DNA from: a virus
Direction: 5' to 3' (one strand)
DNA: 64,000 bases
IMG/VR virus record: IMGVR_UViG_3300028859_000013
Location: 47,324 to 111,323 of that record
Positions 1-64,000 of the stretch are shown here, in pieces. Within the stretch, counting starts at the first letter, position 1. Each line of letters opens with the position of its first letter. The translations under genes were made by a program, and so were the position numbers. The notes under the pieces were generated by a model, which was not told the origin of the DNA, searched no databases, and saw only the letters and a program-made list of their open reading frames with translations.

Positions 1-44
1 AAAAGTCAACGTTTTTAGCTCACTTAACATCATGTAATTTATAT

Positions 45-518
45 CTAAGATTCTGTTATTTTATTTAATTTATTTCTTCTTGTTCTTTTTATATTTTCTT
101 CGAATCTAAGCTCGTAAATTGGTAGGTGTTTATCTATGAAATTTTTATATTGAACATCAACATAAATAATATCTTCTGCATTTATTATTGTACCCTTATA
201 TCTATGCGATAATAATTCAACAGCATCTCCAATTATAGGTTTGTATATTATACGATTTTTCTCCAAATAATTAAATGGATTGAAATAATTTGCAAAATTA
301 ATAAATTCTTCATCTGTAACTCTTATGCTTTGTTTAAGTTCACTATCACTTTTATGATAACCTTTTATTATTTTTTCAAATTTTATTCCAAAAAAATAGC
401 ATGTATTAAATATTATATCATCAGTAAATATTGGTTTGTTATATTTGTCATATCCTACCAAATATGAATCTGGCTCAATTGAAGTATATTTCATTTTTCT
501 GTCTGTGTATGTTTTCAT
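45..518 (-). CDS. Hypothetical protein with SH3-like stretch
   Basis: A 157-residue protein that I cannot assign to a family. Near residues 95-125 it has a pattern (IGDAVELL, then KGTIINAEDI, then VDVQY) like the SH3-like barrels of the small proteins at 7-8.5 kb. It starts MKTYTDRK, with a second possible ATG at residue 9. There is no signal peptide or membrane segment. It is transcribed away from the sheath gene, and the 226 bases between them hold no other gene. Confidence 0.6.
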   Translation of the reverse strand: MKTYTDRKMKYTSIEPDSYLVGYDKYNKPIFTDDIIFNTCYFFGIKFEKIIKGYHKSDSELKQSIRVTDEEFINFANYFNPFNYLEKNRIIYKPIIGDAVELLSHRYKGTIINAEDIIYVDVQYKNFIDKHLPIYELRFEENIKRTRRNKLNKITES

Positions 519-744
519 ATTTCATTAAACTTATTGTTATACAACATAAATGTTTTTTATTGTTTGTTTATATAAAGGTAATAAAAAAATTGGATAAAAA
601 AAATAATATCATGTTTTATTTTGCATCTTTTTTAGCTATTTTTCAAAAAAACTATTTAATATATATCGTACGTAAAAAGTAAATATCAACAAATAGTTTT
701 TTTATAAAAATATTTAATATATACATAAAAATAATTTTTAAATT

Positions 745-3700
745 ATGCCAATAAAAGACGCAGATTTCGGAAAATACAAAAGACCAGGTATTTTCTTTGA
801 GGAAATTGACCAGAGTATTGTTCAACTTCCAGTACAAAATGTTTTAATAAATTTAGTTCCTGGTTTTTCAAAAAAAGGTCCTTTTAATACTCCACTTTAT
901 GTTACAAATCCTACAGATTTTAGTACAATATTTGGAGATGATGATACTAGATTAGAAAATAAGGGATCATTTTTTCATAAAACAGTTAAACAAATGCTAA
1001 AAAGCGGTCCTGTTTGGGCGTTAAATCTTTTAGCAACAGATCCAAATAGAGATAAAGTGGACTGGCAATCAATAGGTGTGTCAGCAAGTGTAAAATCTCA
1101 AAATAGTAATGTTATAAGATCTGCTTATGAATCATTTTATAATAGACAAGCTTTCTGGGAAAGAGATACTGATTCATTTTTAAATGTTGTACAAGCAAAT
1201 AATTATGGTGTTCAAGATACTGATAGACTTTTTCATATAACAAACATGGGATATACAGATATTAGTATATTTATGTTTAAATCATCTATAACTGGTTTCG
1301 ATGTTACAGCAGAATCATGGTACGGTGATAGAACAAAAGTACCATCATATCTTGATTATAGAGATTGGATTTCAGATTATTTAGTAACTATCATTGTAGT
1401 AGCTGGTGATTGGTCAGATTATAAAACATTATCTAATGATACTACATATGGTAAGTATTTTGATAAAAATGGATTAATTAAAAATAACGTATCTTCATTT
1501 CTTAATGAAAGTACTGTATCTGTTCTTGCAAATTATGATTGTTCTTTAATTCCATATTTTAAAGATTTGAATAATAGAGATATGTACATTAAAAATATTA
1601 TAAATAATGATACAGATAAAACTGGTTTATTCTGTACATATAATGAAGATGTATTACTTGAAGCTGATTTTAGAGTAAGTAGTTTGGATATTATAGGTGG
1701 AACAATTGTTGGAGAAGATGTTAGTAGTATTAATTTTATGTCATATAATACAATTCTTAATGAACAAATATCATATTCTCAAACATATTTGGATTCAACT
1801 AATAATGTTATTACTAATAATTATGATAGTTATAATCAAGATTTTGTGTCAAATAATGTAGATGTTAGATCAGGTGCATATGTGAATGGAAATATATTTG
1901 GTGTTAGTTGTAATACAACATCATTAACAGGAACAACAGGAACAACTTTATTAACAACGTTTACTATTGATCCTAACGCATATTATGTATTAAATGGAGT
2001 ACTTATTACTGGTAATACATTTGTTGTTAATGCATCAGATGGTGTTTCATATCCAAATGGATCAAGATATGATGTTCTTTATCTTACTAATGATAATACT
2101 ATTAACGTGCTAAAAGGAACAGAATCTAATTCTAATACAGGAGCAATTTTACCAGATTATTTATATAGTTTAGATAGTACTATAATTTTAGGATATGTGT
2201 ATATATTAAATTCTGGATTAACTGCAACATTAACATATAATTCTATATCTGTAGGAACTAATGGTTATATTGCTCTTGGAACTACAACAGGATATGAATC
2301 AGTAATTACTGATGGTTTTGATACACAAAATTATATGAATATTCAATTTAATGGCACATCTGGTCAAACAGGAATTTATAATGATTATAATTATCTTAGA
2401 TTAGCTCAATGTTTTTATGAAATATATGAAAATATTACTGCAAAGAGCGTTTTTATTCATCAAACAAGTGGTGATTTTATTGGTGGAGATAAAGATCCTG
2501 TTGTTTCAGTTTTAGCAACTGAGGCTACTTCATTACAAAATGCGAATATTAAAATTTATATTGATAGTGATTCTCCTGCTTTATGTCATTCAGGTAATAC
2601 ATTTTTATTATATTATGTGGACAATGAATTTTTGTTACATGAAAATTTTGTTGATACTAATACATTGGTAACTATAAATTCTGTTTTATCATCAGGAACT
2701 AATGGTATTGTAGCAACATATTCTCAATTTTATTTAGATTATTATAATGGTAATATTAATAACGATGATTATTTTTATGTTAATAATAATAGTGGATTGA
2801 CAACTAAGATATATTTGGATATGTTTATTGATCAAAATAATATATTAACTGTCAATTTTTTATCTGCAATCAATCCTCCAATAACATATAGTGTTTCACA
2901 TACAGATTGGGATAATTCTAACTATTATAATTATAGTTTAATAGTATATTCCGATAGATCTAATTGGAAACAATCAGTTCAAATCGATCAATGGTACGGT
3001 GATGATCTTACAGATTGTAGACAAATATCTATAGATAAAAATAGATATTCAGAAATAACAATAGGTAATTTTTTAACCGCTTATTATGATGAATCATATT
3101 GGACTGCACCTAATGGAGAAGGATATTTAGAAGGATCTGTTCCAAGAAAAATAACTAGAATTATAAATATTAAAAATGATCCAACAAATGTTAATAATAA
3201 ATATATTTATACAGATTCTCCTATTAAAATTGATAATTATAATTCATTAAATCCAAGTGGTACTACATCATTACAAACATTTACATATCCAGAAATTGAT
3301 GAATATGTTGATGAATATAAAGCATTGGTATTATCGCCTTTTACAGTAAATGTAGCATCTATACCAGATGGTACTGATATTAGACAAAATTCAATATTGG
3401 ATATTATTGATATTGATACAAATCTTGGAAAGGCTCTGGCAGATAAAAATAAAATATCATGGAGATATCTTGTAGATTCATTTGGATTAGGATTGACTCC
3501 AATGGACGGATATGGATCAAAACAACAACTTGCTAATGTTTGTGGATTGAAACTTAATTGCTTAGGATTTATAAGTATGCCATCAGCTAAAATATTTAAA
3601 AATTCAACTAATCCATCATTTATAAATGACGATTATACTTTAAATATTCAATATGTTGCTGCTGGAGCAGATGATAGTAAAAATCCAGATTATTATTATC

Positions 3701-4410
3701 AATTTGCTCAACCTTATACAGACGCTGTAGATAATGTTTCTGTTGATGGTAGAAGTTGTGTTGGTTATTTCTTCCCATATATAAGAATATATGATAATGG
3801 TGTACCAAAATGGGTTCCGCCTGCATCTTACGCAGCAACAACTTATATGCAAAAGTTTGTATCTAATACAGCAGGTATGGTGCCTTGGACAATATGCGCT
3901 GGTATTACTAATGGTAGAGTTCAAACTATAACTAAAACTGAAATGGACTTTAATGATACTGATCTTGATTATTTACATGGCATGAATGCAAATCCTATTG
4001 TATATAAATTAAATAATGGATATTGTATTAATGACGATGCATCAGCACAAGTATTTCCATACTCATCTCTTAGCTTCTTACATTCAAGAGAAGTTCTTAT
4101 TGAACTTGAAAATAGAATGTACGATATGCTATTAAAATATCAATGGCAATTTAATACTGCAGAAATTCGTTCCGAAATCAAATACAATGCTAATAAAATC
4201 TGTAAAGATATGTTGGATAACAACGCATTATATGACTTTTGGAATGTTTGTGATGAAAGTAATAATACTGATTATGTTATAGATTTACAGATGGGCGTAA
4301 TTGACACGTATGTAGAGTTGATAAAAGGAATGGGTATTATTGTTAATAATATTACAATAATGAAGAAAGGTGATATACAATCTATGGGATTTTCATCAGT
4401 TGGTAGCTAA
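745..4410 (+). CDS. Tail sheath protein, gp18-like, enlarged
   Basis: Contractile tail sheath subunit, which polymerises around the tail tube and contracts at injection. The N-terminus (residues 1-110, KYKRPGIFFEEID and then FSKKGPFNTPLYV) and the C-terminal 250 residues (VDSFGLGLTPMDGYG; the ending IIVNNITIMKKGDI) follow the T4 gp18 pattern. At 1221 residues it is almost twice T4 gp18 (659 as I recall). The extra length lies roughly at residues 330-850, rich in N, T, S, G and Y, as expected for surface-exposed insert domains. It stands alone with its own terminator just downstream. The assignment is by recognition of conserved segments. Confidence 0.93.
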   Translation: MPIKDADFGKYKRPGIFFEEIDQSIVQLPVQNVLINLVPGFSKKGPFNTPLYVTNPTDFSTIFGDDDTRLENKGSFFHKTVKQMLKSGPVWALNLLATDPNRDKVDWQSIGVSASVKSQNSNVIRSAYESFYNRQAFWERDTDSFLNVVQANNYGVQDTDRLFHITNMGYTDISIFMFKSSITGFDVTAESWYGDRTKVPSYLDYRDWISDYLVTIIVVAGDWSDYKTLSNDTTYGKYFDKNGLIKNNVSSFLNESTVSVLANYDCSLIPYFKDLNNRDMYIKNIINNDTDKTGLFCTYNEDVLLEADFRVSSLDIIGGTIVGEDVSSINFMSYNTILNEQISYSQTYLDSTNNVITNNYDSYNQDFVSNNVDVRSGAYVNGNIFGVSCNTTSLTGTTGTTLLTTFTIDPNAYYVLNGVLITGNTFVVNASDGVSYPNGSRYDVLYLTNDNTINVLKGTESNSNTGAILPDYLYSLDSTIILGYVYILNSGLTATLTYNSISVGTNGYIALGTTTGYESVITDGFDTQNYMNIQFNGTSGQTGIYNDYNYLRLAQCFYEIYENITAKSVFIHQTSGDFIGGDKDPVVSVLATEATSLQNANIKIYIDSDSPALCHSGNTFLLYYVDNEFLLHENFVDTNTLVTINSVLSSGTNGIVATYSQFYLDYYNGNINNDDYFYVNNNSGLTTKIYLDMFIDQNNILTVNFLSAINPPITYSVSHTDWDNSNYYNYSLIVYSDRSNWKQSVQIDQWYGDDLTDCRQISIDKNRYSEITIGNFLTAYYDESYWTAPNGEGYLEGSVPRKITRIINIKNDPTNVNNKYIYTDSPIKIDNYNSLNPSGTTSLQTFTYPEIDEYVDEYKALVLSPFTVNVASIPDGTDIRQNSILDIIDIDTNLGKALADKNKISWRYLVDSFGLGLTPMDGYGSKQQLANVCGLKLNCLGFISMPSAKIFKNSTNPSFINDDYTLNIQYVAAGADDSKNPDYYYQFAQPYTDAVDNVSVDGRSCVGYFFPYIRIYDNGVPKWVPPASYAATTYMQKFVSNTAGMVPWTICAGITNGRVQTITKTEMDFNDTDLDYLHGMNANPIVYKLNNGYCINDDASAQVFPYSSLSFLHSREVLIELENRMYDMLLKYQWQFNTAEIRSEIKYNANKICKDMLDNNALYDFWNVCDESNNTDYVIDLQMGVIDTYVELIKGMGIIVNNITIMKKGDIQSMGFSSVGS

Positions 4411-4430
4411 TTAATTATAAATAATAATGA

Positions 4431-4466
4431 AAAAAAGAGAAATAATTTAATTATTTCTCTTTTTTT
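4431..4466 (+). terminator. Rho-independent terminator after sheath gene
   Basis: An almost uninterrupted inverted repeat (AAAAAAGAGAAATAATT and its complement) ends in a T run directly after the sheath stop codon. Confidence 0.8.
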
Positions 4467-4523
4467 ATAAACTTTATATTAAAATATTTATATATAGGAG
4501 AAATAGAAACATATATAAAGTTT

Positions 4524-6278
4524 ATGAATAAAGAAGAAAATATAGAAAAAATAAAAAAAGAAAATGGTACATCAGGAAAAATGTATAATGAGAAATACAT
4601 TAAAAATAATTATCCTGAAATTTTTAAAGATGTTATAGAATTTTGTAGTAGTGATAAATTGATAGATTTACCTTTTAAAGAAAAAATTTATCATTATGTT
4701 AATGATTTAAAAGAAATTTTATATTGTTCAAATCCAAATTGTAATAATATAGTTAAGTTTAAGAATTCAACGATAGGATATCATAAACATTGCTCTAAAG
4801 GTTGTACGAGTAAAGATCCGAATATTAAACAACAAAAAGAAGATAATTCATATATAAAATATGGAACTAAAGCACCAGGAATGAATAATGATATTAAAGA
4901 AAAAATGATAAAAACCAATCAGGAAAGATATGGCGGTAATAGTCCTATGCAAAATATTGAAATACAAGAAAAATCTAAAAAAACATTATTTAAAAATTAT
5001 GGTGTATATAATTTAAACGATTCAGAAGAAATTGTAAAAAGAAGAATCGAATCATTTAAAAAAAGTAATTATAAAGAAAATTATACTAATACTATGATGT
5101 CCCGTTATGGAGTAAAATATACATTTCAAAATGAAGATTTTTATAAAAAATCTAAAGAAACATTATTTAAAAATTATGGAGTATTTAATCCTTATGAAAA
5201 TAAAGAGATATTAGACAGAGCACAAAAGAAAAGAAAAAATACTATTAAAAATAATAAAATATTGAATCAAGATAATAATATAATTGATGTTGATTATGAT
5301 ACAAGAGAATATTTGATGAATTGTGATGTTGGAAAAAATCATACATTTAAAATTAGTTTTGAATTATATAAATCTAGAAAGCAATTTGCTAATTATAAAT
5401 GTACTGAATGCTTTCCAGAACATTTCAATCAAACTTCAATGAGTGAATTCGAATTATTAAATTTTATACAAAAACATTATAAAGACGAAATAGTAGTTAA
5501 TAGCAAAAAAATTATTTATCCTTTTGAATTAGATATTTATTTACCAGAAATAAATATTGCATTTGAATTTAATGGTATTTATTGGCATGATGAACAGCAC
5601 AAATCAAGTGATTATCATTTAAAAAAGACTGAATTATGTGACGAAAATGGTATTAAATTAATTCATATATGGGAAGATGATTGGATGTATAAAAATGATA
5701 TAGTAAAATCAAATATTTTAAATATTTTAAGTATAAAAACAAATATTATAGATGTAAATGATTGTGATATAAAAGAAATAACTAATAGTGAAGTTATTAA
5801 AGATTTTTTAGAAAAAAATCATATTCAAGGATTTATAGATTCACAAATTAAAATAGGATTATATCATAATAATGAATTAATTAGTTTAATGAATTTTGAA
5901 AATAATATTGAATCATATGAATTATTAAGATTTTGTAATAAGTTAAATACTAATATTATTGGCGGATATGATAAATTATTCAAATATTTTGTTATAAATT
6001 ATGAACCAACGGAAATTATAGCATATTTTGATAGAAGTTGGAGTTATGATAAAATATATGAAAATTTAGGATTTGAATTAGTACATAAATCTCAATCTAA
6101 TTATTCTTATGTTATTGATGGTATTCGTAAAAATAGATTTAATTTTGGCAAATCTATTTTAATAAAAGAAGGATATTCAAGTGAAAAAACTGAAAGTGAG
6201 ATTATGTTAGAAAGAAAAATTTATAGAATTTATGATTCTGGACAATTAAAATTTATATGGAAAGATAAACAAATTTGA
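4524..6278 (+). CDS. Putative homing endonuclease, Vsr/PD-(D/E)xK-like
   Basis: Free-standing endonuclease of a type common in large phages. Residues 70-95 hold a Cys/His cluster (CSNPNCNN, then HCSKGC) that may bind zinc. Residues 105-250 hold repeated units built on RYG or NYG (KYGTKAPG, RYGGNSPM, NYGVYN), probably DNA-binding. The nuclease core at 330-400 shows YPFELDIYLPE, FEFNGIYWH and LIHIWEDDW. A C-terminal domain (415-580) is shared with the protein encoded at 62159-63796, its paralogue here. It lies between two structural or accessory genes without disrupting either. The family call is from motif memory, and the exact nuclease fold is inferred. Confidence 0.75.
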   Translation: MNKEENIEKIKKENGTSGKMYNEKYIKNNYPEIFKDVIEFCSSDKLIDLPFKEKIYHYVNDLKEILYCSNPNCNNIVKFKNSTIGYHKHCSKGCTSKDPNIKQQKEDNSYIKYGTKAPGMNNDIKEKMIKTNQERYGGNSPMQNIEIQEKSKKTLFKNYGVYNLNDSEEIVKRRIESFKKSNYKENYTNTMMSRYGVKYTFQNEDFYKKSKETLFKNYGVFNPYENKEILDRAQKKRKNTIKNNKILNQDNNIIDVDYDTREYLMNCDVGKNHTFKISFELYKSRKQFANYKCTECFPEHFNQTSMSEFELLNFIQKHYKDEIVVNSKKIIYPFELDIYLPEINIAFEFNGIYWHDEQHKSSDYHLKKTELCDENGIKLIHIWEDDWMYKNDIVKSNILNILSIKTNIIDVNDCDIKEITNSEVIKDFLEKNHIQGFIDSQIKIGLYHNNELISLMNFENNIESYELLRFCNKLNTNIIGGYDKLFKYFVINYEPTEIIAYFDRSWSYDKIYENLGFELVHKSQSNYSYVIDGIRKNRFNFGKSILIKEGYSSEKTESEIMLERKIYRIYDSGQLKFIWKDKQI

Positions 6279-6305
6279 AAATATATAATATATAAATAAA
6301 AAATT

Positions 6306-6491
6306 ATGATAGAACAAAAACAGAAGGATGATTTAAAAAACCAACTTTTAGATATGACTGAATTGAGTAAGAATTTACAAGAACCAGTATCTGAAGAAGA
6401 ACAAAAGTCTTTAGATGATATTATGAATCAAATTCAAGAAGCTAGAGATTTTTTAGATGAATGTATTAAAAATAATAAAAAGGAGAAATGA
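6306..6491 (+). CDS. Small acidic helical protein
   Basis: A 61-residue, charged, probably all-helical protein rich in E, D, K and Q. I do not recognise it. It follows the endonuclease by 28 bases and ends in a bidirectional terminator. An AGGAG lies at its own 3' end rather than upstream, so it has no clear ribosome site, like most genes here. Confidence 0.5.
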   Translation: MIEQKQKDDLKNQLLDMTELSKNLQEPVSEEEQKSLDDIMNQIQEARDFLDECIKNNKKEK

Positions 6492-6493
6492 AT

Positions 6494-6528
6494 AAAAAAG
6501 AGAAATGATTAAATCATTTCTCTTTTTT
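6494..6528. terminator. Bidirectional terminator between convergent genes
   Basis: AAAAAAGAGAAATGATT and its complement form a hairpin flanked by A and T runs. It serves the forward gene ending at 6491 and the reverse gene ending at 6527. Confidence 0.8.
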
Positions 6529-6928
6529 ATATGTTAAATTTTTTAGTGCTTTTTGCTAATTCTAATTCAGTTTCTAACTTGCCTTTTTTATGATTATATA
6601 AAGTGAATGATTGAGTTTTATTTATTTTCCGATCTGTCAACTCATACCATTTATTATTCATTTTTACTAATATATCAGATTCATAAGTACTTGATAGTTC
6701 ATCTACTAATTTAATATCTTCACACCTCCCAGTTATACTTTTATTTATAGTTAAATAATTAAAATCATACTTATAAATTTTAAAGCATTGAAATGTTATC
6801 ATATGATTTAATATCATTTCAGAAATTAAATCAAAAAAATCAATATTATATGTTATGCAGTCATTCATTAAATTCATGATTGATATTTCTGTGTTGCGTA
6901 AATCTTCAAAGGTTTTTATATATTTCAT
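6527..6928 (-). CDS. Leader-B small protein with KFNI end
   Basis: A 133-residue protein of unknown function. It opens with MKYIKTFEDL, the type B leader seen on many proteins here, and ends in KKFNI. It contains a hydrophobic patch around residues 25-50 but no clear transmembrane helix. It is divergent from the KFNI-ending run beginning at 6974, and the 45-base gap contains TTTATATATAA. By analogy with T4 internal proteins it may be packaged in the head; this is inference. Confidence 0.65.
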   Translation of the reverse strand: MKYIKTFEDLRNTEISIMNLMNDCITYNIDFFDLISEMILNHMITFQCFKIYKYDFNYLTINKSITGRCEDIKLVDELSSTYESDILVKMNNKWYELTDRKINKTQSFTLYNHKKGKLETELELAKSTKKFNI

Positions 6929-6973
6929 GATATTATATATTAAATTAAATATTTATTTTTTATATATAATGCT

Positions 6974-7333
6974 ATGAAGCATTTAAAAATATATGAAGCA
7001 TTTAAAGAATCTGATGTCAAAATAGGAAATTATGTAATATTAAACGTTAAATTTAAAGATTTTGGATATTCTTTATCTGATAATCAAAAAAATACTCTTG
7101 TCGAATATTTAAATAATACAATATGTGAAATTGTTAATATAACTACTAGTTATTCTGGTATCCAAGAGATAGATGTTAAATATAATAATATACCGTTTAC
7201 TCTTAATGATTGGTTCGGTGTAGGAAGAACTATTACATTAGATATTACAGATATTTTTGATATGTCAGATTCAAAAAAAGAACTAATTGATAGACATAAT
7301 TTAAGGCAAGTAGTAAATAAATTTAATATATGA
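6974..7333 (+). CDS. Leader-B SH3-like small protein, KFNI end
   Basis: 119 residues: leader MKHLKIYEAF, then an SH3-like core (VKIGNYVIL, followed by IVNITT and IDVKYNNIPF), then a tail ending NKFNI. It is the first of a tandem run of related proteins (6974-8499). Its stop overlaps the next start (ATGA), so translation is probably coupled. No catalytic residues are evident. A packaged internal protein is the best guess from the leader. Confidence 0.7.
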   Translation: MKHLKIYEAFKESDVKIGNYVILNVKFKDFGYSLSDNQKNTLVEYLNNTICEIVNITTSYSGIQEIDVKYNNIPFTLNDWFGVGRTITLDITDIFDMSDSKKELIDRHNLRQVVNKFNI

Positions 7334-7635
7334 AGTATTTAAAAATATATGAAAAATATAATAATTTGCCTATTCTTGGTGATTATGTCGTAGTTTATTG
7401 TGAATCAATGAATGAAAAATTTAACGATTTTATAAATAATAATATTGGTAAGTTAAATAATTACGGTAGAATAACAGATCTTGCTTGGGTTGAGTATTTT
7501 AATATTCCAGAAGAATTAAAAAAACATTTTGATGATGATAAATATGCTATACTTAATACAAATACTATTAAATATTTTTCTAGTGACAAAAAAAATGTAG
7601 AAGCGTATTTGAAAGCTCAAAAATTTAATATATAA
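7330..7635 (+). CDS. Leader-B SH3-like small protein, KFNI end
   Basis: 101 residues: leader MKYLKIYEKY, core PILGDYVVVY, then WVEYFNIPEEL and IKYFSSDKKN, ending QKFNI. Same architecture as its neighbours on both sides, so the run looks like gene duplication with strong divergence of the core. It overlaps the previous gene by four bases. Confidence 0.7.
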   Translation: MKYLKIYEKYNNLPILGDYVVVYCESMNEKFNDFINNNIGKLNNYGRITDLAWVEYFNIPEELKKHFDDDKYAILNTNTIKYFSSDKKNVEAYLKAQKFNI

Positions 7636-7638
7636 AAT

Positions 7639-8154
7639 ATGAAATTGAAAAGATTTAATGAAAGTGTTCATGAAGATTATGTCGAAATACTTCAAGATAA
7701 AATTAAAAATGATAAAAAAATTATTAATAGATTTGAATTTTATTTTGATAACATGAGTAATACATTTGAATGGGATTCTGATAATATTACAATATTTGCA
7801 ACTCCTTATTGGGAAGAAAATTTAAATTTACCTATTGATATTCTTATTGATGATACCGATCGTAATATTGTTTTTGAATTAAAAGAATTAACTTCACAAA
7901 AAGACGTTGATAATACTATAAATTATTATTATGAAATAATAGATTCATTAACATTAAAATTAAATAAAATATCAGAATTGAATAGTGTTATTCCTATTAT
8001 ATTAAATAAATTGAGTATTATAAAATTTGATAATATTATTATAAAATCTATTGACGATATAAAAAAATATGATATTGATGAATTAGTAAAATTATATAAT
8101 TACTTATATAAACAATATCCTGAAATATTTTTAGCTAAAAATTTTAATATATAA
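7639..8154 (+). CDS. Leader-bearing small protein, NFNI end
   Basis: 171 residues. The start MKLKRFNESV is a variant leader (K-R-F-N-E) and the end is KNFNI. The middle is not obviously SH3-like; it is rich in I, N, D and Y, with a long helical stretch around residues 75-130. It lies three bases after the previous stop, inside the tandem run. Function unknown. Confidence 0.65.
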   Translation: MKLKRFNESVHEDYVEILQDKIKNDKKIINRFEFYFDNMSNTFEWDSDNITIFATPYWEENLNLPIDILIDDTDRNIVFELKELTSQKDVDNTINYYYEIIDSLTLKLNKISELNSVIPIILNKLSIIKFDNIIIKSIDDIKKYDIDELVKLYNYLYKQYPEIFLAKNFNI

Positions 8155-8157
8155 AAA

Positions 8158-8499
8158 ATGAAATATTTAAAAAAATTTGAAAGTTTCAATTGGAATTCTT
8201 TAATAGATATTAAAATAGGAGATTATGTGATAATTGATTCTAGTAAATTGTCAAATTTTATGATTAAAAATAATGTTGATATATATAGAAATTTTTTGAA
8301 TAGTAATATAGGTAAAATTATTAATATTAGTCGTGTGCTTGATAATATTAGAGTTAAATATGAAAATATACCTGATATTATTAAAGATTATTTTGAAGAA
8401 GATAATTCTATATTTTTACATCCGTCAAAAATAAAATATTTTTCTAAAACAATAGATGACTTAAAATTGAAATTAGATACTGATAAATTTAATTTATAA
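8158..8499 (+). CDS. Leader-B SH3-like small protein, KFNL end
   Basis: 113 residues: leader MKYLKKFESF, core IKIGDYVIID, then IGKIINISRV, IRVKYENIPDI and IKYFSKTIDD, ending DKFNL. This copy shows the shared plan of the family most clearly: leader, KIGDYVI strand, a second strand pair, IPxxxxDYF, IKYFS, and the KFN(I/L) tail. Confidence 0.7.
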   Translation: MKYLKKFESFNWNSLIDIKIGDYVIIDSSKLSNFMIKNNVDIYRNFLNSNIGKIINISRVLDNIRVKYENIPDIIKDYFEEDNSIFLHPSKIKYFSKTIDDLKLKLDTDKFNL

Positions 8500-8502
8500 A
8501 AA

Positions 8503-9198
8503 ATGAAATATTTAAAAAAATTTGAAGGATTGATAAAAACTTATGATTATAATATAATCATAAAATTATTAAATAATTTACTTGTTAAATATAATGAAAA
8601 TGATAGTAATATAAGGCAATCCGCACAAGGTATTTATGCTAGATTTTCAAAAAAATTCATTAAAAAATCATATCTTGATATTTTAAATATATTGAAAGTT
8701 TGTGGTTATGTAATATCTTCATATAGTTATGATGAGAAAAAAAGAATTAATAAACAACCAGAAAATAATAATATTTTATCTGATATTTATACATATATTA
8801 ATTTTACACTTATAAAAAAGTTTGATATCGAAAATATAGATAATATAGATAATTTATATCACGTTACTGATAAAAAAAATATTAAAAATATATTAAAAAA
8901 CGGATTAATTCCAAAATCAAATAATAAAATAGAATCACATCCAGATAGAATTTATTTAATGAGTAATTTAACTGGAGCTAATCATTATTTGCGATTACTA
9001 GAAGATAAATATGGAGATTATTCTGGCGATAGGTTTATAATATTAAAAATTAATAAAAAATTAATAAATATAAAATTATATTATGACCCAATGTATCTTA
9101 GGTCAGAAAAAAACGTTGAAGTATCTGGATTTGACGCATTTTATACATATGATAATATTTCACCTGATTCTATAGAATTACTTACTATTGATTATTAA
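8503..9198 (+). CDS. Leader-B protein with ADP-ribosyltransferase-like domain
   Basis: 231 residues. After the leader MKYLKKFEGL comes a helical region to about residue 115, then a C-terminal domain with the signature of the H-Y-E type ADP-ribosyltransferase fold (Tpt1, PARP and DarT clan): LYHVTDKKNIKNILKNGLIP (histidine near residue 120), RIYLMSN, and a final SPDSIELL strand with the acidic position. Enzymes of this fold transfer ADP-ribose from NAD to protein or nucleic acid. T4 packages the ADP-ribosyltransferase Alt behind a comparable leader and injects it, so this may be a functional counterpart. Fold call from motifs; target unknown. Confidence 0.6.
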   Translation: MKYLKKFEGLIKTYDYNIIIKLLNNLLVKYNENDSNIRQSAQGIYARFSKKFIKKSYLDILNILKVCGYVISSYSYDEKKRINKQPENNNILSDIYTYINFTLIKKFDIENIDNIDNLYHVTDKKNIKNILKNGLIPKSNNKIESHPDRIYLMSNLTGANHYLRLLEDKYGDYSGDRFIILKINKKLINIKLYYDPMYLRSEKNVEVSGFDAFYTYDNISPDSIELLTIDY

Positions 9199-9239
9199 AA
9201 ATATGTCATAGTTAATAGGTGTAATCTTTTTTTAAATTT

Positions 9240-9352
9240 ACATTATAAATATCTTTAATTTTTGTATATGTTTCCTTCTATGAATTCTAATATAGAATCA
9301 TAAAAAAGTTTCATATTTATTTTTTAATGTAAACAACATTATCACCAATTTT
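9240..9352 (-). pseudogene. Remnant of a small leader/KIGD protein
   Basis: The 170 bases between the convergent genes hold only short reverse-strand coding fragments: one reading KIGDNVVYIKK (the SH3-like KIGDYV motif) followed by a stop, and one starting MKLFYDSILEF. They look like debris of a gene of the local small-protein family. Confidence 0.3.
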
Positions 9353-9368
9353 AATATTTTATGATATT

Positions 9369-9686
9369 TTATATTAACCAATTATTTTCATCAATAATCT
9401 CAATTTCTAATATTATTTCATTATCTTTTTTTAAATATATTTTATTATCGTCCCATTTCTGATAAGTATTAACATTTAGTGTAATATTATTAAATAAACC
9501 AACAGTATATATTTTTTGATCTTTATTTAAACTTGGTAATTTATATAAACTACTATCACACAAAATAGTAGCAATATTTCCATTTGTTTCTATATTATCA
9601 ACATTTTCATCAATGTGTGATATGATATCATCTTCTAATTGTTTTTGTGATAAAATACCGGTTTTTTCTGTTATTTTAATTTTCAT
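9369..9686 (-). CDS. Hypothetical protein
   Basis: 105 residues, mostly short beta-prone segments (TVGLFNNITLNV, IYLKKDNEIILEIE) with no recognised motif. Its start overlaps the end of the upstream reverse gene by 11 bases, so the two are probably translated together. No leader of type A or B is present. Confidence 0.55.
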   Translation of the reverse strand: MKIKITEKTGILSQKQLEDDIISHIDENVDNIETNGNIATILCDSSLYKLPSLNKDQKIYTVGLFNNITLNVNTYQKWDDNKIYLKKDNEIILEIEIIDENNWLI

Positions 9687-10269
9687 GTTTTTTAATTATT
9701 TTTATTATATAATATGCTTTTTCAGGAAACATTCCTATATCAATTAATGCTATTTTAATATTATTTTTATCATTTAAAGCATTTTCGTTAGTAGCTACAA
9801 TGATACCTGGCTGATCAATATTAGTTTTATACCCAAATATGATTTCGTCATTTAAATATTCAGAAATAATGATAGGTATATTAATATTTTTTTCATTTAT
9901 AATATCTATTAAATCATTATTGTTTTTTGTGATATGTATTTTTTTAGGTATTATAATAAATTTATCATCATATCCAATTTTGATAGTTGATTCTTTTAAT
10001 ATTTTAAAATTATCATTAATATAATTCGCTATTTCATCAATATTAATATTAATATTTGTTGAATTTCTTTTAATATCTTTAATTTTATTTATAAAAATTT
10101 TTTCAATAAGTTCAGGAATATTTTCTAAATCATCAATTTTAAACGTGCCTGCAGATACTGTCTTAGTATATACATTATTATCTTCATTAACATATAGTAA
10201 AGATATTTTTTCTAAATTGTCAGTTTCTTTTACTGATATATAATCTAATGTTTTTATTTTTTCTAACAT
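9676..10269 (-). CDS. Hypothetical protein
   Basis: 197 residues, I/N/K-rich, not recognised. The first residues (MLEKIKTLDY) only weakly recall the leader family. It forms a two-gene reverse operon with the gene ending at 9369. A TATATATA element lies about 20 bases upstream on this strand, similar to the late-type elements elsewhere. Confidence 0.55.
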   Translation of the reverse strand: MLEKIKTLDYISVKETDNLEKISLLYVNEDNNVYTKTVSAGTFKIDDLENIPELIEKIFINKIKDIKRNSTNININIDEIANYINDNFKILKESTIKIGYDDKFIIIPKKIHITKNNNDLIDIINEKNINIPIIISEYLNDEIIFGYKTNIDQPGIIVATNENALNDKNNIKIALIDIGMFPEKAYYIIKIIKKHEN

Positions 10270-10317
10270 ATCATTTTTATTTTAATATATATACTAATAA
10301 AAAATAAGTTTAAAAAT

Positions 10318-11061
10318 ATGAAGACATATATTCAATTTATAAATGAAGCAAGTATTGGAGATCTTTTTAAAAATCAAGTAGAACTATTTCTATCTAATGA
10401 TAGAGAAGATAAACAATTGTTTGCTGAAAGTAAAACATTAGGTAAAAAAATTTTAGAAGATTCTACCATTGTACTTAAATGTAAAAATTATATAATTAAT
10501 TCATTTTCTCAAATGGGATATGATAAATTAAGCATAGAAAATATAGAATTAACTTTTTATGAACCTGAAAATATAATAGTCGGTATTATTCCAGATGGAG
10601 TTCTAAAAAATTTTGGTAAAACTGGTCATAGTGTATCTTTAAGAAAACTTAATATAATAGTTTTTGAAAAATCTCAATGGAAAAATGATGTTGAAGGTTG
10701 GATAATACATGAAGTTGGTCATGTTATATCTTGGAGAGATTATAAAGATTCACCGAAAATAAAAAATGAATTTATTACTGGAACTAAAGTCGATGCTAAT
10801 TCTAATGTATTTGACTCAAAAGATTGCTTCGGTTATAATGGATATCCAAATGTTTGGTTCGAATATATACCATTTATAAATCAAATTAAATTTTTATTGA
10901 AATCAAATTCTCCAGAAAATACAATTAGATTAATGATGAAAGATTATGAAGTAGAACATAATCCTGACGAATTGATGAAATATGAACAAATTTTTATAAA
11001 TTATTTGAATTGCGTATTAGGTGAAAAAAGTGAAATAAAAAATAAATATATAACATTATAA
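10318..11061 (+). CDS. Leader-A protein with HExxH metallopeptidase motif
   Basis: 247 residues. It starts MKTYIQFINEAS, the closest match in the window to the T4 internal-protein capsid targeting sequence (MKTYQEFIAEA as I recall it), including an INE-A site of the kind gp21 cleaves. Residues 131-135 are HEVGH, a zinc metallopeptidase motif, followed by W and hydrophobic residues. A downstream acidic helix (YEVEHNPDELM, near residue 210) could supply the third ligand. I infer a head-packaged protease cut free on maturation. A non-proteolytic HExxH protein cannot be excluded. Confidence 0.65.
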   Translation: MKTYIQFINEASIGDLFKNQVELFLSNDREDKQLFAESKTLGKKILEDSTIVLKCKNYIINSFSQMGYDKLSIENIELTFYEPENIIVGIIPDGVLKNFGKTGHSVSLRKLNIIVFEKSQWKNDVEGWIIHEVGHVISWRDYKDSPKIKNEFITGTKVDANSNVFDSKDCFGYNGYPNVWFEYIPFINQIKFLLKSNSPENTIRLMMKDYEVEHNPDELMKYEQIFINYLNCVLGEKSEIKNKYITL

Positions 11062-11072
11062 AAATAATAAAG

Positions 11073-11450
11073 ATGAAAAAAATAAAAACATTCGAAAATT
11101 TTACAGCACAAAATGAAATTAATGTTATTATTGATACTTCTGCAAGTATGTCAGATGATCAATTACAAAAAGCTATAACTGAAATAGATATGATAGATGA
11201 TTACTGTTGTAATATTAATGTTATACAAGTATCAGATAAAATTGATGATGTTACTGTAATTAATAATATACATAATTTATTATATTTGAAATTTAAATTT
11301 GGTGCTGGAGGTTCTGATTTACGTGCAGCAATAGATTATATTATTGATAATGACTTAAATGATAATAAAACATATATTATATCAGATTTCATTTTACCTA
11401 AAATAGATTTCTCAGAATTATCAGATTACGAAAAAATAGTAGTAGAATAA
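11073..11450 (+). CDS. Leader-B small von Willebrand A-like protein
   Basis: 125 residues. Leader MKKIKTFENF, then INVIIDTSASM, in which DTSAS at residues 21-25 is an exact metal-ion site DxSxS. GAGGSDLRAAI follows near residue 85, then the strand TYIISDF. The order fits the VWA-like domain found at the end of DUF2201-type proteins, here standing alone. Such domains bind partners through a metal ion. It lies 11 bases after the metallopeptidase-like gene, with which it may act. Confidence 0.65.
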   Translation: MKKIKTFENFTAQNEINVIIDTSASMSDDQLQKAITEIDMIDDYCCNINVIQVSDKIDDVTVINNIHNLLYLKFKFGAGGSDLRAAIDYIIDNDLNDNKTYIISDFILPKIDFSELSDYEKIVVE

Positions 11451-11491
11451 TTAATTTTATTCTTGATATATTATAAAATAAAATATGAAAT

Positions 11492-11743
11492 ATGAAATAC
11501 TTAAAAAAATATGAGATCGTTAATCAAAACCCAAAAATTGATGATTATGTTATTTTAAATGATATGCCATCAGTAATAGGTAGAATAAAAGAAGTCAATA
11601 GAAATTTTACATATTATATTAAATTTATAGGTAATAGTTATATTACTGATAGAAGAGTTTTTTCAACATCTGAGATTAAATATTGGAGCGAGAATAAGAA
11701 AGAATTAGAGTTAATAGCTGATACAAATAAATTTAACATATAA
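11492..11743 (+). CDS. Leader-B SH3-like small protein, KFNI end
   Basis: 83 residues: leader MKYLKKYEIV, core PKIDDYVILN, then IGRIKEVNRN and a tail IKYWSENKKEL ending TNKFNI. It is a compact member of the same family as 6974-8499, separated from that run by four unrelated genes. Function unknown. Confidence 0.7.
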   Translation: MKYLKKYEIVNQNPKIDDYVILNDMPSVIGRIKEVNRNFTYYIKFIGNSYITDRRVFSTSEIKYWSENKKELELIADTNKFNI

Positions 11744-11753
11744 TATTTAAAAA

Positions 11754-12242
11754 ATGAAGACATATATACAATTTATAAAAGAAGATAATAATTAAAAATT
11801 ATCTGATGATAAATATGAAATTAAATATGAAAAATGGAAAAAATCAGATTATTCTGAATGTTATATGGCATATAACCTTTATAAAAATGATCAATTAGTA
11901 GCTGGTATTTCAAATGATAGTAAAGATAAAATGAAAGTTGTTGTTAGACACATTGAAAATTTTTCAACTGAAAAAGGAATGACAACAAAATTATTATTTA
12001 TGTTGTTAGATATGAATGTTTCTATTGATACTGGTAAACCAAATTATAATTCAATTTCAACTACTGCATATAATATGAATAAAAAAATAGTGGAAATAAT
12101 AAATAATAGTAAAGGTAAATATAAAGCAACTATTTTAGGTCCTGCTAATAATAAAGGCAAAGAAAATGAAGAAAAATATAAAGATGTCGCAGGTAAAAAT
12201 ACTAAATCAGATAATTATCATTATAGATTTCAAAAAATATAA
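11754..12242 (+). pseudogene. Leader-A gene with in-frame TAA
   Basis: The reading frame opens with MKTYIQFIKEDNN, meets TAA at 11793-11795 and continues in the same frame through KLSDDKYEIKYE to a 125-residue open stretch starting at the ATG at 11865. The leader is nearly identical to that of the gene at 10318. The continuous frame argues for one gene broken by a point change (CAA or AAA to TAA), readthrough, or a base error. The body (residues after 38) is unrecognised. It could still be translated from 11865 without its leader. Confidence 0.6.
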
Positions 12243-12424
12243 TATATAAATCTATTATATATAAATATTTTTTTTTACTTTTTCATTTTTTATTAAAATA
12301 CTCAATATATAAGCACCTATTTAGGTAAATAAATTTATTTATTGGTTTTTTTCATTACAGTGTGTTAGATTTAATATATAGACTGAATTATATATTTAAT
12401 TTATAAAAAATAATCTAATAAAAA

Positions 12425-12988
12425 ATGGGATTAGCACACTTTACAGCAGTGGATACGGCAAGAGAAAAATGGGAACCTATTCACAAGAATCTATACGAGA
12501 CTACAATTATTTTACCAACTGTTCTCCAATCACTACATCCAAACGCAACACACTTACTTTTGGAAAATACAAAATCAGCAAAGTTTCCAGCTTATCCTGA
12601 TTTATCAACTGGTGTTCAAAGATTTAAATACTCTACAAGAGTTTTTATTATGATGCCAGAAAAAACACATATAGATGATTTATCTATTGTATTTAATCTT
12701 AACCAAAATGATGACTATCAAATATTTTGCTTTAAAATGCTAAAAGATTGGTACGATTTAGGCTGGAATAACGAAACTGGTACTCTTCATTATAAGAAAA
12801 ATACGGTTGGAGATATTATTATTCATGCTCATGATAAAGAAGGTAAAGTTATTCGTAGGGTAACATACCATAACGTTATGATGAAAAGCTTTACAGGATT
12901 TGAAGATCTAAGTTGGGAAAGTTCAACTGATATTTTCGACCTTACTGCAAACTTCGTTGCAGATTATTGGGAAGATTTCTACTATTAA
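12425..12988 (+). CDS. Tail tube protein, gp19-like
   Basis: 187 residues, slightly longer than T4 gp19 (163). It forms the inner tube of the contractile tail through which DNA passes. The segments GLAHFTAVDTARE, LKDWYDLGWN, GDIIIHAHDKEG and FTGFEDLSWES follow the conserved tube protein pattern, with the usual aromatic end (ADYWEDFYY). Codon use is less AT-extreme than in its neighbours, as for the sheath. The 180-base upstream region contains several TATATA-type elements. Confidence 0.9.
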   Translation: MGLAHFTAVDTAREKWEPIHKNLYETTIILPTVLQSLHPNATHLLLENTKSAKFPAYPDLSTGVQRFKYSTRVFIMMPEKTHIDDLSIVFNLNQNDDYQIFCFKMLKDWYDLGWNNETGTLHYKKNTVGDIIIHAHDKEGKVIRRVTYHNVMMKSFTGFEDLSWESSTDIFDLTANFVADYWEDFYY

Positions 12989-13002
12989 AATTTTATGAAT
13001 TT

Positions 13003-13040
13003 TTAAAAATTAATAGGTATAAAAACCTATTAATTTTTAA
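13003..13040 (+). terminator. Hairpin after tail tube gene
   Basis: A perfect 16-base stem (TTAAAAATTAATAGGT and its complement) with a six-base loop, followed by ATTTTT, just after the tail tube stop. Confidence 0.75.
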
Positions 13041-13102
13041 ATTTTTAGATTACTGGGAAGAAAATAAATTAAACAAAAAACAAAAAATCATATATATAAA
13101 AT

Positions 13103-13789
13103 ATGAAAAAAATATGTAGAATTTGTAAAGAAAATAAAGAATTAAGTGAGTTTCATAAAAAATGTAATACTTTTGATGGTCATAGAAGTGAATGTAAAGA
13201 ATGTATTAAAGATATTCAAAAAAAATATAAAGAAAAACCTGATTTTAAAGAAAAAAGAAAAGAATATGATAAAGATCGTTATGATGAAAATAGAGAAAAA
13301 ATATTAGATAGGAAAAAAGAATATCACATTGAAAACAGAGAAAAAATATTGGAGAAAAAAAAGGAATATCATAGTAAACCAGAAGTAAAAGAAAAAATGA
13401 AGGATTATAGTAAATATTATAGAACAGAATGTAAAGATAAGTTTTATAAGTATAGGAACAACAATCCTCACATTATAGTATGGCGTTCGGTATTAAATTC
13501 CACGTTAAAGAGATTAGGAACTATGAAGGAGGGTAACACGATAGATATATTAGGTTATTCTGCATTAGAGTTAAAGGAGCACATTGAGAATTTATTTACT
13601 CCTGGAATGACTTGGAATAATCATGGTGATTGGCATATAGATCATATAATAGGTGTTATAAATTTTACCAGTGATTCTGACATTAGGGAAGTATGTTCAT
13701 TAAGTAATTTACGTCCATTATGGTCGACTACGAGGGAGATAGATGGTATAATATATGAAGGAAATTTAAACAGGAGTAAGATTAATTAG
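13103..13789 (+). CDS. HNH homing endonuclease with zinc finger
   Basis: 228 residues. An N-terminal zinc finger uses C5, C8, C31 and C34. A long charged helical linker of repeated REKILxxKKEYH units covers residues 50-115. The C-terminal nuclease domain has GDWHIDHIIG (H178, D180, H181) and NLRPLW, the HNH-type pattern. It is a paralogue of the protein at 41027-42031. It sits directly behind the tail tube gene, and just upstream is a short copy of the end of that gene (reading DYWEE), perhaps a scar of its arrival. Confidence 0.8.
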   Translation: MKKICRICKENKELSEFHKKCNTFDGHRSECKECIKDIQKKYKEKPDFKEKRKEYDKDRYDENREKILDRKKEYHIENREKILEKKKEYHSKPEVKEKMKDYSKYYRTECKDKFYKYRNNNPHIIVWRSVLNSTLKRLGTMKEGNTIDILGYSALELKEHIENLFTPGMTWNNHGDWHIDHIIGVINFTSDSDIREVCSLSNLRPLWSTTREIDGIIYEGNLNRSKIN

Positions 13790-13817
13790 AAAAAGATTCC
13801 ATTAGGAATCTTTTTCT
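13788..13817. terminator. Bidirectional terminator
   Basis: AGAAAAAGATTCC, loop ATTA and the exact complement, lying between the convergent genes ending at 13789 and 13802. Confidence 0.8.
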
Positions 13818-14017
13818 ATATTTTTAGGTTTTTTATCGAACATTACGATTAATGCGATTGCTGCAAAAATATCTACCCATAATATATTAATTGGATGTAT
13901 ACCTATTAGTCCGCATGTTGCTCCGATAATAAATGCTACAGTTATTGGAATTAAAGCATACCATTTCCAGCCTTTTCTCCACACTAAGATTGTTAAAATA
14001 ATTTCTATTATACCCAT
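13802..14017 (-). CDS. Small membrane protein
   Basis: 71 residues with three hydrophobic segments (about residues 2-12, 19-38 and 42-59) separated by short basic or polar turns (WRKGWKW), and a charged tail KKPKNIEKDS. It is probably an inner-membrane protein. Holin is possible by size and layout but nothing specific supports it; the lysozyme is 15 kb away. It has its own TATATA element about 20 bases upstream. Confidence 0.55.
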   Translation of the reverse strand: MGIIEIILTILVWRKGWKWYALIPITVAFIIGATCGLIGIHPINILWVDIFAAIALIVMFDKKPKNIEKDS

Positions 14018-14062
14018 AATTTATTTTTATTTTTTATATAGAAATAGATTATTAAAGTTTAA

Positions 14063-15163
14063 TTAAAAATAATAGTTATCATCATAGAAATCTGATAAAA
14101 AATTTAGCCAAGCATTTATTGCATTTTCATTATATTTTTTAAGAGATATTAAGTTTTTCTTAGTATATGATTCTTTATTTTTTATAGTATTACTTAGTTG
14201 TTTACACATTGAGTTTACACTATTTGGATCTGATATTCCTGTAGATACCCAATTTATTTCGTTTGATACTACAACAGGAACGTTCATAAATACAGCATCT
14301 GCTGTTACGATATTAAATGTTTCAGTTAATGATACTTGCATTAATATATCCATTTTACTTAGTAGATTAAGAAAGTTTTCTCTATTTAGCCATTCAATTT
14401 CGATTAAGTTATGTTTAGTATTATTGAATAATGCTTTAATATTTTTATAAACATTAGCGCCAGATTGTTCTAGTCTACTATAATTGATATAGAAATTTAC
14501 AATTGTATTATTTTCTTCTCCAAATTTTATAGCTGCAACAGCTTGGTTTAGTTGATTTTTCAATGGTCTAATTGCGCCGAAGCATCCAATATTATATGAT
14601 TCTTTAATTTTTATTTTTGAAAATAATTTAAAAAAATTACCACATTTTTTTTTAATTATAATATCTTCATATATATTTGGTAGATATATATTTTTTATGC
14701 CTATTGAATTTAGATCTTTATGAGTTATTTCATTATTAAATGAAACTTCAACATTTTCAATTTTCAAATATTCTTTAATCCATGTAATAGCGATTCCTTC
14801 CATTGCTAAAAATGGAATTTTACTATGTATTCTTATAATAAATTTTATATTTGGATATAATTTATGTAATTCTGATATTTTTTCAGGAGTTACCCAAATT
14901 GCTTCAATTATACATATATTTGGTTTTATTTTGAATAATTTATTATCAATGTCGTTACCATCAATACACAATTCTACATCAGATTGAATATTTGGTAGAG
15001 TTGATATAAAATTTGAAACAAGTCTAGCAGAATTATACAATCCAGATTTTAATTTACCAAATGAATAATCTGGTGAATCATTATAGCCTGAATTGTCACT
15101 ATACTCCGAATTATAGTCTGAGCAATAAGTTTGAGATTTTTTAAGTAAGAATAAAATTTTCAT
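14063..15163 (-). CDS. Glycosyltransferase, GT-B fold
   Basis: 366 residues. The C-terminal half has the family 4-type glycosyltransferase pattern: IGCFGAIRPLKNQ (nucleotide-sugar loop), a strand-turn with IEWLNRENFL, and ETFNIVTADAVFMNVPVVVS, whose E-x7 spacing fits the donor site. The N-terminal half has an acceptor-domain Rossmann-like pattern (KILFLLKKSQT, CIIEAIWVTPEKI). Such phage enzymes decorate phage DNA bases, virion proteins or host surface glycans. Which one applies cannot be told, but a heptose adenylyltransferase is encoded at 45982. Confidence 0.8.
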   Translation of the reverse strand: MKILFLLKKSQTYCSDYNSEYSDNSGYNDSPDYSFGKLKSGLYNSARLVSNFISTLPNIQSDVELCIDGNDIDNKLFKIKPNICIIEAIWVTPEKISELHKLYPNIKFIIRIHSKIPFLAMEGIAITWIKEYLKIENVEVSFNNEITHKDLNSIGIKNIYLPNIYEDIIIKKKCGNFFKLFSKIKIKESYNIGCFGAIRPLKNQLNQAVAAIKFGEENNTIVNFYINYSRLEQSGANVYKNIKALFNNTKHNLIEIEWLNRENFLNLLSKMDILMQVSLTETFNIVTADAVFMNVPVVVSNEINWVSTGISDPNSVNSMCKQLSNTIKNKESYTKKNLISLKKYNENAINAWLNFLSDFYDDNYYF

Positions 15164-15309
15164 ATATAAGTTTTTTTTTTAATTGTTAAATAAGTTTTAA
15201 TATTTTTTATAACTTATATATAAAAATATATTGTTAAATAATTGATAAAATACTAATTATTATGATATAAAAATAAAAAAATATATTTTTATGGTGGGAC
15301 AGAATCTTT

Positions 15310-15320
15310 TTTATATATAA
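15310..15320 (+). promoter_or_regulatory. Putative late promoter TTTATATATAA
   Basis: TTTATATATAA ends 19 bases before the start codon of the baseplate gene. The same element recurs at a near-constant distance before five other forward genes and resembles the T4 late promoter TATAAATA. Confidence 0.5.
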
Positions 15321-15339
15321 TCAAAAAATAATTAATTAT

Positions 15340-16296
15340 ATGAGTAATAATTCAAATAATAAGAAAGAAGAAGATGCATTATCTTATTTAGAAAATAATT
15401 TTGTTGATGATAAAGATGATATTGTTTCTATAAAAAAGCCAGATATGTCATATTTAGATAATAATGTACCATCTAATGAATATATTATTATTCCATTAAA
15501 TATTTTACCTTGCGGAATATTTTATAAAAATGGTACAAAAATTAGTATTAGAGCGGCTAGAGTACAGGAAGTTCAGGCTTATTCGGTAGTTGATGATAAG
15601 AATTACCTTGATATTACTGAAAAAATGAATCAGATATTAAGTGGATGTGTAAGATTTTTTAATCCAAATGGCAAACAAGGTTCATATAAAGATATTAGAG
15701 ATGGTGATAGATTATTTCTAATTTTCATGATTAGAGAATTAACATTTCCAGGTGGTAAAAATTTATCAAAAGAAGTTGTATGTGGTAATTGTGGTAATGA
15801 ATTTAAGATGGAATTAAGAGCAACAAGTTCAACTACTGTAGAGAAATCTTTTGTAAATCATGATATACCTGAAAAATTAAAGAAATTTTTTGATCCTATT
15901 AATAAAGTTTTTGTATTTAAAATTGATGGAGTTGATTATAATTTAGCTCCTCCTACAATTGGAATTCAGGAAACATTTTTTGGAGATATTAAAAATAAAA
16001 TTCAAGGAGAAAAAAATCCAAACGTTGCATTTTTGAAATTGGAATCATTTTTGTTACATGATAGAAATAACATAACAGAAGATGGTATAAAAGTAAAAGA
16101 GCAAGAATTTAAAAGAATGGATATGAAAACTTTTCAAATTTTAAATCAAGCAGTTAATCAAATGTTATTTGGTATAAAAGAAATGAAAAATCAGTGTCCA
16201 AGTTGTGGAATGGAGGTCCATACTGATATGAGCTTTCCCACAGGAGCCTCAAATATTTTCGTTATTCCAGATGCCTTTGGAGACTATTTTGGATAA
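15340..16296 (+). CDS. Baseplate protein of the T4 gp26/T4_baseplate family
   Basis: 318 residues. The segment from residue 50 (IIIPLNILPCGIFYKNGTKI, then ARVQEVQAYSVVDDKN, then ILSGCVRFF, then RLFLIFMIRELTF) follows the Pfam T4_baseplate pattern. Two CxxC pairs (C148/C151 and C286/C289) probably form a zinc ribbon, as in many members. It is thought to act in baseplate hub assembly. The 3' end overlaps the next frame by 65 open bases, raising the possibility of a frameshift fusion. Confidence 0.75.
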   Translation: MSNNSNNKKEEDALSYLENNFVDDKDDIVSIKKPDMSYLDNNVPSNEYIIIPLNILPCGIFYKNGTKISIRAARVQEVQAYSVVDDKNYLDITEKMNQILSGCVRFFNPNGKQGSYKDIRDGDRLFLIFMIRELTFPGGKNLSKEVVCGNCGNEFKMELRATSSTTVEKSFVNHDIPEKLKKFFDPINKVFVFKIDGVDYNLAPPTIGIQETFFGDIKNKIQGEKNPNVAFLKLESFLLHDRNNITEDGIKVKEQEFKRMDMKTFQILNQAVNQMLFGIKEMKNQCPSCGMEVHTDMSFPTGASNIFVIPDAFGDYFG

Positions 16297-16525
16297 TAAA
16301 TTTGGATTTATGGATGTTGATCATATTGCGCCTAGATATATAGATGAATTAGCTTGGTGGGAATATGAAGAATATGTAAAAAGATTAAATGCTAGAATTG
16401 AAAGAGATAATAAGCAGCAAAAAGAAACATCATCATCAACTGATAATTCAAGTATGTCAAATTATGCTAATAAAATGCCTAATATGAATTCTATGATGAA
16501 CAATCTTGGTAAATATAAACCTTAA
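16271..16525 (+). CDS. Overlapping small protein after baseplate gene
   Basis: 84 residues from the ATG at 16271, in the +1 frame relative to the baseplate gene; the frame is open from 16232. The conserved-looking part is DHIAPRYIDELAWWEYEEYV, followed by a low-complexity tail with M, N and S. No ribosome site lies at a usual distance (AGGAG at 16242 is about 24 bases upstream). It may be an independent assembly factor or a C-terminal extension made by +1 slippage, for example at the CCC codon at 16237. Confidence 0.65.
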   Translation: MPLETILDNKFGFMDVDHIAPRYIDELAWWEYEEYVKRLNARIERDNKQQKETSSSTDNSSMSNYANKMPNMNSMMNNLGKYKP

Positions 16526-16526
16526 T

Positions 16527-16558
16527 AAAAAATCACTATTTTTTAATAGTGATTTTTT
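16527..16558 (+). terminator. Terminator after baseplate genes
   Basis: AAAAAATCACTATT, loop TTTT, exact complement, then T-rich sequence. Confidence 0.8.
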
Positions 16559-16703
16559 ATATATATCGAATCCAGAACATAAAAAATATTATAAATTATA
16601 TTATTAAAAAATATTCTGATTTCATGAAAGAAGTATAAATTGAAAGAAGTATAAAAAATTTTTTAATTTATAAAAATATTGTTAATTTAATTGATTTTTT
16701 ATA

Positions 16704-16715
16704 TTTATATATATA
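16704..16715 (+). promoter_or_regulatory. Putative late promoter TTTATATATATA
   Basis: The element ends 21 bases before the ATG at 16737, matching the spacing at 15310, 33866, 52664, 58671 and 60568. Confidence 0.5.
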
Positions 16716-16736
16716 CCAAATTAAAAAATTATAAGC

Positions 16737-16943
16737 ATGTCAAGAATAAATACTTATAGACAATTTTTAAATGAATTATTTACTATAACATCTGATGAAT
16801 TGCCTATAATTGATGATATGGCAGATAATATACATTGGAGAAAAGGTGATAAATTTGCGTTTATTGATTTTAATGGAATAAAAGATATCCCAATTAGTAT
16901 TAATAATAAGGAATTAATAAATACTACTATTAAAAATAAATAA
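16737..16943 (+). CDS. Leader-A small protein
   Basis: 68 residues. The start MSRINTYRQFLNELF carries the type A leader (QFLNE), so cleavage would leave about 53 residues. The remainder (NIHWRKGDKFAFIDFNGIKD) looks like a short SH3-like beta fold. It heads a run of Nudix and HAD genes with only 13 bases to the next start. Function unknown. Confidence 0.65.
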   Translation: MSRINTYRQFLNELFTITSDELPIIDDMADNIHWRKGDKFAFIDFNGIKDIPISINNKELINTTIKNK

Positions 16944-16956
16944 TAATTTATACTTT

Positions 16957-17430
16957 ATGATAAATTTTGATGAATATATAACAGAACTCAAATCTAATAA
17001 GCAAAAAACTCATAAACTTTCTGGAGTAGTTTTAATATGTAATAATAAGATATTATTAGTAAGACCAAAAAAGTTTAAGAAAAAAGAAAAAAAATGGTCT
17101 ATTCCTAAGGGACATGTTGAAGATGATATGAGTATAATAAAAACTGCAATTATAGAATTAAGAGAAGAAGCAGGAATAAAATTATCGAAGAAACAGATGA
17201 AATCAAGTGATAAATTTGTTATAAAATATGAAAAATCTGGAGTTAATAAAATATTAACTTGTTATGTTGTAGATATTGAATATGGTGATATTAACATTAA
17301 ATTAGTTAATGATATGATTTTAAAAAATTTTTTAAAGAATGAAATTATAGAAGCTGGATTTTTTTCAAAAGAAGATGCAGAAAAACTTATAGAATCACAA
17401 CAATTAGAAATTTTAAAAATTTTAAAATAA
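16957..17430 (+). CDS. Leader-A Nudix-family protein
   Basis: 157 residues. After MINFDEYITELKS (type A leader with ITE) comes a Nudix fold: KLSGVVLICNNKILLVRPK, then WSIPKGHVEDDMS and IIELREEAGI. The Nudix box keeps the metal-binding glutamates of REEAG, but the first glutamate of the consensus is M and the R of RE is I, so the box is partly degenerate. Such enzymes hydrolyse nucleoside diphosphate derivatives or RNA caps. The partial box leaves activity uncertain. Its stop codon is followed after one base by the next gene. Confidence 0.75.
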   Translation: MINFDEYITELKSNKQKTHKLSGVVLICNNKILLVRPKKFKKKEKKWSIPKGHVEDDMSIIKTAIIELREEAGIKLSKKQMKSSDKFVIKYEKSGVNKILTCYVVDIEYGDINIKLVNDMILKNFLKNEIIEAGFFSKEDAEKLIESQQLEILKILK

Positions 17431-17431
17431 T

Positions 17432-18322
17432 ATGAAAAAAGAAATTGCATTTTTTGATTTAGATAATACACTTTGGTATATAAAGAGTGATATTTGGTTA
17501 ATTGATAAAAATAAACCATCTATACCTATATTAAAAATTTCTCCTATTGAATTTGCATTAATAAATAATGGAATTTATTCAAAAGATGAATTATCTATTG
17601 ATTATAATGGAGAAACTTTTTTTATATCTAAAGATATGTTAGAACGAGTTCAAAGAAAGCACAGAAATATTAGATTATCAAATTTAGGGATATCTTATAG
17701 TGAGTTTTTTAATGAAGATATTTTAAATAGTAAAGAAGTACAATTATTATTAGATAATGTTAAGCATCTTATTGGTAAAAATATAGAAATAGGAGTTTTA
17801 ACAGCAAGAAGTGATAGAAAAAAACATGCAAATTTATTAAATAAATTAAGAGAAAAATTAAAAGAGTATGGTTTAGAAATAAGTAAAATATATTTTGTTT
17901 CTGAATCAATTAGATCTACTGGATTTATGGATAAAATAATTTATGATAAAAATAAAATTTTATTGGAGCATTTAATTGGTTTGACAATTGAAGATAAACG
18001 TTTTATTCCTGTTAAAAAAGAAGCTTATGATAAAGTTTATTTTTATGATGATGTTAAATCTAATTTTTTAAATACTAATAATTTACAAGATTATTTTGAT
18101 TTTTTGATTAGAAATAGTGACGATGAATGTATTGAATATATTAATAATAGATTACAAAATAATAATATATTTTTAATAAATAATTTAATAAGTAATAATA
18201 CAGTAAATCCATTTGAATCAAAAACAATAGAATTGAAGCCTCCTATTAAATTTCCTATTAAAGTTTCTGATAATAAATTAACTGTTAAATTTGAGAATTT
18301 TAAAAATATTAATCTCTACTAA
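17432..18322 (+). CDS. HAD-superfamily hydrolase
   Basis: 296 residues. Motif I is FFDLDNTLW (nucleophile D9, D11), motif II VLTARSD near residue 130, and motif IV VYFYDDVKSN near residue 205. This fits the HAD phosphatase plan with an inserted cap between motifs I and II. Substrate unknown; a nucleic-acid end or nucleotide phosphatase would suit a phage and the adjacent Nudix gene. There is no leader. The 3' end overlaps the convergent gene at 18309 by 14 bases. Confidence 0.75.
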   Translation: MKKEIAFFDLDNTLWYIKSDIWLIDKNKPSIPILKISPIEFALINNGIYSKDELSIDYNGETFFISKDMLERVQRKHRNIRLSNLGISYSEFFNEDILNSKEVQLLLDNVKHLIGKNIEIGVLTARSDRKKHANLLNKLREKLKEYGLEISKIYFVSESIRSTGFMDKIIYDKNKILLEHLIGLTIEDKRFIPVKKEAYDKVYFYDDVKSNFLNTNNLQDYFDFLIRNSDDECIEYINNRLQNNNIFLINNLISNNTVNPFESKTIELKPPIKFPIKVSDNKLTVKFENFKNINLY

Positions 18323-19760
18323 TTTTAACTGTTGATGTTGCAATTTTTCCAGTTCCGTCAGTTACTTTTACAGTATAATTTGAAATCTCAATTAATGGTG
18401 TTATCAAAGTTTTAGATATATATGGTATATATGGTGTTAATGTTCTAGTACCATCGTCATAATCAAGATTAGGATCATTTGCTATTATATTGCCATATGA
18501 ATCTGTCCATTCAAATGTATAATTATAATCACCTCCATTTGCTGTTACACTTAGAATTGCTATTTGATTAATTTTTACATGATCAGGATTTGCTGTTGCT
18601 GTTATTTTAAATTGTACATTATCTGAACGTTTTTTTATTTTATTAAATAATGCTATTATAACCGCTAAAATAGCGAATATACTTGTTATAGAATCAGTTA
18701 TAGATTTAATTATTGCTAATATTCCTGTAATGGTTGCAATTATACCTACCAAAAATGTCATAGGTAATAAATAACCTATTATATCAAATGATGCTAAAAA
18801 AGGAAATATTTCACCTATTTTTGATTTTAAAGTTTTTATTGCCATCATCATAGTTTTTACAGCGGTTAATGCTGTTGGCATTCCAGCTCCAAATGGTAAT
18901 ATTATAACTGATGATACTAATGATGTTAGTGCTAATGCTATAGTTACTGTAGTATCAGCTATCAAATCAATAAATTCTCCTAATTTTATACCTAATTGTA
19001 TTAATGAATCTTTTAATTCTTTTATCCATTTATCAATTTGCTTTGATATTGGATGTGAATCATCAATAGGTTTGTGATAATTATCGTCTGTTGGTTTTGA
19101 TACACAACTTGGATCTAAAATATCATTATCATATAAAATTCCATTTTTATAATATAATTTTCCATATATAAATAATTGAGCATCTTCTTCTGTCATTAAT
19201 GGATTTGATATTAATAATACCTTTTTAGCTGTTTGTCTTTTTGTTAACAATAAAGGTTCAATAGTATTCCATAAAATAGTTGTCACATCTTTTATTGCAG
19301 ATAATCCTAATCCTTGTAGAATAATCATATCATTCTTTATTCCATCTATAATCTTTGTTAATTCATCCGTACCTAAACTTATAGTATTACCTGTTATTCC
19401 AGATGTTACTCCTGATATTATCGTTGTTCCTGATGTTGATCCTGACCTTGCTATAGCATCTATACTAAAATTTGATGTTGTATTATTACTTGATGTTATA
19501 CCTGATATAGATGAATTGTAAGTACCGTCATAGTAACCTGTAAATGGATATATCATAAATGGATTACTTGTTGTATAATTTTGATATCTATTTATATCAC
19601 TTTTAATTGTTTGTATTGCTCCATCTATTCCATGATATTCAATTCCATTAATTGAAGGATTGAAGTCCGAAGAAAATAGTTTAGTATCTATAACTACTCC
19701 ATTATATCTTATTTCTATATAAATTGTATCTCCTACTATATGACCTATAAATTCGAACAT
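18309..19760 (-). CDS. Large protein with membrane-active centre and Ig/PKD-like C-terminus
   Basis: 483 residues. The N-terminal third is rich in S, T, N and G (ITSSNNTTSNF; ISGVTSGITGNT). Residues about 255-385 hold several hydrophobic segments (LVSSVIILPFGAGMP, IGYLLPMTFLVGIIATITG, SIFAILAVIIALF). The last 90 residues are an Ig- or PKD-like domain (ILSVTANGGDYNYTFEWTD, then NYTVKVTDGTG). It might be a virion protein that inserts into the host membrane, or a tail adhesin. A late-type element lies 20 bases upstream. Function not recognised. Confidence 0.6.
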   Translation of the reverse strand: MFEFIGHIVGDTIYIEIRYNGVVIDTKLFSSDFNPSINGIEYHGIDGAIQTIKSDINRYQNYTTSNPFMIYPFTGYYDGTYNSSISGITSSNNTTSNFSIDAIARSGSTSGTTIISGVTSGITGNTISLGTDELTKIIDGIKNDMIILQGLGLSAIKDVTTILWNTIEPLLLTKRQTAKKVLLISNPLMTEEDAQLFIYGKLYYKNGILYDNDILDPSCVSKPTDDNYHKPIDDSHPISKQIDKWIKELKDSLIQLGIKLGEFIDLIADTTVTIALALTSLVSSVIILPFGAGMPTALTAVKTMMMAIKTLKSKIGEIFPFLASFDIIGYLLPMTFLVGIIATITGILAIIKSITDSITSIFAILAVIIALFNKIKKRSDNVQFKITATANPDHVKINQIAILSVTANGGDYNYTFEWTDSYGNIIANDPNLDYDDGTRTLTPYIPYISKTLITPLIEISNYTVKVTDGTGKIATSTVKISRD

Positions 19761-19780
19761 ATTAATTTTTTAATTTTAAA

Positions 19781-19793
19781 TATATATATAAAA
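19781..19793 (-). promoter_or_regulatory. Putative late promoter, reverse strand
   Basis: Reads TTTTATATATATA on the reverse strand and ends 20 bases before the start at 19760. Confidence 0.4.
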
Positions 19794-19847
19794 ATATTAA
19801 TGTTATATTTCATTTTTAAATTTTTATATATAAAATAAAATTTTTAT

Positions 19848-21086
19848 ATGAAAAATATATATTCAAAAAATGAATTTTTAAATATTCATAATGATAGTAA
19901 TTTAACAAATGAAGGATTATTTAATTTTATAGGTAAATTATTTAATACTATTTCAACTTACATAAAAAAAGTAAAAGGAGGACAAGAAATTCAAGATATT
20001 TATAATAAATTTCTAACAAAAATTAATGATGATATTAAAAAGAAAGTTCAAGTAGATTTAAGTTTAACTGCAGATAATCAAATAAAAACTACTATAACTA
20101 CTACGATAGCAACTACTCCAATAGTTACTACAAATACTACTACAGTACCTGTAAAAGAAAATAATATCGTAAGGGTACATTTAAAAAATAAATTAAATGA
20201 AGCAGATGTTGCGACAGCAGTTAATAACGTGAAAAATGTAGTAAATCAAGCTAAAGATGCTATAAATCCAAGCATAGAAAAAAAAGAAGCAGGAACAAAT
20301 GTAAAAATGACTATAGATGCATTAAAGAGCAAAGGTAATCTTATTCAACAAATAATTGATACAGACGCTGCTGTTGCAAGAAATGAAATGAATAGAGTAC
20401 TAGCTAAGTATGGTGGACAAGAAAAAAATCCAAAATTAGCTGTTATTATAGGAAATAAAATAGATGAGTTTAAATTAGCATATTTAAATGCTAAAATAAA
20501 AATATATGACGCTGGCGGAGATAGAACAGCTTCACTTGCTGTAGCTAAAAATAGAGATGTATTATCTAAACAATTAGATGAAAAATGGAAAAACTTATCA
20601 AAAGAACAGCCTGCTGGTCAATCAACAGATTTAAAAATTGGAGATACTGTTAAATTTCATTCTGATGCGTTGAATAAAGATGTTGAAGAAAAAATAATTA
20701 AAGTTGAAGGAGATACGTTAACATTTAAAGGAGATAAAGGAGATTTTACTAAAAAGAAAACTGAGGTAACTAAAATAGTACCAGTAGAAACCCCTGCTAA
20801 ACCTGTTGAATTTAAAGTTGGAGATAAAATTACTTGGAAGCCAGATGGTCAAGATAAAGAAATTATTAGAACTATAACAAAAGTAGATAAAGATATATTA
20901 ACTTTTAAGCAAGGAGATGAACAAGATGGACAAGAGCAAACTAAAAAATCAAGTGATGTTAAAAAAATAGAAGCACAGCCAGCGTCAGCACAAGTTCAGA
21001 AAGCAGCGCCAATAACACCTGCAGCACCAATTACACCTGCAGCACCAATTACACCTGCAGCGCCAATAACACCTGCAGCAAAATAA
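19848..21086 (+). CDS. Modular protein with two SH3-like domains and APITPA repeats
   Basis: 412 residues. It starts MKNIYSKNEFLNIHND, a weak leader. A T-rich linker lies near residues 80-105. A LKNKLNEADV site near residue 120 contains LNE-A, a possible prohead protease site. There is a helical region at 125-250, then two related SH3/KOW-like modules (LKIGDTVKFHSD and FKVGDKITWKPDG) at about 262-310 and 323-375, and a C-terminal run of four APITPA units. It is probably a virion or internal head component. It pairs with the following gene, which has a similar T-rich linker. Confidence 0.65.
   Translation: MKNIYSKNEFLNIHNDSNLTNEGLFNFIGKLFNTISTYIKKVKGGQEIQDIYNKFLTKINDDIKKKVQVDLSLTADNQIKTTITTTIATTPIVTTNTTTVPVKENNIVRVHLKNKLNEADVATAVNNVKNVVNQAKDAINPSIEKKEAGTNVKMTIDALKSKGNLIQQIIDTDAAVARNEMNRVLAKYGGQEKNPKLAVIIGNKIDEFKLAYLNAKIKIYDAGGDRTASLAVAKNRDVLSKQLDEKWKNLSKEQPAGQSTDLKIGDTVKFHSDALNKDVEEKIIKVEGDTLTFKGDKGDFTKKKTEVTKIVPVETPAKPVEFKVGDKITWKPDGQDKEIIRTITKVDKDILTFKQGDEQDGQEQTKKSSDVKKIEAQPASAQVQKAAPITPAAPITPAAPITPAAPITPAAK
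21006..21080 (+). repeat. 18-base tandem repeat encoding APITPA
   Basis: Four near-identical copies of an 18-base unit (core CCAATAACACCTGCAGCA, alternating with CCAATTACACCTGCAGCA) at the 3' end of the gene. Only third-position changes separate the copies. An ATAAA pentamer run follows at 21083-21109. Confidence 0.85.
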
Positions 21087-21110
21087 AATAAAATAAAATA
21101 AAATAAAATA

Positions 21111-22001
21111 ATGAATATAATATTATATAATAATTTTTTAATAGAGAATGCTGAATCTTCTATATCTGATTTTTTGAAAACTCAATATAATCATATATTT
21201 CCAGATCCTACTCAATCATTAAATAATCTATTTTCTGATTTTAATAAAAAATTATATACAGAAAAAAATATTTCTAATTTATATCAGATGTATTTGAAAT
21301 CAAGTCAAACTCTTACTCAAAATGAAATTAATAATGCTACTGATATTATTGGAGTAGATAAAATATTAACAGAAAGCATTAAATATTTTTATTTTTCTTT
21401 GAAACCAATTATAAATAAATTACAAAATGATCAATTTACAGTTACTGAAATATTTGGAAGATCAAGGGATAAAAGATTAGCTACATTAATGAGTTATTCC
21501 GAAGATCAATTTACAAATGCAGCAGCAACATATGCATCAACAGTAATTACCGAAATTAAAACATCTGCAGGTATAAATTCAAATACAGGTACAACTACTA
21601 CTAACACTACTAGTGTGAATCCAAATACTAGTACCAATACTACAACTGTTATACAAACTACATCAGAATCTATAACAGATAGAATAAACTATAAAATTAA
21701 TAGAATATTAGAAGCCGATAATATTGTTAATAATACAAATTTAATAAATTATAAGAAATCTGCAATAAATTGGATAAATATATCATTATTTGATATGATA
21801 AAACCTAAAATTCAGTTATTGAGTCAAATAAGTGCTAATACAAGTAATAGCGTTGATCAATTATCAACTCAAATGAAAGGTACAACTAACGAAAATGCAA
21901 AAAAGATTATTCTTAATAAAATTCTTAATATGAATAAAGAAGAATTACAAACATTAGTAAATACATTAGGATTAACAAAAGAGCAATTGGGAGATTTATA
22001 A
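21111..22001 (+). CDS. Leader-A helical protein with T-rich linker
   Basis: 296 residues. It starts MNIILYNNFLIENAES, a type A leader (NFLIE-N). Helical segments flank a linker of T, N and S at about residues 160-185, after which a second helical domain begins (SITDRINYKINRILEAD). It follows the 412-residue protein after a pentamer run and shares its plan, so the two may be partners in the head interior. No catalytic motif. Confidence 0.65.
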   Translation: MNIILYNNFLIENAESSISDFLKTQYNHIFPDPTQSLNNLFSDFNKKLYTEKNISNLYQMYLKSSQTLTQNEINNATDIIGVDKILTESIKYFYFSLKPIINKLQNDQFTVTEIFGRSRDKRLATLMSYSEDQFTNAAATYASTVITEIKTSAGINSNTGTTTTNTTSVNPNTSTNTTTVIQTTSESITDRINYKINRILEADNIVNNTNLINYKKSAINWINISLFDMIKPKIQLLSQISANTSNSVDQLSTQMKGTTNENAKKIILNKILNMNKEELQTLVNTLGLTKEQLGDL

Positions 22002-22014
22002 AAAACTAAATAAA

Positions 22015-22263
22015 ATGAAAATATAAAAATTTGAAGCATATAAATATAGAGGTAAAAAATTAGATATTATAAATAGAAAGGAATTTATAAGTGTAATTTC
22101 TTCATCTTTTGCATCTGATATGTTTGAATTCCAAAATAATGGAAATAGTTATTATACTGATTCAGAAATTTTACTAATTTATTTGATGAATAATGAAACA
22201 GGAGAAGAAAAAACAATTAGATTGGATTTATCTGATATGGGAATTGAAATAGGTAGTATTTAA
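22015..22263 (+). pseudogene. 5' part of a leader gene, in-frame stop, split by TnpB element
   Basis: The frame reads MKI, TAA (22024-22026), then KFEAYKYRGKKLDI and on to a stop at 22261. The stop sits inside what should be a type B leader. The matching 3' end of such a gene, closing in KFNI, lies beyond the mobile element at 23613-23760. The gene was therefore probably one KFNI-family member interrupted by insertion and also hit by a nonsense change. Confidence 0.6.
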
Positions 22264-22279
22264 TATCTTTAATTAAATC

Positions 22280-23612
22280 AATGAAAAACAATGATTTTTT
22301 AATGAATATTTTCATTAAAATTATTATAAACTTTAAATTAAAATAATACTATAAATTAAATGTTAAAGGCAATTAAAATAAGACTGTATCCAAGTGAAGA
22401 TAAAATTATTGATATAAATAAATTGATTGGATCTGCACGATTTGTTTATAACAAATGTCTTAGTTTTAAATCAATTGAATATGGGTTATTTAATACTTCA
22501 ACAGGCATAGGTCAAACAAACAAACACTACATAGAATTAAAAACTAAATATTCATGGCTTGGTGAAGCACACTCAAAGGTAATGCAACAATCCATGATGA
22601 ATCTTGAACAGGCCTTTAGTAATTTCTTTAAAGACCTAAAGAAAGGTGATAAAAAGATCGGAGTTGGTTACCCAGACTTCAAGAAAAAGAAATTTAAAGA
22701 AACATGTAGATTTCCAAGTGATGCGATATCAAGTGTCAAAGGAAATAGAATTAATATCATTAAATCTTTAAAAAATATTCATTTTAAATGTTCCGTAAGT
22801 GATGAAAAATACCTAAACAAACATCAAAAAGAAATTAAATCAGGGACGTTAACTAAGACTAAATCAGGACATTATATATTTAGTATTTTAATTGATCGTC
22901 CAAATAAAACTTTAAAGAAAGCTACAAATGATGTCATTGGTTTAGATTTAGGCATTAAGGATTTCATCGTAACGTCCGAAGGACAAAAGTATGAAAATCT
23001 TAAAATTAAAAGAAAGAATGAAGTCAAATTATCAAGACTTTACAGGCAATTATCAAGAAAAAAGAAAGGTTCGAAGAATAAAAATAAGACAAGGATAAAG
23101 CTTGCTAAGTTTCATGAAAAATTAAATAATCAAAAAGAATACTACTTACATCAAACGGTGAATCAAATCCTTAGTGAAAACCAAACTATCGGTATTGAAA
23201 ACCTTAATGTAAAAGGCATGATGAAAAATCATAATTTAGCTAAATCTATCCAGGAAGTGTCCTGGTCAAGGTTTAGAACGATATTAACCTATAAATCTGA
23301 ATGGTATAACCGTGAAGTAATTGTTGTTGATAGATTTTTCGCTTCCACTAAACTATGTAGTGAGTGTGGTTACAAAAATGATGACTTGACGTTGAAAGAT
23401 AGATTCTGGATTTGCCCTAAGTGCGGTAAATTACATGATCGTGACATCAATTCAGGAATAAATATTAAAATAGAAGTAATTAGAATTAAAATAGGACTGA
23501 GTTCACCCAAATCAACGCTTCAGGAGAGTAAATCCATTAGATCCTCTGTGAATGAAGAAACAAACAGTAAAAGACCTAAAATGATTAAACAGTGATTTCA
23601 TTGTTTTTCATT
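22280..23612 (+). mobile_element. TnpB-only IS200/IS605-type element
   Basis: A 15-base inverted repeat (AATGAAAAACAATGA at 22280-22294; its complement at 23598-23612) brackets a tnpB gene. No tnpA is present, so it is a non-autonomous IS1341-like element. True ends may lie a few bases outside the repeats. In TnpB systems a guide RNA usually covers the gene's 3' end and right end, with the guide reading into flanking DNA after about 23612. Confidence 0.7.
22360..23595 (+). CDS. tnpB: RNA-guided nuclease TnpB (IS605 OrfB family)
   Basis: 411 residues, usual family length. The N-terminal OrfB helix-turn-helix region begins MLKAIKIRLYPS. The RuvC-like triad is visible: D196 in GLDLGIKDF, E280 in IGIENLNVKGM and D362 in HDRDINSGINI. 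A zinc finger (CSECGY, CPKCGK) lies between the last two. The known role is RNA-guided cleavage of the empty site, which keeps the element in place. Base composition is clearly less AT-rich than its neighbours, so it came recently from outside, and the gene looks intact. Confidence 0.9.
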   Translation: MLKAIKIRLYPSEDKIIDINKLIGSARFVYNKCLSFKSIEYGLFNTSTGIGQTNKHYIELKTKYSWLGEAHSKVMQQSMMNLEQAFSNFFKDLKKGDKKIGVGYPDFKKKKFKETCRFPSDAISSVKGNRINIIKSLKNIHFKCSVSDEKYLNKHQKEIKSGTLTKTKSGHYIFSILIDRPNKTLKKATNDVIGLDLGIKDFIVTSEGQKYENLKIKRKNEVKLSRLYRQLSRKKKGSKNKNKTRIKLAKFHEKLNNQKEYYLHQTVNQILSENQTIGIENLNVKGMMKNHNLAKSIQEVSWSRFRTILTYKSEWYNREVIVVDRFFASTKLCSECGYKNDDLTLKDRFWICPKCGKLHDRDINSGINIKIEVIRIKIGLSSPKSTLQESKSIRSSVNEETNSKRPKMIKQ

Positions 23613-23760
23613 ATTTTACCGAACTATGGAATGGTATGATGAAGATGAGATAGAAAACCATGATGATTTAGGAGTATTTACTCCAGAAAGAAATTTAGAT
23701 GAAGATATAACAAAAGCATATAAATCTAATAAAAAAGATTTTACAAAATTTAACATATAA
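23613..23760 (+). pseudogene. 3' part of the split KFNI-family gene
   Basis: An open stretch from the element edge reads MEWYDEDEIENHDD, later ERNLDEDITKAYKSNKKDF, and ends TKFNI then stop. It has no plausible start of its own. It completes the gene begun at 22015. Confidence 0.55.
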
Positions 23761-23792
23761 AATAATTTAAACATTATTTATAAAAAATAATA

Positions 23793-24838
23793 ATGATTAT
23801 CCGCAAAGTATGCAGTTCTAAATTTTAACTTTACTGTATGTTAAATGTTTAAAGTTTGATTCGTAAGATGCGGTAACAGCGAGTAATCTTTCAAAGGGGT
23901 CAAGGGGTATTTTGATCCGATTGAATTTGTAGCAAAATTCATTCAAATACCCTTGAAGGAATTCTGATTTTATACCGTGATACATATCATCAATCAATGA
24001 TTTTGCATTACTTATGGCTATGTGTACCCAAGGCAGTACCTTAGCGATTTTTTCAGGTGGAACAACCGAAGCATCGTGTTGGGCAAAATGGTCTTTGAAG
24101 TTCGTGTATGAGGTAGAGCCGTCAGTTGTAATTTTTGCATCTTTATCTATCGATGTATTTGCTTTCTGATCTATAGTTACTGCTTTTAAGTCGGGAATAA
24201 CTATCATTTTCAGATGATTGACCCGTTTAGGCTTTTGTGGGTTTTTGGGATTTTCAACCTGCTCACTTTCGACCATTACAAGTACTTTGCTTTTTTTCTG
24301 ACTGCCACGTCCACGTTTCAATGGTTCGTTTTTTCCTTTTTCATCTCGTTCGGTAGAGAAAAAGCCTTCATCAAGTTCTATCATCCCGGACAAGGTATAT
24401 TGGGCATCGCGTTGCCCCATTACACTACGGATCTTATGAAGCATTTCCCAAATGGGTTGATATCGTTTATGACCTAATTGTCGTTGCATCTCAGAGGCTG
24501 AAAAAGTCTTTTTTGTACTTGTCATCAAATGAATGGCTTTAAACCAATATAAAAAAGGCAATTTAGAACCGTGCATAATAGTGCCTGAACGTAAAGACCT
24601 ACGACAATGACAGGATTTACATTCAAAATGCATCGAAGCAGGTAACCATGTATGCTCTTTATTACCGCAATGAGGACATACAATACCGGATTTAATCCGC
24701 ATCTCTTTGAATTTTTCAATACAAACGGCTTCATTTGGGAAGTGTTTGTCAAAGTCTAATAGTTTCATATAACTGTTGATTTATTACTCTAAAGATACGA
24801 AATATTCTTGACAAAATGTGTTAAATGCGGATAATCAT
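23793..24838 (-). mobile_element. IS1595-type insertion sequence
   Basis: A 13-base terminal inverted repeat (ATGATTATCCGCA at 23793-23805; complement at 24826-24838) surrounds one transposase. The flanks are AT-rich; ATAATAAT on the left and ATAAAAAT on the right could be an imperfect 8-base target duplication. It sits between two genes and appears to break none. Confidence 0.8.
23818..24768 (-). CDS. IS1595-family (ISXO2-like) transposase
   Basis: 316 residues. An N-terminal zinc ribbon (CPHCG near 32, CKSCHC near 51) and DDE-type motifs IELDEGFFS, DGSTSY and HIAISNAKSLIDDMYHG mark the ISXO2-like transposase family, with the usual YLNEFCYKFNR end. It catalyses cut-and-paste movement of the surrounding element. 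Composition is much closer to a moderate-GC host than to the phage, so transfer was recent. A TATCTTTA box lies upstream at 24790-24797. Confidence 0.9.
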   Translation of the reverse strand: MKLLDFDKHFPNEAVCIEKFKEMRIKSGIVCPHCGNKEHTWLPASMHFECKSCHCRRSLRSGTIMHGSKLPFLYWFKAIHLMTSTKKTFSASEMQRQLGHKRYQPIWEMLHKIRSVMGQRDAQYTLSGMIELDEGFFSTERDEKGKNEPLKRGRGSQKKSKVLVMVESEQVENPKNPQKPKRVNHLKMIVIPDLKAVTIDQKANTSIDKDAKITTDGSTSYTNFKDHFAQHDASVVPPEKIAKVLPWVHIAISNAKSLIDDMYHGIKSEFLQGYLNEFCYKFNRIKIPLDPFERLLAVTASYESNFKHLTYSKVKI

Positions 24839-24865
24839 AAAAATAATATAACAAATAAAAATAAT

Positions 24866-25612
24866 ATGATATTTAAAAGATATAACGATTTTTTGGTAGA
24901 AAATGCATTATTTAAAGGTGATTATGATAGATATGACAATTACTTTGATGATATAGAAAATAATAAAAAAACATTAAAAAATTTTGATATTGAGATAAAT
25001 TTATTGATTTCTAGATTTAAAAATCTGGATTATACTAAAATAAAGTTTAGTAAATCAAGATATAAGGATGATGAAAATTTTGAAATAAAATTTCCTATTG
25101 AGATAAAGACTTTAATTACTCCTTTTGACGGATTATTACAAGAAATAGAAAATAGAAATGATGTATTATATCATAAAATAATTAATTCATATTTTAATGG
25201 AAATGAACCAATTTTTTTATTTGATGTTCAAATAGAAAGAAATTATTTTAATAAATTTCATTTTCCAGTTGATTTACCAGTAATTTTTAGAAATCTTGGA
25301 TTAGGTAAGAAAATAATCAAAGCAGCAATATACAATTTTGAATATTTATTATTTACAAAAGAAGATGACTCATTTGAACTAAAAACCACAGTTCATTCTA
25401 TCACAGAAATGAAAGATGTATATTCTTTCATGAAAGAACAAAATATATTAATATTTAAAGATGACTTTGATTTAATTAAAAAAATATTACCTAAGTTTTT
25501 TAGTGATGATTATGATAATAAATATACATTAGATGAAGATTTTTTTATTAAATATAAAGATGAAATAACTAACGATGAATTTTTATCAGAATTATATAAA
25601 AATAAATTATAA
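24866..25612 (+). CDS. Leader-A protein of unknown function
   Basis: 248 residues from the ATG at 24866. An earlier in-frame ATG at 24818 lies inside the IS element, and only the later start gives the leader MIFKRYNDFLVENALF (type A, FLVE-N). The body is rich in F, D, K and I with alternating strands and helices (LPVIFRNLGLGKKIIKAAIYNFEYL). No motif recognised. It probably lost its upstream promoter region to the insertion. Confidence 0.6.
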   Translation: MIFKRYNDFLVENALFKGDYDRYDNYFDDIENNKKTLKNFDIEINLLISRFKNLDYTKIKFSKSRYKDDENFEIKFPIEIKTLITPFDGLLQEIENRNDVLYHKIINSYFNGNEPIFLFDVQIERNYFNKFHFPVDLPVIFRNLGLGKKIIKAAIYNFEYLLFTKEDDSFELKTTVHSITEMKDVYSFMKEQNILIFKDDFDLIKKILPKFFSDDYDNKYTLDEDFFIKYKDEITNDEFLSELYKNKL

Positions 25613-25626
25613 AAATATCTAAAATA

Positions 25627-25658
25627 TTTTGATATATAAAATGTATTTATTATCTTTG
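25627..25658 (+). promoter_or_regulatory. Host-type (Bacteroidetes) promoter
   Basis: TTTTG at 25627-25631, 19 bases of spacer, and TATCTTTG at 25651-25658 match the Bacteroidetes -33 TTTG and -7 TAnnTTTG pattern, 18 bases before the ATG at 25677. Probably an early promoter. Confidence 0.65.
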
Positions 25659-25676
25659 TGACTTAAAAATTAAATC

Positions 25677-26027
25677 ATGAATATAATAAATTTTTTATTT
25701 TATAAATCAGAAAAAACTATGCACATAAATAGTACAGATATTGATAATTGTACTAGATATAAAGATAAATGGATCCAACCTTATACAGAAGTTATTAAAA
25801 ATAAAATAATTACTGATTCTAATAAAATGATAGATGAAGTGAATTTGAAATATAAAAGAAAAAATAAAAAAGAACTTATTATTGAAATAACTTTATGCTT
25901 AAATAGAATAGATAGAAACTATGATGATCACGGAATTAGTAATAAACAATATCAAGCAGAATTTGAGCATTTTATAAAATCAACAATACTAATATATAAA
26001 AATAACGTAATATATGAAAGTAGATAA
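25677..26027 (+). CDS. Hypothetical early protein
   Basis: 116 residues, basic, not recognised (DIDNCTRYKDKWIQPYTEV; YKRKNKKELIIEITLCLNRI). It is the first gene after a clear host-type promoter, so probably expressed early. Its 3' end overlaps the next start by 14 bases. It lacks the head-type leader, which fits an early rather than a virion protein. Confidence 0.6.
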   Translation: MNIINFLFYKSEKTMHINSTDIDNCTRYKDKWIQPYTEVIKNKIITDSNKMIDEVNLKYKRKNKKELIIEITLCLNRIDRNYDDHGISNKQYQAEFEHFIKSTILIYKNNVIYESR

Positions 26028-26421
26028 ATTTAATGAGACATACGAAGAAATAATTCATATTGAAGGTAATGATGTATCAAATGATTCAGTACCAATAACA
26101 AATAATCGTGATATATTAACTTATATGGTTAATATTCAAACTGATGCATTTAAATCTCATAAATTAGTATTAACTAGTAATTTAATTGAACCTTTAACAA
26201 AAATTTTTGGTACTCAAAATAAAACAATGAGACTTGAGTTTATGACAAAGTTGTGGGTTTTAAAATTTAAAGATTTGACATTTAATGTTTATACAGCAAA
26301 GAATAGAGGAACATCTTATGAAGTTTGTGACTATTCATATGAAGATATTCGTACAGATAAATTATTAACAAAAAAAATTATAGAATTTTTAGATGAATTG
26401 TATAAATTAATAAACGAATAA
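26014..26421 (+). CDS. Leader-bearing hypothetical protein
   Basis: 135 residues, start MKVDKFNETYEE, a variant leader (KFNE) also seen at 7639 and 61826. A beta-rich centre (LVLTSNLIEPLTKIF, LEFMTKLWVLKFKDLTF) follows. It overlaps the gene before it and lies five bases ahead of the next. Function unknown. Confidence 0.55.
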   Translation: MKVDKFNETYEEIIHIEGNDVSNDSVPITNNRDILTYMVNIQTDAFKSHKLVLTSNLIEPLTKIFGTQNKTMRLEFMTKLWVLKFKDLTFNVYTAKNRGTSYEVCDYSYEDIRTDKLLTKKIIEFLDELYKLINE

Positions 26422-26426
26422 ATAAT

Positions 26427-26768
26427 ATGAAAAAAGCTTATATCGTAAAACTAATTGATGGCGATAATGATACCATTATGAAACTTGTTGATCAGGAAAC
26501 TTGGAATTGGATAAATTTAGATAAATCTGGACAACCAACTCCTACTAAGGTGAAAAAATTTAAATTTTTTGCTACTGCTACTGGTGGTAGATGGGATGAT
26601 AAATTGTGTCCAGATTCAATCCGAGAACGGATCAAAAATGATACAGAATTAAATAATTGTATTTTTGATGGTGTTTGGATAACAGAAGGTACTTGGAACA
26701 ACGATAGAGCTATATTAGCACCAGCATTAGAAGATAATAACGAAGATTTTAAAAATAGAAAAAAATGA
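26427..26768 (+). CDS. Hypothetical protein
   Basis: 113 residues with a conserved look and several tryptophans (ETWNWINLDKSGQPTP, GGRWDDKLC, DGVWITEGTWNND). I do not recognise the family. Last of three closely spaced forward genes behind the promoter at 25627. Confidence 0.55.
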   Translation: MKKAYIVKLIDGDNDTIMKLVDQETWNWINLDKSGQPTPTKVKKFKFFATATGGRWDDKLCPDSIRERIKNDTELNNCIFDGVWITEGTWNNDRAILAPALEDNNEDFKNRKK

Positions 26769-26840
26769 CTTTTTTTATATAATATATAAGAAAGTAGAAA
26801 ATAAAATAAACAAAATACAAATTTAAATATATACAATATC

Positions 26841-26939
26841 ATGAACAACATTAGTAGAAATATCACAGCAGTCACAACAACAACTACCCCCGCAGGAGGC
26901 AGACCAGTCGTGTATTTGGGTGATAATAATCTAAGTTGA
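26841..26939 (+). CDS. Short peptide gene
   Basis: A 32-residue frame: MNNISRNITAVTTTTT, then PAGGRPVVYLGDNNLS. Its composition is unlike the surrounding AT-rich noise (GC-richer centre), it has an A-rich leader and it is followed by a terminator, which supports a real gene. Function unknown. Confidence 0.45.
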   Translation: MNNISRNITAVTTTTTPAGGRPVVYLGDNNLS

Positions 26940-26968
26940 TATTTTTATAAAATATTTTAATAGTGTTA

Positions 26969-27002
26969 AAAACCCAAAGATGATTATTCAACTTTGGGTT
27001 TT
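26969..27002 (+). terminator. Terminator before the tRNA cluster
   Basis: AAAACCCAAAG, a 12-base loop, CTTTGGGTTTT and further T residues. Confidence 0.8.
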
Positions 27003-27022
27003 TTCTTTTTAAATAATTAATT

Positions 27023-27100
27023 GGTCCTGTATTGGCAGAATTTCCTAAATTCTATGTGCATAATGGAATGAAAATGAGAGTTCAAATCTCTTCTGGACTA
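27023..27100 (+). tRNA. tRNA-Arg(CCT)-like, atypical architecture
   Basis: Acceptor GGTCCTG pairs with CTGGACT (one U-U mismatch) and the T arm GAGAG/CTCTT is normal. A perfect five-base anticodon-type stem AGAAT/ATTCT with loop TTCCTAA (anticodon CCT) starts only seven bases after the acceptor stem. The usual D arm is missing, and 22 bases containing GTGCATAATGGA lie between anticodon arm and T arm. CA follows the discriminator A. The copy at 27273 has the same odd plan. Confidence 0.55.
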
Positions 27101-27109
27101 CAATAAACA

Positions 27110-27171
27110 TCGGGAGTATGTGGTAGTGTCTCGGGTACCGACACAAGAAAGTTCGACTCTTTCTCTTCCGA
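27110..27171 (+). tRNA. Short tRNA-like element
   Basis: TCGGGAG pairs with CTTCCGA. A T arm AGAAAG-TTCGACT-CTTTCT is clear. Between them only one hairpin (GTGTC/GACAC, loop TCGGGTACC) fits, with no U33-type anticodon loop. At 62 bases it is too short for a normal tRNA, so a degraded tRNA or tRNA mimic is likely. Confidence 0.35.
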
Positions 27172-27188
27172 CAAAGGTTGAATTAAAT

Positions 27189-27261
27189 ATGGATGTAGTT
27201 CAGTAGGTAGAATGCTTGGTTTGGGACCAAGTGGTCGGGATTTCGAGCATCCCCATCCATA
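27189..27261 (+). tRNA. tRNA-Pro(TGG)
   Basis: Complete cloverleaf: acceptor ATGGATG/CATCCAT, D arm GTTC/GAAT, anticodon stem CTTGG/CCAAG with loop TTTGGGA, T arm GGGAT/ATCCC. Reads CCA-type proline codons. Confidence 0.9.
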
Positions 27262-27272
27262 CATATAATAAT

Positions 27273-27349
27273 AGTCCTGTAATGGCATGGTTTTCTAAAC
27301 CATAAGTGCATAACGGATGTGAATGTGGGTTCGAATCCCATCAGGATTA
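27273..27349 (+). tRNA. tRNA-Arg(TCT)-like, atypical architecture
   Basis: Acceptor AGTCCTG/CAGGATT and T arm GTGGG/CCCAT are good. Anticodon stem ATGGT/ACCAT with loop TTTCTAA (TCT) begins seven bases after the acceptor stem, again without a D arm. A 21-base segment with GTGCATAACGGA precedes the T arm. It is the same plan as 27023-27100, and a canonical tRNA-Arg(TCT) exists at 29091. Confidence 0.55.
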
Positions 27350-27358
27350 CAAAAATAA

Positions 27359-27433
27359 GGGGGCTCATGTTCCAAGGCTCGGCGATGAATATTTGCAATA
27401 TTTGTGAGGTGAATCCGATTTTCACAGTCTCCA
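27359..27433 (+). tRNA. tRNA-Ala(TGC)
   Basis: Acceptor GGGGGCT/AGTCTCC includes the G3-U70 pair that marks alanine tRNAs. Anticodon stem GAATA/TATTT, loop TTTGCAA (TGC), T arm GTGAA/TTCAC with loop TCCGATT. The D arm is weak (mostly G-U pairs). Confidence 0.75.
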
Positions 27434-27467
27434 CTATTTTTTGTTGGGTTCAAAATGATTATAATTT

Positions 27468-27542
27468 GCAGATATAGTATAACGGCTAGTACATAACATT
27501 GCCAATGTTAAGATACCTTTTCGAGTAAGGTTATCTGCTCCA
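27468..27542 (+). tRNA. tRNA-Gly(GCC) with encoded CCA
   Basis: Acceptor GCAGATA/TATCTGC, D arm GTAT/GTAC, anticodon stem TAACA/TGTTA with loop TTGCCAA, T arm ACCTT/AAGGT, discriminator T, then CCA in the DNA. Confidence 0.9.
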
Positions 27543-27638
27543 AGTATTTATGGACATTTTTTATTAATAAGTGAAAATAATAGTTCGTTTTTGAGTTTAT
27601 GCTCATCAATATTTTTATATATACAAATAAAAAGTTGT

Positions 27639-28808
27639 ATGGTAGAATATTGTAAATTTTGTGGTAAAGACATTAAGGATTTAAAGCCAACACAAAAAGG
27701 TCAGCATGTTGCAAATTGTAGCATGAATCCAAATATAAAAATAATTAAGGATAAAAGAGCATTATCAAAAATAGAAACACAGAGAGCAAAAAATCCAATA
27801 TTGAAAATTAAGTTGAGATGCTTAAATTGTAATGAGGAATTTGAAATTGATGTGATTGAAAGTTATTATAAACGTGGTAGGTATAAAAAATGTTGTTGCG
27901 AAAAATGTGCAAAGCAATATTCAACAAAAAATTATGATGACGATATATTAAAAAAAGATTTTTGTAAAGAATGTGGAGAAGAATTTTTAGTTAAAAATAG
28001 AACAAAAATAGGTATATCAACATGTACAAAATGTAGAAAATTAAAAAGAAATAGAGGCAAAAATATAAAAAATATTAATAAAAAACTTGGTGATAAAAAT
28101 ATTATAGAAAAAATATTAGTATGTAAATTTTGTGGTGACGAAAAATGTAAAAAACCAGAAGTGTGTTCAAAATTTAGACAAAAAAATAATGTTTATGAAA
28201 AATATTTAGGTTTTGATAGTAGTAAAAAAGGAAATAATGATGTGTATACTGAGTTTGATAGAATTATAAATGAATTAAAATTTGATTATTTTGATAAAGA
28301 ATTGTCTATTGTTGAAATAAGCAAAAAGTATAATATGAATTATAAATCTATGTATTTAATATTTAAAAAGAATAATATTGTTATTAGAACATTTTCTGAA
28401 GCTGTAATGAATTCTATTAAAAATGGAAAAATAAATTATAATAATATAGTGCAATATCCATATAAATCTGGAATGTATATAACATGGAAAGGTGATAACG
28501 TACATTATAGAAGCAATTATGAGAAAGAATATTATTCTATTTTGGATGATAAAAAAGTGAATTATGAAGTTGAAAGTTTAAGAATACAATATTATGATAC
28601 ACAAAAGAAAAAAATAAGAATTGCAATACCAGATATTTATATTAAAGAAATAAATGAAATTATTGAGATAAAAAGTAAATGGACTTTGAATGAAATAAAT
28701 ATGAAAGATAAAGTAAAATCATATAAAAAACTAGGATATAATGTTAGATTGATTGTTGGTGAAGGAAATAAGAATTTTTTTAAAAATACAATTGATATAA
28801 TATATTAA
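27639..28808 (+). CDS. Zinc-finger PD-(D/E)xK homing-type endonuclease in tRNA cluster
   Basis: 389 residues from the ATG at 27639, chosen because the sequence MVEYCKFCGKDI begins a zinc finger there. At least three Cys clusters follow (CKFCGK, CEKCAKQ, CKECGEEF, CTKCRK, CKFCGDEKC). A helix-turn-helix-like part (ISKKYNMNYKSMYLIFKKNN) precedes the C-terminal nuclease core IAIPDIYIKEINEIIEIKSKW, with the D, E and K of the PD-(D/E)xK fold. It splits the tRNA cluster, ending six bases before tRNA-Gly, as mobile endonucleases often do. Confidence 0.75.
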   Translation: MVEYCKFCGKDIKDLKPTQKGQHVANCSMNPNIKIIKDKRALSKIETQRAKNPILKIKLRCLNCNEEFEIDVIESYYKRGRYKKCCCEKCAKQYSTKNYDDDILKKDFCKECGEEFLVKNRTKIGISTCTKCRKLKRNRGKNIKNINKKLGDKNIIEKILVCKFCGDEKCKKPEVCSKFRQKNNVYEKYLGFDSSKKGNNDVYTEFDRIINELKFDYFDKELSIVEISKKYNMNYKSMYLIFKKNNIVIRTFSEAVMNSIKNGKINYNNIVQYPYKSGMYITWKGDNVHYRSNYEKEYYSILDDKKVNYEVESLRIQYYDTQKKKIRIAIPDIYIKEINEIIEIKSKWTLNEINMKDKVKSYKKLGYNVRLIVGEGNKNFFKNTIDIIY

Positions 28809-28813
28809 AATAT

Positions 28814-28884
28814 GCAAAATGTAGCTTAACGGTAAAGTATCTGATTTCCAATCAGAAGACGGGGCTCAACACCCACATTTTGCT
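28814..28884 (+). tRNA. tRNA-Gly(TCC)
   Basis: Acceptor GCAAAAT/ATTTTGC, anticodon stem TCTGA/TCAGA with loop TTTCCAA. The T stem is short and imperfect (GGG/CCC), so folding may be weak. Confidence 0.8.
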
Positions 28885-28891
28885 CATAATC

Positions 28892-28964
28892 AGGACTTTA
28901 GCTCAGTTGGTAGAGCGCAACTATTACAAAGTTGATGTCATCGGTTCGATTCCGATAAGTCCTA
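28892..28964 (+). tRNA. tRNA-Val(TAC)
   Basis: Standard cloverleaf: AGGACTT/AAGTCCT, D arm GCTC/GAGC, anticodon stem CAACT/AGTTG with loop ATTACAA, T arm ATCGG/CCGAT. Confidence 0.93.
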
Positions 28965-28975
28965 CGAAAATAATT

Positions 28976-29046
28976 GCACTTATCGTATAATGATATTACT
29001 TTGGCGTTGTATACCAAAAATTTCGGTTTGATCCCGAATAGGTGCT
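28976..29046 (+). tRNA. tRNA-Thr(TGT)
   Basis: Acceptor GCACTTA/TAGGTGC, T arm TTCGG/CCGAA. Anticodon stem TTTGG/CCAAA encloses C-GTTGTAT-A; with a C-A mismatch at the top of the stem the anticodon is TGT. Confidence 0.75.
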
Positions 29047-29090
29047 CAATAAAATAAACTTTTATTTTATTTTTTAATATATAAACATAT

Positions 29091-29163
29091 GCCATTATGA
29101 TGTAATGGATTAGCATTAAAACCTTCTAAGTTTTTCGTCAGCGTTCGAATCGCTGTAATGGTA
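29091..29163 (+). tRNA. tRNA-Arg(TCT), canonical
   Basis: Acceptor GCCATTA/TAATGGT, D arm ATGT/GCAT, anticodon stem AAAAC/GTTTT with loop CTTCTAA, T arm CAGCG/CGCTG. Reads AGA, a very common arginine codon in this genome. Confidence 0.92.
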
Positions 29164-29164
29164 C

Positions 29165-29206
29165 AAAAATAAAAATCAATCATTATTATGATTGATTTTT
29201 ATTTTT
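29165..29206 (+). terminator. Terminator closing the tRNA cluster
   Basis: A 19-base perfect stem (ending ATCAATCAT, loop TATT) with flanking A and T runs. Confidence 0.85.
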
Positions 29207-29319
29207 AATTAAATAATTTTTACAAATTGAATTTATTTCCGTTATATAAAAGTTCTAATTTTTCAGGTAATTTATATATTTTCACATTATATTATATATT
29301 AATTTTTATATATAGATTT

Positions 29320-30024
29320 ATGGAATATATTAAGAATTATAATAATTACAATGATGATATAATTTTAGAAAAATTAAATCTTAAATCTCTTTTAGATACA
29401 TTTAAATCGTTGAATAGTAAAAAAGTAGCTACTTTTATAGTAGGTGGACTTTTGACTATGATGACTGTTACACAAACAATAAATTATATAAACAATTTAA
29501 ATTTAAATGCTAATCAGAAAATAACATTAATACATACTGTTGATAAATTTAAAGATCCATTAAGTTTTGGAGTTAGTAATTTTATATATGAGCATATCAA
29601 AAACCACGAAAAATTAAAATTAAAGGCATATAGATTAAAAGATAATAAAATAACTATAGGATTTGGTCATGCTGAAAATATTGGAGAATCTAAATTTAAA
29701 ATTGGAGATCAAATAACTAAAGAACAAGCAGATCAATTATTTGAACAAGATTTACAATTTGCATATGATGGAGTTAGACGTATATTTAAAGAATGGAATA
29801 AAAAAGGAATCAATATAAAATTAACACAAAATCAGTTTGATGTTTTAGTGTCATTAGCATTTAATATGGGAATTGATAATTTAAGAACTTCAGATTTTAT
29901 TCAAGCATTAAAACGTAAAGATATTAAGAATGCATCAGAATTGATAAAAATTACTGGATTACGTGATGGATTTGCTGGATTAGTTGATAGAAGAGAAGAA
30001 GAATATAATATATTTATATCATAA
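29320..30024 (+). CDS. Leader-bearing T4-type lysozyme (GH24)
   Basis: 234 residues from the ATG at 29320, chosen because it gives a leader-like start (MEYIKNYNNYNDD). A hydrophobic segment near residues 38-53 (VATFIVGGLLTMMTV) may anchor or export the protein. The glycoside hydrolase 24 domain fills the rest: HEKLKLKAYRLKDNKITIGF shows the E, D and T of the T4 lysozyme active site (E11, D20, T26 there). It cleaves peptidoglycan. The leader suggests a virion-associated role, but lysis is equally possible. Confidence 0.85.
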   Translation: MEYIKNYNNYNDDIILEKLNLKSLLDTFKSLNSKKVATFIVGGLLTMMTVTQTINYINNLNLNANQKITLIHTVDKFKDPLSFGVSNFIYEHIKNHEKLKLKAYRLKDNKITIGFGHAENIGESKFKIGDQITKEQADQLFEQDLQFAYDGVRRIFKEWNKKGINIKLTQNQFDVLVSLAFNMGIDNLRTSDFIQALKRKDIKNASELIKITGLRDGFAGLVDRREEEYNIFIS

Positions 30025-30050
30025 AAAAGAGATTCAAATGAATCTCTTTT
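30025..30050. terminator. Terminator after lysozyme
   Basis: AAAAGAGATTC, loop AAAT, GAATCTCTTTT, lying between convergent genes. Confidence 0.8.
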
Positions 30051-30053
30051 TAT

Positions 30054-30362
30054 TTATTTTAATCCTTTAAGATTATCAATTTGTTCAGTTAGCCATTTCA
30101 TATCAAAATTTTGATATACATTTTTTTTAACATACTCTAATGCTGATATTCTTTCATTAAGTATATTATTTTCTATTAGACCTTTAATTTTTTCAACTAA
30201 TTCTTCTTTACCATTAATGGTAATATCTTTATCAATTGAATTATCGTTTGTAATTTTAATAGAAATTGATTCATCTATTAAATCATAAATCTGATTTCTC
30301 AAAGTATCTTTGGCTTCATACTTTTTTTCAATTACGTCTTCTATTTTACTAAATTTTATCAT
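30054..30362 (-). CDS. Hypothetical helical protein
   Basis: 102 residues, start MIKFSKIEDVIEKKYEAK (weak leader resemblance), mostly helical with alternating charge. Not recognised. Reverse strand, ending at the shared terminator with the lysozyme gene. Confidence 0.55.
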   Translation of the reverse strand: MIKFSKIEDVIEKKYEAKDTLRNQIYDLIDESISIKITNDNSIDKDITINGKEELVEKIKGLIENNILNERISALEYVKKNVYQNFDMKWLTEQIDNLKGLK

Positions 30363-30372
30363 ATTTATTTAT

Positions 30373-30509
30373 TTATTTTTTCAGATAAGTATTTTCCACC
30401 TTTTTTAAAGTATCTTCATGACTATATATCTTTGTTAAATCCAATCCAATTTCTCTAATTTTTTTTCTTTTTCTATAAGCTATTTTTTAAACTCTTTCAA
30501 ATGTTTCAT
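30373..30509 (-). pseudogene. Broken leader gene (TAG and frameshift)
   Basis: The reverse strand reads MKHLKEFKK, then TAG at 30480-30482, then LIEKEKK. After a one-base shift in an A run the frame continues IREIGLDLTKIYSHED to KKVENTYLKK and a stop. The opening is a type B leader. Either a decayed gene or one with two read errors. Confidence 0.5.
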
Positions 30510-30525
30510 TTTTATATATTTATTT

Positions 30526-30792
30526 TCATTTGTAAGTATATCCTGATCTATTTGCCCAAATAAGTCCAGTAATTTGCATATATGTTACTCCATTTGCCAT
30601 AATAGCTGGATATGTATTTACCATAGTTGTACCTGTTATATATGGATATTCGTATTTCAATACTGTACCATCAATTGATGCTCTTTTAATTGACCATATT
30701 GAGTCTGTATCTTGAGTGCCTGGTGTCGCATATCCATAATATGTTGTTCCACTTTCATCAGAAGGATCAACTCTTAAAAGTTCCATTCCCAT
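30526..30792 (-). CDS. Probable small structural protein
   Basis: 88 residues with a pattern often seen in tail-fibre-associated or adhesin accessory proteins of Bacteroidetes phages: TTYYGYATPGTQDTDSIW, then IKRASIDGTVLKYEYP, ending TGLIWANRSGYTYK. Beta-rich, no leader. The assignment to structure is from resemblance only. Confidence 0.5.
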   Translation of the reverse strand: MGMELLRVDPSDESGTTYYGYATPGTQDTDSIWSIKRASIDGTVLKYEYPYITGTTMVNTYPAIMANGVTYMQITGLIWANRSGYTYK

Positions 30793-30878
30793 AATTTATA
30801 TTTTTCTTTTATATATAAAAAAAATCATTTCATATTTATGTATATATAAAAAAAACTTATAATTAAATTATAAGTTTT

Positions 30879-31243
30879 TGGTGGAGATGTCGGCATACAA
30901 TAGCCGAGTCCAATATTGCCTTTCAGCATTTTCTACAAGTTTAGTTCATTTTTTCTAAAATAAACAAAAATACATAATTTTTAAATGATAATTATTAAAT
31001 TCATCAAACATTTTTACACCTTAAAATAGTTTGCTAACAAGGTTTCTGATTTTAGACCGATTAGGCTACTAAAACTTCATTACCAACAACAGCTTCAGAA
31101 ACTGCGAAAGTTGTATTAGAAGTTAAAATATGCGTATGTGCTTTGCCATTTAAATTTTACCCATTAATTTATTAATCGCTGATAGATAATGCGATACTTG
31201 CTGATAACCTTATTCTACATTACTGTCAAAATCGTTCATCCCC
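30879..31243 (-). ncRNA. ssrA: tmRNA (ssrA) with long tag
   Basis: Transfer-messenger RNA, 365 bases with CCA encoded. The 5' end GGGGATG pairs with CATCTCC before ACCA and includes the G3-U70 alanine identity pair. GATTTTGACAG near the 5' end and CTAAACTTGTAGAAAATGC and GGACTCGG near the 3' end match known tmRNA landmarks. The tag frame probably starts at GCA 31141-31139 and ends TAA at 31063-31061, about 26 residues, starting AHTHIL and ending NEVLVA. The T stem TCGGC/GCCGA carries an atypical eight-base loop, TATTGTAT. It rescues stalled ribosomes and marks products for degradation. Confidence 0.88.
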
Positions 31244-31263
31244 TTTTGAACTGTATATAGTAA

Positions 31264-31536
31264 TTAAAAAATATAAAGTTTTTCTATTTTTTCTAATTTT
31301 AATTTTCTGACTTCATTTTTATATAATAATTTTTCATCATATGTTTCACTATCTGAAAAATTTTTAATTATACTATTTATATAATCTTTATTATTCTCAT
31401 ATCTTGGTAGAACATCAATTGAATCATCGTTATTTTTTCTAAAAAAAATATCACCTTTATTCAAATCTATAATTTCAATAGCATATAATGATATTGTATT
31501 ATTTATTTTTTGCACACTAAATTTTTCAGTTATCAT
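31264..31536 (-). CDS. Hypothetical protein
   Basis: 90 residues, beta-rich start (KFSVQKINNTISLYAIEI) and charged helical end. Last of four tightly packed reverse genes (31264-33071), so probably an operon member. Not recognised. Confidence 0.55.
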   Translation of the reverse strand: MITEKFSVQKINNTISLYAIEIIDLNKGDIFFRKNNDDSIDVLPRYENNKDYINSIIKNFSDSETYDEKLLYKNEVRKLKLEKIEKLYIF

Positions 31537-31537
31537 A

Positions 31538-31909
31538 TTATTCGTTTAATTTTGAACTTATATCATTTTTAATTTCTTCTGCAGTTATATTTGGATATTT
31601 TTCTTTAATAGATAAATATAATCTATCTCTATCATCTTTTAGTTTTTCTATTTTATCATAGAATGGTTGAATTATATTTTGAATAGATTTAATTTCTCTT
31701 TCTAAATATATTAATTTTTCATTTAAATCCATTGTTTTTCTAATATCATTCGCATCGGATTGAACAATAGTTTTCATTTCATCTTGAATTTTCTGAAATG
31801 CTTCTTTTTTTTTCATTATTATAGGTTCTTGATCTACAATTTCTTTTAAGTTTTGAAGATAATATTTCCTAATTCTTACTGCTTCATTAATATATTGATC
31901 ATTAATCAT
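31538..31909 (-). CDS. Coiled-coil hypothetical protein
   Basis: 123 residues with heptad-like charged helices through most of its length (MKKKEAFQKIQDEMKTIVQ; LIYLEREIKSIQNI). It overlaps the previous gene by eight bases and ends two bases before the next. A structural or scaffold role is possible but unsupported. Confidence 0.6.
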   Translation of the reverse strand: MINDQYINEAVRIRKYYLQNLKEIVDQEPIIMKKKEAFQKIQDEMKTIVQSDANDIRKTMDLNEKLIYLEREIKSIQNIIQPFYDKIEKLKDDRDRLYLSIKEKYPNITAEEIKNDISSKLNE

Positions 31910-32306
31910 TTTCTATATTTCTTTTTTCAATTAAATATGCAACATATTCTTCGTCTGACATTGTGTTTGTTGACTTATTTTCATCATTCTTAACAGTATC
32001 AGGAATTAATTCATTTTCAGTTTCATATTTCATTTTATACCATTCATCAATATCGAAATCTACATCTTCGATTCTATCGTTTAATCCGTATTCATTATAT
32101 TTTGAAATTAAATATCCAACATCAACAGTTTTACCTATTGTACCAGAGAAATAATCAATTAAAAAACTTGAAATAGTAGAAAAATCTTCCAATTCTATAG
32201 CTCTATCTATATAATAATCAGAAAGATATCCTGCCATTTTGATAATCTTCATTTCATATTCTTTTAATTTCCTAACTGAATCTAATTTTTTATTAATTTT
32301 ACTCAT
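31902..32306 (-). CDS. Hypothetical acidic protein
   Basis: 134 residues, acidic, helical, starting MSKINKKLDSVRKLKEYE. Overlaps the downstream gene by eight bases. No motif recognised. It belongs to the four-gene reverse operon. Confidence 0.55.
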   Translation of the reverse strand: MSKINKKLDSVRKLKEYEMKIIKMAGYLSDYYIDRAIELEDFSTISSFLIDYFSGTIGKTVDVGYLISKYNEYGLNDRIEDVDFDIDEWYKMKYETENELIPDTVKNDENKSTNTMSDEEYVAYLIEKRNIEND

Positions 32307-32315
32307 TTGTGTTAT

Positions 32316-33071
32316 TTATTTTTTAAGTTCGTTATCAATAATTGTTTTAAGTTGATTATATATCTCATTTTTTAATTTAGTTGGATCTTTTATTATTTTT
32401 TCTGATATTAATGTTGCGTAATATTCAACAGCATCAGCTTCTACATTTTCTTGAATCATTCCAATAAAATTAGGATTAGGAATCATTTCTTCTATAGGAA
32501 TACTCATTTTTATTGAATAATTACTTTTAAACATATTAAACATCATTTTAATAGGATCAACTTTTGGTTCTTCTTTTTTTATTTCTATTGGTTTATCGCC
32601 ATTTAAAAATTTTTCATCATCAATTTCATCCCAATTTTTTTCTTGTACACTTGGTATATCTGCACCTGGCATATTTTGTCTCCATTCATCTAGCATTGCT
32701 TTCTTTTGTTGCGGAGTTAAATTTACTGAGCCTTCAACCTGTTTTTGTTTTACTTGAGATTGAGACATAGAATTATCAGATAATACAACAGGTTCTTCAA
32801 TGAATTTTACTTTAGCTCCAGATGTTGGATTGTCTGTTATTTTACTAGTATCTAAATTTTTTAGTTGTTGAGCCATATTCATTAATGGATCACTAGACGG
32901 AGCTTGAAAAAAAGAGTCAGGATTTATAGATTCTTCTATCATATCATATTTTTTGGCTAATACATCTTTTTTGATACTTACATTATCACTTAATACATAG
33001 AAATTAGTATCCTCTTTTACAATACTAACTCTTTCTCCTGTTTGTTTATTTATAAAAACACTATTCGGCAT
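32316..33071 (-). CDS. Probable virion-related protein
   Basis: 251 residues. It has a beta-rich N-terminus (VFINKQTGERVSIVKED), a disordered Q/S/P-rich middle with ANP-type spacers (LTPQQKKAMLDEWRQNMPG) and a helical C-terminus. First gene of the reverse operon; TATATATA lies about 20 bases upstream, so probably late. The family is not recognised. Confidence 0.55.
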   Translation of the reverse strand: MPNSVFINKQTGERVSIVKEDTNFYVLSDNVSIKKDVLAKKYDMIEESINPDSFFQAPSSDPLMNMAQQLKNLDTSKITDNPTSGAKVKFIEEPVVLSDNSMSQSQVKQKQVEGSVNLTPQQKKAMLDEWRQNMPGADIPSVQEKNWDEIDDEKFLNGDKPIEIKKEEPKVDPIKMMFNMFKSNYSIKMSIPIEEMIPNPNFIGMIQENVEADAVEYYATLISEKIIKDPTKLKNEIYNQLKTIIDNELKK

Positions 33072-33139
33072 AATTTTAATTTATTTTTATTATATATATT
33101 GAAATATAGTATCTATAAAAAAAAAGTTTTAAATAATAG

Positions 33140-33415
33140 ATGAAATATATAAAAACATTTGAAGAAAAATTATATCAACCTGGTAAAAAATTGTTATGTA
33201 TTAATAATAACGTTGGTGAATTAGAAGATAAATATGATTTTACTATTGGTAAATTTTATAATATACATGAATATGAATCTTGGTGGATATCATTTATAGA
33301 TGATAAAGGAGTTGCACAATTTTTTAAACCTTCAGATGTTTCTAAAAATTTTTCAACTGCTTAAAGTTTAGAAGAGTATGAAATAATAAAAAATACTAAT
33401 AAATTTAATATATAG
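33140..33415 (+). pseudogene. Leader-B KFNI gene with in-frame TAA
   Basis: The frame opens MKYIKTFEEKLY, has an SH3-like core (GKKLLCINNNVG, then WWISFIDDKGVAQF) and meets TAA at 33362-33364 after KNFSTA. It continues in frame with SLEEYEIIKNTNKFNI and TAG. The tail matches that of 11492-11743, so the stop interrupts one gene. It would make a 74-residue protein lacking KFNI unless read through. Confidence 0.65.
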
Positions 33416-33419
33416 ATTT

Positions 33420-33863
33420 ATGATAACAAAATTTAAAATTTTTGAGGATGTAGATTATGATGAATCTAAATATATTGGAAAGTTTTGTGCTTTAAAATCA
33501 GATGATAATGATATAAAAATGACTATATCTTTATGTACTCGTGTAGATTTTCACGATGATTTTAGTGTGTTTGCTGTATTTGATTGTTTTGATATTGATA
33601 AAAATGATAATATTAGTGATCCAGTAGGTGATCATGAAAATTTTACTAAAGATGAATTTAAAAAAATTAATTTTATGACATCAATTGAATTTTATAATAG
33701 TCATAAAGATATTTGTGAGAAATTATATTTTAAAATTAGTGAAGATATTAAAAAAATAGGATTAGAATATTGGAAACTCTTAATATTAAGAGATTATAAA
33801 AAAGTATTAGATACAATACCTTATTTTAAGTTTTTTGTTGATTCTGATAAATTCAATATATAA
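33420..33863 (+). CDS. Leader-B small protein, KFNI end
   Basis: 147 residues: MITKFKIFEDVDYDE leader, SH3-like core (YIGKFCALKSDD, FAVFDCFDID), helical second half, end DSDKFNI. It follows the preceding KFNI gene after four bases. Function unknown. Confidence 0.65.
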   Translation: MITKFKIFEDVDYDESKYIGKFCALKSDDNDIKMTISLCTRVDFHDDFSVFAVFDCFDIDKNDNISDPVGDHENFTKDEFKKINFMTSIEFYNSHKDICEKLYFKISEDIKKIGLEYWKLLILRDYKKVLDTIPYFKFFVDSDKFNI

Positions 33864-33865
33864 TT

Positions 33866-33877
33866 TTTATATATACA
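33866..33877 (+). promoter_or_regulatory. Putative late promoter TTTATATATACA
   Basis: Ends 23 bases before the ATG at 33901, in line with the other elements of this type. Confidence 0.5.
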
Positions 33878-33900
33878 TAAATAGAAAAAATATTTAACCT

Positions 33901-34521
33901 ATGATAAGTAAAGAACTTCGTTATTCGGAATTAAAATTTAATGGTAAAATTTTCACTGAACAGTGGAAAATTGATGAGATTTTAATTGATAATAAATTCA
34001 ATTGGATGGTTAATGCAGAAATAAAAAATGCTAGACTTGAAATTTTTCAAGATACATTAGTTTGGAATGCTGGTATTTGGTATAATGGTGATTGGTATTT
34101 TGGAGTTTGGAGAGATGGTGAGTGGAGATATGGTAATTGGCAAAATGGAGTATGGTATAATGGAGTATGGAGAAATGGAATTTTTAAATCAGGAATTATA
34201 TACAAAGGAAATTTTTTTAAAGGAAAAATAGAAGGAGGAGAAATACGTGGTGGTAATTTCATAGATGTTGAAATATCTCCAAATGTAGTTGAATATACTG
34301 GTGATGAATATCAAGTAAAAAAACAAGAAGAACAAGAAAATAAACAAGTTGCAACAGCGCAAGCACAACCTATAACACAATCTCAGCCTAATGTAACAGA
34401 TAAAGTTAAAGTTCATAGTTCACAAGCAGAAGTTACACAACCTATTCAACCAAAAAAAGAAAGTATAAAATATAAAATATCAAGAGTGAAAAATTTTGAA
34501 TCATTCTCAAAAAATAATTAA
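33901..34521 (+). CDS. Pentad-repeat (xxGxW) protein
   Basis: 206 residues. Residues about 54-118 consist of some thirteen five-residue units with G at position 3 and W, F or I at position 5 (NAGIW, YNGDW, YFGVW, RDGEW and so on), which should fold as a regular beta-solenoid. A Q/P/T-rich linker follows, and the last residues are VKNFESFSKNN, a leader-B-like sequence placed at the C-terminus instead. A late-type element lies upstream and head-type genes follow. Probably a virion protein; the function is unknown. Confidence 0.7.
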   Translation: MISKELRYSELKFNGKIFTEQWKIDEILIDNKFNWMVNAEIKNARLEIFQDTLVWNAGIWYNGDWYFGVWRDGEWRYGNWQNGVWYNGVWRNGIFKSGIIYKGNFFKGKIEGGEIRGGNFIDVEISPNVVEYTGDEYQVKKQEEQENKQVATAQAQPITQSQPNVTDKVKVHSSQAEVTQPIQPKKESIKYKISRVKNFESFSKNN

Positions 34522-34526
34522 ATAAA

Positions 34527-34844
34527 ATGAATAAAACAACTTTAAATTTTGATGATTTCATAACTGAAAAACATCATGACAAAGAAGATAAAATTGATAC
34601 CATTACAATGGATGTTCCATTATTTATTCGTATGCTTGAATTTGCAAAAGAAGATGCTAAAACTGATATGGATTTACATAAAGCAACAGAAATCGCGCTT
34701 AAAATTTCAAAAAAAGAAGGTAAATTATCTATGGATAATTATTATAAAATCGTAAGTGAATGCGGTCAAGAAGAAGGTAAAGAAGATGATAAGAAAGATG
34801 ATAAAAAAGACAAAGACGATAAAGACGATAAAAAAGATAAATGA
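34527..34844 (+). CDS. Leader-A small protein with acidic/basic tail
   Basis: 105 residues. The start MNKTTLNFDDFITEKHH is a type A leader (DFITE-K). A compact helical domain (DVPLFIRMLEFAKEDAKTD; ALKISKKEGKLSM) follows, then a tail of alternating D and K. It overlaps the ferritin-like gene by four bases (ATGA), so the two are made together. Possibly related to small head proteins of large phages. Not assigned. Confidence 0.65.
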   Translation: MNKTTLNFDDFITEKHHDKEDKIDTITMDVPLFIRMLEFAKEDAKTDMDLHKATEIALKISKKEGKLSMDNYYKIVSECGQEEGKEDDKKDDKKDKDDKDDKKDK

Positions 34845-35152
34845 AAATGAAAAAAACTTTAAAATTTGATGCTTTTTTAAATGAAACATTATCAACTATT
34901 CCAGGTTCAAAAAACTCATCATCAGATAAACAGATTCTAAGAGCAGCAATTTTAGCGGAGCTAGATACTATCAACTTATATGAGCAAATGGCTGACGAAG
35001 CTAACGATAGAAAAATTAAAGATACGTTACTAGATGTGTCTAGAGAGGAGAAGGTTCATATCGGTGAATTTCAAACCTTACTAAAAGAAATTGATGAAGA
35101 ATATGCTGAGGAATTGAAAAATGGTAAAAAAGAAGTAAAAAACAAAGAATAA
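34841..35152 (+). CDS. Leader-A ferritin-like protein
   Basis: 103 residues. Leader MKMKKTLKFDAFLNETLS (AFLNE-T), then a ferritin-like half-bundle: AAILAELDTINLYEQMADEA and SREEKVHIGEFQTLL, giving the E, YE, EE and H ligands of a di-iron site (pattern ExxxxxYE ... EExxH). The length suits encapsulated-ferritin or rubrerythrin-like mini-proteins that dimerise to complete the site. Encapsulin cargo ferritins are loaded into HK97-fold shells by a peptide tag; here the phage leader would do the same. Iron binding is inferred from the residues. Confidence 0.72.
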   Translation: MKMKKTLKFDAFLNETLSTIPGSKNSSSDKQILRAAILAELDTINLYEQMADEANDRKIKDTLLDVSREEKVHIGEFQTLLKEIDEEYAEELKNGKKEVKNKE

Positions 35153-35164
35153 AATATAAATAAA

Positions 35165-36130
35165 ATGAGTATACCTTTAAATTGTGATCATCTTTTAAAT
35201 AAGTCACTTGATATTATATCAGCAAATTATAAAAATATATCAGATGAACAATTTTCAAATAATTCAAATCTATCTGATTTTAATTTTATTGATATCGTTT
35301 ATATTTATGCTCTTACAGATAACGAAAATACTGTAAGATACGTTGGCAAAACAAATAATCCTCACAAAAGAAGATTAAAACATATATCTGATGCTAAAAA
35401 TTTAGTCGGAAATAGACATAAATGTAATTGGATTAGAAAGGTGATAAAATCTGGAAATTCTATAAATATTAAAATATTAGAAACTTGTAAAGAGGAAGAT
35501 TGGATTAATAGAGAAAAATTTTGGATTTCTCAATTTAAAAATTTAGTTAATATATCTGAAGGAGGAGAAAGTGGAGGAAATAAAAAATATCACAAAACAT
35601 TTAAATATGTAAAAAATTGGGTTAATAAAAATATTCCAGATCTTAAAATAAAAGAAGATTGGTTAGAATATATAAAAAATAATACGTTACCTAAATTTAT
35701 ACCTAAACACCCGTATACAGCATATAAATGTAAAGGTTGGATTTCTTGGGGTGATTTTTTAAATAATGGAAAAGAAACATTCTTGGATTATATTAATTGC
35801 AAAATATGGATTAAAAATAATTATCCAAATATAACAACTCAAAAAACTTGGAGACAAAATAAACATTTATTTCCAGGATTCATTCCAAAAAGACCAGATT
35901 CTACATATAGTAAATCTGGTTGGATATCTTGGAAATCATTTTATCAAAAAGAATTTATGTCATATGATGATTGTAAAAAATGGTTAAATTATAATTATCC
36001 AAAGATTAATACTAGGAATTATTTCGATATTTTTAGCAAATCATCAGATAGACCTTTAAATATACCGAGTTGTCCATATATTGTATATAAAGATAATGGA
36101 TGGATATCTTGGTCAAAATTTCTTAGATAA
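35165..36130 (+). CDS. GIY-YIG homing endonuclease
   Basis: 321 residues. The GIY-YIG domain at 40-130 shows VYIYALTDNENTVRYVGKTN, the RR of the third motif and E in NREKFWISQF. Three C-terminal repeats with YxxxKxxGWISWxxF (near 185, 255 and 310) are of the integrase-repeat type and should bind DNA. It separates the ferritin-like gene from the next leader gene and was probably inserted as a free-standing mobile gene. Confidence 0.85.
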   Translation: MSIPLNCDHLLNKSLDIISANYKNISDEQFSNNSNLSDFNFIDIVYIYALTDNENTVRYVGKTNNPHKRRLKHISDAKNLVGNRHKCNWIRKVIKSGNSINIKILETCKEEDWINREKFWISQFKNLVNISEGGESGGNKKYHKTFKYVKNWVNKNIPDLKIKEDWLEYIKNNTLPKFIPKHPYTAYKCKGWISWGDFLNNGKETFLDYINCKIWIKNNYPNITTQKTWRQNKHLFPGFIPKRPDSTYSKSGWISWKSFYQKEFMSYDDCKKWLNYNYPKINTRNYFDIFSKSSDRPLNIPSCPYIVYKDNGWISWSKFLR

Positions 36131-36158
36131 AAAGAAACAAAAATACAAAAAAAATAAT

Positions 36159-36689
36159 ATGAAAAAATTAAAAACATTTGAATCATATGTAGATGACGCA
36201 GAAGAATCTGGATTATATGATGATATGAGTGAGCTTCTTGATAAAGCTAATATTCTTATATGTAATTATAAAGGTATTAATCCAGAAGAAAATAATGACG
36301 CATCAGATCCAGAAGAAACAAATGATTCATTAGCTAAAATTGCTACGCCAGAAGCAATTAATTTAATTAAAGAAATAAATGATAAATCTACTGAAATCGA
36401 TGAGATGGAATCAGAATCATATTATAATGAAGACGATGAATTATCTGAATCTGTAGGTGATTTAGAAGATAGTTTCGTTAAAATTAATATAGATGAAACT
36501 GATTTAGAAGATTCAGATAGAAAAAAATCTGGTAAATTGAATCAAAAAACTGGTAATATTATTATTGAAAATCCAAGTAAGACAGATGAGTATAACGCAA
36601 AAATGAGATTAGGTGGAGAAGTTATTGTTGATCCTAAATTTCCTGAAAAATCTATACATCACGTAAAAAGTTTTAATGATTTTCATTAA
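36159..36689 (+). CDS. Leader-B acidic protein
   Basis: 176 residues from the ATG at 36159, which gives the leader MKKLKTFESYVDDAEE; an earlier in-frame ATG lies inside the endonuclease gene. The body is acidic, helical and low in complexity (PEENNDASDPEETND). The end is beta-rich (GGEVIVDPKFPEKS). Possibly an internal head or scaffold-like protein. Confidence 0.6.
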   Translation: MKKLKTFESYVDDAEESGLYDDMSELLDKANILICNYKGINPEENNDASDPEETNDSLAKIATPEAINLIKEINDKSTEIDEMESESYYNEDDELSESVGDLEDSFVKINIDETDLEDSDRKKSGKLNQKTGNIIIENPSKTDEYNAKMRLGGEVIVDPKFPEKSIHHVKSFNDFH

Positions 36690-36719
36690 TAGAACCATGT
36701 AAATGAAATATATAATATA

Positions 36720-37043
36720 ATGGGATATATTTATTTATTAGAATCATCTAATGATGATGGTATAATTTACAAAATTGGTTATACAAAAAATTCAGTCCAA
36801 AAAAGAATTAATTCATTACAAACAGGCAATCCTTTTTTAATAAAGGAATTGTGCTGCTTTCAAACGAAATATAATCAAAGATTAGAAAAAAGTCTACACA
36901 ATTTCTATTCTCATTGTAGATTAAATGGTGAATGGTTCAAATTAAATATATCGGAGATTAATAATTTCATTACGTTATGTAATAAATTAGAAAATAATTT
37001 TGAAAATCTACAAAATAATCATTTTATTTCAAAAATGTTTTGA
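36720..37043 (+). CDS. T5orf172-type GIY-YIG protein
   Basis: 107 residues: MGYIYLLESSNDDGIIYKIG, then NSVQKRINSLQTGNP, then RLEKSLHNFYSHCRLNGEWF. This order fits the T5orf172 (Mug113) branch of GIY-YIG nucleases, a small domain found alone in phages. It could be a minimal endonuclease. The next 80 bases carry a host-type promoter and tRNA-Met. Confidence 0.75.
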   Translation: MGYIYLLESSNDDGIIYKIGYTKNSVQKRINSLQTGNPFLIKELCCFQTKYNQRLEKSLHNFYSHCRLNGEWFKLNISEINNFITLCNKLENNFENLQNNHFISKMF

Positions 37044-37069
37044 TATATCAAATAAAAATACTATCTTTG
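37038..37069 (+). promoter_or_regulatory. Host-type (Bacteroidetes) promoter
   Basis: TTTTG at 37038-37042, 19-base spacer, TATCTTTG at 37062-37069: the same layout as at 25627. It should drive tRNA-Met and the lipoprotein gene. Confidence 0.65.
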
Positions 37070-37122
37070 TACTCAATTCTAAAACAAATTATGTTTTTAA
37101 ACATATAATAATAGTATAATAA

Positions 37123-37195
37123 GGATCATTAGCCAAGTCGTTACGGCATCTGGCTCATAACCAGAAGATCGTTGGTTCGATTCCAACATGATCCA
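37123..37195 (+). tRNA. tRNA-Met(CAT)
   Basis: Acceptor GGATCAT/ATGATCC, anticodon stem TCTGG/CCAGA with loop CTCATAA, T arm GTTGG/CCAAC. G1-C72 pairing argues against an initiator; an isoleucine tRNA with modified C34 is possible. Confidence 0.88.
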
Positions 37196-37241
37196 CAATC
37201 ATAAATTTTTATGATTATAATAAAATAATAAATAAATAAAG

Positions 37242-37403
37242 ATGAAAAAAGTAATTTTAATGATCGCAGTTATTGCTGCTTTTACATTTGCTTCTTGTAC
37301 TCCAAAGAGTGCAAAATCTACAACTCCTGCTCAGGATTCAATTTCTGCTGTTGATTCAGCTAGTGTTGATACAGTAGCAGTTGATACTGTAGTAGCAAAG
37401 TAA
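37242..37403 (+). CDS. Small lipoprotein
   Basis: 53 residues: MKKVILMIAVIAAFTFASCT is a textbook lipoprotein signal with lipobox FASC (C19), followed by an S/T/V/D-rich tail. After signal peptidase II it would be a short surface or periplasmic lipopeptide of about 35 residues. Its composition is more host-like than the phage average. It shares a host-type promoter with tRNA-Met. Superinfection exclusion or a lysis role (spanin-like) are options; neither is proven. Confidence 0.75.
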   Translation: MKKVILMIAVIAAFTFASCTPKSAKSTTPAQDSISAVDSASVDTVAVDTVVAK

Positions 37404-37424
37404 CAAATTTGTAAATAATTTGCG

Positions 37425-37468
37425 AAAATAAAAAAATCTGTATTTTTTAATACAGATTTTTTTATTTT
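37425..37468 (+). terminator. Terminator after lipoprotein
   Basis: A 20-base perfect stem with loop TTTT and flanking A and T runs. Confidence 0.85.
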
Positions 37469-37538
37469 CTATAAACTTGTAATATTTTTTGTACTATTAT
37501 TGATAACTCAGTTGTTGAATATATAGGAGAAAAAATAT

Positions 37539-38033
37539 ATGAATACAATAATGGCATTTATTTTAGGAATGTTGTCAGTTATAGTTTTTGCAGCGATTGT
37601 AATGGGTGTAATTGCATTTTTTAGGGTAATAAAAATGAATAAGAAAATTATTGAATTAGAAACAAATATGACAAATAATGTTGGTGAAATATATGATAAT
37701 ATGCAAATACAATCGACTGATTTATCTAATATGATTTCTAAGTTAGAAAAATCTACAGAAAATAATTTTAGTGAAACACACAATATTATTAATAATAATG
37801 TAGAGACATTAAATAATGAAATTTCACAATTATCTAGTGAAATTTATCGTACAATGGATTCAAGATTCAATAAATTTGAGAATAAAGTTGATAGCGAAAG
37901 AGAAACTGTTTATAGAACAATGGATTCAAGATTTGCTAATGTTGAAAATAAAATTAATAGTGAAAATGTATCTATTAATAGAAATATTGAGTTTAGATTT
38001 AATGAACTTGATAAAAAATCAAAAGGTGAATAA
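37539..38033 (+). CDS. Membrane-anchored coiled-coil protein
   Basis: 164 residues. One transmembrane helix at about 4-28 (FILGMLSVIVFAAIVMGVIA), then a long coiled coil to the end with two copies of a YRTMDSRF unit. The start has a good AGGAG ribosome site ten bases upstream, unusual in this window. Similar proteins occur in other large phages; role unknown. Confidence 0.65.
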   Translation: MNTIMAFILGMLSVIVFAAIVMGVIAFFRVIKMNKKIIELETNMTNNVGEIYDNMQIQSTDLSNMISKLEKSTENNFSETHNIINNNVETLNNEISQLSSEIYRTMDSRFNKFENKVDSERETVYRTMDSRFANVENKINSENVSINRNIEFRFNELDKKSKGE

Positions 38034-38072
38034 CCTTTATAAAAATAATAAAAATTCAACAACCGAGTTAAT

Positions 38073-38105
38073 AAAAAATCATCAATTTTTAATTGATGAT
38101 TTTTT
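38073..38105. terminator. Bidirectional terminator
   Basis: AAAAAATCATCAATT, loop TTT, exact complement, between the genes ending at 38033 and 38082. Confidence 0.8.
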
Positions 38106-38480
38106 GTTTTTATATTTTCTATTATTGTAAGGCGTGATAATTTTATTATGTGAAAATGTGAAATTTTTAAGTTTTTTAGTAAGTTGTTTTCTTGGATTAA
38201 ACATCTTCATTAATTCTTTCATGATACTCTTATCAATTTCTTTTGATAGTTCTAAGCTAAAAATTTCTGAAACATCTGCTATAGTTGAATGATTAACTAT
38301 ATCATTAATTTTATTATATAATTTTACATTATCAATAGATAATATTTTTATTTTTCTTGTAATTTTATCAGTAGTAGAATAATAGATATTAGGAAAATCA
38401 GTAAAATATATATAAAAATGACTTTCTATAAATTTTATTTCTGATTTTCTATTTGCTGTATATTTATATAAGTTATTCAT
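38082..38480 (-). CDS. Hypothetical protein
   Basis: 132 residues, basic, beta-rich N-terminus (KFIESHFYIYFTDFPNIYY) and helical centre. Not recognised. It lies 12 bases after the dUTPase gene and is probably co-transcribed with it. Confidence 0.5.
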   Translation of the reverse strand: MNNLYKYTANRKSEIKFIESHFYIYFTDFPNIYYSTTDKITRKIKILSIDNVKLYNKINDIVNHSTIADVSEIFSLELSKEIDKSIMKELMKMFNPRKQLTKKLKNFTFSHNKIITPYNNRKYKNKKSSIKN

Positions 38481-38492
38481 TTAGTTATTTAG

Positions 38493-38972
38493 TTATTTTC
38501 CAGTTGTTCCAAATCCGCCTCTATTTTCGGAATTCAAATCATCAACATAAATAATATTAATACCATTTGAGAAAAGCCATTTTAATTTTACCCAAAATGG
38601 TGCAAACATTGTTGGCTTGATTTCAAATTGACAAATTCTTTCACTTTCATTAATTGTAATATCATCCATAGCTAATGCTGCAAATTTCCATCTATCGTTA
38701 TTACCAGAATATCCAGATTCTTTTTTTGTTGGACCATCAACAACTCCATAGTGATTTGTTTGTAATAGTTTAAAGTTTTTATATGTACCAGATCTTGGTA
38801 CTATATTACCTTGATAATATTTAGGTAGTTTCATAGAAACTCCTAAATCAAGTAATTTAAAATCGAATTTTTTAAGCGTTGTAGTTTCAGACACTCTTAA
38901 ATCTATCCAGTTTCCAAATGAAACCAATTCACAATTTTCATTGTGCAATTTAACGTATATTTTTATTTTCAT
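38493..38972 (-). CDS. dut: dUTP diphosphatase
   Basis: 159 residues, normal for a trimeric dUTPase. Motifs: DLGVSMKLP, VPRSGTYKNF (motif 2), NHYGVVDGPTK (motif 3), RICQFEI (motif 4) and NRGGFGTTGK at the C-terminus (motif 5). It hydrolyses dUTP to dUMP, keeping uracil out of phage DNA and feeding dTMP synthesis. Motif 3 lacks the usual xYxGxI spacing and has a short insertion after it. Confidence 0.85.
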   Translation of the reverse strand: MKIKIYVKLHNENCELVSFGNWIDLRVSETTTLKKFDFKLLDLGVSMKLPKYYQGNIVPRSGTYKNFKLLQTNHYGVVDGPTKKESGYSGNNDRWKFAALAMDDITINESERICQFEIKPTMFAPFWVKLKWLFSNGINIIYVDDLNSENRGGFGTTGK

Positions 38973-39010
38973 TATATTTTTAATTTTTTTAATTTAATTT
39001 TTCTATTATT

Positions 39011-39268
39011 TTAATTTTCAAATTTAACTATTTTATAATCTTTCAAATTTATATTATCAGTAGATGGATTTTTATAATTCATAGAAAATTGCGGATGCAC
39101 ATTTATCCTGTATGCAATTTCAGCTTCATCTTTAGTTTTAACGAACCATAATGGTGAATATATACATGTAGTGAAAAAATATTCCTGTCCAAATTCAGAA
39201 TCACCATTTTTTAAATCACATCTGATAATTTCGTTAGTTTCTTTGTTTATAAATGTCCAAGCTTCCAT
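39011..39268 (-). CDS. Hypothetical protein
   Basis: 85 residues, starts MEAWTFINKETNEIIRCDL, beta-rich, with F/Y/W residues throughout. It overlaps the upstream gene by 35 bases. Not recognised. Confidence 0.55.
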   Translation of the reverse strand: MEAWTFINKETNEIIRCDLKNGDSEFGQEYFFTTCIYSPLWFVKTKDEAEIAYRINVHPQFSMNYKNPSTDNINLKDYKIVKFEN

Positions 39269-39911
39269 ATATTTCTATTATTTTTTTTTCTAATTCTTCA
39301 TCAAATATCAAATCATCAAATTTAAATTTTAATACGTTTGAATTATAATTTTTTAAATTATCTAAATATGTTTTAATTTTATTATCTGATTGATTTTTAA
39401 GAATAACTCCAGTAATATCATTTGATGTGAACGCGTATAATTTTTCAGTTGTAACTAATCCATTCCAAATATGTATAGCATCCTTTGAACTGTATTTATT
39501 TGTAGTTATAAATCCTACTTTATCTATTACAAATAAATATAATTTATATCCTAAACTAATACCTCTCAATAAATCTGGAATTCCTTTTTTAAAATCTATT
39601 AAATTTAGATTATTTATATCATAAGAAAATTCAAATTGTAAATCTGTTGATATTTTAGTTTCTAAATCTTTATTAATTTTATTAATTTTATCAATAAATA
39701 TATTATCTGGTGTTATACAAAAATCATAAGATTTATCATTATAGTTAAAGTTGGATATATCATATTCAATCAATTCAATTAATGATAATCTATAATTTTC
39801 AGCATCTTCTACATAATCACTTAATCTTCTTTTTAAATATGTTCTTTCAGTTTTTTTTAAATCAGCTAACACATTTTTAGTGAAAGCTTCAAATTGTTTT
39901 ATATAACTCAT
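39234..39911 (-). CDS. Leader-B hypothetical protein
   Basis: 225 residues, start MSYIKQFEAFTKNVLAD (type B leader), then a helical region and a mixed alpha/beta domain (GYKLYLFVIDKVGFITTNKY). No catalytic motif seen. It lies between the methylase and a small gene in a reverse run. Confidence 0.6.
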   Translation of the reverse strand: MSYIKQFEAFTKNVLADLKKTERTYLKRRLSDYVEDAENYRLSLIELIEYDISNFNYNDKSYDFCITPDNIFIDKINKINKDLETKISTDLQFEFSYDINNLNLIDFKKGIPDLLRGISLGYKLYLFVIDKVGFITTNKYSSKDAIHIWNGLVTTEKLYAFTSNDITGVILKNQSDNKIKTYLDNLKNYNSNVLKFKFDDLIFDEELEKKIIEIYGSLDIYKQRN

Positions 39912-39928
39912 TATTTAATTATTTTATC

Positions 39929-41002
39929 TTATGAATTCCAATAATCATCATCATTTTTTATGTCTACTATTTTAACTTCATTTATAACTTGATTAAATTT
40001 TGGATCCAAATCTACTTGATTTGAAATTAGTTTATCTGCGAATTCTTTAAAAATTTTAAATTTATTATTTGAATCCATATCGGTTAATTTAATAAAAGTT
40101 TTAGGATCATAATTTAAAATCAATAATTCTGTACCTTTTGTATCTTTTGTTTCAGAAAAACTTGCAGATGAACGAAAGAAATCTTTTTGTAACCAAATAT
40201 ATTCATCTTTAGGTAAATATTTGGATAATTCTGGAAAATCGTAGTAAGATAATGCCCAACGGGATTTTGTTGTTTTTAAAAGTTCTAATAGTCTAATATG
40301 AGTTTTTTGATTGAAACTATCTTTTACTCCATACCATGAGGCTCTTTTTCCAGTGTCATTGCCATCTTCATCATTACTGAAGTATGGTGGATCTAAATAA
40401 AAAAATGTATCTTTTGAATCATACATATTTATCAATTCTTCAAAATCTAAGCTATGAACGTTTGTTATTTTAGATAATTTATTTTGATATTCTTTTTTCT
40501 TTAATTTATTTATTAATGCATATAATTTAATTTTATTAGTGCCACCTATACCACTATATCCCCCACTTCTAGGGTAAACACCGTTAAACGTTGAAGTTAA
40601 TAAAAATGCATATTTTACTCCAGCATCAAAATCTGGTATATTTGTTGGTGGATTATCTAAAAAATTAGTTTCACTCTTATCATGTTTATATGAGTAAAAT
40701 ATATCTTTATGAAATTTTTTATATTCTTCTCCAGTTTTATCTGTTTTTAAAAATCCATTATTTATTTCATCCTCTATATGAGATAAAAAAGTTTTGTGCT
40801 CTTTTAAGCATGCAAATAAATTTGCCATATGTTTATTGTAATCATTATAAATTATATTTTCAACGTGCGAATAGTCCAATTTAGGACTAGTATATACCCA
40901 CATAGCGCCACTAAATGGTTCAGAAAATGTTTTTATGTCTTTTGGTATGTAGTTGTATATCCAGCCGGCCATACGGCTTTTTGCCCCGAAATATGAAATC
41001 AT
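39929..41002 (-). CDS. DNA adenine-N6 methyltransferase, D12 class
   Basis: 357 residues. N-terminal MISYFGAKSRMAGWI is the S-adenosylmethionine and start motif of the Dam/DpnM class, FSEPFSGAMWVY follows, and FFYLDPPYFSN gives the DPPY catalytic motif near residue 205. It methylates adenine, probably to protect phage DNA from host restriction. The target sequence cannot be read from this. It has an extra C-terminal region of about 60 residues. Confidence 0.88.
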   Translation of the reverse strand: MISYFGAKSRMAGWIYNYIPKDIKTFSEPFSGAMWVYTSPKLDYSHVENIIYNDYNKHMANLFACLKEHKTFLSHIEDEINNGFLKTDKTGEEYKKFHKDIFYSYKHDKSETNFLDNPPTNIPDFDAGVKYAFLLTSTFNGVYPRSGGYSGIGGTNKIKLYALINKLKKKEYQNKLSKITNVHSLDFEELINMYDSKDTFFYLDPPYFSNDEDGNDTGKRASWYGVKDSFNQKTHIRLLELLKTTKSRWALSYYDFPELSKYLPKDEYIWLQKDFFRSSASFSETKDTKGTELLILNYDPKTFIKLTDMDSNNKFKIFKEFADKLISNQVDLDPKFNQVINEVKIVDIKNDDDYWNS

Positions 41003-41026
41003 TTTTTTGTTATTATTTTTATTTAT

Positions 41027-42031
41027 TTAGTCTAATCTTTTGCCTTTGTTTAAATTTCCTTCATAAAAAACTTCATCAATTATTCTACTTGTTGCCCACA
41101 TAGGGTTTAAATTTGTTAATGCATTTACAATAGATGGTAAGTCAGTTGATTCAAATGTAGCTATACTACGAACATGATCTATGTGCCATTCTCCATAGTT
41201 ATCCCAACTCATACCTATTGTAAATTTGGATTCAATGTTCATTTTAAATTCTTCTGCTGAATAACCTAATATATTTATTGTTTTATCATATTTTGTAGTA
41301 TTAAAATACGAAAATGTTCTTTTTAAAACAGCTCTCCACGCATATCTATATTTATTTTTATTGTAATTCTCATTATATCTTTTTCTACTTCTTTCTTTAT
41401 TTTTCTGTTGGTATTCTTTACGTTTTATTTTATATTTTTCTGATTGTCTTCTTTTATTTGCTTTTTTTAAAATTTCCTCTTTATTTAATTTATAATATTC
41501 TCTTCTTTCTTGTGCTAATCTTTCTTTATCTTTTTCATATTTTTCTTTATCTTTTTCATATTTTTCTTTATTTTTTTCTTTAATTTTTTCTCTAAATTCA
41601 TCATTCAACATATCTTTATGATATTTTAATTTTTGTTTCTCTCTATATTCTTCTTTACTTTGTTTAACTTTTTTTATTTTTGGTTCAAATGTAATAACTA
41701 TTTTTTTACATTTTTTAATTATAGTTAAAATTTTTTTAATATTCTTATCTAATTCAATAATCTTTTTTCTGTTCTTTGAATTAATATCACTTGGTTTAAT
41801 TATTTTTTCTTTTTTCTTTTTTTTATAATAAATCTTTCTATCAATTTTTAATTTTTCTTTATTTTTAATTCTATATTTTTTTGCGTTTATCCTTAATTGT
41901 TCTCTATTTTCTTTTTTATATTTATTTCTACATTCTTTACAAGAATCAGTAAATCCATCCTTACTATACTTATCTTTTGAAAATTCTTCAAGTTCTTTTT
42001 CTTCCCCACATTTTTTACATATTTTTTTCAT
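41027..42031 (-). CDS. HNH homing endonuclease with zinc finger
   Basis: 334 residues. N-terminal zinc finger CKKCGEEKE with a second pair CKEC near residue 33. A very long K/E/R-rich linker (residues 40-230) of YKIKRKEYQQKN-type units. C-terminal HNH domain with GEWHIDHVRS and LTNLNPMW. Paralogue of 13103-13789 with a longer linker. Its ATG overlaps the stop of the small gene upstream (TAATG), and it lies directly beside the methylase. Confidence 0.8.
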   Translation of the reverse strand: MKKICKKCGEEKELEEFSKDKYSKDGFTDSCKECRNKYKKENREQLRINAKKYRIKNKEKLKIDRKIYYKKKKKEKIIKPSDINSKNRKKIIELDKNIKKILTIIKKCKKIVITFEPKIKKVKQSKEEYREKQKLKYHKDMLNDEFREKIKEKNKEKYEKDKEKYEKDKERLAQERREYYKLNKEEILKKANKRRQSEKYKIKRKEYQQKNKERSRKRYNENYNKNKYRYAWRAVLKRTFSYFNTTKYDKTINILGYSAEEFKMNIESKFTIGMSWDNYGEWHIDHVRSIATFESTDLPSIVNALTNLNPMWATSRIIDEVFYEGNLNKGKRLD

Positions 42032-42195
42032 TAGTCATAATATTCTTTTTTATCAATAGCTTTATGCTCAATAAGATCTGAATATATTAGATATTCAATA
42101 TATTTTGATATATTGTTGATATTATTGTTCAGATATTCTCTGATATTTTCACTTAAGCACACTGATAATTTTTCTTTTGTCGTTATTTTTTTCAT
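42031..42195 (-). CDS. Small ribbon-helix-helix protein
   Basis: 54 residues: beta-strand KLSVCLSENI, helix EYLNNNINNISKYIEYLI. This is the strand-helix-helix pattern of MetJ/Arc-type repressors, which bind DNA as dimers. It overlaps the HNH gene by one base. A second ribbon-helix-helix gene points the other way at 42309. It could regulate the endonuclease or its own promoter in the 113-base gap. Confidence 0.6.
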   Translation of the reverse strand: MKKITTKEKLSVCLSENIREYLNNNINNISKYIEYLIYSDLIEHKAIDKKEYYD

Positions 42196-42308
42196 ATATT
42201 ATTTATTCTTTAAGGGTATATATAAATAAAGTAAGGTTATGTTTTGATATTTAATAAATTATTTTAAACAAAAAAATAGATTTTTATTATAAATAATAAA
42301 AATCTATT

Positions 42309-42473
42309 ATGTCATTTGAAAAATTTAAAATAAAATCAAATAAAAAATCTATTGGTATAACATTAGATATAGAAATAAATAAAAATTTAGATAAATATTT
42401 AGAAAAAATTAAAATGAGTAAATCTGAATATATTGAATATTTAATAGAAAAAGATATAAAAAAAGCTGATTAA
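42309..42473 (+). CDS. Small ribbon-helix-helix protein
   Basis: 54 residues: MSFEKFKIKSNKKSIGITLD, then EINKNLDKYLEKIKMSKSEY and IEYLIEKDI, the MetJ/Arc plan. Divergent from the similar-sized gene at 42031-42195. A terminator overlaps its 3' end. Confidence 0.65.
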   Translation: MSFEKFKIKSNKKSIGITLDIEINKNLDKYLEKIKMSKSEYIEYLIEKDIKKAD

Positions 42474-42487
42474 ATATCAGCTTTTTT
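42459..42487. terminator. Bidirectional terminator
   Basis: AAAAAAGCTGAT, loop TAAAT, ATCAGCTTTTTT; the stop codons of convergent genes lie within it. Confidence 0.75.
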
Positions 42488-42715
42488 GTTTAATTTTTCA
42501 AGTTTTTTCTTTCTAATTAATATATTAACATATCTTTGATGTTCTTGAGAACCATGTCATTCATTAAATGATAATTTATTATCAAAATCTATGATATAAA
42601 TAGTATCATCATTATCTTCTTCATTATATTGTGAATCACTAAAATATTTTCTGTAAGCTTTAATATCAACTGCAAGTTTTTCCGCATTTTATAAAGGCAT
42701 TCCGTAGTCTATCAT
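42470..42715 (-). pseudogene. Operon gene with two in-frame stops
   Basis: It starts in an ATGA overlap with the upstream gene, reads MIDYGMPL, TAA (42689-42691), then NAEKLAVDIKAYRKYF to KLSFNE, TGA (42557-42559), then HGSQEHQRYVNILI and a final TAA. The frame is otherwise open for 82 codons. Single C-to-T or G-to-A changes (CAA, TGG) would explain both stops. Encoded product unknown. Confidence 0.55.
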
Positions 42716-43173
42716 ATATTAGTTTTCACATCTTCTTTACCCCATTCACTTTCAAATTGAGTTCTCATTTCTTCATATTTTCCGTACATTTCTTTGAATC
42801 TATTAGTATCTTCAATTGAAATAATTTTACAACTAAAAAAACATGGATATCCATTAACACTTCTTGGTCCTGCTTGACTATAGCTTTCATAAAGCATACC
42901 TATTGTTCTTAAATATTCTTCACGTTTGTGAGTATTATTTTTATATTCAGTACATTCATCCAGATAGTTAAGTTTATTTTTTCTATCAATTTTTATTTTT
43001 CCTGTTAAATCAGGAATAGTTGGAGCAGATCCTAAAAATATAAAAGGCATAAAAATCATCATCAAGTCACTTTGGCTACATTGAAGAGATGTGAATATTT
43101 TACAATCAAATACATTTTTAACGAGTTCTTTAAGTTCATCGTTAGTCATTTTATGATGTTCCCAGTTTGTCAT
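42712..43173 (-). CDS. Hypothetical protein
   Basis: 153 residues. Features seen: a hydrophobic patch near residues 35-55 (LMMIFMPFIFLGSAPTIPD) and NGYPCFFSCKIISIEDTN. Not recognised. Its start meets the stop of the gene at 43173, and its stop overlaps the next start, so it lies in a coupled reverse operon running from 45167. Confidence 0.55.
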   Translation of the reverse strand: MTNWEHHKMTNDELKELVKNVFDCKIFTSLQCSQSDLMMIFMPFIFLGSAPTIPDLTGKIKIDRKNKLNYLDECTEYKNNTHKREEYLRTIGMLYESYSQAGPRSVNGYPCFFSCKIISIEDTNRFKEMYGKYEEMRTQFESEWGKEDVKTNI

Positions 43174-43478
43174 TATTTTCTTATTATGTTATTTTTTACG
43201 TTAAGAATAGAATTATTATCAACTGTCCAATATTCATCATTAGAGTCAGAATTTCTAATATGTAAATATTCTAAGCCAGATGTGTACAATTCTTTATTTG
43301 TTTCTGAATTGAATCCTGATAATACAGCTGAATTTGAACCAGCATCAAGAGATTCTTCACAAGCTTCTTGCATAGCATCTAAAATCAAATCTACATTACA
43401 GTCATTGATAACATCATTTTTCAATATGATTGAATTTAGATGTTTTTCAAGAATTGTTCTTAAATTAATTTTTTCCAT
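43173..43478 (-). CDS. Hypothetical protein
   Basis: 101 residues, start MEKINLRTILEKHLN (weak leader resemblance), acidic helical centre (ILDAMQEACEESLDAG). Not recognised. Shares one base with the following gene. Confidence 0.5.
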   Translation of the reverse strand: MEKINLRTILEKHLNSIILKNDVINDCNVDLILDAMQEACEESLDAGSNSAVLSGFNSETNKELYTSGLEYLHIRNSDSNDEYWTVDNNSILNVKNNIIRK

Positions 43479-43496
43479 TTTTAGTTTTTTTAATGA

Positions 43497-43730
43497 TTAA
43501 AATAAATTTTCTGGATCTTCTTTTTTTAACATATTTAATTTTCTATACCTTATCTCTTGCTCAAAATTATATAAATATTCATCTATTCTTTCTTTACCAT
43601 ACATAGTTTTAAAAGATGTTTCTCTTTTTTTCATTTGTGATAATGCGTTACATAAATGATTATTTTTCATATTTATTATTTTTCTAGATATACCATTTGC
43701 TGTAATCCATTCTAAATTTTTATCTCTCAT
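43497..43730 (-). CDS. Hypothetical protein
   Basis: 77 residues, basic, helical; contains WITANGISRKIINMKNNHLC, which could be a short DNA-binding helix-turn-helix but is not convincing. It overlaps its upstream neighbour by 11 bases. Confidence 0.5.
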   Translation of the reverse strand: MRDKNLEWITANGISRKIINMKNNHLCNALSQMKKRETSFKTMYGKERIDEYLYNFEQEIRYRKLNMLKKEDPENLF

Positions 43731-43983
43731 TATAAACCACTGATATATTTTTAAGTTTTTCTAAAACTTCTTTTTCATCTTTAAATTTTTCTATCCAATC
43801 ATTCAAATCACAATTATTATATACTATGCTACATGTAGCTGTCATCTCAATTTGATCAATAAATACTTCTTTATAATATTTATCATTTTTTTGTGTATTA
43901 TCAGAAAAATAATTGTTATATGTTCTATCTATTATTTCTTTATTTTCTGAGTCTTGATATTCTTTTATTCTATCTTTTTTCAT
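43720..43983 (-). CDS. Hypothetical protein
   Basis: 87 residues, charged, with a central ATCSIVYNNCDLNDWIEKF segment. It overlaps both neighbours by 11-14 bases. Not recognised. Confidence 0.5.
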   Translation of the reverse strand: MKKDRIKEYQDSENKEIIDRTYNNYFSDNTQKNDKYYKEVFIDQIEMTATCSIVYNNCDLNDWIEKFKDEKEVLEKLKNISVVYNER

Positions 43984-44182
43984 ATGCTTTCAATTTTTCT
44001 AATTTTTCTTTTCTTTTCATTTCTATATAATTACACGTGAATGAATTTCTATTATTAACATATTTAAGATTTGAGCAAAATTCACAATCATGGGTACAAT
44101 AGAGGCTACTAATTTTGACTCCTTTCAAATGATGGCAATCATTTAATGTACCAAATGTATAAACATCATAATATTCTTTCAT
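43970..44182 (-). CDS. Cysteine-rich small protein
   Basis: 70 residues with five cysteines and paired histidines (CHHLKGV, LYCTHDCEFC, then SFTCNY), suggesting a zinc-binding fold. Basic helical tail. Function unknown. It overlaps the next genes by 4 and 14 bases. Confidence 0.55.
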   Translation of the reverse strand: MKEYYDVYTFGTLNDCHHLKGVKISSLYCTHDCEFCSNLKYVNNRNSFTCNYIEMKRKEKLEKLKAYEKR

Positions 44183-44547
44183 TTTAATATTTTATATTTA
44201 AGTCTATTAAGTCTTTTGATTTTTCTTTTTCTAGCATCTTTTAATGTATATTTATAGGATGATTTATAAAAAAATATTACAATAATATAGTCAGTAAATT
44301 CTTTAGCAATTATTCTAAATACAAGAAAAAATAAAAAAGTTCTAAAAATATTAAATAATGTAAATGTTTCTCCTATATAACTAATACATATAATACCTAA
44401 AAATATAATCAAAGGTAATATAATATATAATCTACTTCTAATGTGATCTTTTTTACTATTTCTTACTTTACAATTATTGATAATTTTTTTATCAACAGTA
44501 AAAACATAAGTATAAAATGATTTAATAAATATTTTTAGAATATTCAT
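44179..44547 (-). CDS. Membrane protein
   Basis: 122 residues with two or three hydrophobic helices (LYIILPLIIFLGIICISYIG; LFNIFRTFLFFLVFRIIA; near 75-85 YIIVIFFY) and a basic C-terminal tail. Probably an inner-membrane protein of an early accessory operon. No family recognised. Confidence 0.55.
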   Translation of the reverse strand: MNILKIFIKSFYTYVFTVDKKIINNCKVRNSKKDHIRSRLYIILPLIIFLGIICISYIGETFTLFNIFRTFLFFLVFRIIAKEFTDYIIVIFFYKSSYKYTLKDARKRKIKRLNRLKYKILK

Positions 44548-44553
44548 ATTTAA

Positions 44554-44772
44554 TTAGATATGAATTTTATTATTTTTTATCAAATTATAAATAATTTCAT
44601 TCATATTTAGAATTAAATATTCTTGAACTTCATTTTTAATATATTCTATTCTATCTACATCTGATGAAGAATTCCAATCTTCTAACTCTGGACTAGTTTT
44701 TATTTTAAACTTATCAATTTCTACTGTAATAGTTAGTTCTTTTTTCATAATTATTTTTAATATTTGTAGCAA
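44554..44772 (-). CDS. Hypothetical protein
   Basis: 72 residues: KELTITVEIDKFKIKTSPEL strand region and a helical end. It overlaps the upstream gene by 16 bases. Not recognised. Confidence 0.5.
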   Translation of the reverse strand: MLQILKIIMKKELTITVEIDKFKIKTSPELEDWNSSSDVDRIEYIKNEVQEYLILNMNEIIYNLIKNNKIHI

Positions 44773-45167
44773 AAAGGAGGATTTAATCCTTGATTTTCAT
44801 ATTCTTTCTCTTTTACCAAATCTTTCAATATAGATTGGCATTCAGCTTTTCCTTCCCTTAGAGATGATTTATACCATATTACAAGCTCATTTTCAGGTGG
44901 ATAATGTTCTTTATCCATACTGGATTCTTTCAACAATTCTTTATACGATGATACCATATCTTCAAAACTACGTATAATTTTAGATAGGGAGTACTCTACT
45001 ACAATTTTTTCTTCTAATATTGTTATGTCATCTACATCGAAATAAAACCGAGTTGTTTCTATCATATCCTTTTTATTTGCCATTATTCTTATATTTTTAA
45101 TATTCAACAAAGATAATTCATTATTTTTGAATAAAAAATTAATATCATTAAAAAATATGTTAATCAT
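44757..45167 (-). CDS. Hypothetical protein
   Basis: 136 residues, first gene of a reverse run of eight coupled small genes (to 42712). It has an N-terminal MINIFFNDINFLFKNNEL, a helical middle and a conserved-looking YPPENELVIWYKSSLREGKA. Not recognised. Confidence 0.5.
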   Translation of the reverse strand: MINIFFNDINFLFKNNELSLLNIKNIRIMANKKDMIETTRFYFDVDDITILEEKIVVEYSLSKIIRSFEDMVSSYKELLKESSMDKEHYPPENELVIWYKSSLREGKAECQSILKDLVKEKEYENQGLNPPFCYKY

Positions 45168-45192
45168 TATTAATTTGTATTATATTTCTGTT

Positions 45193-45228
45193 TTTTGCTG
45201 ATTTTATGACATATTATTATTACCTTTG
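45193..45228 (+). promoter_or_regulatory. Possible host-type promoter
   Basis: TACCTTTG at 45221-45228 fits TAnnTTTG. The best TTTTG lies 23 bases upstream, longer than at the other two sites. It would drive the small paralogues that follow. Confidence 0.4.
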
Positions 45229-45307
45229 TATATTAAAATAAATTATTGAATTATGGTTTCAATAATAACATTTTTAATATATCCGCACAATTCAGGAAAA
45301 AGTATAT

Positions 45308-45541
45308 ATAAAAAAAGTTGTTTGCATTAAAATTCCAAACATTAATAATATTGATCATTTTAATTTAAATGAAAAATATGATTATTGGTCATCGTCTCAT
45401 TTTGATAATTATTTTATTGTCATTAATAAAAAATATTTTATGTTCTCATTTGAAGAGCATGAATTTAAAAAATGTTTTATGAATGAAAGAAAATTCAAAT
45501 TATTAAATATTAAAAAATTATTAAATGAAAAAAGTTGTTAA
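45308..45541 (+). pseudogene. First of three tandem paralogues, start ATA
   Basis: An open frame reading (ATA)KKVVCIKIPNINNIDHFN to CFMNERKFKLLNI is clearly related to the next gene (MKKVVNIKNIDI ... YFMNERKFKLLNI), but where that gene has ATG this one has ATA. Either the start was lost or a rare ATA start is used. It overlaps the next start by 17 bases. Confidence 0.5.
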
Positions 45542-45758
45542 TATTAAAAATATAGATATAAAGTTTATTGAATCAGATTATTATACTTTGTATGTTAGTT
45601 ATAACTATTATTACTCAAATAATTTAAAGAGTTATGTTGTATCAGATAACTATGATGCTAGTTGTGTGTTTGGTGTTATGGAATTTAAAAAATATTTTAT
45701 GAATGAAAGAAAATTTAAATTATTAAATATTGAAAAAATAGAAAATATAAATGAATAA
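45525..45758 (+). CDS. Tandem paralogue, small protein
   Basis: 77 residues with strand-rich, tyrosine-rich centre (YYTLYVSYNYYYSNNL) and the family signature YFMNERKFKLLNI near residue 58. Middle copy of three tandem relatives. Function unknown. Confidence 0.6.
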   Translation: MKKVVNIKNIDIKFIESDYYTLYVSYNYYYSNNLKSYVVSDNYDASCVFGVMEFKKYFMNERKFKLLNIEKIENINE

Positions 45759-45951
45759 AGTAATATGTATACAACAAAATCATGATAATTTTAGTTATGG
45801 ATTTAAAATTAATAATATTTATGATTATTTTAAAACTGATGAACAATATTTTGTTATTAAAAATAATGTAAGATATGGATATGATAAAATACATTTTGAT
45901 AAACAATTTATTGATGAAAGGAAATTAAAAATTATCAAACTAAGTAAATAA
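45751..45951 (+). CDS. Tandem paralogue, small protein
   Basis: 66 residues: MNKVICIQQNHDNFSYGF, then VIKNNVRYGYDKIHFDKQFI and the signature DERKLKIIKL. The shortest copy. It overlaps the previous gene by eight bases. Possibly an SH3-like fold. Confidence 0.6.
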   Translation: MNKVICIQQNHDNFSYGFKINNIYDYFKTDEQYFVIKNNVRYGYDKIHFDKQFIDERKLKIIKLSK

Positions 45952-45981
45952 AAATAATATATAATAAAAATAAATTTATAG

Positions 45982-46470
45982 ATGACGAATATAGATTATA
46001 TAAAAACTAAATTTTATGATGATATAACCATTAATAAACAGTTAAATATTTGGAGATTAGAAAATAAAAAAATTGTATTTACAAATGGTTGTTTTGATAT
46101 TTTGCATAAAGGACATGTAGAATATTTATCAAAATCAAAAGATTTAGGAGATATTTTGATTGTTGGATTAAATTCTGATAATTCAGTGAAGAGATTAAAA
46201 GGAGAAACAAGGCCAATAAATAATCAAAATTCAAGAGCATTCATTTTATCTGCATTGCTATTTGTAGATGCAGTAATATATTTTGATGAAGATACTCCAT
46301 TAAATCTAATTGAAAACATAAAACCTGATGTATTAGTAAAAGGAGGTGATTATAAAAAAGAAGACATTGTTGGTTATGATTTTGTAATAGAAAGAGGTGG
46401 TGAAGTTAAAATAATTGATTTAGTAAAAGGTTATTCAACAACTAATATAATAAAAAAAAGCAGAATTTAA
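45982..46470 (+). CDS. Heptose-1-phosphate adenylyltransferase-like (HldE C-terminal/RfaE2)
   Basis: 162 residues, the size of the stand-alone enzyme. IVFTNGCFDILHKGHVEYL (residues about 32-50) holds the HxGH nucleotidyltransferase site. VGLNSDNSVKRLKGETRPI, then LVKGGDYKKEDIVG and KGYSTTNIIKK match the D-glycero-beta-D-manno-heptose 1-phosphate adenylyltransferase pattern. It makes ADP-heptose for surface sugars. In a phage it may serve glycan modification together with the glycosyltransferase at 14063, or alter host signalling. Confidence 0.85.
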   Translation: MTNIDYIKTKFYDDITINKQLNIWRLENKKIVFTNGCFDILHKGHVEYLSKSKDLGDILIVGLNSDNSVKRLKGETRPINNQNSRAFILSALLFVDAVIYFDEDTPLNLIENIKPDVLVKGGDYKKEDIVGYDFVIERGGEVKIIDLVKGYSTTNIIKKSRI

Positions 46471-46484
46471 AATTCTGCTTTTTT
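46454..46484 (+). terminator. Terminator
   Basis: AAAAAAGCAGAATTT and its complement with a T run at the end of the adenylyltransferase gene. Confidence 0.8.
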
Positions 46485-46489
46485 ATTTT

Positions 46490-46972
46490 TTATACAGTTG
46501 GAACAACTGTGGTTTGTTGTGTAGTAGTTGTTGGCTGAACTGTTGTAGTTTCGGTTGTTGATACAGGATTTTCAACACCATCATCATAAATTATAAGACA
46601 AGGTACCTTTGAAGAAATATTGATCATCCATGCTATTTCTTTCATTCTAACAAATGGATGATCAATATTTTTTATAGTGTCACGTAATGAATCTAAATTG
46701 TTTTTATTTACATAAACATGAATTCCACCTGATCTATTTTTACCATCCCAACCAATATCAAAATTCGTAGTAATAAGTGCTAATTTATCTGTTGATTCTA
46801 ATATTTTATTCAAATTTGGATTTTGATCATTTCCACTCATATCCACATTAACCTTAAATCCAGATTTATTTAAAGCAGGATGAATAGCATTAATGATATT
46901 TGTTGCTATGGTTTTATTTTGTTCTTGTGATTGATAAGCCTTCTTTAGTACCGCCATGTATTGAGGTTTCAT
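46490..46972 (-). CDS. Hypothetical protein whose leader lies out of frame
   Basis: 160 residues from the ATG at 46972, helical then mixed, with a T/Q/V-rich tail. Directly upstream, 47006-46970 reads MKKLKDFIGFVNET, a good type A leader (FVNE), but one base out of frame with the body. If a base is missing or slippage occurs, the true protein is leader plus body. As written, the leader frame runs off and the body has a clean ATG. Confidence 0.55.
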   Translation of the reverse strand: MKPQYMAVLKKAYQSQEQNKTIATNIINAIHPALNKSGFKVNVDMSGNDQNPNLNKILESTDKLALITTNFDIGWDGKNRSGGIHVYVNKNNLDSLRDTIKNIDHPFVRMKEIAWMINISSKVPCLIIYDDGVENPVSTTETTTVQPTTTTQQTTVVPTV

Positions 46973-47032
46973 TTACAAAACCAATAAAATCTTTTAATTT
47001 TTTCATTTTTTTTCATTTTTTTTAATTATATA

Positions 47033-47338
47033 TTAATAATAAACTTTTATTTTTTTAGATCCATTTTCAAAATTTTTATTCCAAACAATTCTTGTTTTAT
47101 TATCTTGAAAATCATCAAATTCAGTCCATGCAGTTTTATGCGTACCTTCATTATAACCATTCAAAGTAGATTTAATATAACCCCTTGCTTTTATTTCTAA
47201 TTTTTTATCCTCAGATTTAACTATCTTAAAATATGTTATTAGAGTAGTTGGGTTATCCTTTATATCTCTAATAATTATTTTATAATCTACATTTACATAT
47301 TTTCCTGTTCCTTCTAAAAATTCTTTGAAATTTTTCAT
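47033..47338 (-). CDS. Leader-A small protein
   Basis: 101 residues from the ATG at 47338, preferred over one 36 bases earlier because it gives MKNFKEFLEGTGKY, a leader with EFLE-G. The remainder is a beta sandwich-like stretch (YKIIIRDIKDN, TYFKIVKSEDKKLEIKARGY, KTRIVWNKNF). Function unknown. Confidence 0.6.
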   Translation of the reverse strand: MKNFKEFLEGTGKYVNVDYKIIIRDIKDNPTTLITYFKIVKSEDKKLEIKARGYIKSTLNGYNEGTHKTAWTEFDDFQDNKTRIVWNKNFENGSKKIKVYY

Positions 47339-47397
47339 ATGATATATATAAAAATAAAAACTTTGAATTTTCATTCAAAGTTTTTATTTAATAATTA

Positions 47398-47838
47398 TTA
47401 AATTAGTTTTCTTTTCATTATTGCTGCAATTTCACCATAATTTTCACTATCAGTTCCAGATAACCATTCTAATTTATGCTCAATTATAACATTACTACCT
47501 AATTTACTCCTCCACATATCACCAAATTGTTTGCACGCATGTGTTACAAAATTATTATTAGAGTATATTGCAATTTTTTCATAATCCAATTCATATGAAT
47601 CATTTTCACATATTTTATAATTATATGTAGAATAGAACTCTATATAATTTTTTACTGTTGCATATCTATCATTAGGATTATGCCATAATTTACAATTAGC
47701 TCCGCTCCATTCATTATAAACATCTATAGCAAAAGAAAAACAATTAAAATCATCTAAATTTTTATTAGTATTAATTATTTTCCATTTATTATTTTTTAAT
47801 TTTGGATGCCAATATTCTATCTCTTTATAAATATCCAT
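47398..47838 (-). CDS. Cys/His hydrolase-like protein (DUF7689-type)
   Basis: 146 residues. Conserved-looking blocks are FNCFSFAIDVYNEW (cysteine near 33), KIAIYSNNNFVTHACKQFGD (histidine near 99), WRSKLGSN, and IEHKLEWLSG with YGEIAAIMKR. The order Cys, then strand-His, recalls papain-like peptidases and a bacterial family I remember as DUF7689. Its start overlaps the end of the gene at 47825, the two forming a coupled pair. Activity is inferred from residue order only. Confidence 0.55.
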   Translation of the reverse strand: MDIYKEIEYWHPKLKNNKWKIINTNKNLDDFNCFSFAIDVYNEWSGANCKLWHNPNDRYATVKNYIEFYSTYNYKICENDSYELDYEKIAIYSNNNFVTHACKQFGDMWRSKLGSNVIIEHKLEWLSGTDSENYGEIAAIMKRKLI

Positions 47839-48139
47839 TTTCTGATGCCCATTTTTTCCAAATATTTTTCATTTCAGATGTTGTTAGAGAATATTCTTCA
47901 TATAGTTCAATATTGGTTATTTTTTCTAATGCTTTTAACCATATTATCGAAAAATTTTCAAATATATATGGAATAGAATTATATCCTTGCATTATTATTT
48001 TTTGATAATTTTCATTTTCATAAATAGCATTTAAATCTGATTTATTTCCACATTCATATTTAACCTTTTCTATTAATTCTTTAATATTAGAATTCTCATT
48101 ATATTTTAAAAATTCATTATATTTTTCGATATTTTTCAT
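47825..48139 (-). CDS. Leader-bearing partner of the Cys/His protein
   Basis: 104 residues. Leader MKNIEKYNEFLKYNEN, then a helical domain with YQKIIMQGYNSIPYIFENF, IIWLKALEKITNI and IWKKWASENGYL. The spacing of W, ALxxIT and WxxW recalls small proteins that in bacteria precede DUF7689-like genes (pattern from memory). The 14-base overlap suggests a matched pair, such as enzyme and chaperone or inhibitor. Confidence 0.6.
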   Translation of the reverse strand: MKNIEKYNEFLKYNENSNIKELIEKVKYECGNKSDLNAIYENENYQKIIMQGYNSIPYIFENFSIIWLKALEKITNIELYEEYSLTTSEMKNIWKKWASENGYL

Positions 48140-48166
48140 GTCATTTTTATTTTTATATATAATATT

Positions 48167-49141
48167 TTAAATTTTAATATTATCAAGTAATATTTGTTCA
48201 AATCCATCTGGTAAATAATTACTACTCAATCTAGTTAATTTTCTTGAAAAAATTATATTTTCATTTACTCTTTCTTTAAAATTAACTTCTTTATTTTTTC
48301 TATAAATATAAAGAATATCACAAAGATTACTTATAAATTCATCAGAATCAAAGTCAATATCATCAGGAAATTTTAGTTTGTACATGGAATATACAGTATT
48401 TGATCCAGCATCACCAATACCTCTTGAATCTTCTTTGAATTTAACAACACTTAATATATTATCTCCTGAGTCTCCTGCAACCAATTTTTTAAAATAAGAT
48501 TCTTCTTTATTTACTGGAGAAATTTTAGCTTTACTAGTTATTTTATCAAAATAATTTATAAAATCCATATCATCATTTAGATCAAAAATATCACCTTCTG
48601 TTGTATCTTCTAGATTTTTTAAAAATATATTATAATTAATAGGTACATATAATTTTTCATCTTGAAACTTGTGATTATACATCATATTTATATAATTATT
48701 AGATATACTAAATTTTAATAATTGATGAAGGTCACCATCATTAGAAACTATTAGATTTGATATTCCTTCTTTATTTCCTTCATTAACAATATGAGCTATT
48801 AAATCATCACCTTCAAATGGATCTATTTGATATAAATAACAATTGCGTCTATTTTTTATACTTTCTTTAAATTTATCAAATGTATCAAATACAAATTCCC
48901 AATCAATTTCTAAATCCTTCTTTCTTTTACCTTTATATTCAGGATAAACATTTTTTCTCCAACTTCTTTTACTATCAGACACAAAATATATTTTATTGAA
49001 ATTATATGCATTTGTTAAATTATTAAAGTCATTTAATAAAAGTGTTTCTAAATCTCCGTAAAGTGTTTTTAATTTGTGTAGGATAAATACAGATCTATAC
49101 AACATGTAATTTCCATCTATACACAATGAGAGTGCTATCAT
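48167..49141 (-). CDS. RNase H / 5'-3' exonuclease, T4 Rnh-like
   Basis: 324 residues, close to T4 RNase H (305). Flap-endonuclease metal site residues are in LCIDGNYMLYRS (D9), DPFEGDDLIAHI, VSNDGDLHQLL and VAGDSGDNIL, with the arch-region YPEYKGKRKK between. It removes RNA primers and flaps in lagging-strand replication. It sits about 2.4 kb from the clamp loader on the same strand. Confidence 0.88.
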   Translation of the reverse strand: MIALSLCIDGNYMLYRSVFILHKLKTLYGDLETLLLNDFNNLTNAYNFNKIYFVSDSKRSWRKNVYPEYKGKRKKDLEIDWEFVFDTFDKFKESIKNRRNCYLYQIDPFEGDDLIAHIVNEGNKEGISNLIVSNDGDLHQLLKFSISNNYINMMYNHKFQDEKLYVPINYNIFLKNLEDTTEGDIFDLNDDMDFINYFDKITSKAKISPVNKEESYFKKLVAGDSGDNILSVVKFKEDSRGIGDAGSNTVYSMYKLKFPDDIDFDSDEFISNLCDILYIYRKNKEVNFKERVNENIIFSRKLTRLSSNYLPDGFEQILLDNIKI

Positions 49142-49236
49142 ATTTTTATTTATTTTATCTTATATATTCATTTTATAAGTATTTGTTTAAAAAATGATAT
49201 TTAATTATTTATGAAAAATTAAATTTAGTAAAGAAA

Positions 49237-49326
49237 ATGTCTGTATTATAGCAAGGTTATAATTTTATATTTATTATTGATAAAAAATATGATGAATTTT
49301 TAGAACTGATAAAAGTTAATATATAA
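49237..49326 (+). pseudogene. Short frame with in-frame TAG
   Basis: The 229 bases before 49371 hold one frame: MSVL, TAG (49249-49251), QGYNFIFIIDKKYDEFL, ending VNI. It may be the tail of a lost small gene. Nothing else is seen in this stretch. Confidence 0.3.
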
Positions 49327-49370
49327 ATAAAATGATAATTGAATTATTAAAAAATTAAAAAATAGTTAAA

Positions 49371-50270
49371 ATGTTAAATATTATAAATTGGGATAATTTT
49401 ATATGTGAAAGAAATAGTTATAATAAATTGACCACAAATTTATCTAAAGTTATATTAAATGTAATAAACTACAATATTGGAAAATTGATATTGTATAAAA
49501 ATATATCGATAAAAAATTCTATAATTTTATCAGATGATATAAAATTTTCTGATGATATTATAAATATAAAAATATCAAATAGAAATTATGGAAATATGAA
49601 TCCTAATAGTATAATATTTAAAGAAAATGAAATAATCGGATTGATAATAAATTTAGAAATAATTTTAACTCAGAGTGAATTAACTTCTAAAAAAATATCA
49701 AACACTAATATAATTATTGATACAATTGAACATGAATGTCTACATATTATGGAAAGATATTTAACATATATGAACAATTCTGATTTTTCAAATTCTTGGA
49801 AAATGGGTGAACGTTTATATCAAATGAATGAAAAATATAAAAAATCTAAAATATGGAGTGATATATCACATATAATATATTTATCTATGCCACATGAAAT
49901 TAGGGCCAGACTTCAACAGCTAAATTCGTCATTAGAAAGAAATAATGTAAACGGTATAGAAAATTCAATAGATTTTATAAAAAATACAAAAATATATAAA
50001 GATATAGAATCTTTATCTAATATAAATTCTAAATTAGTATTAAAAGAATTAAAAAATGATTCAAATTATAATGATATTATTAAAGATTTTAGTATTATAT
50101 TTTTAAATAATACTAAAATAGATTATGAAAAAAATTTTATAGATTATTTAAATATAATTACAAAAAAAAATAAAAAATTAATAGAAAAATTATTAAAAAT
50201 TTCTTATAATTTTGAAAATTGTGAATATCCAGATATAGATATTGATTATAGTAAATATATGATAAAATAA
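49371..50270 (+). CDS. Leader-A HExxH metallopeptidase-like protein
   Basis: 299 residues. Leader MLNIINWDNFICERNS (FICE-R). IEHECLHIMERYL near residue 123 has the HExxH zinc motif, and a later helix IIYLSMPHEIRARLQQL carries an E that may be the third ligand. The same helix and spacing occur in the protein at 60598 (FYLSLPFEVNARVSSV), so the two are paralogues. Probably a head-packaged peptidase. Substrate unknown. Confidence 0.65.
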   Translation: MLNIINWDNFICERNSYNKLTTNLSKVILNVINYNIGKLILYKNISIKNSIILSDDIKFSDDIINIKISNRNYGNMNPNSIIFKENEIIGLIINLEIILTQSELTSKKISNTNIIIDTIEHECLHIMERYLTYMNNSDFSNSWKMGERLYQMNEKYKKSKIWSDISHIIYLSMPHEIRARLQQLNSSLERNNVNGIENSIDFIKNTKIYKDIESLSNINSKLVLKELKNDSNYNDIIKDFSIIFLNNTKIDYEKNFIDYLNIITKKNKKLIEKLLKISYNFENCEYPDIDIDYSKYMIK

Positions 50271-50310
50271 AAAATGTAATATATTGAATTACAATATAAT
50301 TACACTTTTT
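50269..50310. terminator. Hairpin between convergent genes
   Basis: TGTAATATATTG, loop AATTA, CAATATAATTACA (one bulged base) with A run before and T run after. Confidence 0.6.
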
Positions 50311-50316
50311 AATTAT

Positions 50317-50601
50317 TTAGTTGACAATATATGTCATATGACTAGCATGTGGTATATTATCAGAACCAATATATGTATAATATACTTCAATTGATTCTAA
50401 TTCATTTGGTAATCTTTCAACTTTTCCGCTGGTTTCATTAATTTTCATATTCTCTTTATATAAAAATTTAATTGCAGGCTCTTCACCTAATACGCTTTTC
50501 AATCCAAATTTTATATCTTTGGCTCCAGCATGAGTTAAATCTATATTATGATAAATATAGTCATTAATAACTTTTTCTTTAAACGCTTTTATATCATCCA
50601 T
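50317..50601 (-). CDS. Hypothetical protein
   Basis: 94 residues: helical N-terminus, then KFGLKSVLGEEPAIKFLYKE and ESIEVYYTYIGSDNIPHASH. Not recognised. It starts two bases after the stop of the frameshifted capsid-like gene upstream, so it is in one operon with it. Confidence 0.5.
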   Translation of the reverse strand: MDDIKAFKEKVINDYIYHNIDLTHAGAKDIKFGLKSVLGEEPAIKFLYKENMKINETSGKVERLPNELESIEVYYTYIGSDNIPHASHMTYIVN

Positions 50602-50602
50602 A

Positions 50603-51104
50603 TTATTTTATTATTTTTTCTATATATTTTAATTTACTTTTTCTAAATGAAATATTTATTTTATCTAACTTAGATATTCTATCATCTTTAAGTTTTTTTA
50701 TTGGATCCCAATAATCATATACAAAATCCATGTATAATAAAGATGTGCATGGAGAAGACATTGGCATAACTGATACTAATCCATCAAATTCTTCATCATC
50801 TGGTAATACTACATTAGGTTCTTCTCCTTTAAGTTCTTTAAGTTTATTTATTCTATCTTCTTTTAATTGTTTTTTTTTTTGATTTTCTCATTCCTCCTCC
50901 AGCAAGTGTGTAAGACATTATTCTTTGAGCAATAGGAAATGTAATTGAACTAAAATTAGTTCTATTATAATCATTTGCATTAAGCTCATCTTGAATAGAA
51001 TTTATATTTTTACTGCTCATTGATGATAAATCTGTGATATTTTCATTAGTCAATTTACCCATTATTGAACTCCATTTTTCTATTATTTTTTCTTTTTCTA
51101 TCAT
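50603..51104 (-). CDS. Major-capsid-like N-terminal fragment with frameshift at A11
   Basis: The first frame (51104 to 50853) gives 83 residues: MIEKEKIIEKWSSIMGKL, then ITFPIAQRIMSYTLAGGG, ending in lysines. At a run of 11 A (50880-50870) a one-base shift opens a frame reading QLKEDRINKLKELKGEE, FDGLVSVMPMSSP, SLLYMDFVYD and a stop at 50603. FPIxxxxM followed by (L)VSVxPMSSP and YMDF is the conserved N-terminal arm pattern of gp23-like capsid proteins (T4: VQPMNSPTGQVF). It is about 165 residues, not a full capsid protein. Shift: slippage, decay or read error. Confidence 0.55.
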
Positions 51105-51118
51105 TTAAATTATTATTT

Positions 51119-51577
51119 TTAATAACTAATATTTTCTGTTATTATTTTTATATTATTAATATCATCTTTCAAACAACTAAGATAAGTTTTAATTTTAATA
51201 TTTTCAATCATTAATGATTTAATAAATTTACCGTTATTTGTATCTAAAATTATAATTTTAATAATAACATTATATAATTCTTTTATTTCTTCTCCTTTTA
51301 ACTTTTTCAATTTCAATTTTCTAATATGACATAAATTAATATCAATATCTTTAATAATATGAGATATATTAAGTAAATTAATTTGATGATCAATATCATC
51401 TTTAGTTACTACTTCACCATAAATATAAGCATCATTATTTATTATATTATTTTTTATGTTATTCAAAGATTTTAATGACTCATTATCTAATGAGTATTTA
51501 GATTCTATTATATATTCATTATTAATTATATAATATTTAGATGAAATATCATTAATTCTATATAAAAAGTTTGGCAT
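51119..51577 (-). CDS. Hypothetical protein, possible clamp-loader partner
   Basis: 152 residues, N/I/K-rich, mixed strand and helix (SKYYIINNEYIIESKYSL; IKKLYNVIIKIIILD-type segments). It follows the clamp loader gene by two bases, the place of gene 62 in T4, and is slightly shorter than gp62 (187). No sequence motif confirms that. Position is the only argument. Confidence 0.5.
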   Translation of the reverse strand: MPNFLYRINDISSKYYIINNEYIIESKYSLDNESLKSLNNIKNNIINNDAYIYGEVVTKDDIDHQINLLNISHIIKDIDINLCHIRKLKLKKLKGEEIKELYNVIIKIIILDTNNGKFIKSLMIENIKIKTYLSCLKDDINNIKIITENISY

Positions 51578-51579
51578 TG

Positions 51580-52521
51580 TTAAATCTTTAAATTCGTTTT
51601 TATGTCAGTTACATAAGATATTAAATGAATAATAGGATCAATTGTCTCTGTATATCTTTCATTATAAGATCGTTGAACATTTATAAGTGATGCTCCAATT
51701 TTTATAATATTTGAATTGTCAATTAACATTAATCTATTAAAAAGAGGTCTACCAAGAGCTTTCATTAATTCTAATGGATTATCTTGAAAATTATTTAGAA
51801 CAAAATTATAGTTATCTTCAATATTATTTCTACCATCAAGCATAAATTCAAAAATTGCATCATAACTAGAAGAACTTATTGATTTAAATTGATCTGTATT
51901 TTTAGTAATAAATACTTCTTGTAATTTTTGTGTTGCACTTCTTAAATCAGGAAAACTAATCATGATTATTTTCTTTATTTCATCATCAGAAATATTCATT
52001 TTATTTTTTTCTGATATCGCTTTCAAATATTTAAGATACATAACTTGCAAATATTCTTCTTCCTCTTTATTTTTAGGATTAAAATCTACTTTCATAAATC
52101 TTGATAATATTTTATCATCAATATCTTGAATATAATTAGTAGTAAGTATAAATCTTACATGCTGATATGTATCTGAAAAACCTTTCATTGCTTTTTTATA
52201 TTCTGTAGATACACCATCAAATTCATCTAAAAATATAGTTTTTTGAGCATTTTTCATAAAAGGATTTAAACTTTTACAATGAGTTTGCAATTGATCTCTT
52301 AATATATTAACACTTGTATCTTTTGATGCATTAAATTCAATATTATCTGTTTCTTTACATAATATTCTGGCTAATGTGGTTTTTCCTGTTCCTGGAGTAT
52401 CACTATAAAATATCATATTAGCGATTAAACCATTCTCAATCAATTTTCTAACTCTTGGTAATAATATAATTGTTTTTAAGCTTTTAGGTTGGTATTTATA
52501 CCAGAACATATCATTTTTCAT
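51580..52521 (-). CDS. Clamp loader large subunit, gp44-like AAA+ ATPase
   Basis: 313 residues (T4 gp44: 319). Begins FWYKYQPKSLKTIIL as clamp loaders do. Walker A SDTPGTGKTTLARIL near 42-55, Walker B TIFLDEFDGV near 93, sensor 1 FILTTNY and the arginine finger ILSRFMKVDF. It loads the sliding clamp on primer ends for replication and, in T4, for late transcription with gp55. Confidence 0.9.
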   Translation of the reverse strand: MKNDMFWYKYQPKSLKTIILLPRVRKLIENGLIANMIFYSDTPGTGKTTLARILCKETDNIEFNASKDTSVNILRDQLQTHCKSLNPFMKNAQKTIFLDEFDGVSTEYKKAMKGFSDTYQHVRFILTTNYIQDIDDKILSRFMKVDFNPKNKEEEEYLQVMYLKYLKAISEKNKMNISDDEIKKIIMISFPDLRSATQKLQEVFITKNTDQFKSISSSSYDAIFEFMLDGRNNIEDNYNFVLNNFQDNPLELMKALGRPLFNRLMLIDNSNIIKIGASLINVQRSYNERYTETIDPIIHLISYVTDIKTNLKI

Positions 52522-52663
52522 ATATTTATAATTTATAATTTATGAATATTATAGAATTAAATATTCAGAATGTTTGAAAAAAATATATCATTTGAATTAT
52601 TTTATATTTTAATAAAATTATTATTGATAAAATAATAAATTGTTTATTTAAATACTAATTATT

Positions 52664-52675
52664 TTTATATATATG
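52664..52675 (+). promoter_or_regulatory. Putative late promoter TTTATATATATG
   Basis: Ends 20 bases before the ATG at 52696. Same element and spacing as before other structural genes. Confidence 0.5.
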
Positions 52676-52695
52676 GAATAAAAATAAAATTATAC

Positions 52696-53529
52696 ATGAA
52701 TATAGATAATACATACAATTATGATGATAATTTTGTAAGAATGTCTACTGTTGCATTGGCAAAGGCATTAGGTACTAAAATAAGATGGATAAATCATTAT
52801 AGTGATGGTAGAAAAATAAGAGTGTTGATACCATTTTATACATCATTTGCAGGTCAAGAAAGATTTATGATAGATGCATTTGTAGATGATGTCACTACAA
52901 CAAGAGTTGAATTAAATACAGATCAAAAACAAAGAGGTACAATAATATTTAAGGGAGGTTCACAAAGAGATGATGAATTTGCAAATCCTAATCAATATTT
53001 ATCTAAAGAGAGTAAAATTAATGATAAATTTAGAAGCGTTATAAGTCGTACAAAAGCAGTTCCAATTTCTCTTAGCTATGAGATTAATATTAGATTAGAT
53101 ACTGAATTAGAAGCTGATATTTGTTATACTAAATTATTAGATACATTATATAATTATAGATTTTTTAGTATAAGTTATTTTGGACTTAAAATCGATTCTT
53201 TTTTTAAATTACCATCTGACGGAGGAATTGATATTCCAAGAGATATAAATTTAGCATCTGATGATACAATAAATATGAAATTTACATTAGAAGTTATAAC
53301 GTATTATCCTGTGTTTACTGTTAATACCGATGATTACGAAATATGTGATAATGATGATTCAATAGATTGGACTTTTCTTGGTGTTGATAAACCTACTGAA
53401 GATAGTAAATCTAAAAATGAATTAAAAAGAGCATATTGGTATAATAATTTGCTTGATAATAGAACAAAAGATGAAATAATTAAAGAAAAAGAAGATAATA
53501 GAGACAATGAAATAAATAATATGGAGTAA
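52696..53529 (+). CDS. Tail sheath stabiliser/completion protein, gp15-like
   Basis: 277 residues (T4 gp15: 272). Segments KIRVLIPFYTSFAGQERFM, KAVPISLSYEINIRLDTELE, YFGLKIDSFFKLPSD and MKFTLEVITYYPVF correspond in order to the gp15 pattern (IRVPISYASKEHFM; PIKMIYELSIFTRYEDD; LTFEVNGWMYPPV). It caps the tail and allows head joining. It has an extra charged C-terminal tail. Confidence 0.75.
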   Translation: MNIDNTYNYDDNFVRMSTVALAKALGTKIRWINHYSDGRKIRVLIPFYTSFAGQERFMIDAFVDDVTTTRVELNTDQKQRGTIIFKGGSQRDDEFANPNQYLSKESKINDKFRSVISRTKAVPISLSYEINIRLDTELEADICYTKLLDTLYNYRFFSISYFGLKIDSFFKLPSDGGIDIPRDINLASDDTINMKFTLEVITYYPVFTVNTDDYEICDNDDSIDWTFLGVDKPTEDSKSKNELKRAYWYNNLLDNRTKDEIIKEKEDNRDNEINNME

Positions 53530-53532
53530 AAT

Positions 53533-53566
53533 AAAAAATCATAACTTATAAGTTATGATTTTTTTA
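53533..53566. terminator. Bidirectional terminator
   Basis: AAAAAATCATAACTTA meets its complement directly, with a T run; between convergent genes. Confidence 0.8.
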
Positions 53567-53765
53567 TAGTTCTCATTTTTATAAAAGGCTTATTATTAAT
53601 AGTTATATCCCCTTTTTTATTTACATTTATAGAACTAACTTTTATTTTCTTATTTTTAAATCTACCAGATAATATATCATCTCCAATTTTTATTTTCATT
53701 TTAGATTTACCATCAAGAGATATATTCAAATTTGAATAATCTTCATATGTCTTTATAAATTTCAT
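53553..53765 (-). CDS. Leader-B small protein with KIGD core
   Basis: 70 residues: leader MKFIKTYEDYSN, core MKIKIGDDILSGRF, a KKIKVSSINVNKKGD hairpin and a basic end. A minimal SH3-like member of the leader family, but without the KFNI ending. Function unknown. Confidence 0.6.
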   Translation of the reverse strand: MKFIKTYEDYSNLNISLDGKSKMKIKIGDDILSGRFKNKKIKVSSINVNKKGDITINNKPFIKMRTIKKS

Positions 53766-53912
53766 AAAAATTATTTATTTTTTATTATATATAAATAAAA
53801 TAATTTAAATTTATTTTTGTCAAAAAATGAGTTTTTTTAATTAATATATAATCTCAGAAAACATATAAAAATCATTAAAAGATGCAACATAAAAACATAA
53901 TAAATTAAAAAC

Positions 53913-54125
53913 ATGAATAAATTAAAAAAGTTCGAAAATTACAATAATAATAATTGTAATGCAAATTTGACAATTTTGCATTGGAAGTCTGGAATATATA
54001 GACTTTTGATAAAATTGATTTCATTATCTGGAGATGAATACTATGCCGATGGTGTTCAATTAAAGGAATCCGACGCTAAAAAATTAATTAATGAGTTTGG
54101 AGCACAGATTGAAGAAAGATATTAA
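53913..54125 (+). CDS. Leader-B small protein
   Basis: 70 residues: leader MNKLKKFENYNN, then NLTILHWKSGIYRLLIKLIS, YYADGVQLKESDAKK and a helical end. Placed 28 bases ahead of the 428-residue head-type gene. Function unknown. Confidence 0.6.
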   Translation: MNKLKKFENYNNNNCNANLTILHWKSGIYRLLIKLISLSGDEYYADGVQLKESDAKKLINEFGAQIEERY

Positions 54126-54153
54126 TAAAAAATAAAAAATAAAAAATAAAAAT

Positions 54154-55440
54154 ATGAAAAATTTAAAGTATGATTTATTCAATTTCAAAAAGGAATTACC
54201 TATTGAAGATTATGAATTAAATATGATTGTTGAAAGATACATCAGCAATTATGATAGTTATTCTGAAAAAGAACTTGTAAGTTCTTTAAAAGAAACTTTA
54301 GCAGGATATGCTTGGGACACTAAAGTTAAAAAATTAGTTGAATCTTTACAAGATGAAATTAAAAGTGAACCTATAAATTACAACTTGAAAGATTTATATA
54401 AAAAAATTGAAAGAAAAAATTATGGACAAATGTATCGTCCAGCATTAAACTCAATTCTTAATATTATAAATATTCAAGATAATGATTCAAAAATGAGTAC
54501 AATATTAAATGAATTGGTTATTCATGATTGGATTCCTGAAGTTAAAATGTTTTTATCTGGTTATATGAATAATCCTATTCAAAGACAAAATTTAGTAAAC
54601 TCAGGTAAAGCTTCAAAGGTATTTACATTAGTAGAAAAAACAAATGATGGAAATTTGGTATTTATGAAAGATCGTTGGTTTTTAATAGGACAAGATGATA
54701 TTAAACAAACACTTTTAGAAAATCATATCACAGACATCGAAAAAATTAGAGAATTTAGAATTTTAGAGAAAGTTATGACAATTGGAGATATCAAAGAAGA
54801 TAAAATATCATTTAGATTAGATGAAAATTTAGTTTTAAGCATTTCAACAAAATCTGATAAAGACGTATTCTTAAATGAAGAAAAATTAGATAAAGAAACT
54901 ACATTAGAAAATTTATTTAATTCTAAAATTATTCCTTGGTTGAAAAAAGATTTTTATGTATTATCAACTACAACAGCTCAAAATTTGGATAAATTTGTTG
55001 ACCTAGATATAGCATTAAAAGTAGAAAATGTACTACATCCACAATTAGAATCTTATGTTATAAATTATAAAGATAAATTATATACATATAATAATGACGC
55101 TAGAACAGGATCAGCTTTCTATGAATATAATTCACCAAATGATTTAATTAACGATGTTCAAAGAGAACTAGATTATGATTTGACAGGATTCTTAGAAAAT
55201 AAACTTTCAAAAGAAGTTAAACATTTAAGAACATTAGAAGATAAAGAAATGGAAATAAAAGAATCAATTAAAGAAATCGATAAAGGCTTAGAATTATTAA
55301 AAGAAAATGAAGTATTAGTAAATGAAGATAAAGCATTGAAAGAAACATTTAATCAATTATTAGTATCTAAACATGAATTGTATGAAAATTTGAAATCTGT
55401 TACTGATGATAAAGTTAAAGCAAAAAGAATGATTATATAA
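54154..55440 (+). CDS. Probable head or internal protein
   Basis: 428 residues. The start MKNLKYDLFNFKKELP is leader-like. Mainly helical N-terminal half, a beta-rich middle (SKVFTLVEKTNDGNLVFMKD, RFRILEKVMTI-type segments, ENLVLSISTKSDK), then a coiled-coil C-terminus (EDKEMEIKESIKEIDKGLEL). Its size and abundance-type composition suggest a structural protein. I recall similar genes near head genes of large phages but cannot name it. It ends in a strong terminator. Confidence 0.6.
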   Translation: MKNLKYDLFNFKKELPIEDYELNMIVERYISNYDSYSEKELVSSLKETLAGYAWDTKVKKLVESLQDEIKSEPINYNLKDLYKKIERKNYGQMYRPALNSILNIINIQDNDSKMSTILNELVIHDWIPEVKMFLSGYMNNPIQRQNLVNSGKASKVFTLVEKTNDGNLVFMKDRWFLIGQDDIKQTLLENHITDIEKIREFRILEKVMTIGDIKEDKISFRLDENLVLSISTKSDKDVFLNEEKLDKETTLENLFNSKIIPWLKKDFYVLSTTTAQNLDKFVDLDIALKVENVLHPQLESYVINYKDKLYTYNNDARTGSAFYEYNSPNDLINDVQRELDYDLTGFLENKLSKEVKHLRTLEDKEMEIKESIKEIDKGLELLKENEVLVNEDKALKETFNQLLVSKHELYENLKSVTDDKVKAKRMII

Positions 55441-55461
55441 TTATTGTAAATGAGCAAATTA

Positions 55462-55494
55462 AAAAAAGATATCACAATTTGTGATATCTTTTTT
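55462..55494 (+). terminator. Terminator
   Basis: AAAAAAGATATCACA, loop ATT, complement, T run. Confidence 0.8.
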
Positions 55495-55602
55495 AATAAA
55501 TATTCAAATTTATTAAACTTTTATTAAACTTTTCATTATTAGAAACCTATAAAATTTAACTTATATATAGAATATAATTAAAAGTGAAAATAATTAAATA
55601 AT

Positions 55603-56664
55603 ATGTCAAGACCAAAACCTGCAAATTTATCAACACCAAAACCGGCAAATTTAATATGGACAAAGGAAGAATGTAAGAACGAAGCATTAAAATATATTTA
55701 TAAAAAAGATTTTATAAAACAATCATATGGTTCATATCAAGCATCACTTAGAAATAAATGGATAGATGAAATTTGTTCTCATATGATACCATTAGGAAAT
55801 AAATATAACAGATTAATTTATAGAATTATATTTCCAGATAATGTTTGTTATGTTGGATTAACTAATGATTTTGATAGAAGAATATATGAGCATTTAAATA
55901 AAAAAGGTACAGTATATTCTTATATATACAAAATAAAATTATTACCTATTAATATTGAAAAATTAACTGATTATATACCAATCACAGAAGCTAAAATACA
56001 AGAAGAATATTGGAAATGCAAATCAGAAGATGATGGATATATATGTTTAAATATTGCTAAAACTGGAGGTGTAGGTGCAAATAATCTAAAATGGAATAAA
56101 TATGAATGTCAAAATGTAGCTAATAAATATAATACAAAAATTGATTTTATAACAAACGAAAGTTCAGCTTATAATTCTGCTAGAAAATATGGTTGGCTAG
56201 ATGAAATTTGTTCTCATATGATAGCATTACATATTAATTGGACTAAAGATGATTGTAAAAATGAAGCATTAAAATATAATCATAGGGGAGAATTTTCAAA
56301 AAATAATCGTATTATATGGGGATTTGCACAAAAACATAATTGGCTAGATGAAATTTGTTCTCATATGACACTGAAGCATAATAGTTATAGTAAAGATGAT
56401 TGCAAAATAGAAGCATTAAAATATAATAGTAGAAATGAATTTAAAAAAAATAATAATAGTATGTGGCAATGTTCTAATAGGTATAAATGGACAGATGAAA
56501 TTTGTTCACATATGATACCATTAAGGCATACTTGGACCATAGAAGAATGTAAAAATGAAGCAAAAAAATATAAAAACATAACAGCATTTGCAATAAAAAA
56601 TCATAATATGTATGAATTTGCAAGAAAAAGAAAATGGATTGATGAAATATTCAATAAAAAATAA
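55603..56664 (+). CDS. GIY-YIG homing endonuclease with repeat units
   Basis: 353 residues. A GIY-YIG core lies at about 68-150 (RLIYRIIFPDNVCYVGLTND, DRRIYEHL, and E in AKIQEEYWKC). Around it are six copies of a unit W-T-K-(D/E)-(E/D)-CxNEALKY ... WLDEICSHM (one before, five after), probably DNA-binding. Located between the 428-residue gene and the late sigma gene. Confidence 0.8.
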   Translation: MSRPKPANLSTPKPANLIWTKEECKNEALKYIYKKDFIKQSYGSYQASLRNKWIDEICSHMIPLGNKYNRLIYRIIFPDNVCYVGLTNDFDRRIYEHLNKKGTVYSYIYKIKLLPINIEKLTDYIPITEAKIQEEYWKCKSEDDGYICLNIAKTGGVGANNLKWNKYECQNVANKYNTKIDFITNESSAYNSARKYGWLDEICSHMIALHINWTKDDCKNEALKYNHRGEFSKNNRIIWGFAQKHNWLDEICSHMTLKHNSYSKDDCKIEALKYNSRNEFKKNNNSMWQCSNRYKWTDEICSHMIPLRHTWTIEECKNEAKKYKNITAFAIKNHNMYEFARKRKWIDEIFNKK

Positions 56665-56674
56665 TTAAATATGA

Positions 56675-57049
56675 ATGGCAAGATACATTAATGATACGGA
56701 TTTCTATTATGAGGTTTTAATTAGCAAAGGCAAAGGAAAATTAACTAGAAAAGCTGAAAATATGATTATACTAATAGGAGAAGAAATGATCAAAAAATTT
56801 GAAAGAAAGTATAAAACTTCAGATGATAAATATGATTGTATGCAGCAGGGCATAATGATGATGCTGCTAAACTGGAATTTATTTAATGAAAAAAAATATT
56901 CATCAGCGTTTCCATATTTTTCGGAGATTTGCAAGCGTGGAATAGCAGGTGGTTTAAATGTAATTTATCAGAAGAAAAACAATCAAGACATGCCTAAAAT
57001 GATAAGTTTAAGTAGTGCAAATGATGGCAAAGGTCTTCATAATATTTAA
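56675..57049 (+). CDS. Late sigma factor, gp55-like
   Basis: 124 residues, shorter than T4 gp55 (185). FYYEVLISKGKGKLTRKAEN and YDCMQQGIMMMLLNWNLFNE, then YSSAFPYFSEICKRGIAGG, match the sigma region 2-like core of gp55 (T4: [20 protein letters not shown] then YITQACFNAFVQRI). It directs host RNA polymerase to late promoters, here perhaps the TTTATATATA elements. The C-terminal clamp-binding tail of T4 gp55 is not obvious; it ends DGKGLHNI. Confidence 0.78.
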   Translation: MARYINDTDFYYEVLISKGKGKLTRKAENMIILIGEEMIKKFERKYKTSDDKYDCMQQGIMMMLLNWNLFNEKKYSSAFPYFSEICKRGIAGGLNVIYQKKNNQDMPKMISLSSANDGKGLHNI

Positions 57050-57077
57050 AAAATATTTAAAAAATAATATATACAAT

Positions 57078-57341
57078 ATGGCACTAAGAGATTGGGTCAG
57101 AAATGACGGATTAATTAATTCAACTCCAGGACCCTCAAATTCATATAGAGGAGATGAAGAATTTATAATGTTAGTTAGAGATATTCAATTCCAAGATATT
57201 CAGACTGGAGCATATAATAAATTTCCAACATTATATGATGTTGCACAAGCAAACGGCGGTAGAAATTATATTAATGTAACAGATAACACTAAACTTGTTC
57301 AAGATCCTCCTAATTTGAATGCATTAAGAAATAGATATTAA
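57078..57341 (+). CDS. Small structural protein
   Basis: 87 residues from the ATG at 57078; the longer frame begins inside the previous gene. MALRDWVRNDGLINSTPGPS and later FPTLYDVAQANGGRNYINV look like a compact neck or tail component. It lies between late sigma and head completion genes. Family not named. Confidence 0.6.
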   Translation: MALRDWVRNDGLINSTPGPSNSYRGDEEFIMLVRDIQFQDIQTGAYNKFPTLYDVAQANGGRNYINVTDNTKLVQDPPNLNALRNRY

Positions 57342-57344
57342 ATT

Positions 57345-57872
57345 ATGGGAGCAAATAACGCATCATTTGGGAATCGCAGGACCAAGAAAGGGAAAAACAA
57401 ATATATTCAAGGTCTTTATAATATTGAAAATGAAGAAAAATACATTGGAATTATGCCAATAAAATATTTTAGTTCATGGGAATTAGGATTTTGTAGATTT
57501 TGTGATTTGAATGATAGAGTTTTAAAATGGAGTTCAGAGAGTTTAGAAATTCCATATCAAATAAAAAATAGTTTAGGTATTATAGAAACTCATCGTTATT
57601 ATCCAGATTTTTATATAGAAATGATAGATAATAATGATCCAGAAAGATATGATAGATTTGTGATTGAAATTAAGCCAAAGCACGAAACAGAACCACCTAA
57701 ACAACCACAAAGAGAAACATTAAAAACACTAGAAACGTATCAATATTCTTTAACAGCATATAAGAAAAATATTCATAAATGGCATTTCACAAAAGATTGG
57801 TGTGATAGACATAGTTTGAAGTTTATAATAATTTCAGAAGATGATTTGAAAAAATATGGAATAATAAAATGA
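57345..57872 (+). CDS. Head completion nuclease, gp4-like
   Basis: 175 residues (T4 gp4: 150). Pattern KYIGIMPIKYFSSWELGFCR, FCDLNDRVLKWSSESLEIPY and HRYYPDFYIEM, then RFVIEIKPK. This is the gp4 head-completion family with a PD-(D/E)xK centre (D in PDF, E and K in IEIKPK). It acts on the packaged head before tail joining. A SWxLGFCRFCD block is typical. Confidence 0.83.
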   Translation: MGANNASFGNRRTKKGKNKYIQGLYNIENEEKYIGIMPIKYFSSWELGFCRFCDLNDRVLKWSSESLEIPYQIKNSLGIIETHRYYPDFYIEMIDNNDPERYDRFVIEIKPKHETEPPKQPQRETLKTLETYQYSLTAYKKNIHKWHFTKDWCDRHSLKFIIISEDDLKKYGIIK

Positions 57873-58639
57873 GTAAAATGTCATTCACTGAAGAACTTAA
57901 AGCATTATTTGGGCAATATAATCAAAATATTAGTTTAATTAGAAAAGAATCTACAGAAGAAATATTTAGTTATATTATACGAAATCCAAATAAACAAATA
58001 AGACCAACCACATTAGGAAATATTCAAATTGGTAAATTTTATATAATTAAATATAATTATAATGGAAATAAATTATGGTGTCCTATTTTAACTATTCCAC
58101 CGTTAGCAAATTCTAATGAACTTGGAATATTAGAAAGTCAATTAAAAATTGTTAACATTAAAAAAATTTTATATGCAATAAATTTTGATTATTTACCATT
58201 ATTATATAAAGCAAAATTAATAGATGCTATAATACAAACAAATTCAGATAGATACGATAAAAATTCTGATAAAATATCACAAGGTGATGTTGTAAATAAT
58301 GAATTTAATTTTAATATAAAATGGATTTATGAATATTTGAAAATAAATGGAAAAAAGAATTATTCCATAACAGCATATGATATATCAAAAATTGAACATG
58401 TGTATCAAGTATCTTCTACAATTCTACAAAGATTTGTTTTTTTAGATACATATAAAATAAATAATAATTTAATGTATGATACATTGAATAAGATTATAAA
58501 TGATAAACTTAAAGGAGAATTTTCAGATAAAATAATAATGTATGAAGAAATATTGAAATTATATGAAAAAGATATAGAAAAATTTTATACTTCACTTAGA
58601 AATTTTGAAAAAAATTTAAAATTAATAGAAAAAATGTAG
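57869..58639 (+). CDS. Hypothetical structural protein
   Basis: 256 residues, starting in an ATGA overlap with the gp4-like gene. Blocks: IQIGKFYIIKYNYNGNKLW, then LANSNELGILESQLKIVNI and LYAINFDYLPLLYKAKLID, then a helical end. Position between head completion and portal suggests a neck, packaging or wedge protein. I cannot assign it. Confidence 0.6.
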   Translation: MSKMSFTEELKALFGQYNQNISLIRKESTEEIFSYIIRNPNKQIRPTTLGNIQIGKFYIIKYNYNGNKLWCPILTIPPLANSNELGILESQLKIVNIKKILYAINFDYLPLLYKAKLIDAIIQTNSDRYDKNSDKISQGDVVNNEFNFNIKWIYEYLKINGKKNYSITAYDISKIEHVYQVSSTILQRFVFLDTYKINNNLMYDTLNKIINDKLKGEFSDKIIMYEEILKLYEKDIEKFYTSLRNFEKNLKLIEKM

Positions 58640-58670
58640 AATAAATAAATTTAAAATGAACATACGCAAT

Positions 58671-58680
58671 TTTATATATA
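58671..58680 (+). promoter_or_regulatory. Putative late promoter TTTATATATA
   Basis: Ends 21 bases before the GTG start of the portal gene. Confidence 0.5.
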
Positions 58681-58701
58681 ATAAAAATTAATAAATAAAC
58701 A

Positions 58702-60459
58702 GTGGCAACATATAACAGATATAATCAGCCAAATTCAATGTATGATTTTGGACGAGGTAATGTAGGAAAAAGTTTTGGTAATAAAATATTAAGAAAATTG
58801 AGTAATTTCGGAATGGATGATCAAGAAATGGTTGTTAGAAATAGTCAGGCTATTGGAGCATTTCAAGATACCAGTAATTTACTTTACGAACCTGGTACAA
58901 ATATGTACGACTTATTTACAAAAAAAATAATATCTAAAATATTAGAAAAGAAATCTATCGCATATTTAGATCGTAGATATTTGGATAAAAGAAAAATTTT
59001 ACACCAATATGCAATAAAGGAAGAAATAAAAGATTATGTTACCAGAATAGCAGAAGAAGCAATTAATTATGATGATGATAATTATTTTTGTACTGTTACT
59101 GATTTGCCAGATAATTATGATCAATCAATCAGAGTTAAATATCAAGAAAATTTTAAAAAAGTCTATAACTCATTTAATTTTAACGACGGATTAACTGCTT
59201 GGAATTACATGAAAACATTTTTAATTGATGGATTTTTATCATTTGAAATTGTTTATGATGATGACCAAAAAAATATAATTGAACTTAATTTATTGGATCC
59301 ATTAACATTAATTGTAGCTGCTGAGCCAGGTACTGGAACTGTAGTATGGATTCAAAATCCAGATGTTCCTCAATTAAGAAGAGTTTTATTAGATGCTAAT
59401 ATTATTTATATTTCATATTCAAATAATTTAGATTATGACGAAACAAGTTATGTTGAAGGATTAATCAAACCTTATAATCAATTAAAATTATTAGAGTTTA
59501 CTAAATTAATGTACAATTTAAATCAAGCTTCAATATATAAAAAATTTGTTATTCCTGTAAATGGACTGACTCGTCAACAAGCTGAACAGCAAATTACTCA
59601 ATTGATGAGTGAATATCATGAAGATATTGAATGGGATGATACAACAGGAGTACCATATATAAATGGCTCAACTAAAATACCTCATTCAAAAGATTATTGG
59701 TTTCCAACATCTGAATTAGGAACTCCAGAAATGGAGATTCTACAACCACAACAAGCTGAATTAAATGAAGATATATCTTTACAGTGGTTTTATAAATCAT
59801 TTAAAAGAGCATCTAAAATGCCTTTTTCAAGATTAGATGAAGATCAGGGAGGTGGTAATTTTTATGATGATACTGCTTCAATTACTATGGATGAAATAAG
59901 ATTTAAAAATTTTGTTGGTAGATTAAGAACATTATTTAAAGAAGTTTTAGTTAAACCATTAAAAATACAAATGGTATTAGACTTTCCTGAATTAAGTAGT
60001 GATAGAGTATTTGAAAGTTATATTAAATTAAATTTTAATTCTAATGATTTATTTGAAGAATGGAAATACTTAAACAATTTAGCAAAAAGAGCAGAAATAT
60101 CATCAACTTTATCAAGCAATCTACAAGACGGTGAGGGGAAACCTTACCTTTCGATTGAGTGGATTGTGAGAAATATTATGAAATTTACTGATAAAGATAT
60201 TGAATCTAATAATAAATATAAAATGATGAGCGGTACAGCAGGTGAAGGAGGAGGAATGAGTGGTGGTATGCCAGGTGGAGGTGAAGGTGGTATGCCAGGT
60301 GGTGGCGAAGGTGGTATGCCAGGTGGAGGTCAAGCCCAAGGTGGAGGTCAAGCCCAAAGTGGAGGTCAAGCTCAAGGTGGAGGTCAAGCTCAAGGTGGAG
60401 GTCAAGCTCAAGGTGGAGGTCAAGGTGGAGGTCAAGCCCAAGGTGGAGCGGAATTTTAA
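58702..60459 (+). CDS. Portal protein, gp20-like
   Basis: 585 residues (T4 gp20: 524), start codon GTG. Head-vertex dodecamer through which DNA enters. Diagnostic stretches: LDRRYLDKRKILHQYAIKEE, FLIDGFLSFEIVYDDD, LLDPLTLIVAAEPGTGTVVW, SEYHEDIEWDDTTG, SELGTPEMEILQP and KMPFSRLDEDQ. The last 75 residues are a G/Q/A/M repeat (GGMPGGGE, then GGGQAQ units) not expected in portals, probably flexible and exposed. Confidence 0.92.
   Translation: MATYNRYNQPNSMYDFGRGNVGKSFGNKILRKLSNFGMDDQEMVVRNSQAIGAFQDTSNLLYEPGTNMYDLFTKKIISKILEKKSIAYLDRRYLDKRKILHQYAIKEEIKDYVTRIAEEAINYDDDNYFCTVTDLPDNYDQSIRVKYQENFKKVYNSFNFNDGLTAWNYMKTFLIDGFLSFEIVYDDDQKNIIELNLLDPLTLIVAAEPGTGTVVWIQNPDVPQLRRVLLDANIIYISYSNNLDYDETSYVEGLIKPYNQLKLLEFTKLMYNLNQASIYKKFVIPVNGLTRQQAEQQITQLMSEYHEDIEWDDTTGVPYINGSTKIPHSKDYWFPTSELGTPEMEILQPQQAELNEDISLQWFYKSFKRASKMPFSRLDEDQGGGNFYDDTASITMDEIRFKNFVGRLRTLFKEVLVKPLKIQMVLDFPELSSDRVFESYIKLNFNSNDLFEEWKYLNNLAKRAEISSTLSSNLQDGEGKPYLSIEWIVRNIMKFTDKDIESNNKYKMMSGTAGEGGGMSGGMPGGGEGGMPGGGEGGMPGGGQAQGGGQAQSGGQAQGGGQAQGGGQAQGGGQGGGQAQGGAEF
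60250..60450 (+). repeat. Gly-rich tandem repeat in portal 3' end
   Basis: Two unit types in tandem: about 24 bases encoding GGMPGGGE (three copies) and 18 bases encoding GGGQAQ (six or so copies, with one S variant). GC content here far exceeds the surroundings. Confidence 0.85.
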
Positions 60460-60475
60460 AATATATTTTTTAATA

Positions 60476-60510
60476 AAAACAGAGAACTTAAATTTAGTTC
60501 TCTGTTTTTA
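60476..60510 (+). terminator. Terminator after portal gene
   Basis: AAAAACAGAGAACT, loop TAAATTT, AGTTCTCTGTTTTT. Confidence 0.85.
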
Positions 60511-60567
60511 TTTTATATACAATTTTTAATTGACCAGAATCATAAATTATATTATGACAGTTATTTT

Positions 60568-60578
60568 TTTATATATAA
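60568..60578 (+). promoter_or_regulatory. Putative late promoter TTTATATATAA
   Basis: Ends 19 bases before the ATG at 60598. Confidence 0.5.
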
Positions 60579-60597
60579 TTAAAATTACAAATAAAAT

Positions 60598-61491
60598 ATG
60601 GTATTAGAATCAAAAGGTACTCCAGATATATTACTAAATATTATTACTAAATATGATAGTGAAATCATATATAGTTCTAAAAATTTAACAACATTATTAA
60701 TAGATATAAACGAAGTTGATTTAGTCGCTAGTTTGACTATTAATTTTAAAAAAAATGATAGTAAGAATAATTTTTCAGGAGATTTAAATTTTGATGATTG
60801 TATAAATTCAAATTTTAAAAATTGTATAATAAATTTAAATGTATCATATTTTAATAAATCTTTAATAATTAAATCTTTGATGCATGAGCTAACTCATTTA
60901 TATGAATTGTATAAAATAAAAGATATTTATACTAAGTCAAAATGGAATAGAATGAAAGTATTATATGACACAAGAAAACAAATTAACAATAATAGTTTAT
61001 TTTATTTTATAGATATTTTTTATTTATCTCTACCATTTGAAGTTAATGCAAGAGTTTCCAGTGTTTATACTTATTTATCTGATAAAAAAATTAAAGATAT
61101 AGATATTCTAAAAAAATTTTTAGTAGAGACAATTGAGTGGCAGAATATGTTAAATTTAAAAAATTTTGAATATAAACAATTATATACTGACTTAATAAAC
61201 TCATATATAAACGATAAAGTTTTTCTTTATGAAATATTTAATTTATTTAATTCTAAAATGAAAATAAAAACAAAAATAAATTCTGATACAGATTTATATA
61301 ATTATTTAAAAAATTCTAGTAGATATTTTAAGTCAGTATCATCAAATTTTATAAAAAAACTATTAAAAGTATTAAATAGAGTATCTGACGAATCATTAAA
61401 AGAGGGATATTGGACGTCTTCAACAAAAATAGTAATTTACAAACAATATATAAAAGAAAATAAAGATATTGATTATCTTAAATTTTTATAA
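60598..61491 (+). CDS. HExxH metallopeptidase-like protein
   Basis: 297 residues. LMHELTHLYELYK near residue 97 carries HExxH; FYLSLPFEVNARVSSV near 141 gives the downstream E. These match the protein at 49371 in order and spacing, so they are paralogues. Unlike that one there is no obvious leader (start MVLESKGTPDILL). It has a late-type promoter and lies between portal and probable prohead protease, suggesting a head-related role. Confidence 0.62.
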   Translation: MVLESKGTPDILLNIITKYDSEIIYSSKNLTTLLIDINEVDLVASLTINFKKNDSKNNFSGDLNFDDCINSNFKNCIINLNVSYFNKSLIIKSLMHELTHLYELYKIKDIYTKSKWNRMKVLYDTRKQINNNSLFYFIDIFYLSLPFEVNARVSSVYTYLSDKKIKDIDILKKFLVETIEWQNMLNLKNFEYKQLYTDLINSYINDKVFLYEIFNLFNSKMKIKTKINSDTDLYNYLKNSSRYFKSVSSNFIKKLLKVLNRVSDESLKEGYWTSSTKIVIYKQYIKENKDIDYLKFL

Positions 61492-61508
61492 AAAATAAAT
61501 AAATAAAT

Positions 61509-61805
61509 ATGTCAATAGATAGAAGAATTGTATCAATATTATATTACAATAATATAACTGATATTAATAATGTGGAAGAATTTATAGGAGAAAAAAATGG
61601 TTATTATGATATTAAAATAAATGGAAAAATTAAATCATTAAAAATTCCAGATAATGAATATACCAAGCGTACTAAAATAACTACAAAAGTAACTACAAAC
61701 ACAACTACAAACACAACTACAAAAGCAATCACAAAAGTAACTACAAAAAAATTGGAAAATAAAAATAAAAAATCAAATGATGATGATTTTATTACGTCTA
61801 TTTAA
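61509..61805 (+). CDS. Small basic protein with T/K repeat
   Basis: 98 residues: a small beta fold with YYDIKINGKIKSLKIPDNEY (SH3-like), then a TKVTTNTTTNTTTKAI-type low-complexity stretch and basic end. No leader. Possibly a DNA-binding core protein of the head. Function unknown. Confidence 0.55.
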   Translation: MSIDRRIVSILYYNNITDINNVEEFIGEKNGYYDIKINGKIKSLKIPDNEYTKRTKITTKVTTNTTTNTTTKAITKVTTKKLENKNKKSNDDDFITSI

Positions 61806-61825
61806 TTTAAAAATATAAATATATT

Positions 61826-62164
61826 ATGAAAATTGCAAAATTTAATGAAACTATTGGATATCAAGATAGAAGATATAAAATTGATTTAGAATTATTAAGT
61901 AAGCTAGTATTAGATAAATCTATAAGAAAAGAACTAAAATTATTTAAATCTCATATAGATAGTTATTTAGAATCAGTATATGATATGATAGAATATGGAA
62001 GAGGTGATGTTTTTTTATATTCTATAACAAATGAGTTCAAAATAGCATACATTAAAAGTGCTAAATTTAGTAATACATTACAAACGGTTCCAGTAGAAAC
62101 ATTAATCGGTTTCGATTTAGAAGAATATAAAGTATTCAAAGATTCTGAAAAATATAATTTATAA
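61826..62164 (+). CDS. Leader-bearing small protein, KYNL end
   Basis: 112 residues: MKIAKFNETIGYQDRR (variant leader KFNE), helical centre, then VETLIGFDLEEYKVFKDSEK and the end EKYNL, a variant of the KFNI ending. So it carries both signatures of the internal family. The 3' end overlaps the convergent endonuclease gene by six bases. Confidence 0.6.
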   Translation: MKIAKFNETIGYQDRRYKIDLELLSKLVLDKSIRKELKLFKSHIDSYLESVYDMIEYGRGDVFLYSITNEFKIAYIKSAKFSNTLQTVPVETLIGFDLEEYKVFKDSEKYNL

Positions 62165-63796
62165 TTTATTAATATATTCAAATTTTAATTGTCCACAATC
62201 ATATATTCTATAATAATGCCTATCTTTCATTATTTCATGCTCAGTTTTATTTTTATCATAACCTTGCTTAATTAATATATCTTTACGAAAATTAAATTTA
62301 TTTAGTCGTATTCCATTTATTATATAATAATAATTTGGTTTAATTTTGCCTATATTATTAAAATTTAATGTTTCATATAATTCACTGTTACAATTACTTA
62401 TATCTATATATGCTAATATTTTATTCGAATTATAATTTTCAATAAAATAATTGAATAATTTATTTTCACCTCCTATAATATTAGTATTTAACTTATTACA
62501 AAATCTTAATAATTCATAATTTTTTTCAATTTTATTTTTTGGAATTTTAAGATTACTGAATGTAATTAAGCTAACTAATTCATTTTTATAAAATAATCCT
62601 ATTTTAATTTTGGAACTAATAAATCCTTTAATATGATTATTATTTAAAAAATCTTTAACTATTTTATTATCATTTATTTCTTTAATTTCTGTTTCACGTG
62701 CAAATATTTTATTATAATTTTTACTTAATTTATTTAATATCATAGATTTTATTATATCTGGCTTATATAACCAATCATCCTCCCAAATATGCATTAATTG
62801 TATTCCTAGTTTTTCACATAATTCAGTTTTATTTAAATGATAATTATTAGAAGTATTATTTTCATTATGCCAAAATAATCCATTATATTCAAATGCAATT
62901 TTTAATTCAGGAATATAAATATCCAATTCATATGGTTTTATAATATTTCTATTATTTTGTATGATTTCTCCGTTATAATTTTTTTTAATGAAATTATATA
63001 CATTAGTTTCTGATCCAGATGTATGAACAGATCCTATAGGATTACAAAATACACATGCATCAACATTTAGATTATATCTACCATAAAATGTTTTTTTATA
63101 AATTTCAAAGTTTTTTTCACATTTTTCACAATAAAATGTAAAATTGTCTCCTTCAATATTTATTAAATTTGAATATTTTTTTTGAAGTTTTATTAAATTT
63201 ATTTTGTTTATATTTTGTTTAAAATTTTTATGCTGAGATATAAAATTTACTCCGTTATTTTTAAAACAAGTTTTTTCTTTTTTCTCTTTGATTTCTTTAT
63301 TTTGTGATACATTATCTACTCCATATTTTTCTTTAATTGTTATTTTCGATTTTTCTTTAATTATATTAGATGATAATCCCCATTTAACTCCAAAATGTTT
63401 AAAATTAGTATTCATTTTTTTCTCTTTAATTTCTTTATTTTGTGATACATTATCTACTCCATATTTTTCTTTAATTGTTATTTTCGATTTTTCTTTTATT
63501 TCATTACATTGAAAAACATTATCTACTCCATATTTTTCTTGAATAGTTATTTTTCTTTTACATTTTTTGCATATAAATTTTTTAAGTGAATTATTTTTAT
63601 ATAATATATTAAAACATGATTCATACTCATCTCCACATTTATCGCATCTCATTTTAACTTTATATCTAGATCCTTTAGTTAGTTCATTCACATTAACCAA
63701 TATTATATCATTTATTTTAATATTTTTATATAATTTTTTATAATGTTTTATATTTGATATATTAATTCGAATTTCTATTTTATTTGATAATATCAT
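62159..63796 (-). CDS. Putative homing endonuclease, Vsr/PD-(D/E)xK-like
   Basis: 545 residues, paralogue of 4524-6278. N-terminal zinc-binding pairs (CDKCGDEY and CKKCKRK near 53-82, later CEKCEKNF). Residues 85-190 hold repeated (K/E)EKYGVDNVSQNKEIKEK units, one near-exact at the DNA level. Nuclease core YELDIYIPELKIAFEYNGLF, WHNENN and LMHIWEDDW. C-terminal domain as in the relative. It lies between the head genes and the probable prohead protease. Confidence 0.75.
   Translation of the reverse strand: MILSNKIEIRINISNIKHYKKLYKNIKINDIILVNVNELTKGSRYKVKMRCDKCGDEYESCFNILYKNNSLKKFICKKCKRKITIQEKYGVDNVFQCNEIKEKSKITIKEKYGVDNVSQNKEIKEKKMNTNFKHFGVKWGLSSNIIKEKSKITIKEKYGVDNVSQNKEIKEKKEKTCFKNNGVNFISQHKNFKQNINKINLIKLQKKYSNLINIEGDNFTFYCEKCEKNFEIYKKTFYGRYNLNVDACVFCNPIGSVHTSGSETNVYNFIKKNYNGEIIQNNRNIIKPYELDIYIPELKIAFEYNGLFWHNENNTSNNYHLNKTELCEKLGIQLMHIWEDDWLYKPDIIKSMILNKLSKNYNKIFARETEIKEINDNKIVKDFLNNNHIKGFISSKIKIGLFYKNELVSLITFSNLKIPKNKIEKNYELLRFCNKLNTNIIGGENKLFNYFIENYNSNKILAYIDISNCNSELYETLNFNNIGKIKPNYYYIINGIRLNKFNFRKDILIKQGYDKNKTEHEIMKDRHYYRIYDCGQLKFEYINKL
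63283..63496 (-). repeat. 76-base internal direct repeat
   Basis: 63283-63358 and 63421-63496 are almost identical (one difference seen, at the eighth base), inside the endonuclease gene; the unit encodes the KYGVDNVSQNKEIKEK block. A third, diverged unit follows. Confidence 0.8.
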
Positions 63797-63951
63797 ATAT
63801 TAATTGTTTATTTTAAGTATATATAAATATTATATGTCTTTGTTTTATCAAATTCAGCAAAAAACACATCAAAAATAATAAATATGAAGAAAATTAAAAA
63901 ATAGAAAAAAATGATATTTTTTAAGTAATATATAAAAGAAAATTAAAAAAT

Positions 63952-64000
63952 ATGAAACCAGTTCTTATTGTAGAACATTGTATGGACGGTCTTAAACAGA
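63952..64000 (+). CDS. Start of probable prohead protease (gp21-like), cut by window end
   Basis: Only MKPVLIVEHCMDGLKQ is visible. The hydrophobic strand LIVE at the start and the position after portal and small head genes fit the prohead core protease gp21 of T4-like phages, which begins similarly (LLIET in T4). In T4 this enzyme matures the head and cuts the internal-protein leaders. Sixteen residues are not proof. Confidence 0.4.
   Translation, partial: MKPVLIVEHCMDGLKQ

What the first reader, a model, noticed from the sequence alone, without database searches (positions are those of the whole stretch)
34841..35152. Capsid-targeted ferritin-like protein
A 103-residue protein has the di-iron half-bundle residues (LYEQMA, EEKVHIGEF) directly after a type A leader (AFLNE). 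Encapsulins, which share the HK97 capsid fold, load 100-residue ferritin-like cargo by a peptide tag. A phage doing the same with iron or oxidant chemistry inside its head would be notable.
Basis: partly seen in the sequence, partly recalled or inferred. Interest (0 to 1): 0.75.

Follow-up and report, generated by a model that had tools for sequence, protein, structure and literature searches.

The report
Phage-head ferritin with capsid address tag
A bacterial virus appears to have taken a small iron-oxidising protein from cells, given it a removable address label for the virus head, and packs it next to its DNA; unrelated viruses seem to have done the same in different ways, but nobody has yet looked for the protein in virus particles.

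Summary
ORF 34841-35152 (+) encodes a 103-residue protein. Residues 29-101 are an encapsulin-type ferritin (EncFtn/EncB-like) domain whose nearest solved relative is the P. furiosus encapsulated ferritin domain (PDB 5n5e). All four ferroxidase-centre residues (E40, Y47, E70, H73) are kept, and are invariant in 60 aligned relatives. Residues 1-15 are a leader ending FLNE, with the residue spacing of the T4 capsid-targeting sequence and the T4 gp21 cleavage rule (L/I-x-E). The same motif starts 8 proteins of this phage (0.2 expected) and is repeated ten times in its prohead-protease/scaffold protein, read from an overlapping contig of the same phage. Cellular homologues lack the leader. Cleavage at LNE would restore their native N-terminus (MLSxIP becomes TLSTIP), and four other phage lineages show the same exact graft. 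Other phages put the domain into head proteins instead: fused to the portal, or in a NUDIX protein near the head protease. The tree needs several recruitments. The gene is accessory: 0 of 29 wider relatives have it. I found no published precedent in the papers searched. Head cargo is well supported by sequence; ferroxidase activity is likely; its purpose, and presence in virions, are untested.

The parts
34841..35152 (+). Gene of the 103-residue leader-bearing encapsulin-type ferritin-like protein
34841..34885 (+). Leader, residues 1-15 (MKMKKTLKFDAFLNE); predicted capsid-targeting sequence; aromatic F9 and F12, L13 and E15 have the T4 CTS 4/7/8/10 spacing
   Evidence: T4 rule from PMC9026906
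34883..34888 (+). Predicted prohead-protease cleavage point E15|T16, which would restore the cellular-type N-terminus (X)LSxIP
34886..35149 (+). Predicted mature protein, residues 16-103
   Evidence: inference
34925..34999 (+). Helix A (residues 29-53) carrying E40 and Y47
   Evidence: model; invariant columns
34958..34960 (+). E40, equivalent to Glu32 of R. rubrum EncFtn
   Evidence: ligands from PMC5012862 and PMC11202242
34979..34981 (+). Y47, equivalent to Tyr39
35009..35092 (+). Helix B (residues 57-84) carrying E70 and H73
35048..35050 (+). E70, equivalent to Glu62 (bridging ligand)
35057..35059 (+). H73, equivalent to His65
34527..34844 (+). Partner gene in the same operon (105 aa), leader NFDDFITE, overlapping start/stop with the ferritin gene; paired with it in L005, L006 and L007; no Pfam match
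58738..60459 (+). T4-type portal protein (PF07230 E 7e-63); on the overlapping contig G002 it is followed by the prohead protease/scaffold and the gp23-type capsid protein
16957..17430 (+). NUDIX hydrolase with a type A leader (FDEYITE): second predicted head enzyme
16737..16943 (+). 68-aa protein with a type A leader (YRQFLNE)
21111..22001 (+). 296-aa protein with a type A leader (YNNFLIE), no Pfam match
24866..25612 (+). 248-aa protein with a type A leader (YNDFLVE), no Pfam match
49371..50270 (+). 299-aa protein with a type A leader (WDNFICE), no Pfam match

Best explanation
The gene encodes an encapsulin-type ferritin-like protein that the phage uses as internal head cargo. The 15-residue N-terminal leader is a T4-like capsid-targeting sequence: it carries the protein into the prohead core, and the prohead protease then cuts after LNE, releasing a native-length protein inside the head. 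There, or in the cell after injection with the DNA, a paired di-iron site (E40, Y47, E70, H73 from two subunits) oxidises Fe2+ and consumes oxygen or peroxide. This most likely protects the packaged or incoming genome from iron-driven oxidative damage. Shown by sequence: the domain, the complete site, the leader motif, its repetition in the protease/scaffold protein, the exact graft onto a cellular N-terminus, purifying selection, and the parallel fusions to head proteins in other phages. Inferred: actual packaging, cleavage, ferroxidase activity, and the protective role (the weakest step, about 0.45).
For: Domain and site. Leader motif at N-termini, 8 against 0.18 expected, and ten copies (0.06 expected) in the protease/scaffold protein. 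Same phage: G002 is 100% identical to the window over 7.9 kb up to the record's end and then continues into the S77/S80-type protease and a Gp23-type capsid protein. T4 rule (cleavage at L/I-x-E; targeting residues 4 and 7; processing residues 8 and 10): PMC9026906. [LI]xE ahead of the domain in 12 of 14 phage-type but 5 of 46 cellular homologues. Exact graft in front of (X)LSxIP in five of six phage lineages that keep that start. Domain in head proteins of other phages: portal fusions L009/L040 and L043; NUDIX protein L132 close to the head protease and capsid genes. Several recruitments on the tree.
Against: No virion proteomics exist for this phage. Two related phage proteins (L039, L041) have no L/I-x-E in their extension, and L131 has no extension. 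The Pfam EncFtn-like and NCBIfam EncB_fam scores are below their curated cut-offs. The S77 protease score in G002 is just below cut-off (26.4 against 27), although the S80 family passes. The leader motif and the graft test were defined after looking. The gene is dispensable across relatives.
Confidence: 0.78

Rival explanations
1. Injected effector: the protein is packaged as described, but its purpose is in the newly infected cell (as with T4 internal proteins), where it takes up free iron or peroxide early in infection or disarms an oxidative host response.
For: T4-type CTS proteins include IPI, a restriction inhibitor, and Alt is another head-borne enzyme (PMC9026906). The locus behaves like an exchangeable cargo slot: absent in 29 wider relatives and replaced by another leader protein in L219. 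A NUDIX enzyme carries the same kind of leader.
Against: Nothing in the sequence separates action in the head from action after injection; a small decamer (if formed) would have to come apart or unfold to pass the tail.
Confidence: 0.35
2. Auxiliary metabolic gene: an ordinary cytoplasmic ferritin-like protein made during infection for iron or oxygen handling; the N-terminal extension has nothing to do with the head.
For: Most cellular relatives are stand-alone proteins without an encapsulin gene; many phage proteins carry N-terminal motifs of a similar look.
Against: The extension ends in the protease motif exactly at the cellular N-terminus in five phage lineages, the motif is repeated in the scaffold, and other phages fuse the domain to the portal or place it in head-gene proteins.
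Confidence: 0.12
3. The four-helix fold is used structurally, for instance as a core or portal-vertex assembly part, with no iron chemistry.
For: Fusion to the portal in L009 and L043 would also fit a structural role.
Against: All four site residues are invariant in 60 sequences from phages, archaea and bacteria while the surface varies; a purely structural part need not keep them, and the gene is missing from relatives with the same capsid.
Confidence: 0.07

Closest known systems
Encapsulated ferritin domain of Pyrococcus furiosus (PFC_05175; PDB 5n5e, 2e0z)
   Same: Best match in sequence (E 4e-20) and in structure; same ferroxidase residues; there too the domain lies inside an HK97-fold shell
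   Different: In P. furiosus it is fused to the encapsulin shell protein of a cellular compartment; here it is free, carries a cleavable leader and would sit in a DNA-filled virus head
EncB/EncC of Myxococcus xanthus and EncFtn of Rhodospirillum rubrum
   Same: Two-helix ferritin-like cargo with Glu32/Tyr39/Glu62/His65 site; needs a shell to hold mineral (PMC8346489)
   Different: Loaded by a targeting peptide bound by the encapsulin shell; the window protein has no such C-terminal motif
T4 internal proteins IPI, IPII, IPIII and Alt
   Same: Short N-terminal propeptide, capsid-targeting spacing 4/7/8/10, L/I-x-E cleavage by the prohead protease, non-essential and variable cargo
   Different: To my knowledge none of the known T4 internal proteins is a metal enzyme; known ones are a restriction inhibitor and an ADP-ribosyltransferase
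Stand-alone ferritin-like proteins of Methanosarcina, Nitrospira, DPANN and CPR lineages (MLSKIPxD start)
   Same: Mostly 45-58% identity; same site; same N-terminus after the predicted cut
   Different: No leader; no encapsulin Pfam match in 27 of 30 genomes checked
Rubrerythrin-like protein of Pyrobaculum filamentous virus 1 (A0A140F3M3)
   Same: Virus-encoded ferritin-like protein, best hit in the viral structure library (E 0.0096)
   Different: Different virus type; no leader or head link examined

Membership tests
Encapsulated ferritin (EncFtn/EncB-type) | Sequence match to the family | tested here: inconclusive
   EncB_fam E 1e-17 but 64 bits under cut-off 90; Pfam EncFtn-like 23.3 under 27; PDB 5n5e E 4e-20
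Encapsulated ferritin (EncFtn/EncB-type) | About 100 residues, two main antiparallel helices | tested here: met
   AlphaFold2 helices 29-53 and 57-84; Foldseek best hit 5n5e, EncB TM 0.94 over target
Encapsulated ferritin (EncFtn/EncB-type) | Ferroxidase residues Glu32, Tyr39, Glu62, His65 | tested here: met
   E40, Y47, E70, H73 invariant in 60 sequences (residues)
Encapsulated ferritin (EncFtn/EncB-type) | Decamer with the site at a dimer interface | not testable with these tools
   only single-chain models available
Encapsulated ferritin (EncFtn/EncB-type) | Loaded into an encapsulin by a targeting peptide or by fusion to the shell | tested here: not met
   no TVGSL-like C-terminus; the C-terminus is ELKNGKKEVKNKE; the phage shell found is Gp23-type; an encapsulin search of the record itself was not run
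T4-type capsid-targeted internal protein | Short N-terminal leader with the 4/7/8/10 residue spacing | tested here: met
   F9, F12, L13, E15; motif at 8 N-termini against 0.18 expected (rule)
T4-type capsid-targeted internal protein | L/I-x-E cleavage site at the end of the leader | tested here: met
   LNE|T; conserved in L034, L035, L037, and an L/I-x-E in 12 of 14 phage-type homologues
T4-type capsid-targeted internal protein | Prohead protease and gp23-type head in the same phage | tested here: met
   on contig G002, 100% identical to the window where they overlap
T4-type capsid-targeted internal protein | Present and processed in virions | not testable with these tools
   needs virion proteomics

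The most novel reading that the evidence does not exclude
Phage heads act as iron or redox compartments in the way encapsulins do: the HK97-fold head supplies the shell that encapsulin-type ferritins need to hold iron, so the virion oxidises and carries iron with its DNA, and phages have converged on this several times by leader grafting and by fusion to portal and other head proteins.
Probability: 0.25. Interest if true: 0.93.

Novelty: new variant of a known kind. Interest (0 to 1): 0.8.

Why it matters
Encapsulins are thought to descend from phage capsids, and their best-known cargo is this ferritin-like domain. Finding the same cargo addressed to real phage heads, with its own address tag and more than once, would be the mirror image of that history. 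It would, as far as I know, be the first enzymatic iron chemistry inside a tailed-phage head, would bear on how much iron phages carry in the environment, and makes a clear, cheap test possible: proteomics and metal analysis of virions. The leader list also predicts a whole set of head cargo in uncultured phages from sequence alone.

Tried and rejected
No Peptidase_S77 in the window's own record: explained by the record ending just after the portal. A plain L/I-x-E count at N-termini is not enriched genome-wide (0.218 against 0.201); only the full aromatic motif is. A proposed kinship of the 105-aa partner with L114 (DUF5661 plus ferritin) was rejected (E 4.2). No relative of the window protein in 50,697 phage records; one weak relative of the portal-type domain (Eggerthella phage LE2-3). 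A PF20034 search in 16 phage records gave nothing and had no positive control. T4-type portal, protease and capsid models did not find head genes in several leader-bearing relatives such as G047 and G055, which may reflect divergence or partial records.

Full report
What is there. The window is the last 64 kb of a 111,323-base virus record. ORF 34841-35152 (+) encodes 103 residues; its start overlaps the stop of the upstream 105-aa gene. The protein matches encapsulin-type ferritin-like proteins: NCBIfam EncB_fam E 1.1e-17, TIGR04535 1.3e-12, Pfam Rubrerythrin above cut-off, and in the PDB the P. furiosus encapsulated ferritin domain (5n5e, E 3.7e-20; 2e0z, 3e-19) ahead of M. xanthus EncC/EncB and R. 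rubrum EncFtn. No PHROG family matches. The AlphaFold2 model (pLDDT 88) has two long helices and again finds 5n5e first and EncB at TM 0.94 over the target.

The iron site. In EncFtn the di-iron centre is made by Glu32, Tyr39, Glu62 and His65 of two chains, and Glu62Ala abolishes activity (PMC5012862; PMC11202242). The equivalents E40, Y47, E70 and H73 are invariant across 60 phage, archaeal and bacterial sequences. dN/dS against close phage relatives is about 0.1.

The leader. T4 internal proteins carry a 10-19-residue N-terminal capsid-targeting sequence, with residues 4 and 7 important for targeting and 8 and 10 for cutting, and gp21 cuts after L/I-x-E (PMC9026906). The window leader MKMKKTLKFDAFLNE has the same spacing (F9, F12, L13, E15). 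Written as [FYW][DENSQR]x[FYW][ILVM]xE, the motif starts 8 of 156 ORFs of the record against 0.18 expected, with one internal occurrence in 32,813 residues. A bare L/I-x-E is not enriched, so the aromatic pair is essential to the claim.

Link to the head. The record ends a few kilobases after a T4-type portal (58738-60459), which is why no protease is found on it. Contig G002 is 100% identical to the window over 56102-64000 and over 33781-40149, and carries the same ferritin gene. It continues into a 790-aa protein that is a prohead protease at its start (S80 family above cut-off, S77 just below) followed by repeats YSEYIAE, ten matches to the leader motif against 0.06 expected, and then a Gp23-type capsid protein. 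The address motif is thus the repeated unit of the phage's own head core.

The graft. Cellular homologues (Methanosarcinaceae, Nitrospira, DPANN, CPR) are about 93 residues long and start MLSKIPIDL.... In the window the leader ends LNE and the rest reads TLSTIPGS. In four further phage lineages the protease motif also stands directly before the cellular-type start: INE|ILSKIPVD (L038), LSE|LLSKIPLD (L133/L134), INE|LLATTPVD (L137/L141/L142), LNE|ITSAVPTD (L145). Five of six lineages that keep that start show it, where about 0.018 per lineage is expected by composition; the test was formed after seeing the first cases. The sixth, the 411-kb record with L130, has a different leader (MNPRKAFEQALAKTA) shared by neighbouring genes. 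Overall L/I-x-E precedes the domain in 12 of 14 phage-type and 5 of 46 cellular sequences (Fisher 3e-7; 1e-5 after removing three near copies; rows are not independent, the phage extensions are longer, and one of the 14, L113, is a contig binned with a bacterium).

Other routes into the head. In L009/L040 and L043 the domain follows a PF06381 portal in one ORF (the L043 portal score is just under its cut-off). In L042 it precedes a DUF2213 domain, near a portal gene. In L132 and L135 it is part of a NUDIX-containing protein; in L132 that gene is followed, after one homing-endonuclease gene, by the head maturation protease, and then by a capsid protein. In Eggerthella phage LE2-3 a 948-aa protein with a weak rubrerythrin match lies four genes upstream of the capsid gene. 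The tree of the 70-residue domain is poorly resolved, but the phage label needs five changes, at least three forced by supported branches, and L049 groups with the Treponema and Clostridiales proteins whose genomes have an encapsulin gene.

Distribution. The gene is accessory: 29 records of wider relatives, chosen by capsid protein or by the syntenic 206-aa gene, have none (positive control 11 of 11), and L219 holds another leader-type protein (MKSYVNFIKE) at that place. Many of these records are fragments. T4 internal-protein genes are likewise non-essential and variable.

Mechanism and limits. Steps shown by sequence: domain, site, leader, head link, graft, selection. Steps inferred: packaging, cutting, ferroxidase activity, and benefit. 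EncFtn-type proteins oxidise iron but rely on a shell to hold it (PMC8346489), and a phage head is such a shell; protection of the genome from iron-driven oxidation is my preferred purpose, with injection into the host as the main rival. A NUDIX hydrolase with the same leader in this phage, and NUDIX-ferritin proteins elsewhere, fit a theme of oxidative damage but do not prove it. Searches of an open-access library found no report of ferritin-like head cargo in phages; subscription papers and preprints were not covered.

Noticed in passing
window 6527-9198, 11492-11743, 33140-33863 and L015 8642-12868: Dozens of small ORFs start MKY[IL]KxFE and many end KFN[IL]; a second leader type without a protease motif, paired with a C-terminal tag.
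   Followed up: partly
L009 3480-6137: The portal-ferritin ORF also contains a topoisomerase IB domain (PF01028, E 2e-26) at its C-terminal end.
   Followed up: no
window 16957-17430; L132 3192-5240; L135 3840-6617; L145 4374-4841: NUDIX hydrolases recur with phage ferritin domains: leader-bearing in the window phage, in one protein with the domain in L132 and L135, and (by eye only) the next gene in L145.
   Followed up: partly
L119 5779-8151 (-): Prohead protease and scaffold in one 790-aa protein with ten YSEYIAE-type repeats.
   Followed up: partly
window 46966-47024 (-): DNA 80% identical to the ferritin leader region; it would encode MKKLKDFIGFVNE in a different frame from the ORF 46490-46972 that follows: possible frameshifted leader gene.
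   Followed up: partly
L130 and G043:C1:2460-4374: A 411-kb viral record has a cluster of five matches to the start of a different shared leader (MNxRxAFE), one of them on a ferritin-like gene.
   Followed up: partly
L015 1567-2826 (record bases 1567-2826, outside the window): 419-aa protein made mostly of repeats of the type NNTLTSESLYDENTK; function unknown.
   Followed up: no
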